Assembly: GCA_032622095.1 (NCBI GenBank) | Contig: CP136062.1 | Coordinates: 155,986,875-156,050,874, forward strand | From: Siphonodentalium dalli | Taxonomy: Eukaryota; Mollusca; Scaphopoda; Gadilida; Siphonodentaliidae | DNA: 64,000 nucleotides | Direction: 5' to 3' | Shown here: positions 1 to 64,000 of the stretch, in pieces | How positions within the stretch are numbered: position 1 is the stretch's first letter | Layout of the letters: every line of letters begins with the position of its first letter | The notes under the pieces: model-generated | What the model saw: only the letters and a program-made list of their open reading frames with translations | The model's database searches: none | What the model was told of the DNA's origin: nothing | Translations under genes and position numbers: made by a program

Positions 1-20
1 GTAATTGATTCCACATTTCA

Positions 21-37
21 CTCTAGAATATATAGAG
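21..37. repeat. Short dyad ctcta...tagag around a TATA-like core
   Basis: The arms ctcta and tagag flank gaatata. The left arm includes the XbaI-type site tctaga, normally once per monomer. It is lost in monomers that read ctctcgaat (for example 11220, 14890, 18559, 22496) or ctctaaaat (13372, 17041, 20881, 24650). A TATA-like word alone is weak evidence for a promoter in AT-rich DNA, so no promoter is called. Confidence 0.6.
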
Positions 38-85
38 GCAATGGGAAAAAAATATTTGGGCACCTGAATGGGATTTTGGGCTCTA

Positions 86-111
86 TTCAGGGGAGATATT
101 TGTTTTTTTTT
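86..111. repeat. Hypervariable G-run / T-run tract
   Basis: This is the most variable part of the monomer. Between ctattc and aatggtt the array shows caggggagat, caggggggat, cgggggggat, caagggggat, caggagggat, cagaggggat and ctggggggat, followed by T runs of about 6 to 9. Most 1-bp changes in monomer length come from this tract or from the A run before it. The variants are inherited by HOR position, so the tract works as a barcode for monomer type. Confidence 0.9.
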
Positions 112-114
112 ATG

Positions 115-282
115 GTTAAATTTGTATATTTAACTGGAATTGGGTCCTGTAAAGGTATATACTTCTAGGTCTCCTAGTGTTTTTGGAAATATCTGCATCA
201 GTATAAGAAGATTTGCAAAAGTTTGGGCTTCTTAGTGGGTTTTAAGGGTATGGAGACAGCCCAACACCCACAGCACCCATGA
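115..282. repeat. Internal segment A of the monomer
   Basis: Segment A is homologous to segment B. The left ends align at an offset of 176 bases (gttaaat at 115 and 291) and the right ends at 184 (gtttgggct at 221 and 405). A is therefore about 8 bases shorter in its middle. The right-hand 62 bases (221-282 against 405-466) differ at only three positions in this monomer and usually two elsewhere: cttag against ctcag, and tatgg against tattg. The middle is more diverged and in A reads tagtgtttttggaaat. The pair is an old internal duplication now carried by every 538-bp unit. Confidence 0.9.
165..177. repeat. Short dyad ctagg-tct-cctag
   Basis: A perfect 5-bp inverted repeat with a 3-base spacer in segment A, kept in nearly every monomer. 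The corresponding part of segment B and the edge units lack it. No function is suggested by the sequence. Confidence 0.7.
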
Positions 283-318
283 CAATTCAAGTTAAATTGG
301 TATATTTAACTTGAATTG
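283..318. repeat. 36-bp perfect inverted repeat (15-bp arms, 6-base loop)
   Basis: The left arm caattcaagttaaat is the exact reverse complement of the right arm atttaacttgaattg, with tggtat between them. It sits at the junction of segments A and B and recurs in nearly every 538-bp monomer. Occasional arm mutants exist, for example aacgtgaatt near 11068, 14737 and 18407, and actttaatt in many monomers from 33007 onward. In single-stranded form it could make a stable AT-rich hairpin or cruciform. Segment A keeps only a 7-bp version (gttaaat and atttaac). Confidence 0.93.
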
Positions 319-466
319 GGCCATATGACTCATTATATGTATCTACTTCCAACACTTTTGTTGTTTGTGGATAGGTATGCATCTATGCAAATGGTTTGCA
401 CAAAGTTTGGGCTCCTCAGTGGGTTTTAAGGGTATTGAGACAGCCCAACACCCACAGCACCCATGA
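291..466. repeat. Internal segment B of the monomer
   Basis: B is the second copy of the A/B segment. Its middle differs from A and holds gacccattatatgtatct, then ggataggtatgcatctatg, and then the octamer-like atgcaaat. It ends in the same cacccatga as A and runs directly into segment C. Recurrent variants mark monomer types: gactcatt, gacctatt or ataacccatt; gtttgtgg, gtctgtgg or gtttatgg; and gggctcc or ggtctcc. Confidence 0.9.
385..400. other. Octamer-like word atgcaaat inside a short dyad
   Basis: The word atgcaaat (385-392) matches the canonical POU-factor octamer. It lies in a 15-bp dyad, tgcaaa-tgg-tttgca (386-400), with an atgcat 8 bases upstream (377-382). It recurs in almost every monomer. 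In the 4-mer domain the following cac becomes cat, so the dyad grows to 17 bp (for example 37387-37403). Binding is not shown by the sequence; any array of this composition could carry such a word by chance and amplify it. Confidence 0.6.
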
Positions 467-652
467 TAAAACCATACAGCACCCGTGCCTATGAAAACAT
501 ATTTCTGAGTCAGCCATCTCTCAGACTATACCCATTCTGTAAATGATTCCACATTTCACTCTAGAATATATAGAGGCAATGGGAAAAAAATATTTGGGCA
601 CCTGAATGGGATTTTGGGCTCTATTCGGGGTGGATATTTGGTTTTTTTAATG
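467..652. repeat. Internal segment C of the monomer (unduplicated part)
   Basis: This stretch of about 186 bp spans the arbitrary monomer boundary at 538/539 and occurs once per unit. It holds the conserved acccgtgcc, which carries the one regular CpG, then a pyrimidine-rich catctctc, an XbaI-type tctaga followed by atatatag, an A run, two tttgggc words about 25 bp apart, and the variable G/T tract. It is present in recognisable form in the decayed units at the right edge, so it belongs to the older repeat. Confidence 0.85.
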
Positions 653-2152
653 GTTAAATTTGTATATTTAACTGGAATTGGGTCCTGTAAAGGTATATAC
701 TTCTAGGTCTCCTAGTGTTTTTGGAAATATCTGCATCAGTATAAGAAGATTTGCAAAAGTTTGGGCTCCTTAGTGGGTTTTAAGGGTATGGAGACAGCCC
801 AACACCCACAGCACCCATGACAATTCAAGTTAAATTGGTATATTTAACTTGAATTGGGCCATATGACCCATTATATGTATCTACTTCCAACACTTTTGTT
901 GTCTGTGTATAGGTATGCATCTATGCAAATGGTTTGCACAAAGTTTGGGCTCCTCAGTGGGTTTTAAGGGTATTGAGACAGCCCAACACCCACAGCACCC
1001 ATGATAAAACCATACAGCACCCGTGCCTATGAAAACATATTTCTGAGTCAGCCATCTCTCAGACTATACCCATTCTGTAATTGATTCCACATTTCACTCT
1101 AGAATATATAGAGGCAATGGGAAAAAAATATTTGGGCACCTGAATGGGATTTTGGGCTCTATTCAGGGGAGATATTTGTTTTTTTTAATGGTTAAATTTG
1201 TATATTTAACTGGAATTGGGTCCTGTAAAGGTATATACTTCTAGGTCTCCTAGTGTTTTTGGAAATATCTGCATCAGTATAAGAAGATTTGCAAAAGTTT
1301 GGGCTCCTTAGTGGGTTTTAAGGGTATGGAGACAGCCCAACACCCACAGCACCCATGACAATTCAAGTTAAATTGGTATATTTAACTTGAATTGGGCCAT
1401 ATGACCCATTATATGTATCTACTTCCAACACTTTTGTTGTCTGTGGATAGGTATGCATCTATGCAAATGGTTTGCACAAAGTTTGGGCTCCTCAGTGGGT
1501 TTTAAGGGTATTGAGACAGCCCAACACCCACAGCACCCATGATAAAACCATACAGCACCCGTGCCTATGAAAACATATTTCTGAGTCAGCCATCTCTCAG
1601 ACTATACCCATTCTGTAATTGATTCCACATTTCACTCTAGAATATATAGAGGCAATGGGAAAAAAATATTTGGGCACCTGAATGGGATTTTGGGCTCTAT
1701 TCAGGGGAGATATTTGTTTTTTTTTATGGTTAAATTTGTATATTTAACTGGAATTGGGTCCTGTAAAGGTATATACTTCTAGGTCTCCTAGTGTTTTTGG
1801 AAATATCTGCATCAGTATAAGAAGATTTGCAAAAGTTTGGGCTTCTTAGTGGGTTTTAAGGGTATGGAGACAGCCCAACACCCACAGCACCCATGACAAT
1901 TCAAGTTAAATTGGTATATTTAACTTGAATTGGGCCATATGACTCATTATATGTATCTACTTCCAACACTTTTGTTGTTTGTGGATAGGTATGCATCTAT
2001 GCAAATGGTTTGCACAAAGTTTGGGCTCCTCAGTGGGTTTTAAGGGTATTGAGACAGCCCAACACCCACAGCACCCATGATAAAACCATACAGCACACGT
2101 GCCTATGAAAACATATTTCTGAGTCAGCCATCTCTCAGACTATACCCATTCT

Positions 2153-5100
2153 GTAAATGATTCCACATTTCACTCTAGAATATATAGAGGCAATGGGAAA
2201 AAAATATTTGGGCACCTGAATGGGATTTTGGGCTCTATTCGGGGGGGATATTTGGTTTTTTTAATGGTTAAATTTGTATATTTAACTGGAATTGGGTCCT
2301 GTAAAGGTATATACTTCTAGGTCTCCTAGTGTTTTTGGAAATATCTGCATCAGTATAAGAAGATTTGCAAAAGTTTGGGCTCCTTAGTGGGTTTTAAGGG
2401 TATGGAGACAGCCCAACACCCACAGCACCCATGACAATTCAAGTTAAATTGGTATATTTAACTTGAATTGGGCCATATAACCCATTATATGTATCTACTT
2501 CCAACACTTTTGTTGTTTGTGGATAGGTATGTATCTATGCAAATGGTTTGCACAAAGTTTGGGCTCCTCAGTGGGTTTTAAGGGTATTGAGACAGCCCAA
2601 CACCAACAGCACCCATGATAAAACCATACAGCACCCGTGCCTATGAAAACATATTTCTGAGTCAGCCATCTCTCAGACTATACCCATTCTGTAAATGATT
2701 CCACATTTCACTCTAGAATATATAGAGGCAATGGGAAAAAAATATTTGGGCACCTGAATGGGATTTTGGGCTCTATTCAGGGGGGATATTTGTTTTTTTT
2801 AATGGTTAAATTTGTATATTTAACTGGAATTGGGTCCTGTAAAGGTATATACTTCTAGGTCTCCTAGTGTTTTTGGAAATATCTGCATCAGTATAAGAAG
2901 ATTTGCAAAAGTTTGGGCTCCTTAGTGGGTTTTAAGGGTATGGAGACAGCCCAACACCCACAGCACCCATGACAATTCAAGTTAAATTGGTATATTTAAC
3001 TTGAATTGGGCCATATGACTCATTATATGTATCTACTTCCAACACTTTTGTTGTTTGTGGATAGGTATGCATCTATGCAAATGGTTTGCACAAAGTTTGG
3101 GCTCCTCGGTGGGTTTTAAGGGTATTGAGACAGCCCAACACCCACAGCACCCATGATAAAACCATACAGCACCCGTGCCTATGAAAATATATTTCTGAGT
3201 CAGCCATCTCTCAGACTATACCCATTCTGTAAATGATTCCACATTTCACTCTAGAATATATAGAGGCAATGGGAACAAAATATTTGGGCACCTGAATGGG
3301 ATTTTGGGCTTTATTCAGGGGGGATATTTTGTTTTTTTAATGGTTAAATTGGTATATTTAACTGGAATTGGGTTCTGTAAAGGTATATACTTCTAGGTCT
3401 CCTAGTGTTTTTGGAAATATCTGCATCAGTATAAGAAAATTTGCAAAAGTTTGGGCTCCTTAGTGGGTTTTAAGGGTATGGAGACAGCCCAACACCCACA
3501 GCACCCATGACAATTCAAGTTAAATTGGTATATTTAACTTGAATTGGGCCATATGACCCATTATATGTATCTACTTCCAACACTTTTGTTGTCTGTGGAT
3601 AGGTATGCATCTATGCAAATGGTTTGCACAAAGTTTGGGCTCCTCAGTGGGTTTTAAGGGTATTGAGACAGCCCAACACCCACAGCACCCATGATAAAAC
3701 CATACAGCACCCGTGCCTATGAAAACATATTTCTGAGTCAGCCATCTCTCAGACTATACCATTCTGTAATTGATTCCACATTTCACTCTAGAATATATAG
3801 AGGCAATGGGAAAAAAAATATTTGGGCACCTGAATGGGATTTTGGGCTCTATTCGGGGGGGATATTTGGTTTTTTTAATGGTTAAATTTGTATATTTAAC
3901 TGGAATTGGGTCCTGTAAAGGTATATACTTCTAGGTCTCCTAGTGTTTTTGGAAATATCTGCATCAGTATAAGAAGATTTGCAAAAGTTTGGGCTCCTTA
4001 GTGGGTTTTAAGGGTATGGAGACAGCCCAACACCCACAGCACCCATGACAATTCAAGTTAAATTGGTATATTTAACTTGAATTGGGCCATATAACCCATT
4101 ATATGTATCTACTTCCAACACTTTTGTTGTTTGTGGATAGGTATGTATCTATGCAAATGGTTTGCACAAAGTTTGGGCTCCTCAGTGGGTTTTAAGGGTA
4201 TTGAGACAGCCCAACACCAACAGCACCCATGATAAAACCATACAGCACCCGTGCCTATGAAAACATATTTCTGAGTCAGCCATCTCTCAGACTATACCCA
4301 TTCTGTAAATGATTCCACATTTCACTCTAGAATATATAGAGGCAATGGGAAAAAAATATTTGGGCACCTGAATGGGATTTTGGGCTCTATTCAGGGGGGA
4401 TATTTGTTTTTTTTAATGGTTAAATTTGTATATTTAACTGGAATTGGGTCCTGTAAAGGTATATACTTCTAGGTCTCCTAGTGTTTTTGGAAATATCTGC
4501 ATCAGTATAAGAAGATTTGCAAAAGTTTGGGCTCCTTAGTGGGTTTTAAGGGTATGGAGACAGCCCAACACCCACAGCACCCATGACAATTCAAGTTAAA
4601 TTGGTATATTTAACTTGAATTGGGCCATATGACTCATTATATGTATCTACTTCCAACACTTTTGTTGTTTGTGGATAGGTATGCATCTATGCAAATGGTT
4701 TGCACAAAGTTTGGGCTCCTCGGTGGGTTTTAAGGGTATTGAGACAGCCCAACACCCACAGCACCCATGATAAAACCATACAGCACCCGTGCCTATGAAA
4801 ATATATTTCTGAGTCAGCCATCTCTCAGACTATACCCATTCTGTAAATGATTCCACATTTCACTCTAGAATATATAGAGGCAATGGGAACAAAATATTTG
4901 GGCACCTGAATGGGATTTTGGGCTTTATTCAGGGGGGATATTTTGTTTTTTTAATGGTTAAATTGGTATATTTAACTGGAATTGGGTTCTGTAAAGGTAT
5001 ATACTTCTAGGTCTCCTAGTGTTTTTGGAAATATCTGCATCAGTATAAGAAAATTTGCAAAAGTTTGGGCTCCTTAGTGGGTTTTAAGGGTATGGAGACA

Positions 5101-5379
5101 GCCCAACACCCACAGCACCCATGACAATTCAAGTTAAATTGGTATATTTAACTTGAATTGGGCCATATGACCCATTATATGTATCTACTTCCAACACTTT
5201 TGTTGTCTGTGGATAGGTATGCATCTATGCAAATGGTTTGCACAAAGTTTGGGCTCCTCAGTGGGTTTTAAGGGTATTGAGACAGCCCAACACCCACAGC
5301 ACCCATGATAAAACCATACAGCACCCGTGCCTATGAAAACATATTTCTGAGTCAGCCATCTCTCAGACTATACCATTCT
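2153..5379. repeat. Two tandem copies of a trimer HOR
   Basis: The copies are 2153-3765 (starts 2153, 2691, 3229) and 3766-5379 (starts 3766, 4305, 4843). Shared private variants prove the relationship: ggtatgtatc and caccaacag in the first monomer, tcctcggtgg and gaaaatatat in the second, and gggaacaaaa, ctttattcagg, gggttctg and agaaaattt in the third. Each copy ends with the same lost C (tataccattctg). The second copy has one extra A in its first A run, so it is 1 bp longer. Confidence 0.92.
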
Positions 5380-8300
5380 GTAATTGATTCCACATTTCAC
5401 TCTAGAATATATAGAGGCAATGGGAAAAAAATATTTGGGCACCTGAATGGGATTTTGGGCTCTATTCAGGGGAGATATTTGTTTTTTTTAATGGTTAAAT
5501 TTGTATATTTAACTGTAATTGGGTCCTGTAAAGGTATATACTTCTAGGTCTCCTAGTGTTTTTGGAAATATCTGCATCAGTATAAGAAGATTTGCAAAAG
5601 TTTGGGCTCCTTAGTGGGTTTTAAGGGTATGGAGACAGCCCAACACCCACAGCACCCATGACAATTCAAGTTAAATTGGTATATTTAACTTGAATTGGGC
5701 CATATGACTCATTATATGTATCTACTTCCAACACTTTTGTTGTTTGTGGATAGGTATGCATCTATGCAAATGGTTTGCACAAAGTTTGGGCTCCTCAGTG
5801 GGTTTTAAGGGTATTGAGACAGCCCAACACCCACAGCACCCATGATAAAACCATACAGCACCCGTGCCTATGAAAACATATTTCTGAGTCAGCCATCTCT
5901 CAGACTATACCCATTCTGTAAATGATTCCACATTTCACTCTAGAATATATAGAGGCAATGGGAAAAAAATATTTGGGCACCTGAATGGGATTTTGGGCTC
6001 TATTCGGGGGGGATATTTGGTTTTTTTAATGGTTAAATTTGTATATTTAACTGGAATTGGGTCCTGTAAAGGTATATACTTCTAGGTCTCCTAGTGTTTT
6101 TGGAAATATCTGCATCAGTATAAGAATATTTGCAAAAGTTTGGGCTCCTTAGTGGGTTTTAAGGGTATGGAGACAGCCCAACACCCACAGCACCCATGAC
6201 AATTCAAGTTAAATTGGTATATTTAACTTGAATTGGGCCATATGACCCATTATATGTATCTACTTCCAACACTTTTGTTGTCTGTGGATAGGTATGCATC
6301 TATGCAAATGGTTTGCACAAAGTTTGGGCTCCTCAGTGGGTTTTAAGGGTATTGAGACAGCCCAACACCCACAGCACCCATGATAAAACCATACAGCACC
6401 CGTGCCTATGAAAACATATTTCTGAGTCAGCCATCTCTCAGACTATACCCATTCTGTAAATGATTCCACATTTCACTCTAGAATATATAGAGGCAATGGG
6501 AAAAAAATATTTGGGCACCTGAATGGGATTTTGGGCTCTATTCGGGGGGGATATTTGGTTTTTTTAATGGTTAAATTTGTATATTTAACTGGAATTGGGT
6601 CCTGTAAAGGTATATACTTCTAGGTCTCCTAGTGTTTTTGGAAATATCTGCATCAGTATAAGAATATTTGCAAAAGTTTGGGCTCCTTAGTGGGTTTTAA
6701 GGGTATGGAGACAGCCCAACACCCACAGCACCCATGACAATTCAAGTTAAATTGGTATATTTAACTTGAATTGGGCCATATGACCCATTATATGTATCTA
6801 CTTCCAACACTTTTGTTGTCTGTGGATAGGTATGCATCTATGCAAATGGTTTGCACAAAGTTTGGGCTCCTCAGTGGGTTTTAAGGGTATTGAGACAGCC
6901 CAACACCCACAGCACCCATGATAAAACCATACAGCACCCGTGCCTATGAAAACATATTTCTGAGTCAGCCATCTCTCAGACTATACCCATTCTGTAAATG
7001 ATTCCACATTTCACTCTAGAATATATAGAGGCAATGGGAAAAAAATATTTGGGCACCTGAATGGGATTTTGGGCTCTATTCAGGGGAGATATTTTTTTTT
7101 TTTATGGTTAAATTTGTATATTTAACTGGAATTGGGTCCTGTAAAGGTATATACTTCTAGGTCTCCTAGTGTTTTTGGAAATATCTGCATCAGTATAAGA
7201 AGATTTGCAAAAGTTTGGGCTCCTTAGTGGGTTTTAAGGGTATGGAGACAGCCCAACACCCACAGCACCCATGACAATTCAAGTTAAATTGGTATATTTA
7301 ACTTGAATTGGGCCATATGACTCATTATATGTATCTACTTCCAACACTTTTGTTGTTTGTGGATAGGTATGCATCTATGCAAATGGTTTGCACAAAGTGT
7401 GGGCTCCTCAGTGGGTTTTAAGGGTATTGAGACAGCCCAACACCCACAGCACCCATGATAAAACCATACAGCACCCGTGCCTATGAAAACATATTTCTGA
7501 GTCAGCCATCTCTCAGACTATACCCATTCTGTAAATGATTCCACATTTCACTCTAGAATATATAGAGGCAATGGGAAAAAAATATTTGGGCACCTGAATG
7601 GGATTTTGGGCTCTATTTGGGGGGGATATTTGGTTTTTTTAATGGTTAAATTTGTATATTTAACTGGAATTGGGTCCTGTAAAGGTATATACTTCTAGGT
7701 CTCCTAGTGTTTTTGGAAATATCTGCATCAGTATAAGAAGATTTGCAAAAGTTTGGGCTCATTAGTGGGTTTTAAGGGTATGGAGACAGCCCAACACCCA
7801 CAGCACCCATGACAATTCAAGTTAAATTGGTATATTTAACTTGAATTGGGCCATATGACCCATTATATGTATCTACTTCCAACACTTTTGTTGTTTGTGG
7901 ATAGGTATGCATCTATGCAAATGGTTTGCACAAAGTTTGGGCTCCTCAGTGGGTTTTAAGGGTATTGAGACAGCTCAACACCCACAGCACCCATGATAAA
8001 ACCATACAGCACCCGTGCCTATGAAAACATATTTCTGAATCAGCCATCTCTCAGACTATACTCATTCTGTAAATGATTCCATATTTCACTCTAGAATATA
8101 TAGAGGCAATGGGAAAAAAATATTTGGGCACCTGAATGGGATTTTGGGCTCTATTCAGGGGGGATATTTGTTTTTTTTAATGGTTAAATTTGTATATTTA
8201 ACTGGAATTGGGTCCTGTAAAGGTATATACTTCTAGGTCTCCTAGTGTTTTTGGAAATATCTGCATCAGTATAAGAAGATTTGCAAAAGTTTGGGCTCCT

Positions 8301-8606
8301 TAGTGGGTTTTAAGGGTATGGAGACAGCCCAACACCCACAGCACCCATGACAATTCAAGTTAAATTGGTATATTTAACTTGAATTGGGCCATATGACTCA
8401 TTATATGTATCTACTTTCAACACTTTTGTTGTTTGTGGATAGGTATGCATCTATGCAAATGGTTTGCACAAAGTTTGGGCTCCTCAGTGGGTTTTAAGGG
8501 TATTGAGACATCCCAACACCCACAGCACCCATGATAAAACCATACAGCACCCGTGCCTATGAAAATATATTTCTGAGTCAGCCATCTCTCAGACTATACC
8601 CATTCT
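5380..8606. repeat. Irregular monomers including an apparently identical pair
   Basis: Starts are 5380, 5918, 6456, 6994, 7531 and 8069. Monomers 5918-6455 and 6456-6993 share cgggggggat, agaatatttg and gtctgtgg, and I see no difference between them, so this is a very recent single-unit duplication. The monomer at 6994 has an uninterrupted run of 12 T where others have a G, and is 537 bp. The one at 7531 has a G run beginning atttgggg and a private ggctcattag. Confidence 0.85.
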
Positions 8607-10758
8607 GTAAATGATTCCACATTTCACTCTAGAATATATAGAGGCAATGGGACAAAAATATTTGGGCACCTGAATGGGATTTTGGGCTTTATTCAGGGGG
8701 GATATTTTGTTTTTTTAATGGTTAAATTGGTATATTTAACTGGAATTGGGTTCTGTAAAGGTATATACTTCTAGGTCTCCTAGTGTTTTTGGAAATATCT
8801 GCATCAGTATAAGAAGATTTGCAAAAGTTTGGGCTCCTTAGTGGGTTTTAAGGGTATGGAGACAGCCCAACACCCACAGCACCCATGACAATTCAAGTTA
8901 AATTGGTATATTTAACTTGAATTGGGCCATATGACCCATTATATGTATCTACTTCCAACACTTTTGTTGTCTGTGGATAGGTATGCATCTATGCAAATGG
9001 TTTGCACAAAGTTTGGGCTCCTCAGTGGGTTTTAAGGGTATTGAGACAGCCCAACACCCACAGCACCCATGATAAAACCATACAGCACCCGTGCCTATGA
9101 AAACATATTTCTGAGTCAGCCATCTCTCAGACTATACCCATTCTGTAATTGATTCCACATTTCACTCTAGAATATATAGAGGCAATGGGAAAAAAATATT
9201 TGGGCACCTGAATGGGATTTTGGGCTCTATTCAGGGGAGATATTTGTTTTTTTTAATGGTTAAATTTGTATATTTAACTGGAATTGAGTCCTGTAAAGGT
9301 ATATACTTCTAGGTCTCCTAGTGTTTTTGGAAATATCTGCATCAGTATAAGAAGATTTGCAAAAGTTTGGGCTCCTTAGTGGGTTTTAAGGGTATGGAGA
9401 CAGCCCAACACCCACAGCACCCATGACAATTCAAGTTAAATTGGTATATTTAACTTGAATTGGGCCATATGACTCATTATATGTATCTACTTCCAACACT
9501 TTTGTTGTTTGTGGATAGGTATGCATCTATGCAAATGGTTTGCACAAAGTTTGGGCTCCTCAGTGGGTTTTAAGGGTATTGAGACAGCCCAACACCCACA
9601 GCACCCATGATAAAACCATACAGCACCCGTGCCTATGAAAATATATTTCTGAGTCAGCCATCTCTCAGACTATACCCATTCTGTAAATGATTCCACATTT
9701 CACTCTAGAATATATAGAGGCAATGGGACAAAAATATTTGGGCACCTGAATGGGATTTTGGGCTTTATTCAGGGGGGATATTTTGTTTTTTTAATGGTTA
9801 AATTGGTATATTTAACTGGAATTGGGTTCTGTAAAGGTATATACTTCTAGGTCTCCTAGTGTTTTTGGAAATATCTGCATCAGTATAAGAAGATTTGCAA
9901 AAGTTTGGGCTCCTTAGTGGGTTTTAAGGGTATGGAGACAGCCCAACACCCACAGCACCCATGACAATTCAAGTTAAATTGGTATATTTAACTTGAATTG
10001 GGCCATATGACCCATTATATGTATCTACTTCCAACACTTTTGTTGTCTGTGGATAGGTATGCATCTATGCAAATGGTTTGCACAAAGTTTGGGCGCCTCA
10101 GTGGGTTTTAAGGGTATTGAGACAGCCCAACACCCACAGCACCCATGATAAAACCATACAGCACCCGTGCCTATGAAAACATATTTCTGAGTCAGCCATC
10201 TCTCAGACTATACCCATTCTGTAATTGATTCCACATTTCACTCTAGAATATATAGAGGCAATGGGAAAAAAATATTTGGGCACCTGAATGGGATTTTGGG
10301 CTCTATTCAGGGGAGATATTTGTTTTTTTTAATGGTTAAATTTGTATATTTAACTGGAATTGGGTCCTGTAAAGGTATATACTTCTAGGTCTCCTAGTGT
10401 TTTTGGAAATATCTGCATCAGTATAAGAAGATTTGCAAAAGTTTGGGCTCCTTAGTGGGTTTTAAGGGTATGGAGACAGCCCAACACCCACAGCACCCAT
10501 GACAATTCAAGTTAAATTGGTATATTTAACTTGAATTGGGCCATATGACCCATTATATGTATCTACTTCCAACACTTTTGTTGTTTGTGGATAGGTATGC
10601 ATCTATGCAAATGGTTTGCACAAAGTTTGGGCTCCTCAGTGGGTTTTAAGGGTATTGAGACAGTCCAAAACCCACAGCACCCATGATAAAACCATACAGT
10701 ACCCGTGCCTATGAAAACATATTTCTGAGTCAGCCATCTCTCAGACTATACCCATTCT
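8607..10758. repeat. Two tandem copies of a dimer HOR
   Basis: The copies are 8607-9682 (starts 8607, 9145) and 9683-10758 (starts 9683, 10221), each 1,076 bp. The first monomers share gggacaaaaa, ctttattcagg and gggttctg; the second ones begin gtaattg and share caggggagat. The last monomer also carries cagtccaaaac and cagtaccc, variants seen again at 14330 and 18001, so it already belongs to the 7-mer family that follows. Confidence 0.88.
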
Positions 10759-11203
10759 GTAAATGATTCCACATTTCACTCTAGAATATATAGAGGCAAT
10801 GGGAAAAACATATTTGGGCACCTGAATGGGATTTTGGGCTCTTTTCAGGGGGGATATTTGGTTTTTTTAATGGTTAAATTTGTATATTTAACTGGAATTG
10901 GGTCATGTAAAGGTATATACTTCTAGGTCTCCTAGTGTTTTTGGAAATATCTGCATCAGTATAAGAAGATTTGCAAAAGTTTGGGCTCCTTAGTGGGTTT
11001 TAAGGGTATGGAGACAGCCCAACACCCACAGCACCCATGACAATTCAAGTTAAATTGGTATATTTAACGTGAATTGGGCCATATGACCCATTATATGTAT
11101 CTACTTCCAACACTTTTGTTGTTTGTGGATAGGTATGCATCTATGCAAATGGTTTGCACAAAGTTTGGGCTCCTCAGTGGGTTTTAAGGGTATTGAGACA
11201 GCC
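10759..11203. repeat. Truncated monomer (97-bp deletion), HOR copy 1
   Basis: Segment B runs to gagacagcc at 11203 and is followed at once by atgattcc at 11204. The last 21 bases or so of B, the start of C and the first four bases of the next monomer are missing. The deletion is 97 bp, giving an effective period of 441. Identical junctions occur in the other two HOR copies, so the deletion happened once, before amplification. I see no clear microhomology at the ends. Confidence 0.95.
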
Positions 11204-14200
11204 ATGATTCCACATTTCACTCTCGAATATATAGAGGCAATGGGAAAAAAATATTTGGGCACCTGAATGGGATTTTGGGCTCTATTCAGGGGGGATATTT
11301 TGTTTTTTTAATGGTTAAATTGGTATATTTAACTGGAATTGGGTCCTTTAAAGGTATATACTTCTAGGTCTCCTAGTGTTTTTGGAAATATCTGCATCAG
11401 TATAAGAAGATTTGCAAAAGTTTGGGCTCCTTAGTGGGTTTTAAGGGTATGGAGACAGCCCAACACCCACAGCACCCATGACAATTCAAGTTAAATTGGT
11501 ATATTTAACTTGAATTGGGCCATATGACCCATTATATGTATCTACTTCCAACACTTTTGTTGTTTGTGGATAGGTATGCATCTATGCAAATGGTTTGCAC
11601 AAAGTTTGGGCTCCTCAGTGGGTTTTAAGGGTATTGAGACAGCCCAACACCCACAGCACCCATGATAAAACCATACAGCACCCGTGCCTATGAAAACATA
11701 TTTCTGAATCAGCCATCTCTCAGACTATACTCATTCTGTAAATGATTCCATATTTCACTCTAGAATATATAGAGGCAATGGGAAAAAAATATTTGGGCAC
11801 CTGAATGGGATTTTGGGCTCTATTCAGGGGGGATATTTGGTTTTTTTAATGGTTAAATTTGTATATTTAACTGGAATTGGGTCCTGTAAAGGTATATACT
11901 TCTAGGTCTCCTAGTGTTTTTGGAAATATCTGCATCAGTATAAGAAGATTTGCAAAAGTTTGGGCTCCTTAGTGGGTTTTAAGGGTATGGAGACAGCCCA
12001 ACACCCACAGCACCCATGACAATTCAAGTTAAATTGGTATATTTAACTTGAATTGGGCCATATGACCCATTATATGTATCTACTTCCAACACTTTTGTTG
12101 TTTGTGGATAGGTATGCATCTATGCAAATGGTTTGCACAAAGTTTGGGCTCCTCAGTAGGTTTTAAGGGTATTGAGACAGCCCAACACCCACAGCACCCA
12201 TGATAAAACCATACAGCACCCGTGCCTATGAAAACATATTTCTGAGTCAGCCATCTCTCAGACTATACCCATTCTGTAAATGATTCCACATTTCGCTCTA
12301 GAATATATAGAGGCAATGGGAAAAAAATATTTGGGCACCTGAATGGGATTTTGGGCTCTATTCAGGGGGGATATTTGTTTTTTTTAATGGTTAAATTTGT
12401 ATATTTAACTGGAATTGGGTCCTGTAAAGGTATATACTTCTAGGTCTCCTAGTGTTTTTGGAAATATCTGCATGAGTATAAGAAGATTTGCAAAAGTTTG
12501 GGCTCCTTAGTGGGTTTTAAGGGTATGGAGACAGCCCAACACCCACAGCACCCATGACAATTCAAGTTAAATTGGTATATTTAACTTGAATTGGGCCATA
12601 TGACCCATTATATGTATCTACTTCCAACACTTTTGTTGTTTGTGGATAGGTATGCATCTATGCAAATGGTTTGCACAGAGTTTGGGCTCCTCAGTGGGTT
12701 TTAAGGGTATTGAGACAGCCCAACACCCACAGCACCCATGATAAAACCATACAGCACCCGTGCCTATGAAAACATATTTCTGAGTCAGCCATCTCTCAGA
12801 CTATACCCATTCTGTAAATGATTCCACATTTCACTCTAGAATATATAGAGGCAATGGGAAAAAAATATTTAGGCACCTGAATGGGATTTTGGGCTCTATT
12901 CAGGGGGGATATTTGGTTTTTTTAATGGTTAAATTGGTATATTTAACTGGAATTGGGTCCTGTAAAGGTATATACTTCTAGGTCTCCTAGTGTTTTTGGA
13001 AATATCTGCATCAGTATAAGAAGATTTGCAAAAGTTTGGGCTCCTTAGTGGGTTTTAAGGGTATGGAGACAGCCCAACACCCACAGCACCCATGACAATT
13101 CAAGTTAAATTGGTATATTTAACTTGAATTGGGCCATATAACCCATTATATGTATCTACTTCCAACACTTTTGTTGTTTGTGGATAGGTATGCATCTATG
13201 CAAATGGTTTGCACAAAGCTTGGGCTCCTCAGTGGGTTTTAAGGGTATTGAGACAGCCCAACACCCACAGCACCCATGGTAAAACCATACAGCACCCGTG
13301 CCTATGAAAACATATTTCTGAGTCAGCCATCTCTCAGACTATACCCATTCTGTAAATGATTCCACATTTCACTCTAAAATATATAGAGGCAATGGGAAAA
13401 AAATATTTGGGCACCTGAATGGGATTTTGGGCTCTATTCGGGGGGGATATTTGGTTTTTTTAATGGTTAAATTTGTATATTTAACTGGAATTGGGTCCTG
13501 TAAAGGTATATACTTCTAGGTCTCCTAGTGTTTTTGGAAATATCTGCATCAGTATATGAAGATTTGCAAAAGTTTGGCCTCATTAGTGGGTTTTAAGGGT
13601 ATGGAGACAGCCCAACACCCACAGCACCCATGACAATTCAAGTTAAATTGGTATATTTAACTTGAATTGGGCCATATGACCCATTATATGTATCTACTTC
13701 CAACACTTTTGTTGTCTGTGGATAGGTATGCATCTATGCAAATGGTTTGCACAAAGTTTGGGCGCCTCAGTGGGTTTTAAGGGTATTGAGACAGCCCAAC
13801 ACCCACAGCACCCATGATAAAACCATACAGCACCCGTGCCTATGAAAACATATTTCTGAGTCAGCCATCTCTCAGACTATACCCATTCTGTAATTGATTC
13901 CACATTTCGCTCTAGAATATATAGAGGCAATGGGAAAAAAATATTTGGGCACCTGAATGGGATTTTGGGCTCTATTCAGGGGAGATATTTGTTTTTTTTA
14001 ATGGTTAAATTTGTATATTTAACTGGAATTGGGTCCTGTAAAGGTATATACTTCTAGGTCTCCTAGTGTTTTTGGAAATATCTGCATCAGTATAAGAAGA
14101 TTTGCAAAAGTTTGGGCTCCTTAGTGGGTTTTAAGGGTATGGAGACAGCCCAACACCCACAGCACCCATGACAATTCAAGTTAAATTGGTATATTTAACT

Positions 14201-14427
14201 TGAATTGGGCCATATGACCCATTATATGTATCTACTTCCAACACTTTTGTTGTCTGTGGATAGGTATGCATCTATGCAAATGGTTTGCACAAAGTTTGGG
14301 CTCCTCAGTGGGTTTTAAGGGTATTGAGACAGTCGAAAACCCACAGCACCCATGATAAAACCATACAGTACCCGTGCCTATGAAAACATATTTCTGAGTC
14401 AGCCATCTCTCGGACTATACCCATTCT

Positions 14428-14872
14428 GTAAATGATTCCACATTTCACTCTAGAATATATAGAGGCAATGGGAAAAAAATATTTGGGCACCTGAATGGGA
14501 TTTTGGGCTCTTTTCAGGGGGGATATTAGGTTTTTTTAATGGTTAAATTTGTATATTTAACTGGAATTGGGTCATGTAAAGGTATATACTTCTAGGTCTC
14601 CTAGTGTTTTTGGAAATATCTGCATCAGTATAAGAAGATTTGCAAAAGTTTGGGCTCCTTAGTGGGTTTTAAGGGTATGGAGACAGCCCAACACCCACAG
14701 CACCCATGACAATTCAAGTTAAATTGGTATATTTAACGTGAATTGGGCCATATGACCCATTATATGTATCTACTTCCAACACTTTTGTTGTTTGTGGATA
14801 GGTATGCATCTATGCAAATGGTTTGCACAAAGTTTGGGCTCCTCAGTGGGTTTTAAGGGTATTGAGACAGCC
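14428..14872. repeat. Truncated monomer (97-bp deletion), HOR copy 2
   Basis: It has the same gacagcc/atgattcc junction as at 11203, exactly 3,669 bp downstream. It also shares ttttcaggg, gggtcatg and aacgtgaatt with copy 1. Private change: gatattagg in the G/T tract. Confidence 0.95.
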
Positions 14873-17800
14873 ATGATTCCACATTTCACTCTCGAATATA
14901 TAGAGGCAATGGGAAAAAAATATTTGGGCACCTGAATGGGATTTTGGGCTCTATTCAGGGGGGATATTTTGTTTTTTTAATGGTTAAATTGGTATATTTA
15001 ACTGGAATTGGGTCCTTTAAAGGTATATACTTCTAGGTCTCCTAGTGTTTTTGGAAATATCTGCATCAGTATAAGAAGATTTGCAAAAGTTTGGGCTCCT
15101 TAGTGGGTTTTAAGGGTATGGAGACAGCCCAACACCCACAGCACCCATGACAATTCAAGTTAAATTGGTATATTTAACTTGAATTGGGCCATATGACCCA
15201 TTATATGTATCTACTTCCAACACTTTTGTTGTTTGTGGATAGGTATGCATCTATGCAAATGGTTTGCACAAAGTTTGGGCTCCTCAGTGGGTTTTAAGGG
15301 TATTGAGACAGCCCAACACCCACAGCACCCATGATAAAACCATACAGCACCCGTGCCTATGAAAACATATTTCTGAATCAGCCATCTCTCAGACTATACT
15401 CATTCTGTAAATGATTCCATATTTCACTCTAGAATATATAGAGGCAATGGGAAAAAAATATTTGGGCACCTGAATGGGATTTTGGGCTCTATTCAGGGGG
15501 GATATTTGGTTTTTTTAATGGTTAAATTTGTATATTTAACTGGAATTGGGTCCTGTAAAGGTATATACTTCTAGGTCTCCTAGTGTTTTTGGAAATATCT
15601 GCATCAGTATAAGAAGATTTGCAAAAGTTTGGGCTCCTTAGTGGGTTTTAAGGGTATGGAAACAGCCCAACACCCACAGCACCCATGACAATTCAAGTTA
15701 AATTGGTATATTTAACTTGAATTGGGCCATATGACCCATTATATGTATCTACTTCCAACACTTTTGTTGTTTGTGGATAGGTATGCATCTATGCAAATGG
15801 TTTGCACAAAGTTTGGGCTCCTCAGTAGGTTTTAAGGGTATTGAGACAGCCCAACACCCACAGCACCCATGATAAAACCATACAGCACCCGTGCCTATGA
15901 AAACATATTTCTGAGTCAGCCATCTCTCAGACTATACCCATTCTGAAAATGATTCCACATTTCGCTCTAGAATATATAGAGGCAATGGGAAAAAAATATT
16001 TGGGCACCTGAATGGGATTTTGGGCTCTATTCAGGGGGGATATTTGTTTTTTTTAATGGTTAAATTTGTATATTTAACTGGAATTGGGTCCTGTAAAGGT
16101 ATATACTTCTAGGTCTCCTAGTGTTTTTGGAAATATCTGCATGAGTATAAGAAGATTTGCAAAAGATTGGGCTCCTTAGTGGGTTTTAAGGGTATGGAGA
16201 CAGCCCAACACCCACAGCACCCATGACAATTCAAGTTAAATTGGTATATTTAACTTGAATTGGGCCATATGACCCATTATATGTATCTACTTCCAACACT
16301 TTTGTTGTTTGTGGATAGGTATGCATCTATGCAAATGGTTTGCACAGAGTTTGGGCTCCTCAGTGGGTTTTAAGGGTATTGAGACAGCCCAACACCCACA
16401 GCACCCATGATAAAACCATACATCACCCGTGCCTATGAAAACATATTTCTGAGTCAGCCATCTCTCAGACTATACCCATTCTGTAAATGATTCCACATTT
16501 CACTCTAGAATATATAGAGGCAATGGGAAAAAAATATTTAGGCACCTGAATGGGATTTTGGGCTCTATTCAGGGGGGATATTTGGTTTTTTTAATGGTTA
16601 AATTGGTATATTTAACTGGAATTGGGTCCTGTAAAGGTATATACTTCTAGGTCTCCTAGTGTTTTTGGAAATATCTGCATCAGTATAAGAAGATTTGCAA
16701 AAGTTTGGGCTCCTTAGTGGGTTTTAAGGGTATGGAGACAGCCCAACACCCACAGCACCCATGACAATTCAAGTTAAATTGGTATATTTAACTTGAATTG
16801 GGCCATATAACCCATTATATGTATCTACTTCCAACACTTTTGTTGTTTGTGGATAGGTATGCATCTATGCAAATGGTTTGCACAAAGCTTGGGTTCCTCA
16901 GTGGGTTTTAAGGGTATTGAGACAGCCCAACACCCACAGCACCCATGGTAAAACCATACAGCACCCGTGCCTATGAAAACATATTTCTGAGTCAGCCATC
17001 TCTCAGACTATACCCATTCTGTAAATGATTCCACATTTCACTCTAAAATATATAGAGGCAATGGGAAAAAAATATTTGGGCACCTGAATGGGATTTTGGG
17101 CTCTATTCGGGGGGGATATTTGGTTTTTTTAATGGTTAAATTTGTATATTTAACTGGAATTGGGTCCTGTAAAGGTATATACTTCTAGGTCTCCTAGTGT
17201 TTTTGGAAATATCTGCATCAGTATATGAAGATTTGCAAAAGTTTGGCCTCATTAGTGGGTTTTAAGGGTATGGAGACAGCCCAACACCCACAGCACCCAT
17301 GACAATTCAAGTTAAATTGGTATATTTAACTTGAATTGGGCCATATGACCCATTATATGTATCTACTTCCAACACTTTTGTTGTCTGTGGATAGGTATGC
17401 ATCTATGCAAATGGTTTGCACAAAGTTTGGGCGCCTCAGTGGGTTTTAAGGGTATTGAGACAGCCCAACACCCACAGCACCCATGATAAAACCATACAGC
17501 ACCCGTGCCTATGAAAACATATTTCTGAGTCAGCCATCTCTGAGACTATACCCATTCTGTAATTGATTCCACATTTCACTCTAGAATATATAGAGGCAAT
17601 GGGAAAAAAATATTTGGGCACCTGAATGGGATTTTGGGCTCTATTCAGGGGAGATATTTGTTTTTTTTAATGGTTAAATTTGTATATTTAACTGGAATTG
17701 GGTCCTGTAAAGGTATATACTTCTAGGTCTCCTAGTGTTTTTGGAAATATCTGCATCAGTATAAGAAGATTTGCAAAAGTTTGGGCTCCTTAGTGGGTTT

Positions 17801-18096
17801 TAAGGGTATGGAGACAGCCCAACACCCACAGCACCCATGACAATTCAAGTTAAATTGGTATATTTAACTTGAATTGGGCCATATGACCCATTATATGTAT
17901 CTACTTCCAACACTTTTGTTGTCTGTGGATAGGTATGCATCTATGCAAATGGTTTGCACAAAGTTTGGGCTCCTCAGTGGGTTTTAAGGGTATTGAGACA
18001 GTCCAAAACCCACAGCACCCATGATAAAACCATACAGTACCCGTGCCTATGAAAACATATTTCTGAGTCAGCCATCTCTCAGACTATACCCATTCT

Positions 18097-18541
18097 GTAA
18101 ATGATTCCACATTTCACTCTAGAATATATAGAGGCAATGGGAAAAAAATATTTGGGCACCTGAATGAGATTTTGGGCTCTTTTCAGGGGGGATATTTGGT
18201 TTTTTTAATGGTTAAATTTGTATATTTAACTGGAATTGGGTCATGTAAAGGTATATACTTCTAGGTCTCCTAGTGTTTTTGGAAATATCTGCATCAGTAT
18301 AAGAAGATTTGCAAAAGTTTGGGCTCCTTAGTGGGTTTTAAGGGTATGGAGACAGCCCAACACCCACAGCACCCATGACAATTCAAGTTAAATTGGTATA
18401 TTTAACGTGAATTGGGCCATATGACCCATTATATGTATCTACTTCCAACACTTTTGTTGTTTGTGGATAGGTATGCATCTATGCAAATGGTTTGCACAAA
18501 GTTTGGGCTCCTCAGTGGGTTTTAAGGGTATTGAGACAGCC
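18097..18541. repeat. Truncated monomer (97-bp deletion), HOR copy 3
   Basis: It has the same junction again 3,669 bp further on, at 18541/18542. A private gaatgagat occurs near 18172. Full-length monomers with the same ttttcaggg mark at 21938 and 25705 show the undeleted form of this HOR position. Confidence 0.95.
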
Positions 18542-20150
18542 ATGATTCCACATTTCACTCTCGAATATATAGAGGCAATGGGAAAAAAATATTTGGGCAC
18601 CTGAATGGGATTTTGGGCTCTATTCAGGGGGGATATTTTGTTTTTTTAATGGTTAAATTGGTATATTTAACTGGAATTGGGTCCTTTAAAGGTATATACT
18701 TCTAGGTCTCCTAGTGTTTTTGGAAATATCTGCATCAGTATAAGAAGATTTGCAAAAGTTTGGGCTCCTTAGTGGGTTTTAAGGGTATGGAGACAGCCCA
18801 ACACCCACAGCACCCATGACAATTCAAGTTAAATTGGTATATTTAACTTGAATTGGGCCATATGACCCATTATATGTATCTACTTCCAACACTTTTGTTG
18901 TTTGTGGATAGGTATGCATCTATGCAAATGGTTTGCACAAAGTTTGGGCTCCTCAGTGGGTTTTTAGGGTATTGAGACAGCCCAACACCCACAGCACCCA
19001 TGATAAAACCATACAGCACCCGTGCCTATGAAAACATATTTCTGAATCAGCCATCTCTCAGACTATACTCATTCTGTAAATGATTCCATATTTCACTCTA
19101 GAATATATAGAGGCAATGGGAAAAAAATATTTGGGCACCTGAATGGGATTTTGGGCTCTATTCAGGGGGGATATTTGTTTTTTTAATGGTTAAATTTGTA
19201 TATTTAACTGGAATTGGGTCCTGTAAAGGTATATACTTCTAGGTCTCCTAGTGTTTTTGGAAATATCTGCATCAGTATAAGAAGATTTGCAAAAGTTTGG
19301 GCTCCTTAGTGGGTTTTAAGGGTATGGAGACAGCCCAACACCCACAGCACCCATGACAATTCAAGTTAAATTGGTATATTTAACTTGAATTGGGCCATAT
19401 GACCCATTATATGTATCTACTTCCAACACTTTTGTTGTTTGTGGATAGGTATGCATCTATGCAAATGGTTTGCACAAAGTTTGGGCTCCTCAGTAGGTTT
19501 TAAGGGTATTGAGACAGCCCAACACCCACAGCACCCATGATAAAACCATACAGCACCCGTGCCTATGAAAACATATTTCTGAGTCAGCCATCTCTCAGAC
19601 TATACCCATTCTGTAAATGATTCCACATTTCGCTCTAGAATATATAGAGGCAATGGGAAAAAAATATTTGGGCACCTGAATGGGATTTTGGGCTCTATTC
19701 AGGGGGGATATTTGTTTTTTTTAATGGTTAAATTTGTATATTTAACTGGAATTGGGTCCTGTAAAGGTATATACTTCTAGGTCTCCTAGTGTTTTTGGAA
19801 ATATCTGCATGAGTATAAGAAGATTTGCAAAAGTTTGGGCTCCTTAGTGGGTTTTAAGGGTATGGAGACAGCCCAACACCCACAGCACCCATGACAATTC
19901 AAGTTAAATTGGTATATTTAACTTGAATTGGGCCATATGACCCATTATATGTATCTACTTCCAACACTTTTGTTGTTTGTGGATAGGTATGCATCTATGC
20001 AAATGGTTTGCACAGAGTTTGGGCTCCTCAGTGGGTTTTAAGGGTATTGAGACAGCCCAACACCCACAGCACCCATGATAAAACCATACAGCACCCGTGC
20101 CTATGAAAACATATTTCTGAGTCAGCCATCTCTCAGACTATACCCATTCT

Positions 20151-20861
20151 GTAAATGATTCCACATTTCACTCTAGAATGGGAAAAAAATATTTAGGCAC
20201 CTGAATGGGATTTTGGGCTCTATTCAGGGGGGATATTTGGTTTTTTTAATGGTTAAATTGGTATATTTAACTGGAATTGGGTCCTGTAAAGGTATATACT
20301 TCTAGGTCTCCTAGTGTTTTTGGAAATATCTGCATCAGTATAAGAAGATTTGCAAAAGTTGCAATGGGAAAAAAATATTTAGGCACCTGAATGGGATTTT
20401 GGGCTCTATTCAGGGGGGATATTTGGTTTTTTTAATGGTTAAATTGGTATATTTAACTGGAATTGGGTCCTGTAAAGGTATATACTTCTAGGTCTCCTAG
20501 TGTTTTTGGAAATATCTGCATCAGTATAAGAAGATTTGCAAAAGTTTGGGCTCCTTAGTGGGTTTTAAGGGTATGGAGACAGCCCAACACCCACAGCACC
20601 CATGACAATTCAAGTTAAATTGGTATATTTAACTTGAATTGGGCCATATAACCCATTATATGTATCTACTTCCAACACTTTTGTTGTTTGTGGATAGGTA
20701 TGCATCTATGCAAATGGTTTGCACAAAGTTTGGGCTCCTCAGTGGGTTTTAAGGGTATTGAGACAGCCCAACACCCACAGCACCCATGGTAAAACCATAC
20801 AGCACCCGTGCCTATGAAAACATATTTCTGAGTCAGCCATCTCTCAGACTATACCCATTCT
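20151..20861. repeat. 711-bp rearranged monomer: 184-bp tandem duplication plus 13-bp deletion
   Basis: Bases 20177-20360 are repeated at 20363-20546 with two bases (gc) between them. Both copies carry the tatttaggc mark of this HOR position and look identical. Copy 1 also lacks 13 bp between ctctag and aatggg: an aat occurs at both ends of the lost piece, as in slippage. Net gain is 173 bp (711 against 538). The equivalent monomers in the other HOR copies (12814 and 16483) are normal, so this is a young event. Confidence 0.93.
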
Positions 20862-21399
20862 GTAAATGATTCCACATTTCACTCTAAAATATATAGAGGC
20901 AATGGGAAAAAAATATTTGGGCACCTGAATGGGATTTTGGGCTCTATTCGGGGGGGATATTTGTTTTTTTTAATGGTTAAATTTGTATATTTAACTGGAA
21001 TTGGGTCCTGTAAAGGTATATACTTCTAGGTCTCCTAGTGTTTTTGGAAATATCTGCATCAGTATATGAAGATTTGCAAAAGTTTGGCCTCATTAGTGGG
21101 TTTTAAGGGTATGGAGACAGCCCAACACCCACAGCACCCATGACAATTCAAGTTAAATTGGTATATTTAACTTGAATTGGGCCATATGACCCATTATATG
21201 TATCTACTTCCAACACTTTTGTTGTTTGTGGATAGGTATGCATCTATGCAAATGATTTGCACAAAGTTTGGGCTCCTCAGTGGGTTTTAAGGGTATTGAG
21301 AGGGCCCAACACCCACAGCACCCATGATAAAACCATACAGCACCCGTGCCTATGAAAACATATTTCTGAGTCAGCCATCTCTCAGACCATACCCATTCT

Positions 21400-24300
21400 G
21401 TAAATGATTCCACATTTCACTCTAGAATATATAAAGGCAATGGGAAAAAAATATTTGGGCACCTGAATGGGATTTTGGGCTCTATTCAGGGGGGATATTT
21501 GGTTTTTTTAATGGTTAAATTTGTATATTTAACTGGAATTGGGTCCTGTAAAGGTATATACTTCTAGGTCTCCTAGTGTTTTTGGAAATATCTGCATCAG
21601 TATAAGAAGATTTGCAAAAGTTTGGGCTCCTTAGTGGGTTTTAAGGGTATGGAGACAGCCCAACACCCACAGCACCCATGACAATTCAAGTTAAATTGGT
21701 ATATTTAACTTGAATTGGGCCATATGACTCATTATATGTATCTACTTCCAACACTTTTGTTGTTTGTGGATAGGTATGCATCTATGCAAATGGTTTGCAC
21801 AAAGTTTGGGCTCCTGAGTGTGGTTTAAGGGTATTGAGACAGCCCAACACCCACAGCACCCATGATAAAACCATACAGCACCCGTGCCTATGAAAACATA
21901 TTTCTGAGTCAGCCATCTCTCAGACTATACCCATTCTGTAAATGATTCCACATTTCACTCTAGAATATATAGAGGCAATGGGAAAAAAATATTTGGGCAC
22001 CTGAATGGGATTTTGGGCTCTTTTCAGGGGGGATATTTGTTTTTTTTAATGGTTAAATTTGTATATTTAACTGGAATTGGGTCCTGTAAAGGTATATACT
22101 TCTAGGTCTCCTAGTGTTTTTGGAAATATCTGCATCAGTATAAGAAGATTTGCAAAAGTTTGGGCTCCTTAGTGGGTTTTAAGGGTATGGAGACAGCCCA
22201 ACACCCACAGCACCCACGACAATTCAAGTTAAATTGGTATATTTAACTTGAATTGGGCCATATGACTCATTATATGTATCTACTTCCAACACTTTTGTTG
22301 TTTGTGGATAGGTATGCATCTATGCAAATGGTTTGCACAAAGTTTGGGCTCCTCAGTGGGTTTTAAGGGTATTGAGACAGCCCAACACCCACAGCACCCA
22401 TGATAAAACCATACAGCACCCGTGCCTATGAAAACATATTTCTGAATCAGCCATCTCTCAGACTATACTCATTCTGTAAATGATTCCACATTTCACTCTC
22501 GAATATATAGAGGCAATGGGAAAAAAATATTTGGGCACCTGAATGGGATTTTGGGCTCTATTCAGGGGGGATATTTGGTTTTTGTAATGGTTAAATTGGT
22601 ATATTTAACTGGAATTGGGTCCTTTAAAGGTATATACTTCTAGGTCTCCTAGTGTTTTTGGAAATATCTGCATCAGTATAAGAAGATTTGCAAAAGTTTG
22701 GGCTCCTTAGTGGGTTTTAAGGGTATGGAGACAGCCCAACACCCACAGCACCCATGACAATTCAAGTTAAATTGGTATATTTAACTTGAATTGGGCCATA
22801 TGACCCATTATATGTATCTACTTCCAACACTTTTGTTGTTTGTGGATAGGTATGCATCTATGCAAATGGTTTGCACAAAGTTTGGGCTCCTCAGTGGGTT
22901 TTAAGGGTATTGAGACAGCCCAACACCCACAGCACCCATGATAAAACCATACAGCACCCGTGCCTATGAAAACATATTTCTGAATCAGCCATCTCTCAGA
23001 CTATACTCACTCTGTAAATGATTCCATATTTCACTCTAGAATATATAGAGGCAATGGGAAAAAAATATTTGGGCACCTGAATGGGATTTTGGGCTCTATT
23101 CAGGGGGGATATTTGGTTTTTTTAATGGTTAAATTTGTATATTTAACTGGAATTGGGTCCTGTAAAGGTATATACTTCTAGGTCTCCTAGTGTTTTTGGA
23201 AATATCTGCATCAGTATAAGAAGATTTGCAAAAGTTTGGGCTCCTTAGTGGGTTTTAAGGGTATGGAGACAGCCCAACACCCACAGCACCCATGACAATT
23301 CAAGTTAAATTGGTATATTTAACTTGAATTGGGCCATATGACCCATTATATGTATCTACTTCCAACACTTTTGTTGTTTGTGGATAGGTATGCATCTATG
23401 CAAATGGTTTGCACAAAGTTTGGGCTCCTCAGTGGGTTTTAAGGGTATTGAGACAGCCCAACACCCACAGCACCCATGATAAAACCATACAGCACCCGTG
23501 CCTATGAAAACATATTTCTGAGTCAGCCATCTCTCAGACTATACCCATTCTGTAAATGATTCCACATTTCGCTCTAGAATATATAGAGGCAATGGGAAAA
23601 AAATATTTGGGCACCTGAATGGGATTTTGGGCTCTATTCAGGGGGGGATATTTGTTTTTTTTAATGGTTAAATTTGTATATTTAACTGGAATTGGGTCCT
23701 GTAAAGGTATATACTTCTAGGTCTCCTAGTGTTTTTGGAAATATCTGCATGAGTATAAGAAGATTTGCAAAAGTTTGGGCTCCTTAGTGGGTTTTAAGGG
23801 TATGGAGACAGCCCAACACCCACAGCACCCATGACAATTCAAGTTAAATTGGTATATTTAACTTGAATTGGGCCATATGACCCATTATATGTATCTACTT
23901 CCAACACTTTTGTTGTTTGTGGATAGGTATGCATCTATGCAAATGGTTTGCACAGAGTTTGGGCTCCTCAGTGGGTTTTAAGGGTATTGAGACAGCCCAA
24001 CACCCACAGCACCCATGATAAAACTATACAGCACCCGTGCCTATGAAAACATATTTCTGAGTCAGCCATCTCTCAGACTATACCCATTCTGTAAATGATT
24101 CCACATTTCACTCTAGAATATATAGAGGCAATGGGAAAAAAATATTTAGGCACCTGAATGGGATTTTGGGCTCTATTCAGGGGGGATATTTGGTTTTTTT
24201 AATGGTTAAATTGGTATATTTAACTGGAATTGGGTCCTGTAAAGGTATATACTTCTAGGTCTCCTAGTGTTTTTGGAAATATCTGCATCAGTATAAGAAG

Positions 24301-27300
24301 ATTTGCAAAAGTTTGGGCTCCTTAGTGGGTTTTAAGGGTATGGAGACAGCCCAACACCCACAGCACCCATGACAATTCAAGTTAAATTGGTATATTTAAC
24401 TTGAATTGGGCCATATAACCCATTATATGTATCTACTTCCAACACTTTTGTTGTTTGTGGATAGGTATGCATCTATGCAAATGGTTTGCACAAAGTTTGG
24501 GCTCCTCAGTGGGTTTTAAGGGTATTGAGACAGCCCAACACCCACAGCACCCATGGTAAAACCATACAGCACCCGTGCCTATGAAAACATATTTCTGAGT
24601 CAGCCATCTCTCAGACTATACCCATTCTGTAAATGATTCCACATTTCACTCTAAAATATATAGAGGCAATGGGAAAAAAATATTTGGGCACCTGAATGGG
24701 ATTTTGGGCTCTATTCGGGGGGGATATTTGGTTTTTTTAATGGTTAAATTTGTATATTCAACTGGAATTGGGTCCTGTAAAGGTATATACTTCTAGGTCT
24801 CCTAGTGTTTTTGGAAATATCTGCATCAGTATAAGAAGATTTGCAAAAGTTTGGCCTCATTAGTGGGTTTTAAGGGTATGGAGACAGCCCAACACCCACA
24901 GCAACCATGACAATTCAAGTTAAATTGGTATATTTAACTTGAATTGGGCCATATGACCCATTATATGTATCTACTTCCAACACTTTTGTTGTTTGTGGAT
25001 AGGTATGCATCTATGCAAATGGTTTGCACAAAGTTTGGGCTCCTCAGTGGGTTTTAAGGGTATTGAGACAGCCCAACACCCACAGCACCCATGATAAAAC
25101 CATACAGCACCCGTGCCTATGAAAACATATTTCTGAGTCAGCCATCTCTCAGACTATACCCATTCTGTAAATGATTCCACATTTCACTCTAGAATATATA
25201 GAGGCAATGGGAAAAAAATATTTGGGCACCTGAATGGGATTTTGGGCTCTATTCTGGGGGGATATTTGGTTTTTTTAATGGTTAAATTTGTATATTTAAC
25301 TGGAATTGGGTCCTGTAAAGGTATATACTTCTAGGTCTCCTAGTGTTTTTGGAAATATCTGCATCAGTATAAGAAGATTTGCAAAAGTTTGGGCTCCTTA
25401 GTGGGTTTTAAGGGTATGGAGACAGCCCAACACCCACAGCACCCATGACAATTCAAGTTAAATTGGTATATTTAACTTGAATTGGGCCATATGACTCATT
25501 ATATGTATCTACTTCCAACACTTTTGTTGTTTGTGGATAGGTATGCATCTATGCAAATGGTTTGCACAAAGTTTGGGCTCCTCAGTGTGGTTTAAGGGTA
25601 TTGAGACAGCCCAACACCCACAGCACCCATGATAAAACCATACAGCACCCGTGCCTATGAAAACATATTTCTGAGTCAGCCATCTCTCAGACTATACCCA
25701 TTCTGTAAATGATTCCACATTTCACTCTAGAATATATAGAGGCAATGGGAAAAAAATATTTGGGCACCTGAATGGGATTTTGGGCTCTTTTCAGGGGGGA
25801 TATTTGTTTTTTTTAATGGTTAAATTTGTATATTTAACTGGAATTGGGTCCTGTAAAGGTATATACTTCTAGGTCTCCTAGTGTTTTTGGAAATATCTGC
25901 ATCAGTATAAGAAGATTTGCAAAAGTTTGGGCTCCTTAGTGGGTTTTAAGGGTATGGAGACAGCCCAACACCCACAGCACCCATGACAATTCAAGTTAAA
26001 TTGGTATATTTAACTTGAATTGGGCCATATGACCCATTATATGTATCTACTTCCAACACTTTTGTTGTTTGTGGATAGGTATGCATCTATGCAAATGGTT
26101 TGCACAAAGTTTGGGCTCCTCAGTGGGTTTTAAGGGTATTGAGACAGCCCAACACCCACAGCACCCATGATAAAACCATACAGCACCCGTGCCTATGAAA
26201 ACATATTTCTGAATCAGCCATCTCTCAGACTATACTCATTCTGTAAATGATTCCACATTTCACTCTCGAATATATAGAGGCAATGGGAAAAAAATATTTG
26301 GGCACCTGAATGGGATTTTGGGCTCTATTCAGGGGGGATATTTGGTTTTTTTTATGGTTAAATTGGTATATTTAACTGGAATTGGGTCCTTTAAAGGTAT
26401 ATACTTCTAGGTCTCCTAGTGTTTTTGGAAATATCTGCATCAGTATAAGAAGATTTGCAAAAGTTTGGGCTCCTTAGTGGGTTTTAAGGGTATGGAGACA
26501 GCCCAACACCCACAGCACCCATGACAATTCAAGTTAAATTGGTATATTTAACTTGAATTGGGCCATATGACCCATTATATGTATCTACTTCCAACACTTT
26601 TGTTGTTTGTGGATAGGTATGCATCTATGCAAATGGTTTGCACAAAGATTGGGCTCCTCAGTGGGTTTTAAGGGTATTGAGACAGCCCAACACCCACAGC
26701 ACCCATGATAAAACCATACAGCACCCGTGCCTATGAAAACATATTTCTGAATCAGCCATCTCTCAGACTATACTCATTCTGTAAATGATTCCATATTTCA
26801 CTCTAGAATATATAGAGGCAATAGGAAAAAAATATTTGGGCACCTGAATGGGATTTTGGGCTCTATTCAGGGGGGATATTTGGTTTTTTTAATGGTTAAA
26901 TTTGTATATTTAACTGGAATTGGGTCCTGTAAAGGTATATACTTCTAGGTCTCCTAGTGTTTTTGGAAACATCTGCATCAGTATAAGAAGATTTGCAAAA
27001 GTTTGGGCTCCTTAGTGGGTTTTAAGGGTATGGAGACAGCCCAACACCCACAGCACCCATGACAATTCAAGTTAAATTGGTATATTTAACTTGAATTGGG
27101 CCATATGACCCATTATATGTATCTACTTCCAACACTTTTGTTGTTTGTGGATAGGTATGCATCTATGCAAATGGTTTGCACAAAGTTTGGGCTCCTCAGT
27201 AGGTTTTAAGGGTATTGAGACAGCCCAACACCCACAGCACCCATGATAAAACCATACAGCACCCGTGCCTATGAAAACATATTTCTGAGTCAGCCATCTC

Positions 27301-28931
27301 TCAGACTATACCCATTCTGTAAATGATTCCACATTTCACTCTAGAATATATAGAGGCAATGGGAAAAAAATATTTGGGCACCTGAATGGGATTTTGGGCT
27401 CTATTCAAGGGGGATATTTGTTTTTTTTAATGGTTAAATTGGTATATTTAACTGGAATTGGGTCCTGTAAAGGTATATACTTCTAGGTCTCCTAGTGTTT
27501 TTGGAAATATCTGCATCAGTATAAGAAGATTTGCAAAAGTTTGGGCTCCTTAGTGGGTTTTAAGGGTATGGAGACAGCCCAACACCCACAGCACCCATGA
27601 CAATTCAAGTTAAATTGGTATATTTAACTTGAATTGGGCCATATAACCCATTATATGTATCTACTTCCAACACTTTTGTTGTTTGTGGATAGGTATGCAT
27701 CTATGCAAATGGTTTGCACAAAGTTTGGGCTCCTCAGTGGGTTTTAAGGGTATTGAGACAGCCCAACACCCACAGCACCCATGGTAAAACCATACAGCAC
27801 CCGTGCCTATGAAAACATATTTCTGAGTCAGCCATCTCTCAGACTATACCCATTCTGTAAATGATTCCACATTTCACTCTAAAATATATAGAGGCAATGG
27901 GAAAAAAATATTTGGGCACCTGAATGGGATTTTGGGCTCTATTCGGGGGGGATATTTGTTTTTTTTAATGGTTAAATTTGTATATTTAACTGGAATTGGG
28001 TCCTGTAAAGGTATATACTTCTAGGTCTCCTAGTGTTTTTGGAAATATCTGCATCAGTATAAGAAGATTTGCAAAAGTTTGGCCTCATTAGTGGGTTTTA
28101 AGGGTATGGAGACAGCCCAACACCCACAGCACCCATGACAATTCAAGTTAAATTGGTATATTTAACTTGAATTGGGCCATATGACCCATTATATGTATCT
28201 ACTTCCAACACTTTTGTTGTTTGGGATAGGTATGCATCTATGCAAATGGTTTGCACAAAGTTTGGGCTCCTCAGTGGGTTTTAAGGGTATTGAGACAGCC
28301 CAACACCCACAGCACCCATGATAAAACCATACAGCACCCGTGCCTATGAAAACATATTTCTGAGTCAGCCATCTCTCAGACTATACCCATTCTGTAAATG
28401 ATTCCACATTTCACTCTAGAATATATAGAGGCAATGGGAAAAAAATATTTGGGCACCTGAATGGGATTTTGGGCTCTATTCTGGGGGGATATTTGGTTTT
28501 TTTAATGGTTAAATTTGTATATTTAACTGGAATTGGGTCCTGTAAAGGTATATACTTCTAGGTCTCCTAGTGTTTTTGGAAATATCTGCATCAGTATAAG
28601 AAGATTTGCAAAAGTTTGGGCTCCTTAGTGGGTTTTAAGGGTATGGAGACAGCCCAACACCCACAGCACCCATGACAATTCAAGTTAAATTGGTATATTT
28701 AACTTGAATTGGGCCATATGACCCATTATATGTATCTACTTCCAACACTTTTGTTGTTTGTGGATAGGTATGCATCTATGCAAATGGTTTGCACAAAGTT
28801 TGGGCTCCTCAGTGGGTTTTAAGGGTATTGAGACAGCCCAACACCCACAGCACCCATGATAAAACCATACAGCACCCGTGCCTATGAAAACATATTTCTG
28901 AATCAGCCATCTCTCAGACTATACTCATTCT
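21400..28931. repeat. Full-length 7-mer HOR domain (related to the truncated 7-mer)
   Basis: The first copy is 21400-25166 (starts 21400, 21938, 22476, 23014, 23552, 24091, 24629; 3,767 bp). The second is 25167-28393 (starts 25167, 25705, 26243, 26781, 27319, 27857) and lacks the tttcgctct position. A further monomer, 28394-28931, repeats the first position. The marks run gtgtggtttaag, ttttcaggg, ctctcgaat, ccatatttc, tttcgctct, tatttaggc and ctaaaat. The monomer at 27319 is a hybrid: caagggggat on the left, but ataaccc and catggtaaaac of the tatttaggc type on the right. Confidence 0.88.
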
Positions 28932-31900
28932 GTAAATGATTCCATATTTCACTCTAGAATATATAGAGGCAATGGGAAAAAAATATTTGGGCACCTGAAT
29001 GGGATTTTGGGCTCTATTCAGGGGGGATATTTGGTTTTTTTAATGGTTAAATTTGTATATTTAACTGGAATTGGGTCCTGTAAAGGTATATACTTCTAGG
29101 TCTCCTAGTGTTTTTGGAAATATCTGCATCAGTATAAGAAGATTTGCAAAAGTTTGGGCTCCTTAGTGGGTTTTAAGGGTATGGAGACAGCCCAACACCC
29201 ACAGCACCCATGACAATTCAAGTTAAATTGGTATATTTAACTTGAATTGGGCCATATGACCCATTATATGTATCTACTTCCAACACTTTTGTTGTTTGTG
29301 GATAGGTATGCATCTATGCAAATGGTTTGCACAAAGTTTGGGCTCCTCAGTGGGTTTTAAGGGTATTGAGACAGCCCAACACCCACAGCACCCATGATAA
29401 AACCATACAGCACCCGTGCCTATGAAAACATATTTCTGAATCAGCCATCTCTCAGACTATACTCATTCTGTAAATGATTCCACATTTCACTCTCGAATAT
29501 ATAGAGGCAATGGGAAAAAAATATTTGGGCACCTGAATGGGATTTTGGGCTCTATTCAGGGGGGATATTTGGTTTTTTTAATGGTTAAATTGGTATATTT
29601 AACTGGAATTGGGTCCTTTAAAGGTATATACTTCTAGGTCTCCTAGTGTTTTTGGAAATATCTGCATCAGTATAAGAAGATTTGCAAAAGTTTGGGCTCC
29701 TTAGTGGGTTTTAAGGGTATGGAGACAGCCCAACACCCACAGCACCCATGACAATTCAAGTTAAATTGGTATATTTAACTTGAATTGGGCCATATGACCC
29801 ATTATATGTATCTACTTCCAACACTTTTGTTGTTTGTGGATAGGTATGCATCTATGCAAATGGTTTGCACAAAGTTTGGGCTCCTCAGTGGGTTTTAAGG
29901 GTATTGAGACAGCCCAACACCCACAGCACCCATGATAAAACCATACAGCACCCGTGCCTATGAAAACATATTTCTGAATCAGCCATCTCTCAGACTATAC
30001 TCATTCTGTAAATGATTCCATATTTCACTCTAGAATATATAGAGGCAATGGGAAAAAAATATTTGGGCACCTGAATGGGATTTTGGGCTCTATTCAGGGG
30101 GGATATTTGGTTTTTTTAATGGTTAAATTTGTATATTTAACTGGAATTGGGTCCTGTAAAGGTATATACTTCTAGGTCTCCTAGTGTTTTTGGAAATATC
30201 TGCATCAGTATAAGAAGATTTGCAAAAGTTTGGGCTCCTTAGTGGGTTTTAAGGGTATGGAGACAGCCCAACACCCACAGCACCCATGACAATTCAAGTT
30301 AAATTGGTATATTTAACTTGAATTGGGCCATATGACCCATTATATGTATCTACTTCCAACACTTTTGTTGTTTGTGGATAGGTATGCATCTATGCAAATG
30401 GTTTGCACAAAGTTTGGGCTCCTCAGTGGGTTTTAAGGGTATTGAGACAGCCCAACACCCACAGCACCCATGATAAAACCATACAGCACCCGTGCCTATG
30501 AAAACATATTTCTGAATCAGCCATCTCTCAGACTATACTCATTCTGTAAATGATTCCACATTTCACTCTCGAATATATAGAGGCAATGGGAAAAAAATAT
30601 TTGGGCACCTGAATGGGATTTTGGGCTCTATTCAGGGGGGATATTTGGTTTTTTTAATGGTTAAATTGGTATATTTAACTGGAATTGGGTCCTTTAAAGG
30701 TATATACTTCTAGGTCTCCTAGTGTTTTTGGAAATATCTGCATCAGTATAAGAAGATTTGCAAAAGTTTGGGCTCCTTAGTGGGTTTTAAGGGTATGGAG
30801 ACAGCCCAACACCCACAGCACCCATGACAATTCAAGTTAAATTGGTATATTTAACTTGAATTGGGCCATATGACCCATTATATGTATCTACTTCCAACAC
30901 TTTTGTTGTTTGTGGATAGGTATGCATCTATGCAAATGGTTTGCACAAAGTTTGGGCTCCTCAGTGGGTTTTAAGGGTATTGAGACAGCCCAACACCCAC
31001 AGCACCCATGATAAAACCATACAGCACCCGTGCCTATGAAAACATATTTCTGAATCAGCCATCTATCAGACTATACTCATTCTGTAAATGATTCCATATT
31101 TCACTCTAGAATATATAGAGGCAATGGGAAAAAAATATTTGGGCACCTGAATGGGATTTTGGGCTCTATTCAGGGGGGATATTTGGTTTTTTTAATGGTT
31201 AAATTTGTATATTTAACTGGAATTGGATCCTGTAAAGGTATATACTTCTAGGTCTCCTAGTGTTTTTGGAAATATCTGCATCAGTATAAGAAGATTTGCA
31301 AAAGTTTGGGCTCCTTAGTGGGTTTTAAGGGTATGGAGACAGCCCAACACCCACAGCACCCATGACAATTCAAGTTAAATTGGTATATTTAACTTGAATT
31401 GGGCCATATGACCCATTATATGTATCTACTTCCAACACTTTTGTTGTTTGTGGATAGGTATGCATCTATGCAAATGGTTTGCACAAAGTTTGGGCTCCTC
31501 AGTAGGTTTTAAGGGTATTGAGACAGCCCAACACCCACAGCACCCATGATAAAACCATACAGCACCCGTGCCTATGAAAACATATTTCTGAGTCAGCCAT
31601 CTCTCAGACTATACCCATTCTGTAAATGATTCCACATTTCACTCTAGAATATATAGAGGCAATGGGAAAAAAATATTTGGGCACCTGAATGGGATTTTGG
31701 GCTCTATTCAAGGGGGATATTTGTTTTTTTTAATGGTTAAATTGGTATATTTAACTGGAATTGGGTCCTGTAAAGGTATATACTTCTAGGTCTCCTAGTG
31801 TTTTTGGAAATATCTGCATCAGTATAAGAAGATTTGCAAAAGTTTGGGCTCCTTAGTGGGTTTTAAGGGTATGAAGACAGCCCAACACCCACAGCACCCA

Positions 31901-34900
31901 TGACAATTCAAGTTAAATTGGTATATTTAACTTGAATTGGGCCATATGACCTATTATATGTATCTACTTCCAACACTTTTGTTGTTTATGGATAGGTATG
32001 CATCTATGCAAATGGTTTGCACAAAGTTTGGTCTCCTCAGTGGGTTTTAAGGGTATTGAGACAGCCCAACACCCACAGCACCCATGATAAAACCATACAG
32101 CACCCGTGCCTATGAAAACATATTTCTGAATCAGCCATCTCTCAGACTATACTCATTCTGTAAATGATTCCACATTTCACTCTAGAATATATAGAGGCAA
32201 TGGGAAACAAATATTTGGGCACCTGAATGGGATTTTGGGCTCTATTCAGGAGGGATATTTGGGTTTTTTTAATGGTTAAATTTGTATATTTAACTGGAAT
32301 TGGGTCCTGTAAAGGTATATACTTCTAGGTCTCCTAGTGTTTTTGGAAATATCTGCATCAGTATAAGAAGATTTGCAAAAGTTTTGGCTCCTTAGTGGGT
32401 TTTAAGGGTATGGAGACAGCCCAACACCCACAGCACCCATGACAATTCAAGTTAAATTGGTATATTTAACTTGAATTGGGCCATATGACCCATTATATGT
32501 ATCTACTTCCAACACTTTTGTTGTTTGTGGATAGGTATGCATCTATGCAAATGGTTTGCACAAAGTTTGGGCTCCTCAGAAGGTTTTAAGGGTATTGAGA
32601 CAGCCCAACACCCACAGCACCCATGATAAAACCATACAGCACCCGTGCCTATGAAAACATATTTCTGAGTCAGCCATCTCTCAGACTATACCCATTCTGT
32701 AAATGATTCCACATTTCACTCTAGAATATATAGAGGCAATGGGAAAAAAATATTTGGGCACCTGAATGGGATTTTGGGCTCTATTCAAGGGGGATATTTG
32801 TTTTTTTTAATGGTTAAATTGGTATATTTAACTGGAATTGGGTCCTGTAAAGGTATATACTTCTAGGTCTCCTAGTGTTTTTGGAAATATCTGCATCAGT
32901 ATAAGAAGATTTGCAAAAGTTTGGGCTCCTTAGTGGGTTTTAAGGGTATGGAGACAGCCCAACACCCACAGCACCCATGACAATTCAAGTTAAATTGGTA
33001 TATTTAACTTTAATTGGGCCATATGACCCATTATATGTATCTACTTCCAACACTTTTGTTGTTTGTGGATAGGTATGCATCTATGCAAATGGTTTGCACA
33101 AAGTTTGGGCTCCTCAGTGGGTTTTAAGGGTATTGAGACAGCCCAACACCCACAGCACCCATGATAAAACCATACAGCACCCGTGCCTATGAAAACATAT
33201 TTCTGAATCAGCCATCTCTCAGACTATACTCATTCTGTAAATGATTCCATATTTCACTCTAGAATATATAGAGGCAATGGGAAAAAAATATTTGGGCACC
33301 TGAATGAGATTTTGGGCTCTATTCAGGGGGGATATTTGGTTTTTTTAATGGTTAAATTTGTATATTTAACTGGAATTGGGTCCTGTAAAGGTATATACTT
33401 CTAGGTCTCCTAGTGTTTTTGGAAATATCTGCATCAGTATAAGAAGATTTGCAAAAGTTTGGGCTCCTTAGTGGGTTTTAAGGGTATGGAGACAGCCCAA
33501 CACCCACAGCACCCATGACAATTCAAGTTAAATTGGTATATTTAACTTGAATTGGGCCATATGACCCATTATATGTATCTACTTCCAACACTTTTGTTGT
33601 TTGTGGATAGGTATGCATCTATGCAAATGGTTTGCACAAAGTTTGGGCTCCTCAGTGGGTTTTAAGGGTATTGAGACAGCCCAACACCCACAGCACCCAT
33701 GATAAAACCATACAGCACCCGTGCCTATGAAAACATATTTCTGAATCAGCCATCTCTCAGACTATACTCATTCTGTAAATGATTCCACATTTCACTCTCG
33801 AATATATAGAGGCAATGGGAAAAAAATATTTGGGCACCTGAATGGGATTTTGGGCTCTATTCAGGGGGGATATTTGGTTTTTTTAATGGTTAAATTGGTA
33901 TATTTAACTGGAATTGGGTCCTTTAAAGGTATATACTTCTAGGTCTCCTAGTGTTTTTGGAAATATCTGCATCAGTATAAGAAGATTTGCAAAAGTTTGG
34001 GCTCCTTAGTGGGTTTTAAGGGTATGGAGACAGCCCAACACCCACAGCACCCATGACAATTCAAGTTAAATTGGTATATTTAACTTGAATTGGGCCATAT
34101 GACCCATTATATGTATCTACTTCCAACACTTTTGTTGTTTGTGGATAGGTATGCATCTATGCAAATGGTTTGCACAAAGTTTGGGCTCCTCAGTGGGTTT
34201 TAAGGGTATTGAGACAGCCCAACACCCACAGCACCCATGATAAAACCATACAGCACCCGTGCCTATGAAAACATATTTCTGAATCAGCCATCTCTCAGAC
34301 TATACTCATTCTGTAAATGATTCCATATTTCACTCTAGAATATATAGAGGCAATGGGAAAAAAATATTTGGGCACCTGAATGGGATTTTGGGCTCTATTC
34401 AGGGGGGATATTTGGTTTTTTTAATGGTTAAATTTGTATATTTAACTGGAATTGGATCCTGTAAAGGTATATACTTCTAGGTCTCCTAGTGTTTTTGGAA
34501 ATATCTGCATCAGTATAAGAAGATTTGCAAAAGTTTGGGCTCCTTAGTGGGTTTTAAGGGTATGGAGACAGCCCAACACCCACAGCACCCATGACAATTC
34601 AAGTTAAATTGGTATATTTAACTTGAATTGGGCCATATGACCCATTATATGTATCTACTTCCAACACTTTTGTTGTTTGTGGATAGGTATGCATCTATGC
34701 AAATGGTTTGCACAAAGTTTGGGCTCCTCAGTAGGTTTTAAGGGTATTGAGACAGCCCAACACCCACAGCACCCATGATAAAACCATACAGCACCCGTGC
34801 CTATGAAAACATATTTCTGAGTCAGCCATCTCTCAGACTATACCCATTCTGTAAATGATTCCACATTTCACTCTAGAATATATAGAGGCAATGGGAAAAA

Positions 34901-36464
34901 AATATTTGGGCACCTGAATGGGATTTTGGGCTCTATTCAAGGGGGATATTTGTTTTTTTTAATGGTTAAATTTGTATATTTAACTGGAATTGGGTCCTGT
35001 AAAGGTATATACTTCTAGGTCTCCTAGTGTTTTTGGAAATATCTGCATCAGTATAAGAAGATTTGCAAAAGTTTGGGCTCCTTAGTGGGTTTTAAGGGTA
35101 TGGAGACAGCCCAACACCCACAGCACCCATGACAATTCAAGTTAAATTGGTATATTTAACTTGAATTGGGCCATATGACCCATTATATGTATCTACTTCC
35201 AACACTTTTGTTGTTTGTGGATAGGTATGCATCTATGCAAATGGTTTGCACAAAGTTTGGGCTCCTCAGTAGGTTTTAAGGGTATTGAGACAGCCCAACA
35301 CCCACAGCACCCATGATAAAACCATACAGCACCCGTGCCTATGAAAACATATTTCTGAGTCAGCCATCTCTCAGACGATACCCATTCTGTAAATGATTCC
35401 ACATTTCACTCTAGAATATATAGAGGCAATGGGAAAAAAATATTTGGGCACCTGAATGGGATTTTGGGCTCTATTCAAGGGGGATATTTGTTTTTTTTAA
35501 TGGTTAAATTGGTATATTTAACTGGAATTGGGTCCTGTAAAGGTATATACTTCTAGGTCTCCTAGTGTTTTTGGAAATATCTGCATCAGTATAAGAAGAT
35601 TTGCAAAAGTTTGGGCTCCTTAGTGGGTTTTAAGGGTATGGAGACAGCCCAACACCCACAGCACCCATGACAATTCAAGTTAAATTGGTATATTTAACTT
35701 TAATTGGGCCATATGACCCATTATATGTATCTACTTCCAACACTTTTGTTGTTTGTGGATAGGTATGCATCTATGCAAATGGTTTGCACAAAGTTTGGGC
35801 TCCTCAGTGGGTTTTAAGGGTATTGAGACAGCCCAACACCCACAGCACCCATGATAAAACCATACAGCACCCGTGCCTATGAAAACATATTTCTGAATCA
35901 GCCATCTCTCAGACTATACTCATTCTGTAAATGATTCCATATTTCACTCTAGAATATATAGAGGCAATGGGAAAAAAATATTTGGGCACCTGAATGGGAT
36001 TTTGGGCTCTATTCAGGGGGGATATTTGGTTTTTTTAATGGTTAAATTTGTATATTTAACTGGAATTGGGTCCTGTAAAGGTATATACTTCTAGGTCTCC
36101 TAGTGTTTTTGGAAATATCTGCATCAGTATAAGAAGATTTGCAAAAGTTTGGGCTCCTTAGTGGGTTTTAAGGGTATGGAGACAGCCCAACACCCACAGC
36201 ACCCATGACAATTCAAGTTAAATTGGTATATTTAACTTGAATTGGGCCATATGACCCATTATATGTATCTACTTCCAACACTTTTGTTGTTTGTGGATAG
36301 GTATGCATCTATGCAAATGGTTTGCACAAAGTTTGGGCTCCTCAGTAGGTTTTAAGGGTATTGAGACAGCCCAACACCCACAGCACCCATGATAAAACCA
36401 TACAGCACCCGTGCCTATGAAAACATATTTCTGAGTCAGCCATCTCTCAGACTATACCCATTCT
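28932..36464. repeat. Alternating dimers and irregular six-unit blocks
   Basis: Starts are 28932, 29470, 30008, 30546, 31084, 31622, 32160, 32699, 33237, 33775, 34313, 34851, 35389 and 35927. The ccatatttc and ctctcgaat types alternate at 28932-31083 as a 1,076-bp dimer. Two blocks then share the order ccatatttc, ctctcgaat, ccatatttc with a BamHI-type ggatcc (31225 and 34454) and cagtagg, then caagggggat. They lie 3,229 bp apart (30008 and 33237). The second block lacks the gggaaacaaat monomer present at 32160. Confidence 0.8.
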
Positions 36465-39400
36465 GTAAATGATTCCACATTTCACTCTAGAATATATAGA
36501 GGCAATGGGAAAAAAATATTTGGGCACCTGAATGGGATTTTGGGCTCTATTCAAGGGGGATATTTGGTTTTTTTAATGGTTAAATTGGTATATTTAACTG
36601 GAATTGGGTCCTGTAAAGGTATATACTTCTAGGTCTCCTAGTGTTTTTGGAAATATCTGCATCAGTATAAGAAGATTTGCAAAAGTTTGGGCTCCTTAGT
36701 GGGTTTTAAGGGTATGAAGACAGCCCAACACCCACAGCACCCATGACAATTCAAGTTAAATTGGTATGTTTAACTTTAATTGGGCCATATGACCCATTAT
36801 ATGTATCTACTTCCAACACTTTTGTTGTTTATGGATAGGTATGCATCTATGCAAATGGTTTGCACAAAGTTTGGTCTCCTCAGTGGGTTTTAAGGGTATT
36901 GAGACAGCCCAACACCCACAGCACCCATGATAAAACCATACAGCACCCGTGCCTATGAAAACATATTTCTGAATCAGCCATCTCTCAGACTATACTCATT
37001 CTGTAAATGATTCCACATTTCACTCTAGAATATATAGAGGCAATGGGAAACATATATTTGGGCACCTGAATGGGATTTTGGGCTCTATTCAGGAGGGATA
37101 TTTGGTTTTTTTAATGGTTAAATTTGTATATTTAACTGGAATTGGGTCCTGTAAAGGTATATACTTCTAGGTCTCCTAGTGTTTTTGGAAATATCTGCAT
37201 CAGTATAAGAAGATTTGCAAAAGTTTGGGCTCCGTAGTGGGTTTTAAGGGTATGGAGACAGCCCAACACCCACAGCACCCATGACAATTCAAGTTAAATT
37301 GGTATATTTAACTTGAATTGGGCCATATGACTCATTATATGTATCTACTTCCAACACTTTTGTTGTTTGTGGATAGGTATGCATCTATGCAAATGGTTTG
37401 CATAAAGTTTGGGCTCCTCAGTGGGTTTTAAGGGTATTGAGACAGCCCAACACCCACAGCACCCATGATAAAACCATACAGCACCCGTGCCTATGAAAAC
37501 ATATTTCTTAATCAGCCATCTCTCAGACTATACTCATTCTGTAAATGATTCCATATTTCACTCTAGAATATATAGAGGCAATGGGAAAAAAATATTTGGG
37601 CACCTGAATGGGATTTTGGGCTCTATTCAGGGGGGATATTTGGTTTTTTTAATGGTTAAATTGGTATATTTAACTGGAATTGGGTCCTTTAAAGGTATAT
37701 ACTTCTAGGTCTCCTAGTGTTTTTGGAAATATCTGCATCAGTATAAGAAGATTTGCAAAAGTTTGGGCTCCTTAGTGGGTTTTAAGGGTATGGAGACAGC
37801 CCAACACCCACAGCACCCATGACAATTCAAGTTAAATTGGTATATTTAACTTGAATTGGGCCATATGACCTATTATATGTATCTACTTCCAACACTTTTG
37901 TTGTTTATGGATAGGTATGCATCTATGCAAATGGTTTGCACAAAGTTTGGTCTCCTCAGTGGGTTTTAAGGGTATTGAGACAGCCCAACACCCACAGCAC
38001 CCATGATAAAACCATACAGCACCCGTGCCTATGAAAACATATTTCTGAATCAGCCATCTCTCAGACTATACTCATTCTGTAAATGATTCCACATTTCACT
38101 CTAGAATATATAGAGGCAATGGGAAACAAATATTTGGGCACCTGAATGGGATTTTGGGCTCTATTCAGGAGGGATATTTGGTTTTTTTAATGGTTAAATT
38201 TGTATATTTAACTGGAATTGGGTCCTGTAAAGGTATATACTTCTAGGTCTCCTAGTGTTTTTGGAAATATCTGCATCAGTATAAGAAGATTTGCAAAAGT
38301 TTGGGCTCCTTAGTGGGTTTTAAGGGTATGGAGACAGCCCAACACCCACAGCACCCATGACAATTCAAGTTAAATTGGTATATTTAACTTGAATTGGGCC
38401 ATATGACCCATTATATGTATCTACTTCCAACACTTTTGTTGTTTGTGGATAGGTATGCATCTATGCAAATGGTTTGCACAAAGTTTGGGCTCCTCAGTAG
38501 GTTTTAAGGGTATTGAGACAGCCCAACACCCACAGCACCCATGATAAAACCATACAGCACCCGTGCCTATGAAAACATATTTCTGAGTCAGCCATCTCTC
38601 AGACTATACCCATTCTGTAAATGATTCCACATTTCACTCTAGAATATATAGAGGCAATGGGAAAAAAATATTTGGGCACCTGAATGGGATTTTGGGCTCT
38701 ATTCAAGGGGGATATTTGTTTTTTTTAATGGTTAAATTGGTATATTTAACTGGAATTGGGTCCTGTAAAGGTATATACTTCTAGGTCTCCTAGTGTTTTT
38801 GGAAATATCTGCATCAGTATAAGAAGATTTGCAAAAGTTTGGGCTCCTTAGTGGGTTTTAAGGGTATGGAGACAGCCCAACACCCACAGCACCCATGACA
38901 ATTCAAGTTAAATTGGTATATTTAACTTTAATTGGGCCATATGACCCATTATATGTATCTACTTCCAACACTTTTGTTGTTTATGGATAGGTATGCATCT
39001 ATGCAAATGGTTTGCACAAAGTTTGGTCTCCTCAGTGGGTTTTAAGGGTATTGAGACAGCCCAACACCCACAGCACCCATGATAAAACCATACAGCACCC
39101 GTGCCTATGAAAACATATTTCTGAATCAGCCATCTCTCAGACTATACTCATTCTGTAAATGATTCCACATTTCACTCTAGAATATATAGAGGCAATGGGA
39201 AACATATATTTGGGCACCTGAATGGGATTTTGGGCTCTATTCAGGAGGGATATTTGGTTTTTTTAATGGTTAAATTTGTATATTTAACTGGAATTGGGTC
39301 CTGTAAAGGTATATACTTCTAGGTCTCCTAGTGTTTTTGGAAATATCTGCATCAGCATAAGAAGATTTGCAAAAGTTTGGGCTCCGTAGTGGGTTTTAAG

Positions 39401-42400
39401 GGTATGGAGACAGCCCAACACCCACAGCACCCATGACAATTCAAGTTAAATTGGTATATTTAACTTGAATTGGGCCATATGACTCATTATATGTATCTAC
39501 TTCCAACACTTTTGTTGTTTGTGGATAGGTATGCATCTATGCAAATGGTTTGCATAAAGTTTGGGCTCCTCAGTGGGTTTTAAGGGTATTGAGACAGCCC
39601 AACACCCACAGCACCCATGATAAAACCATACAGCACCCGTGCCTATGAAAACATATTTCTTAATCAGCCATCTCTCAGACTATACTCATTCTGTAAATGA
39701 TTCCATATTTCACTCTAGAATATATAGAGGCAATGGGAAAAAAATATTTGGGCACCTGAATGGGATTTTGGGCTCTATTCAGGGGGGATATTTGGGTTTT
39801 TTAATGGTTAAATTGGTATATTTAACTGGAATTGGGTCCTTTAAAGGTATATACTTCTAGGTCTCCTAGTGTTTTTGGAAATATCTGCATCAGTATAAGA
39901 AGATTTGCAAAAGTTTGGGCTCCTTAGTGGGTTTTAAGGGTATGGAGACAGCCCAACACCCACAGCTCCCATGACAATTCAAGTTAAATTGGTATATTTA
40001 ACTTGAATTGGGCCATATGACCTATTATATGTATCTACTTCCAACACTTTTGTTGTTTATGGATAGGTATGCATCTATGCAAATGGTTTGCACAAAGTTT
40101 GGTCTCCTCAGTGGGTTTTAAGGGTATTGAGACAGCCCAACACCCACAGCACCCATGATAAAACCATACAGCACCCGTGCCTATGAAAACATATTTCTGA
40201 ATCAGCCATCTCTCAGACTATACTCATTCTGTAAATGATTCCACATTTCACTCTAGAATATATAGAGGCAATGGGAAACAAATATTTGGGCACCTGAATG
40301 GGATTTTGGGCTCTATTCAGGAGGGATATTTGGTTTTTTTAATGGTTAAATTTGTATATTTAACTGGAATTGGGTCCTGTAAAGGTATATACTTCTAGGT
40401 CTCCTAGTGTTTTTGGAAATATCTGCATCAGTATAAGAAGATTTGCAAAAGTTTGGGCTCCTTAGTGGGTTTTAAGGGTATGGAGACAGCCCAACACCCA
40501 CAGCACCCATGACAATTCAAGTTAAATTGGTATATTTAACTTGAATTGGGCCATATGACCCATTATATGTATCTACTTCCAACACTTTTGTTGTTTGTGG
40601 ATAGGTATGCATCTATGCAAATGGTTTGCACAAAGTTTGGGCTCCTCAGTAGGTTTTAAGGGTATTGAGACAGCCCAACACCCACAGCACCCATGATAAA
40701 ACCATACAGCACCCGTGCCTATGAAAACATATTTCTGAGTCAGCCATCTCTCAGACTATACCCATTCTGTAAATGATTCCACATTTCACTCTAGAATATA
40801 TAGAGGCAATGGGAAAAAAATATTTGGGCACCTGAATGGGATTTTGGGCTCTATTCAAGGGGGATATTTGTTTTTTTTAATGGTTAAATTGGTATATTTA
40901 ACTGGAATTGGGTCCTGTAAAGGTATATACTTCTAGGTCTCCTAGTGTTTTTGGAAATATCTGCATCAGTATAAGAAGATTTGCAAAAGTTTGGGCTCCT
41001 TAGTGGGTTTTAAGGGTATGGAGACAGCCCAACACCCACAGCACCCATGACAATTCAAGTTAAATTGGTATATTTAACTTTAATTGGGCCATATGACCCA
41101 TTATATGTATCTACTTCCAACACTTTTGTTGTTTATGGATAGGTATGCATCTATGCAAATGGTTTGCACAAAGTTTGGTCTCCTCAGTGGGTTTTAAGGG
41201 TATTGAGACAGCCCAACACCCACAGCACCCATGATAAAACCATACAGCACCCGTGCCTATGAAAACATATTTCTGAATCAGCCATCTCTCAGACTATACT
41301 CATTCTGTAAATGATTCCACATTTCACTCTAGAATATATAGAGGCAATGGGAAACATATATTTGGGCACCTGAATGGGATTTTGGGCTCTATTCAGGAGG
41401 GATATTTGGTTTTTTTAATGGTTAAATTTGTATATTTAACTGGAATTGGGTCCTGTAAAGGTATATACTTCTAGGTCTCCTAGTGTTTTTGGAAATATCT
41501 GCATCAGTATAAGAAGATTTGCAAAAGTTTGGGATCCGTAGTGGGTTTTAAGGGTATGGAGACAGCCCAACACCCACAGCACCCATGACAATTCAAGTTA
41601 AATTGGTATATTTAACTTGAATTGGGCCATATGACTCATTATATGTATCTACTTCCAACACTTTTGTTGTTTGTGGATAGGTATGCATCTATGCAAATGG
41701 TTTGCATAAAGTTTGGGCTCCTCAGTGGGTTTTAAGGGTATTGAGACAGCCCAACACCCACAGCACCCATGATAAAACCATACAGCACCCGTGCCTATGA
41801 AAACATATTTCTTAATCAGCCATCTCTCAGACTATACTCATTCTGTAAATGATTCCATATTTCACTCTAGAATATATAGAGGCAATGGGAAAAAAATATT
41901 TGGGCACCTGAATGGGATTTTGGGCTCTATTCAGGGGGGATATTTGGTTTTTTTAATGGTTAAATTGGTATATTTAACTGGAATTGGGTCCTTTAAAGGT
42001 ATATACTTCTAGGTCTCCTAGTGTTTTTGGAAATATCTGCATCAGTATAAGAAGATTTGCAAAAGTTTGGGCTCCTTAGTGGGTTTTAAGGGTATGGAGA
42101 CAGCCCAACACCCACAGCACCCATGACAATTCAAGTTAAATTGGTATATTTAACTTGAATTGGGCCATATGACCTATTATATGTATCTACTTCCAACACT
42201 TTTGTTGTTTATGGATAGGTATGCATCTATGCAAATGGTTTGCACAAAGTTTGGTCTCCTCAGTGGGTTTTAAGGGTATTGAGACAGCCCAACACCCACA
42301 GCACCCATGATAAAACCATACAGCACCCGTGCCTATGAAAACATATTTCTGAATCAGCCATCTCTCAGACTATACTCATTCTGTAAATGATTCCACATTT

Positions 42401-44534
42401 CACTCTAGAATATATAGAGGCAATGGGAAACAAATATTTGGGCACCTGAATGGGATTTTGGGCTCTATTCAGGAGGGATATTTGGTTTTTTTAATGGTTA
42501 AATTTGTAAATTTAACTGGAATTGGGTCCTGTAAAGGTATATACTTCTAGGTCTCCTAGTTTTTTTGGAAATATCTGCATCAGTATAAAAAGATTTGCAA
42601 AAGTTTGGGCTCCTTAGTGGGTTTTAAGGGTATGGAGACAGCCCAACACCCACAGCACCCATGACAATTCAAGTTAAATTGGTATATTTAACTTGAATTG
42701 GGCCATATGACCCATTATATGTATCTACTTCCAACACTTTTGTTGTTTGTGGATAGGTATGCATCTATGCAAATGGTTTGCACAAAGTTTGGGCTCCTCA
42801 GTAGGTTTTAAGGGTATTGAGACAGCCCAACACCCACAGCACCCATGATAAAACCATAGAGCACCCGTGCCTATGAAAACATATTTCTGAGTCAGCCATC
42901 TCTCAGACTATACCCATTCTGTAAATGATTCCACATTTCACTCTAGAATATATAGAGGCAATGGGAAAAAAATATTTGGGCACCTGAATGGGATTTTGGT
43001 CTCTATTCAAGGGGGATATTTGTTTTTTTTAATGGTTAAATTGGTATATTTAACTGGAATTGGGTCCTGTAAAGGTATATACTTCTAGGTCTCCTAGTGT
43101 TTTTGGAAATATCTGCATCAGTATAAGAAGATTTGCAAAAGTTTGGGCTCCTTAGTGGGTTTTAAGGGTATGAAGACAGCCCAACACCCACAGCACCCAT
43201 GACAATTCAAGTTAAATTGGTATATTTAACTTTAATTGGGCCATATGACCCATTATATGTATCTACTTCCAACACTTTTGTTGTTTATGGATAGGTATGC
43301 ATCTATGCAAATGGTTTGCACAAAGTTTGGTCTCCTCAGTGGGTTTTAAGGGTATTGAGACAGCCCAACACCCACAGCACCCATGATAAAACCATACAGC
43401 ACCCGTGCCTATGAAAACATATTTCTGAATCAGCCATCTCTCAGACTATACTCATTCTGTAAATGATTCCACATTTCACTCTAGAATATACAGAGGCAAT
43501 GGGAAACATATATTTGGGCACCTGAATGGGATTTTGGGCTCTATTCAGGAGGGATATTTGGTTTTTTTAATGGTTAAATTTGTATATTTAACTGGAATTG
43601 GGTCCTGTAAAGGTATATACTTCTAGGTCTCCTAGTGTTTTTGGAAATATCTGCATCAGTATAAGAAGATTTGCAAAAGTTTGGGCTCCGTAGTGGGTTT
43701 TAAGGGTATGGAGACAGCCCAACACCCACAGCACCCATGACAATTCAAGTTAAATTGGTATATTTAACTTGAATTGGGCCATATGACTCATTATATGTAT
43801 CTACTTCCAACACTTTTGTTGTTTGTGGATAGGTATGCATCTATGCAAATGGTTTGCATAAAGTTTGGGCTCCTCAGTGGGTTTTAAGGGTATTGAGACA
43901 GCCCAACACCCACAGCACCCATGATAAAACCATACAGCACCCGTGCCTATGAAAACATATTTCTTAATCAGCCATCTCTCAGACTATACTCATTCTGTAA
44001 ATGATTCCATATTTCACTCTAGAATATATAGAGGCAATGGGAAAAAAATATTTGGGCACCTGAATGGGATTTTGGGCTCTATTCAGGGGGGATATTTGGT
44101 TTTTTTAATGGTTAAATTTGTATATTTAACTGGAATTGGGTCCTTTAAAGGTATATACTTCTAGGTCTCCTAGTGTTTTTGGAAATATCTGCATCAGTAT
44201 AAGAAGATTTGCAAAAGTTTGGGCTCCGTAGTGGGTTTTAAGGGTATGGAGACAGCCCAACACCCACAGCACCCATGACAATTCAAGTTAAATTGGTATA
44301 TTTAACTTGAATTGGGCCATATGACTCATTATATGTATCTACTTCCAACACTTTTGTTGTTTGTGGATAGGTATGCATCTATGCAAATGGTTTGCATAAA
44401 GTTTGGGCTCCTCAGTGGGTTTTAAGGGTATTGAGACAGCCCAACACCCACAGCACCCATGATAAAACCATACAGCACCCGTGCCTATGAAAACATATTT
44501 CTTAATCAGCCATCTCTCAGACTATACTCATTCT
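36465..44534. repeat. 4-mer HOR of 2,152 bp
   Basis: Three whole copies lie at 37003-39154, 39155-41306 and 41307-43458, preceded by a monomer of the fourth type (36465) and followed by a partial copy (43459-44534). The positions are: gggaaacatat with caggaggg, ccgtagtgg, gcataaag and cttaatc; ccatatttc with cctttaaag, gacctatt and ggtctcc; gggaaacaaat with caggaggg and cagtagg; and caagggggat with actttaatt, gtttatgg and ggtctcc. Every spacing is exactly 538, the most regular stretch in the window. Confidence 0.93.
43997..44534. repeat. Hybrid monomer ending the 4-mer domain
   Basis: The left part has ccatatttc and cctttaaag of the second 4-mer position. The right part has ccgtagtgg, gactcatt, gcataaag and the cttaatc of the first position. 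The switch falls between about 44150 and 44227. It looks like an unequal crossover or conversion joint inside segment A, and it marks where the 4-mer order stops. Confidence 0.8.
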
Positions 44535-47500
44535 GTAAATGATTCCATATTTCACTCTAGAATATATAGAGGCAATGGGAAAAAAATATTTGGGCACCTG
44601 AATGGGATTTTGGGCTCTATTCAGGGGGGATATTTGGTTTTTTTAATGGTTAAATTGGTATATTTAACTGGAATTGGATCCTTTAAAGGTATATACTTCT
44701 AGGTCTCCTAGTGTTTTTGGAAATATCTGCATCAGTATAAGAAGATTTGCAAAAGTTTGGGCTCCTTAGTGGGTTTTAAGGGTATGGAGACAGCCCAACA
44801 CCCACAGCACCCATGACAATTCAAGTTAAATTGGTATATTTAACTTGAATTGGGCCATATGACCCATTATATGTATCTACTTCCAACACATTTGTTGTTT
44901 GTGGATAGGTATGCATCTATGCAAATGGTTTGCACAAAGTTTGGGCTCCTCAGTAGGTTTTAAGGGTATTGAGACAGCCCAACACCCACAGCACCCATGA
45001 TAAAACCATACAGCACCCGTGCCTATGAAAACATATTTCTGAGTCAGCCATCTCTCAGACTATACCCATTCTGTAAATGATTCCACATTTCACTCTAGAA
45101 TATATAGAGGCAATGGGAAAAAAATATTTGGGCACCTGAATGGGATTTTGGGCTCTATTCAAGGGGGATATTTGTTTTTTTTAATGGTTAAATTGGTATA
45201 TTTAACTGGAATTGGGTCCTTTAAAGGTATATACTTCTAGGTCTCCTAGTGTTTTTGGAAATATCTGCATCAGTATAAGAAGATTTGCAAAAGTTTGGGC
45301 TCCTTAGTGGGTTTTAAGGGTATGGAGACAGCCCAACACCCACAGCACCCATGACAATTCAAGTTAAATTGGTATATTTAACTTTAATTGGGCCATATGA
45401 CCCATTATATGTATCTACTTCCAACACTTTTGTTGTTTATGGATAGGTATGCATCTATGCAAATGGTTTGCACAAAGTTTGGTCTCCTCAGTGGGTTTTA
45501 AGGGTATTGAGACAGCCCAACACCCACAGCACCCATGATAAAACCATACAGCACCCGTGCCTATGAAAACATATTTCTGAATCAGCCATCTCTCAGACTA
45601 TACTCATTCTGTAAATGATTCCACATTTCACTCTAGAATATATAGAGGCAATGGGAAACAAATATTTGGGCACCTGAATGGGATTTTGGGCTCTATTCAG
45701 GAGGGATATTTGGTTTTTTTAATGGTTAAATTTGTATATTTAACTGGAATTGGGTCCTGTAAAGGTATATACTTCTAGGTCTCCTAGTGTTTTTGGAAAT
45801 ATCTGCATCAGTATAAGAAGATTTGCAAAAGTTTGGGCTCCTTAGTGGGTTTTAAGGGTATGGAGACAGCCCAACACCCACAGCACCCATGACAATTCAA
45901 GTTAAATTGGTATATTTAACTTGAATTGGGCCATATGACTCATTATATGTATCTACTTCCAACACTTTTGTTGTTTGTGGATAGGTATGCATCTATGCAA
46001 ATGGTTTGCACAAAGTTTGGGCTCCTCAGTGGGTTTTAAGGGTATTGAGACAGCCCAACACCCACAGCACCCATGATAAAACCATACAGCACCCGTGCCT
46101 ATGAAAACATATTTCTTAATCAGCCATCTCTCAGACTATACTCATTCTGTAAATGATTCCATATTTCACTCTAGAATATATAGAGGCAATGGGAAAAAAA
46201 TATTTGGGCACCTGAATGGGATTTTGGGCTCTATTCAGGGGGGAAATTTGGGTTTTTTAATGGTTAAATTTGTATATTTAACTGGAATTGGGTCCTGTAA
46301 AGGTATATACTTCTAGGTCTCCTAGTGTTTTTGGAAATATCTGCATCAGTATAAGAAGATTTGCAAAAGTTTGGGCTCCTTAGTGGGTTTTAAGGGTATG
46401 GAGACAGCCCAACACCCACAGCACCCATGACAATTCAAGTTAAATTGGTATATTTAACTTGAATTGGGCCATATGACCCATTATATGTATCTACTTCCAA
46501 CACTTTTGTTGTTTGTGGATAGGTATGCATCTATGCAAATGGTTTGCACAAAGTTTGGGCTCCTCAGTGGGTTTTAAGGGTATTGAGACAGCCCAACACC
46601 CACAGCACCCATGATAAAACCATACAGCACCCGTGCCTATGAAAACATATTTCTGAGTCAGCCATCTCTCAGACTATACCCATTCTGTAAATGATTCCAC
46701 ATTTCACTCTAGAATATATAGAGGCAATGGGAAAAAAATATTTGGGCACCTGAATGGGATTTTGGGCTCTATTCAGGGGGGATATTTGTTTTTTTTAATG
46801 GTTAAATTGGTATATTTAACTGGAATTGGGTCCTGTAAAGGTATATACTTCTAGGTCTCCTAGTGTTTTTGGAAATATCTGCATCAGTATAAGAAGATTT
46901 GCAAAAGTTTGGGCTCCTTAGTGGGTTTTAAGGGTATGGAGACAGCCCAACGCCCACAGCACCCATGACAATTCAAGTTAAATTGGTATATTTAACTTGA
47001 ATTGGGCCATATGACCCATTATATGTATCTACTTCCAACTCTTTTGTTGTTTGTGGATAGGTATGCATCTATGCAAATGGTTTGCACAAAGTTTGGGCTC
47101 CTCAGTGGGTTTTAAGGATATTGAGACAGCCCAACACCCACAGCACCCATGATAAAACCATACAGCACCCGTGCCTATGAAAACATATTTCTTAATCAGC
47201 CATCTCTCAGACTATACTCATTCTGTAAATGATTCCATATTTCACTCTAGAATATATAGAGGCAATGGGAAAAAAATATTTGGGCACCTGAATGGGATTT
47301 TGGGCTCTATTCAGGGGGGATATTTGTTTTTTTTAATGGTTAAATTGGTATATTTAACTGGAATTGGGTCCTTTAAAGGTATATACTTCTAGGTCTCCTA
47401 GTGTTTTTGGAAATATCTGCATCAGTATAAGAAGATTTGCAAAAGTTTGGGCTCCTTAGTGGGTTTTAAGGGTATGGAGACAGCCCAACACCCACAGCAC

Positions 47501-50500
47501 CCATGACAATTCAAGTTAAATTGGTATATTTAACTTGAATTGGGCCATATGACCCATTATATGTATCTACTTCCAACACTTTTGTTGTTTGTGGATAGGT
47601 ATGCATCTATGCAAATGGTTTGCACAAAGTTTGGGCTCCTCAGTAGGTTTTAAGGGTATTGAGACAGCCCAACACCCACAGCACCCATGATAAAACCATA
47701 CAGCACCCGTGCCTATGAAAACATATTTCTGAGTCAGCCATCTCTCAGACTATACCCATTCTGTAAATGATTCCACATTTCACTCTAGAATATATAGAGG
47801 CAATGGGAAAAAAATATTTGGGCACCTGAATGGGATTTTGGACTCTATTCAAGGGGGATATTTGTTTTTTTTAATGGTTAAATTGGTATATTTAACTGGA
47901 ATTGGGTCCTGTAAAGGTATATACTTCTAGGTCTCCTAGTGTTTTTGGAAATATCTGCATCAGTATAAGAAGATTTGCAAAAGTTTGGGCTCCTTAGTGG
48001 GTTTTAAGGGTATGGAGACAGCCCAACACCCACAGCACCCATGACAATTCAAGTTAAATTGGTATATTTAACTTTAATTGGGCCATATGACCCATTATAT
48101 GTATCTACTTCCAACACTTTTGTTGTTTATGGATAGGTATGCATCTATGCAAATGGTTTGCACAAAGTTTGGTCTCCTCAGTGGGTTTTAAGGGTATTGA
48201 GACAGCCCAACACCCACAGCACCCATGATAAAACCATACAGCACCCGTGCCTATGAAAACATATTTCTGAATCAGCCATCTCTCAGACTATACTCATTCT
48301 GTAAATGATTCCACATTTCACTCTAGAATATATAGAGGCAATGGGAAACAAATATTTGGGCACCTGAATGGGATTTTGGGCTCTATTCAGGAGGGATATT
48401 TGGTTTTTTTAATGGTTAAATTTGTATATTTAACTGGAATTGGGTCCTGTAAAGGTATATACTTCTAGGTCTCCTAGTGTTTTTGGAAATATCTGCATCA
48501 GTATAAGAAGATTTGCAAAAGTTTGGGCTCCTTAGTGGGTTTTAAGGGTATGGAGACAGCCCAACACCCACAGCACCCATGACAATTCAAGTTAAATTGG
48601 TATATTTAACTTGAATTGGGCCATATGACTCATTATATGTATCTACTTCCAACACTTTTGTTGTTTGTGGATAGGTATGCATCTATGCAAATGGTTTGCA
48701 CAAAGTTTGGGCTCCTCAGTGGGATTTAAGGGTATTGAGACAGCCCAACACCCACAGCACCCATGATAAAACCATACAGCACCCGTGCCTATGAAAACAT
48801 ATTTCTTAATCAGCCATCTCTCAGACTATACTCATTCTGTAAATGATTCCATATTTCACTCTAGAATATATAGAGGCAATGGGAAAAAAATATTTGGGCA
48901 CCTGAATGGGATTTTGGGCTCTATTCAGGGGGGATATTTGGTTTTTTTAATGGTTAAATTTGTATATTTAACTGGAATTGGGTCCTGTAAAGGTATATAC
49001 TTCTAGGTCTCCTAGTGTTTTTGGAAATATCTGCATCAGTATAAGAAGATTTGCAAAAGTTTGGGCTCCTTAGTGGGTTTAAGGGTATGGAGACAGCCCA
49101 ACACCCACAGCACCCATGACAATTCAAGTTAAATTGGTATATTTAACTTGAATTGGGCCATATGACCCATTATATGTATCTACTTCCAACACTTTTGTTG
49201 TTTGTGGATAGGTATGCATCTATGCAAATGGTTTGCACAAAGTTTGGGCTCCTCAGTGGGTTTTAAGGGTATTGAGACAGCCCAACACCCACAGCACCCA
49301 TGATAAAACCATACAGCACCCGTGCCTATGAAAACATATTTCTGAGTCAGCCATCTCTCAGACTATACCCATTCTGTAAATGATTCCACATTTCACTCTA
49401 GAATATATAGAGGCAATGGGAAAAAAATATTTGGGCACCTGAATGGGATTTTGGGCTCTATTCAGGGGGGATATTTGGTTTTTTTAATGGTTAAATTTGT
49501 ATATTTAACTGGAATTGGGTCCTGTAAAGGTATATACTTCTAGGTCTCCTAGTGTTTTTGGAAATATCTGCATCAGAATAAGAAGATTTGCAAAAGTTTG
49601 GGCTCCTTAGTGGGTTTTAAGGGTATGGAGACAGCCCAACACCCACAGCACCCATGACAATTCAAGTTAAATTGGTATATTTAACTTTAATTGGGCCATA
49701 TGACCCATTATATGTATCTACTTCCAACACTTTTGTTGTTTATGGATAGGTATGCATCTATGCAAATGGTTTGCACAAAGTTTGGTCTCCTCAGTGGGTT
49801 TTAAGGGTATTGAGACAGCCCAACACCCACAGCACCCATGATAAAACCATACAGCACCCGTGCCTATGAAAACATATTTCTGAATCAGCCATCTCTCAGA
49901 CTATACTCATTCTGTAAATGATTCCACATTTCACTCTAGAATATATAGAGGCAATGGGAAACAAATATTTGGGCACCTGAATGGGATTTTGGGCTCTATT
50001 CAGGAGGGATATTTGGTTTTTTTAATGGTTAAATTTGTATATTTAACTGGAATTGGGTCCTGTAAAGGTATATACTTCTAGGTCTCCTAGTGTTTTTGGA
50101 AATATCTGCATCAGTATAAGAAGATTTGCAAAAGTTTGGGCTCCTTAGTGGGTTTTAAGGGTATGGAGACAGCCCAACACCCACAGCACCCATGACAATT
50201 CAAGTTAAATTGGTATATTTAACTTGAATTGGGCCATATGACTCATTATATGTATCTACTTCCAACACTTTTGTTGTTTGTGGATAGGTATGCATCTATG
50301 CAAATGGTTTGCACAAAGTTTGGGCTCCTCAGTGGGATTTAAGGGTATTGAGACAGCCCAACACCCACAGCACCCATGATAAAACCATACAGCACCCGTG
50401 CCTATGAAAACATATTTCTTAATCAGCCATCTCTCAGACTATACTCATTCTGTAAATGATTCCATATTTCACTCTAGAATATATAGAGGCAATGGGAAAA

Positions 50501-53500
50501 AAATATTTGGGCACCTGAATGGGATTTTGGGCTCTATTCAGGGGGGATATTTGGTTTTTTTAATGGTTAAATTTGTATATTTAACTGGAATTGGGTCCTG
50601 TAAAGGTATATACTTCTAGGTCTCCTAGTGTTTTTGGAAATATCTGCATCAGTATAAGAAGATTTGCAAAAGTTTGGGCTCCTTAGTGGGTTTAAGGGTA
50701 TGGAGACAGCCCAACACCCACAGCACCCATGACAATTCAAGTTAAATTGGTATATTTAACTTGAATTGGGCCATATGACCCATTATATGTATCTACTTCC
50801 AACACTTTTGTTGTTTGTGGATAGGTATGCATCTATGCAAATGGTTTGCACAAAGTTTGGGCTCCTCAGTGGGTTTTAAGGGTATTGAGACAGCCCAACA
50901 CCCACAGCACCCATGATAAAACCATACAGCACCCGTGCCTATGAAAACATATTTCTGAGTCAGCCATCTCTCAGACTATACCCATTCTGTAAATGATTCC
51001 ACATTTCACTCTAGAATATATAGAGGCAATGGGAAAAAAATATTTGGGCACCTGAATGGGATTTTGGGCTCTATTCAGGGGGGATATTTGGTTTTTTTAA
51101 TGGTTAAATTTGTATATTTAACTGGAATTGGGTCCTGTAAAGGTATATACTTCTAGGTCTCCTAGTGTTTTTGGAAATATCTGCATCAGTATAAGAAGAT
51201 TTGCAAAAGTTTGGGCTCCTTAGTGGGTTTTAAGGGTATGGAGACAGCCCAACACCCACAGCACCCATGACAATTCAAGTTAAATTGGTATATTTAACTT
51301 GAATTGGGCCATATGACCCATTATATGTATCTACTTCCAACACTTTTGTTGTTTGTGGATAGGTATGCATCTATGCAAATGGTTTGCACAGAGTTTGGGC
51401 TCCTCAGTGGGTTTTAAGGGTATTGAGACAGCCCAACACCCACAGCACCCATGGTAAAACCATACAGCACCCGTGCCTATGAAAACATATTTCTGAGTCA
51501 GCCATCTCTCAGACTATACCCATTCTGTAAATGATTCCACATTTCACTCTAGAATATATAGAGGTAATGGGGAAAAAATATTTGGGCACCTGAATGGGAT
51601 TTTGGGCTCTATTCGGGGGGGATATTTGGTTTTTTTAATGGTTAAATTTGTATATTTAACTGGAATTGGGTCCTGTAAAGGTATATACTTCTAGGTCTCC
51701 TAGTGTTTTTGGAAATATCTGCATCAGAATAAGAAGATTTGCAAAAGTTTGGGCTCCTTAGTGGGTTTTAAGGGTATGGAGACAGCCCAACACCCACAGC
51801 ACCCATGACAATTCAAGTTAAATTGGTATATTTAACTTGAATTGGGCCATATGACCCATTATATGTATCTACTTCCAACATTTTGTTGTTTGTGGATAGG
51901 TATGCATCTATGCAAATGGTTTGCACAAAGTTTGGGCTCCTCAGTGGGTTTTAAGGGTATTGAGACAGCCCAACACCCACAGCACCCATGATAAAACCAT
52001 ACAGCACCCGTGCCTATGAAAACATATTTCTGAGTCAGCCATCTCTCAGACTATACCCATTCTGTAAATGATTCCACATTTCACTCTAGAATATATAGAG
52101 GCAATGGGAAAAAAATATTTGGGCACCTGAATGGGATTTTGGGCTCTATTCAGAGGGGATATTTGGTTTTTTTAATGGTTAAATTGGTATATTTAACTGG
52201 AATTGGGTCCTGTAAAGGTATATACTTCTAGGTCTCCTAGTGTTTTTGGAAATATCTGCATCAGTATAAGAAGATTTGCAAAAGTTTGGGCTCCTTAGTG
52301 GGTTTTAAGGGTATGGAGACAGCCCAACACCCACAGCACCCATGACAATTCAAGTTAAATTGGTATATTTAACTTGAATTGGGCCATATGACCCATTATA
52401 TGTATCTACTTCCAACACTTTTGTTGTTTGTGGATAGGTATGCATCTATGCAAATGGTTTGCACAAAGTTTGGGCTCCTCAGTGGGTTTTAAGGGTATTG
52501 AGACAGCCCAACACCCACAGCACCCATGATAAAACCATACAGCACCCGTGCCTATGAAAACATATTTCTGAGTCAGCCATCTCTCAGACTATACCCATTC
52601 TGTAAATGATTCCACATTTCACTCTAGAATATATAGAGGCAATGGGAAAAAAATATTTGGGCACCTGAATGGGATTTTGGGCTCTATTCAGGGGGGATAT
52701 TTGGTTTTTTTAATGGTTAAATTTGTATATTTAACTGGAATTGGGTCCTGTAAAGGTATATACTTCTAGGTCTCCTAGTGTTTTTGGAAATATCTGCATC
52801 AGTATAAGTAGATTTGCAAAAGTTTGGGCTCCTTAGTGGGTTTTAAGGGTATGAAGACAGCCCAACACCCACAGCACCCATGACAATTCAAGTTAAATTG
52901 GTATATTTAACTTTAATTGGGCCATATGACCCATTATATGTATCTACTTCCAACACTTTTGTTGTTTATGGATAGGTATGCATCTATGCAAATGGTTTGC
53001 ACAAAGTTTGGTCTCCTCAGTGGGTTTTAAGGGTATTGAGACAGCCCAACACCCACAGCACCCATGATAAAACCATACAGCACCCGTGCCTATGAAAACA
53101 TATTTCTGAATCAGCCATCTCTCAGACTATACTCATTCTGTAAATGATTCCACATTTCACTCTAGAATATATAGAGGCAATGGGAAACAAATATTTGGGC
53201 ACCTGAATGGGATTTTGGGCTCTATTCAGGAGGGATATTTGGTTTTTTTAATGGTTAAATTTGTATATTTAACTGGAATTGGGTCCTGTAAAGGTATATA
53301 CTTCTAGGTCTCCTAGTGTTTTTGGAAATATCTGCATCAGTATAAGAAGATTTGCAAAAGTTTGGGCTCCTTAGTGGGTTTTAAGGGTATGGAGACAGCC
53401 CAACACCCACAGCACCCATGACAATTCAAGTTAAATTGGTATATTTAACTTGAATTGGGCCATATGACCCATTATATGTATCTACTTCCAACACTTTTGT

Positions 53501-56500
53501 TGTTTGTGGATAGGTATGCATCTATGCAAATGGTTTGCACAAAGTTTGGGCTCCTCAGTGGGTTTTAAGGGTATTGAGACAGCCCAACACCCACAGCACC
53601 CATGATAAAACCATACAGCACCCGTGCCTATGAAAACATATTTCTGAGTCAGCCATCTCTCAGACTTTACCCATTCTGTAAATGATTCCACATTTCACTC
53701 TAGAATATATAGAGGCAATGGGAAAAAAATATTTGGGCACCTGAATGGGATTTTGGGCTCTATTCAGAGGGGATATTTGGTTTTTTTAATGGTTAAATTG
53801 GTATATTTAACTGGAATTGGGTCCTGTAAAGGTATATACTTCTAGGTCTCCTAGTGTTTTTGGAAATATCTGCATCAGTATAAGAAGATTTGCAAAAGTT
53901 TGGGCTCCTTAGTGGGTTTTAAGGGTATGGAGACAGCCCAACACCCACAGCACCCATGACAATTCAAGTTAAATTGGTATATTTAACTTGAATTGGGCCA
54001 TATGACCCATTATATGTATCTACTTCCAACACTTTTGTTGTTTGTGGATAGGTATGCATCTATGCAAATGGTTTGCACAAAGTTTGGGCTCCTCAGTGGG
54101 TTTTAAGGGTATTGAGACAGCCCAACACCCACAGCACCCATGATAAAACCATACAGCACCCGTGCCTATGAAAACATATTTCTGAATCAGCCATCTCTCA
54201 GACTATACTCATTCTGTAAATGATTCCACATTTCACTCTAGAATATATAGAGGCAATGGGAAACAAATATTTGGGCACCTGAATGGGATTTTGGGCTCTA
54301 TTCAGGAGGGATATTTGGTTTTTTTAATGGTTAAATTTGTATATTTAACTGGAATTGGGTCCTGTAAAGGTATATACTTCTAGGTCTCCTAGTGTTTTTG
54401 GAAATATCTGCATCAGTATAAGAAGATTTGCAAAAGTTTGGGCTCCTTAGTGGGTTTTAAGGGTATGGAGACAGCCCAACACCCACAGCACCCATGACAA
54501 TTCAAGTTAAATTGGTATATTTAACTTGAATTGGGCCATATGACTCATTATATGTATCTACTTCCAACACTTTTGTTGTTTGTGGATAGGTATGCATCTA
54601 TGCAAATGGTTTGCATAAAGTTTGGGCTCCTCAGTGGGTTTTAAGGGTATTGAGACAGCCCAACACCCACAGCACCCATGATAAAACCATACAGCACCCG
54701 TGCCTATGAAAACATATTTCTTAATCAGCCATCTCTCAGACTATACTCATTCTGTAAATGATTCCATATTTCACTCTAGAATATATAGAGGCAATGGGAA
54801 AAAAATATTTGGGCACCTGAATGGGATTTTGGGCTCTATTCAGGGGGGATATTTGGTTTTTTTAATGGTTAAATTGGTATATTTAACTGGAATTGGGTCC
54901 TTTAAAGGTATATACTTCTAGGTCTCCTAGTGTTTTTGGAAATATCTGCATCAGTATAAGAAGATTTGCAAAAGTTTGGGCTCCTTAGTGGGTTTTAAGG
55001 GTATGGAGACAGCCCAACACCCACAGCACCCATGACAATTCAAGTTAAATTGGTATATTTAACTTGAATTGGGCCATATGACCCATTATATGTATCTACT
55101 TCCAACACCTTTGTTGTTTGTGGATAGGTATGCATCTATGCAAATGGTTTGCACAAAGTTTGGGCTCCTCAGTAGGTTTTAAGGGTATTGAGACAGCCCA
55201 ACACCCACAGCACCCATGATAAAACCATACAGCACCCGTGCCTATGAAAACATATTTCTGAGTCAGCCATCTCTCAGACTATACCCATTCTGTAAATGAT
55301 TCCACATTTCACTCTAGAATATATAGAGGCAATGGGAAAAAAATATTTGGGCACCTGAATGGGATTTTGGGCTCTATTCAAGGGGGATATTTGTTTTTTT
55401 TAATGGTTAAATTGGTATATTTAACTGGAATTGGGTCCTGTAAAGGTATATACTTCTAGGTCTCCTAGTGTTTTTGGAAATATCTGCATCAGTATAAGAA
55501 TATTTGCAAAAGTTTGGGCTCCTTAGTGGGTTTTAAGGGTATGGAGACAGCCCAACACCCACAGCACCCATGACAATTCAAGTTAAATTGGTATATTTAA
55601 CTTTAATTGGGCCATATGACCCATTATATGTATCTACTTCCAACACTTTTGTTGTTTATGGATAGGTATGCATCTATGCAAATGGTTTGCACAAAGTTTG
55701 GTCTCCTCAGTGGGTTTTAAGGGTATTGAGACAGCCCAACACCCACAGCACCCATGATAAAACCATACAGCACCCGTGCCTATGAAAACATATTTCTGAA
55801 TCAGCCATCTCTCAGACTATACTCATTCTGTAAATGATTCCACATTTCACTCTAGAATATATAGAGGCAATGGGAAACAAATATTTGGGCACCTGAATGG
55901 GATTTTGGGCTCTATTCAGGAGGGATATTTGGTTTTTTTAATGGTTAAATTTGTATATTTAACTGGAATTGGGTCCTGTAAAGGTATATACTTCTAGGTC
56001 TCCTAGTGTTTTTGGAAATATCTGCATCAGTATAAGAAGATTTGCAAAAGTTTGGGCTCCTTAGTGGGTTTTAAGGGTATGGAGACAGCCCAACACCCAC
56101 AGCACCCATGACAATTCAAGTTAAATTGGTATATTTAACTTGAATTGGGCCATATGACTCATTATATGTATCTACTTCCAACACTTTTGTTGTTTGTGGA
56201 TAGGTATGCATCTATGCAAATGGTTTGCACAAAGTTTGGGCTCCTCAGTGGGTTTTAAGGGTATTGAGACAGCCCAACACCCACAGCACCCATGATAAAA
56301 CCATACAGCACCCGTGCCTATGAAAACATATTTCTTAATCAGCCATCTCTCAGACTATACCCATTCTGTAAATGATTCCACATTTCACTCTAGAATATAT
56401 AGAGGCAATGGGAAAAAAATATTTGGGCACCTGAATGGGATTTTGGGCTCTATTCAGGGGGGATATTTGGTTTTTTTAATGGTTAAATTTGTATATTTAA

Positions 56501-58519
56501 CTGGAATTGGGTCCTGTAAAGGTATATACTTCTAGGTCTCCTAGTGTTTTTGGAAATATCTGCATCAGTATAAGAAGATTTGCAAAAGTTTGGGCTCCTT
56601 AGTGGGTTTTAAGGGTATGGAGACAGCCCAACGCCCACAGCACCCACGACAATTCAAGTTAAATTGGTATATTTAACTTGAATTGGGCCATATGACCCAT
56701 TATATGTATCTACTTCCAACACTTTTGTTGTTTGTGGATAGGTATGCATCTATGCAAATGGTTTGCACAAAGTTTGGGCTCCTCAGTAGGTTTTAAGGGT
56801 ATTGAGACAGCCCAACACCCACAGCACCCATGATAAAACCATACAGCACCCGTGCCTATGAAAACATATTTCTGAGTCAGCCATATCTCAGACTATACCC
56901 ATTCTGTAAATGATTCCACATTTCACTCTAGAATATATAGAGGCAATGGGAAAAAAATATTTGGGCACCTGAATGGGATTTTGGGCTCTATTCAAGGGGG
57001 ATATTTGTTTTTTTTAATGGTTAAATTGGTATATTTAACTGGAATTGGGTCCTGTAAAGGTATATACTTCTAGGTCTCCTAGTGTTTTTGGAAATATCTG
57101 CATCAGTATAAGAAGATTTGCAAAAGTTTGGGCTCCTTAGTGGGTTTTAAGGGTATGGAGACAGCCCAACACCCACAGCACCCATGACAATTCAAGTTAA
57201 ATTGGTATATTTAACTTTAATTGGGCCATATGACCCATTATATGTATCTACTTCCAACACTTTTGTTGTTTATGGATAGGTATGCATCTATGCAAATGGT
57301 TTGCACAAAGTTTGGTCTCCTCAGTGGGTTTTAAGGGTATTGAGACAGCCCAACACCCACAGCACCCATGATAAAACCATACAGCACCCGTGCCTATGAA
57401 AACATATTTCTGAATCAGCCATCTCTCAGACTATACTCATTCTGTAAATGATTCCACATTTCACTCTAGAATATATAGAGGCAATGGGAAACAAATATTT
57501 GGGCACCTGAATGGGATTTTGGGCTCTATTCAGGAGGGATATTTGGTTTTTTTAATGGTTAAATTTGTATATTTAACTGGAATTGGGTCCTGTAAAGGTA
57601 TATACTTCTAGGTCTCCTAGTGTTTTTGGAAATATCTGCATCAGTATAAGAAGATTTGCAAAAGTTTGGGCTCCTTAGTGGGTTTTAAGGGTATGGAGAC
57701 AGCCCAACACCCACAGCACCCATGACAATTCAAGTTAAATTGGTATATTTAACTTGAATTGGGCCATATGACTCATTATATGTATCTACTTCCAACACTT
57801 TTGTTGTTTGTGGATAGGTATGCATCTATGCAAATGGTTTGCACAAAGTTTGGGCTCCTCAGTGGGTTTTAAGGGTATTGAGACAGCCCAACACCCACAG
57901 CACCCATGATAAAACCATACAGCACCCGTGCCTATGAAAACATATTTCTTAATCAGCCATCTCTCAGACTATACTCATTCTGTAAATGATTCCATATTTC
58001 ACTCTAGAATATATAGAGGCAATGGGAAAAAAATATTTGGGCACCTGAATGGGATTTTGGGCTCTATTCAGGGGGGATATTTGGTTTTTTTAATGGTTAA
58101 ATTTGTATATTTAACTGGAATTGGGTCCTGTAAAGGTATATACTTCTAGGTCTCCTAGTGTTTTTGGAAATATCTGCATCAGTATAAGAAGATTTGCAAA
58201 AGTTTGGGCTCCTTAGTGGGTTTTAAGGGTATGGAGACAGCCCAACACCCACAGGACCCATGACAATTCAAGTTAAATTGGTATATTTAACTTGAATTGG
58301 GCCATATGACCCATTATATGTATCTACTTCCAACACTTTTGTTGTTTGTGGATAGGTATGCATCTATGCAAATGGTTTGCACAAAGTTTGGGCTCCTCAG
58401 TGGGTTTTAAGGGTATTGAGACAGCCCAACACCCACAGCACCCATGATAAAACCATACAGCACCCGTGCCTATGAAAACATATTTCTGAGTCAGCCATCT
58501 CTCAGACTATACCCATTCT
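44535..58519. repeat. Trimer-dominated HOR domain
   Basis: A trimer of ccatatttc/cctttaaag/cagtagg, then caagggggat/actttaatt/ggtctcc, then gggaaacaaat/caggaggg, recurs at 44535, 47225 and 54754, with a variant at 56368. Two adjacent trimers, 48301-49913 and 49914-51526, share gggatttaag and a lost T (gtgggtttaagg), so each is 1,613 bp. The stretch 51527-54753 is irregular, with a ggtaatgggg monomer at 51527 that has a lost base in caacatttt. Monomer starts from 44535 step by 538 except 537 at 48839, 50452 and 51527. Confidence 0.85.
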
Positions 58520-61500
58520 GTAAATGATTCCACATTTCACTCTAGAATATATAGAGGCAATGGGAAAAAAATATTTGGGCACCTGAATGGGATTTTGGGC
58601 TCTATTCAGGGGGGATATTTGGTTTTTTTAATGGTTAAATTTGTATATTTAACTGGAATTGGGTCCTGTAAAGGTATATACTTCTAGGTCTCCTAGTGTT
58701 TTTGGAAATATCTGCATCAGTATAAGAAGATTTGCAAAAGTTTGGGCTCCTTAGTGGGTTTTAAGGGTATGGAGACAGCCCAACACCCACAGCACCCATG
58801 ACAATTCAAGTTAAATTGGTATATTTAACTTGAATTGGGCCATATGACCCATTATATGTATCTACTTCCAACACTTTTGTTGTTTGTGGATAGGTATGCA
58901 TCTATGCAAATGGTTTGCACAAAGTTTGGGCTCCTCAGTGGGTTTTAAGGGTATTGAGACAGCCCAACACCCACAGCACCCATGATAAAACCATACAGCA
59001 CCCGTGCCTATGAAAACATATTTCTGAGTCAGCCATCTCTCAGACTATACCCATTCTGTAAATGATTCCACATTTCACTCTAGAATATATAGAGGCAATG
59101 GGAAAAAAATATTTGGGCACCTGAATGGGATTTTGGGCTCTATTCAGGGGGGATATATGGTTTTTTTAATGGTTAAATTGGTATATTTAACTGGAATTGG
59201 GTCCTGTAAAGGTATATACTCTAGGTCTCCTAGTGTTTTTGGAAATATCTGCATCAGTATAAGAAGATTTGCAAAAGTTTGGGCTCCTTAGTGGGTTTTA
59301 AGGGTATGGAGACAGCCCAACACCCACAGCACCCATGACAATTCAAGTTAAATTGGTATATTTAACTTGAATTGGGCCATATAACCCATTATATGTATCT
59401 ACTTCCAACACTTTTGTTGTTTGTGGATAGGTATGCATCTATGCAAATGGTTTGCACAAAGTTTGGGCTCCTCAGTGGGTTTTAAGGGTATTGAGACAGC
59501 CCAACACCCACAGCACCCATGGTAAAACCATACAGCACCCGTGCCTATGAAAACATATTTCTGAGTCAGCCATCTCTCAGACTATACCCATTCTGTAAAT
59601 GATTCCACATTTCACTCTAGAATATATAGAGGTAATGGGGAAAAAATATTTGGGCACCTGAATGGGATTTTGGGCTCTATTCGGGGGGGATATTTGTTTT
59701 TTTTAATGGTTAAATTTGTATATTTAACTGGAATTGGGTCCTGTAAAGGTATATACTTCTAGGTCTCCTAGTGTTTTTGGAAATATCTGCATCAGTATAA
59801 GAAGATTTGCAAAAGTTTGGGCTCCTTAGTGGGTTTTAAGGGTATGGAGACAGCCCAACACCCACAGCACCCATGACAATTCAAGTTAAATTGGTATATT
59901 TAACTTGAATTGGGCCATATGACCCATTATATGTATCTACTTCCAACACTTTTGTTGTTTGTGGATAGGTATGCATCTATGCAAATGGTTTGCACAAAGT
60001 TTGGGCTCCTCAGTGGGTTTTAAGGGTATTGAGACAGCCCAACACCCACAGCACCCATGATAAAACCATACAGCACCCGTGCCTATGAAAACATATTTCT
60101 GAGTCAGCCATCTCTCAGACTATACCCATTCTGTAAATGATTCCACATTTCACTCTAGAATATATAGAGGCAATGGGAAAAAAAATATTTGGGCACCTGA
60201 ATGGGATTTTGGGCTCTATTCAGAGGGGATATTTGGTTTTTTTAATGGTTAAATTGGTATATTTAACTGGAATTGGGTCCTGTAAAGGTATATACTTCTA
60301 GGTCTCCTAGTGTTTTTGGAAATATCTGCATCAGTATAAGAAGATTTGCAAAAGTTTGGGCTCCTTAGTGGGTTTTAAGGGTATGGAGACAGCCCAACAC
60401 CCACAGCACCCATGACAATTCAAGTTAAATTGGTATATTTAACTTGAATTGGGCCATATAACCCATTATATGTATCTACTTCCAACACTTTTGTTGTTTG
60501 TGGATAGGTATGCATCTATGCAAATGGTTTGCACAAAGTTTGGGCTCCTCAGTGGGTTTTAAGGGTATTGAGACAGCCCAACACCCACAGCACCCATGGT
60601 AAAACCATACAGCACCCGTGCCTATGAAAACATATTTCTGAGTCAGCCATCTCTCAGACTATACCCATTCTGTAAATGATTCCACATTTCACTCTAGAAT
60701 ATATAGAGGTAATGGGGAAAAAATATTTGGGCACCTGAATGGGATTTTGGGCTCTATTCGGGGGGGATATTTGTTTTTTTTAATGGTTAAATTTGTATAT
60801 TTAACTGGAATTGGGTCCTGTAAAGGTATATACTTCTAGGTCTCCTAGTGTTTTTGGAAATATCTGCATCAGTATAAGAAGATTTGCAAAAGTTTGGGCT
60901 CCTTAGTGGGTTTTAAGGGTATGGAGACAGCCCAACACCCACAGCACCCATGACAATTCAAGTTAAATTGGTATATTTAACTTGAATTGGGCCATATGAC
61001 CCATTATATGTATCTACTTCCAACACTTTTGTTGTTTGTGGATAGGTATGCATCTATGCAAATGGTTTGCACAAAGTTTGGGCTCCTCAGTGGGTTTTAA
61101 GGGTATTGAGACAGCCCAACACCCACAGCACCCATGATAAAACCATACAGCACCCGTGCCTATGAAAACATATTTCTGAGTCAGCCATCTCTCAGACTAT
61201 ACCCATTCTGTAAATGATTCCACATTTCACTCTAGAATATATAGAGGCAATGGGAAAAAAAATATTTGGGCACCTGAATGGGATTTTGGGCTCTATTCAG
61301 AGGGGATATTTGGTTTTTTTAATGGTTAAATTGGTATATTTAACTGGAATTGGGTCCTGTAAAGGTATATACTTCTAGGTCTCCTAGTGTTTTTGGAAAT
61401 ATCTGCATCAGTATAAGAAGATTTGCAAAAGTTTGGGCTCCTTAGTGGGTTTTAAGGGTATGGAGACAGCCCAACACCCACAGCACCCATGACAATTCAA

Positions 61501-62606
61501 GTTAAATTGGTATATTTAACTTGAATTGGGCCATATGACCCATTATATGTATCTACTTCCAACACTTTTGTTGTTTGTGGATAGGTATGCATCTATGCAA
61601 ATGGTTTGCACAAAGTTTGGGCTCCTCAGTGGGTTTTAAGGGTATTGAGACAGCCCAACACCCACAGCACCCATGATAAAACCATACAGCACCCGTGCCT
61701 ATGAAAACATATTTCTGAGTCAGCCATCTCTCAGACTATACCCATTCTGTAAATGATTCCACATTTCACTCTAGAATATATAGAGGTAATGGGGAAAAAA
61801 TATTTGGGCACCTGAATGGGATTTTGGGCTCTATTCGGGGGGGATATTTGGTTTTTTTAATGGTTAAATTTGTATATTTAACTGGAATTGGGTCCTGTAA
61901 AGGTATATACTTCTAGGTCTCCTAGTGTTTTTGGAAATATCTGCATCAGTATAAGAAGATTTACAAAAGTTTGGGCTCCTTAGTGGGTTTTAAGGGTATG
62001 GAGACAGCCCAACACCCACAGCACCCATGACAATTCAAGTTAAATTGGTATATTTAACTTGAATTGGGCCATATGACCCATTATATGTATCTACTTCCAA
62101 CACTTTTGTTGTTTGTGGATAGGTATGCATCTATGCAAATGGTTTGCACAAAGTTTGGGCTCCTCAGTGGGTTTTAAGGGTATTGAGACAGCCCAACACC
62201 CACAGCACCCATGATAAAACCATACAGCACCCGTGCCTATGAAAACATATTTCTGAGTCAGCCATCTCTCAGACTATACCCATTCTGTAAATGATTCCAC
62301 ATTTCACTCTAGAATATATAGAGGCAATGGGAAAAAAATATTTGGGCACCTGAATGGGATTTTGGGCTCTATTCAGAGGGGATATTTGGTTTTTTTAATG
62401 GTTAAATTGGTATATTTAACTGGAATTGGGTCCTGTAAAGGTATATACTTCTAGGTCTCCTAGTGTTTTTGGAAATATCTGCATCAGTATAAGAAGATTT
62501 GCAAAAGTTTGGGCTCCTTAGTGGGTTTTAAGGGTATGGAGACAGCCCAACACCCACAGCACCCATGACAATTCAAGTTAAATTGGTATATTTAACTTGA
62601 ATTGGG
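58520..62606. repeat. Dimer HOR domain next to the array edge
   Basis: After a plain monomer (58520), dimers start at 59058, 60133 and 61210, with a partial one at 62287. The first monomer carries cagaggggat (59058 instead has gatatatgg) and ttggtat, with ataaccc and catggtaaaac in the first two copies. The second carries ggtaatgggg and cgggggggat. The last two periods are exactly 1,077 bp because both share an extra A in the A run. The homogeneous dimers reach to within a few hundred bases of the decayed edge. Confidence 0.88.
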
Positions 62607-62832
62607 TCATATGACCCATTATAGGTATCTATTTCCAGCACTTTTATAGTTTTTGGATAGGTATGCAACTATGCATCTATACAAATGGTTTGCACAAAGT
62701 TTGGGCTCCACGGTGGGCTTGAAAGTTATGGAGGCAGCCCAACACACACAGCTCCCATGAAAAAAACATACAGCACCCGTGCCTATGAAAACATATTTAT
62801 GAATCGGTGATCTCTCAGACTATACCCATTCT
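62607..62832. repeat. Decayed end of the last 538-type monomer
   Basis: The monomer starting at 62287 matches its neighbours exactly or nearly so up to 62606, then changes fast: gggtcatatg, ataggtatct, atttccagc. It also has an 8-bp gain, with gcaactatgcatctat in place of one atgcatct word. Its total length is 546. It still has both A and B, so it is a 538-type unit whose right part was never homogenised or has drifted. Confidence 0.88.
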
Positions 62833-63175
62833 GAAAATTACTCTACAGTTGACTTTTAGAATATATATAGGCAATGAGATAAAAATTATTTGGGCATCTG
62901 AATGGGATTTTGGGCTTTGGTCAGGGGGAGGGGAATATTTGGGTTTTTTAAAAGTTAAATTGGTATATTTAACGTGAATTGTGACCCATTATAGATTTCT
63001 ACTTCCTGTACTTTTAGTGTTTCATCTGTATAAAAATATGTGCAAAAGTTTGGGCTCCTCAGTGGGTTTTTAGGAGATGATGACAGCCCAACACCCACGG
63101 CACCCATGATGAAACCATACAGCGGCTATGAAAACATATTTCTGGGTCAGTGTTCTCTCAGACTATACCTATTCT
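62833..63175. repeat. Decayed 343-bp unit with a single A/B segment
   Basis: It has segment C (gaaaattactc to about 62950) and then one A/B segment (62954-63109) ending in cacccatgatgaaacc. There is no second copy and no caattcaa junction. The left of the segment is B-like (gacccattatag), and its middle has lost bases between tagtgttt and catctgta. Compared with core monomers it shows many substitutions, for example ggtcagggggagggg in the G tract. Confidence 0.88.
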
Positions 63176-63516
63176 GAAAATTAATCCAGTTTACTTCAGA
63201 ATATATGTAAGCAATGGTAAAACAATTCTTTGGGCACCTGAATAGTATTTTGGGCTCTGGTCAGGGGGAGGGGAATATTTGGGTTTTTTAATAGTTAAGT
63301 TGGTATATTTAACTTGAATTGTGATCCATTATAGATATCAACTTTTAGTGTTTTTGGAAATATATTCATCTGTTTAAGAAGATGTGCAAAAGTTTGGGCT
63401 CCTCAGTGGGTTTTAAGGGAGTGGTGACAGCCCAACACCCACGGCACCCATGATGAAACCATACAGCACCCGTGCCTATAAAATCATTTTTCTGGGTCTC
63501 AGACTATGCCCATTCT
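63176..63516. repeat. Decayed 341-bp unit with a single A/B segment
   Basis: Its single segment, 63294-63453, is a natural mixture: aacttgaattg and gatccattatagatatc on the left are B-like, and tagtgtttttggaaatat with aagaagatgtgcaaaag in the middle is A-like. It shares the long ggtcagggggagggg tract and cacggcaccc with the unit before it. This is the best candidate for the ancestral repeat form. Confidence 0.88.
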
Positions 63517-63815
63517 GAAAATTATATATTTTGGCACCTGGAAGTTATTTTGGGCTCTGGTCAAGGGGAGTGGAATATTAGGAATTTTAATAGTCAAGTT
63601 GGTATATTTAACTTATATTGTGCCATTATTGATATCTACATCCAGGGCTTTTAGTGTTATTGAATAGGTAAGCACCTATGTAAATGATTTCCCGTATTGG
63701 ATTTAAGAGTATGGAGCCAGCCCAACACCCACAGCACCCATGGTAAACCATACAGCATCTGTGCCTATAGAATCATATTTTGTGGTCAGTGTTCAATCAG
63801 ACAACACTCATTTAT
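63517..63815. repeat. Decayed unit of about 299 bp with a single A/B segment
   Basis: It is shortened on both sides: segment C lacks the tctaga region, and the end of the A/B segment lacks the tttgggctcc block (it reads cccgtattggatttaag). It retains gaataggtaagcacctatg followed by aaatg, like the octamer region of B, and ttagtgttattg, like A. The frame at 63472-63654 falls mostly here and reads through repeat sequence, so it is not called as a gene. Confidence 0.8.
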
Positions 63816-64000
63816 GAAACATGATTCCACATATGACTTTAGAGTATAGGCAGGCGATCAACAGAACATATTTTGTTACCTGGAAGGGAATTTGGGCGAG
63901 GGGAGAGGAATATTTGTGTTTTTAATAGCCATATTGGTATTTTAGGCTTAGGAATCAGTCCAACACACATACCACCCATGATAAAACATATGGCACTGGT
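63816..64000. repeat. Strongly decayed unit, cut by the window end
   Basis: It begins gaaacatgattccacat and keeps recognisable pieces (ttacctgg, gaatatttgtg, atattggtatttt), but the middle of the A/B segment is missing, so it passes straight to gtccaacacacat and cacccatgataaaac. It is still satellite-related at the last base, so the repeat continues to the right of the window. Confidence 0.8.

Follow-up and report, generated by a model that had tools for sequence, protein, structure and literature searches.

The window, by which we mean the whole 64,000-bp stretch of DNA analysed here (C2:155986875-156050874, in a genome of 2.23 Gb in nine contigs), probably falls within a copy of a foldback-like DNA transposon, giant in size and apparently non-autonomous. 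We put the probability of this reading, in which a junction within the element keeps an older form of the repeat unit, at roughly 0.7. A 538-bp repeat fills the window and each unit carries two related segments, A and B. Near the right end of the window the repeat changes to units that carry a single segment (S1, S2 and S3; Table 1). The initial annotation took this place for the edge of a satellite array. Rather than the border of an ordinary satellite, it is a fixed internal junction of a dispersed transposon with target duplications. The 983-bp stretch in question yielded 737 first-look candidates, and all 40 places scored, the window among them, match it over near-full length at 96-100% identity; these places are spread over all nine contigs. 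Hence, a unique local array edge is ruled out.

The change from a two-segment core to one-segment units was borne out by both the segment scan and the unit anchor. In the segment scan the alternation of A and B persists to 62,567 (A) and 62,759 (B), and past 62,811 there are three one-segment units. The single segments start at 62,951 (158 bp), 63,292 (161 bp) and 63,591 (152 bp), with spacings of 341 and 299 bp. The unit anchor TCTCTCAGACTATACC shows a spacing of 546 and then 343 bp at the transition, and TRF reports a period of 340 across 62,691-63,467. Beyond 63,815 the decay of the units increases. The annotated unit sizes of 343, 341 and about 299 bp hold for this copy, but the last is partly private to it. 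In all seven further copies examined (L002-L008), S2 measures 170-172 bp and the spacing from S2 to S3 is 307-309 bp. Within the array, irregular spacings break the 538-bp register at 10737-11716, 14406-15385 and 18075-19054 (979 bp each) and at 20129-20840 (711 bp). Three of these four contain a 441-bp component.

Table 1. Features of the window (position 1 is its first base).
Feature	Position	Strand	Details
Left satellite arm, portion: 538-bp two-segment units	1..62264	+	Anchor spacing 537-539; exceptions three of 979 and one of 711
Final two-segment unit, 546 bp	62265..62810	+	A at 62398-62567; divergent B' at 62574-62759 (186 bp)
Final A/B junction, mark of the two-segment unit	62569..62604	+	15-bp inverted-repeat arms
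One-segment unit 1	62833..63175	+	S1 at 62951-63108; anchor, segment scan
One-segment unit 2	63176..63516	+	S2 at 63292-63452, ~9 bp shorter than in seven other copies; segment scan, copy comparison
One-segment unit 3	63517..63815	+	S3 at 63591-63742; segment scan
Onset of decayed tail	63816..64000	+	Beyond the window: more degenerate units, 105-bp repeats, then transposon core

The units S1, S2 and S3 follow the 538-bp array in constant order in all eight loci that were cut out, so their arrangement is not due to chance. In six of these loci the final two-segment unit, with its B', could be identified; in L004 a one-segment A/B chimera stands in that place. The initial annotation had suggested searching the assembly for forms of about 340 bp. 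A pattern across the S1/S2 junction has 185 matches, and no expanded 342-bp array appears among the 100 matches listed. These 100 are all exact and, grouped at a limit of 1.5 kb, make 67 loci (33 with a pair of matches, 34 with a single one); as they are 100 of 185, a third, changed one-segment unit at a locus could be missed. One listed match, C7:144297790, lies 4.7 kb from a two-match pair.

The architecture of the element emerges when copies are compared, which is how the left terminus, the inverted right array and the right terminus were each defined. A left terminal segment (~433 bp) is followed by the left 538-bp array, the old units, a core of ~21 kb, an inverted 538-bp array and a right terminal segment (~386 bp). 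The one-segment junction is thus the inner end of the left arm. Rough first-look searches gave 179 candidates for the left terminus and 181 for the right, and the 40 scored for each are 97-100% and 99-100% identical, respectively. In the three copies examined for both arrays, the left one runs on the plus strand and the right one on the minus strand, forming long inverted tandem-repeat arms. The right array starts at the identical point of the unit in two copies and is present in the third. The terminal inverted repeats are imperfect: about 40 bp pair at 85%, starting ~10 bp inside the left terminus, and the outermost bases are unpaired. Runs of one-segment units occur at one of the four array ends, and each of the other three has one decayed or truncated segment (read by eye in a few copies). 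The copy at C4:90.3 Mb is 41,286 bp long. Another, L093 (C5:167227838-167229595), is an internally deleted miniature of 1,758 bp with both termini, inverted arms back to back and a perfect 8-bp duplication. Two copies carry a ~1.1-1.2-kb insertion at closely similar positions, near where the left terminal segment ends on its inner side (L032:3264-4358, and L097:2266-3496 in the window's copy).

Nineteen copies were read at both ends. Perfect 8-bp target duplications flank 13 of them, for example TAAAAAGT on either side of the C4:90.3-Mb copy, for which an unoccupied paralogous target repeat was found in L009. In four others the flanks are exchanged between the members of two inverted pairs. 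One flank pair needs a 2-bp offset to match (C6:80.86 Mb), and another is a mismatch (C2:184.18 Mb). The duplications tend to the form nAnnnnTn: 13 of 17 carry A at position 2 and 13 of 17 carry T at position 7, although several of these 17 share a single target repeat and are therefore not independent.

The inverted pairs with exchanged duplications lie at C2:149946886-150036789 (L094, L039, L061, L095, L117, L118) and C6:159466430-159611518 (L077-L080, L119, L120). Pieces of 5 kb within the two pairs are 100% and 99.98% identical. Hybrid-element insertion that led to an inversion would account for this, as would exchange between copies of very recent origin; the assembler may instead have mis-oriented the middle segment.

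The element appears to have a strong target preference, because left and right flanks converge on one MITE-like repeat (L009:5741-6260, or C2:156056540-156057059). Of 27 left flanks, 11 have their ends no more than 12 bp apart, at its palindromic centre and in both orientations, and two more hit the repeat elsewhere or in part. On the right, nine of 19 flanks match it; hits in L034 and L071 were chance motif matches and were left out. At C2:184179125-184218618 (L109, L110) both flanks match the same arm of the MITE-like repeat, inverted and with no matching duplication; this is probably a rearranged copy.

Arm length varies widely between copies. We entered 42 left ends (the 40 scored and two added), and 37 of these have a junction on the same strand within 120 kb. 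The distance from left terminus to junction, insertions included, ranges from 764 to 92,113 bp with a median of 7,261 (n=37), and the longest of the 37 belongs to the window's copy. Its left terminus is at C2:155957161 (L097:1862), 29.7 kb before the window. Rightward it loses its likeness to other copies after L009:2833 (C2:156053632). No right arm was found in L009 past 2833 or in five 300-bp probes up to C2:156080299, which are spaced 5 kb apart, so that a short right arm could be missed. Among the 19 copies read at both ends, one measures 1.76 kb and 18 span 26.1-64.3 kb. In the copy with the shortest arm (L096), our reading of the printed sequence finds a single A+B' unit between the left-end B-type segment and S1.

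The array units form subfamilies. In long matches, the units of the copy at C2:107 Mb are 92.6-93.5% like those of the window, and those of two other copies are mostly 97-99% like them. The junction and tail (2.3 kb) are 97.9-100% identical among 12 copies which, together with the 97-100% identity of the scored termini, shows that the spread is recent. Tree distances between the single segments are ~0.085 for S1-S2 and ~0.30 for S3-S2, and the divergence of S1, S2 and S3 thus predates the spread.

How do the single segments relate to A and B? The initial annotation described one of them as B-like on its left and A-like in its middle. At the sites diagnostic for A and B this applies to both S1 (left 1 A and 8 B; middle 11 A and 1 B) and S2 (left 2 A and 7 B; middle 13 A and 2 B). 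Part of the left contrast, by comparison, comes from the window's own A. This A (168-170 bp) has a deletion of 8-9 bp, which makes it look more unlike the single segments on the left than it truly is. A segments in L003, L005, L008 and L096 and one in L024 do not have the deletion; as in the single segments, their sequence there is TGACCCATTATAGGTAT or close to it. Those in L002, L004, L006 and L007 measure 170-171 bp. With the fuller A as reference, S1 and S2 remain B-like in their left part and A-like in their middle at these sites. S3 is mixed (left 3 A and 6 B; middle 4 A and 7 B), and the tail segment T is ambiguous as an outgroup (left 2 A and 4 B; middle 6 A and 5 B). The inner end of the right array retains an A-type relic.

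We built trees from eleven sequences and 210 columns: A and B (two subfamilies of each), B', the B-type segment of the left end, the A-type relic of the right array, S1, S2, S3 and T. Bootstrap values are 97 for A1+A2, 96 for the B group, 92 for S1+S2 and 55 for S1/S2 nearer A. Trees with B next to S1/S2 (AU p=0.225), or with S1/S2 in the broader A group to which the right-array relic belongs (0.118), also pass the AU test.

The single-segment units might be old deletion products of 538-bp units, formed by A/B recombination and later changed by gene conversion. Real A/B deletion products of ~354 bp do exist (L004 at 1249 and L024 at 2635). They are built as the initial annotation had predicted for such recombination, A on the left and B on the right, with A making up the first ~34 bp and B the remainder. 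S1-S3 are unlike them: S1 and S2 are mosaics at the diagnostic sites too, but in the reverse order. S1 also departs from the state common to A and B at 10 of 129 columns, and S2 at 8 of 138 (three shared); neither is therefore of recent origin. In the window the A/B junction CAATTCAAGTTAAATTGGTATATTTAACTTGAATTG is present 117 times at no more than two substitutions (102 exact; the last at 62,569), equal to the count of A segments (117), and is absent at S1-S3. Its first eight bases, CAATTCAA, mirror its last eight, TTGAATTG, and no such bases precede S1-S3. Edge segments inside the A or B clade were the outcome that the initial annotation named as contrary to its proposal. The AU test rejects such nesting: p is 0.010 for S1+S2 within A1/A2, 0.0004 for S1+S2 within B, 0.031 for S3 within B and 0.003 for all three within A. 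Under the SH test, which is more conservative, only S1+S2 within B (0.0047) and all three within A (0.038) are rejected, and S1+S2 within A (0.10) and S3 within B (0.25) are permitted. A simple one-step A/B deletion is therefore rejected as the source of S1-S3, on the build of the deletion products, the AU test and the absent junction, with the SH values above as a reservation. A two-step mosaic with gene conversion could also keep S1 and S2 outside both clades, yet we consider such a history unlikely.

For the order of events, the initial annotation proposed a 342-bp ancestor in which a duplication came before the divergence of the two copies. The AU tests and the deletion products make the ancestor likely. 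The order is less settled, with the best tree (A with S1/S2, B with S3 and T; AU p=0.948) standing against one that unites A and B to the exclusion of all single segments (p=0.305, allowed). As the best tree places S1/S2 nearer A and S3 nearer B, A-type and B-type may have diverged before the 538-bp unit formed. The unit would then be a fusion of two neighbouring one-segment units that were already distinct, and the A-type relic in the right array agrees with this. The key split has a bootstrap of only 55 and the tree with A and B together is still allowed; we give divergence before duplication slightly less than even odds. The tree with A and B together, like the outward decay of the single units, would also suit an ordinary chromosomal satellite whose edge escaped homogenization and kept the ancestor, with A and B arising by duplication and then divergence. 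The best tree groups the segments otherwise, and the location part of this account is refuted, since the supposed edge is one inherited junction common to all 40 scored dispersed places. We regard it as very improbable. There is a good chance that the one-segment units of the transposon preserve a one-segment ancestor of ~342 bp. In the simplest reading, S1 and S2 have retained ancestral states which have disappeared from the left part of A and from the middle of B.

A transposase from elsewhere most likely moved the element as a unit; of this step, the 8-bp target duplications are what we see, and the transposase is presumed. The arms would grow and shrink within each copy, most likely by unequal exchange, which would keep the core units of the arrays alike. 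The range of arm lengths and the copy-specific subfamilies suggest such exchange. The junction units would lie outside it and would therefore be inherited nearly unchanged, keeping the older one-segment form of ~342 bp. A single duplication of a ~176-bp segment most likely gave rise to the 538-bp form, and the mirrored 8 nt where A meets B point to a foldback template switch.

What looks like an array edge may thus be a transposon part inherited by descent, and no independent witness of the history of the array. The element bears on how satellite arrays originate and disperse: many copies of one family, with arms of 0.76-92 kb and one common junction, make array growth, homogenization and unit replacement comparable copy by copy. 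We tentatively propose, as a possibility rather than an expectation, that a giant satellite-armed family transposes arrays of up to tens of kb whole, inserts by preference at the centre of a palindromic MITE-like repeat, and causes chromosome rearrangements through hybrid-element insertion. A single cause would then underlie the dispersal of satellites, the birth of arrays and small inversions in this genome, and frozen junctions would record the step from 342 to 538 bp.

Of the known elements, Tetris is closest in build, Galileo in the exchanged duplications and Cg_HINE in the scattering of satellites. Tetris, a foldback element of Drosophila virilis, is described there as apparently non-autonomous, with tandem repeats in inverted arms, no coding capacity found, 8-9 bp target duplications in three complete copies, and a variable repeat number with arrays that expand within the element (PMC4079207). 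Its unit is ~220 bp, its arrays reach 66 copies and it is reported in D. virilis and D. americana (PMC4079207). Our element shares the apparent non-autonomy, the inverted tandem-repeat arms, the 8-bp duplications, the variable arrays and the lack of detected coding capacity. It differs in its 538-bp unit with a 342-bp relic, in a distance from left terminus to junction of up to 92 kb and in 18 copies of 26-64 kb; the likeness described here is one of build.

Galileo, of the P superfamily, has long, internally repetitive inverted arms, inverted copy pairs with exchanged target duplications, 7-bp duplications and a known transposase (PMC2775673). Our element is like it in the arms and in the inverted pairs. 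Unlike Galileo, its duplications are 8 bp long and tend to nAnnnnTn, and none of the 11 ORFs scanned, of 37 listed (at least 80 aa), gave a Pfam match at cut-off (best E=0.2), so that no transposase was found. Duplications of 8 bp are also typical of hAT elements, with the consensus nTnnnnAn. The tendency to nAnnnnTn (not all duplications being independent) argues against the hAT superfamily.

The Cg_HINE Helentrons of Crassostrea gigas are non-autonomous and carry and scatter satellite-like arrays, with the repeats placed centrally (PMC7492417). Our element likewise is apparently non-autonomous and scatters satellite arrays through the genome, but it has two inverted arrays and 8-bp target duplications. 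Helentrons are not known to make target duplications, and these two features exclude an element of the Helentron/HINE type. The open-licence literature that we searched yielded no giant foldback element with arms of comparable size.

The core of ~21 kb, from the junction to the right array, holds several tandem and palindromic repeats, with periods of 105, 173, 182 and 22 bp, some of them inverted. An ORF of 134 aa (L034:4914-5315), which by eye looks retroelement-like, matched no Pfam family at cut-off. The core also contains two arrays of ~22-bp repeats built on the palindrome CCTGATATATCAGG, at L034:5423-5835 and 7562-7990, which are mutually inverted.
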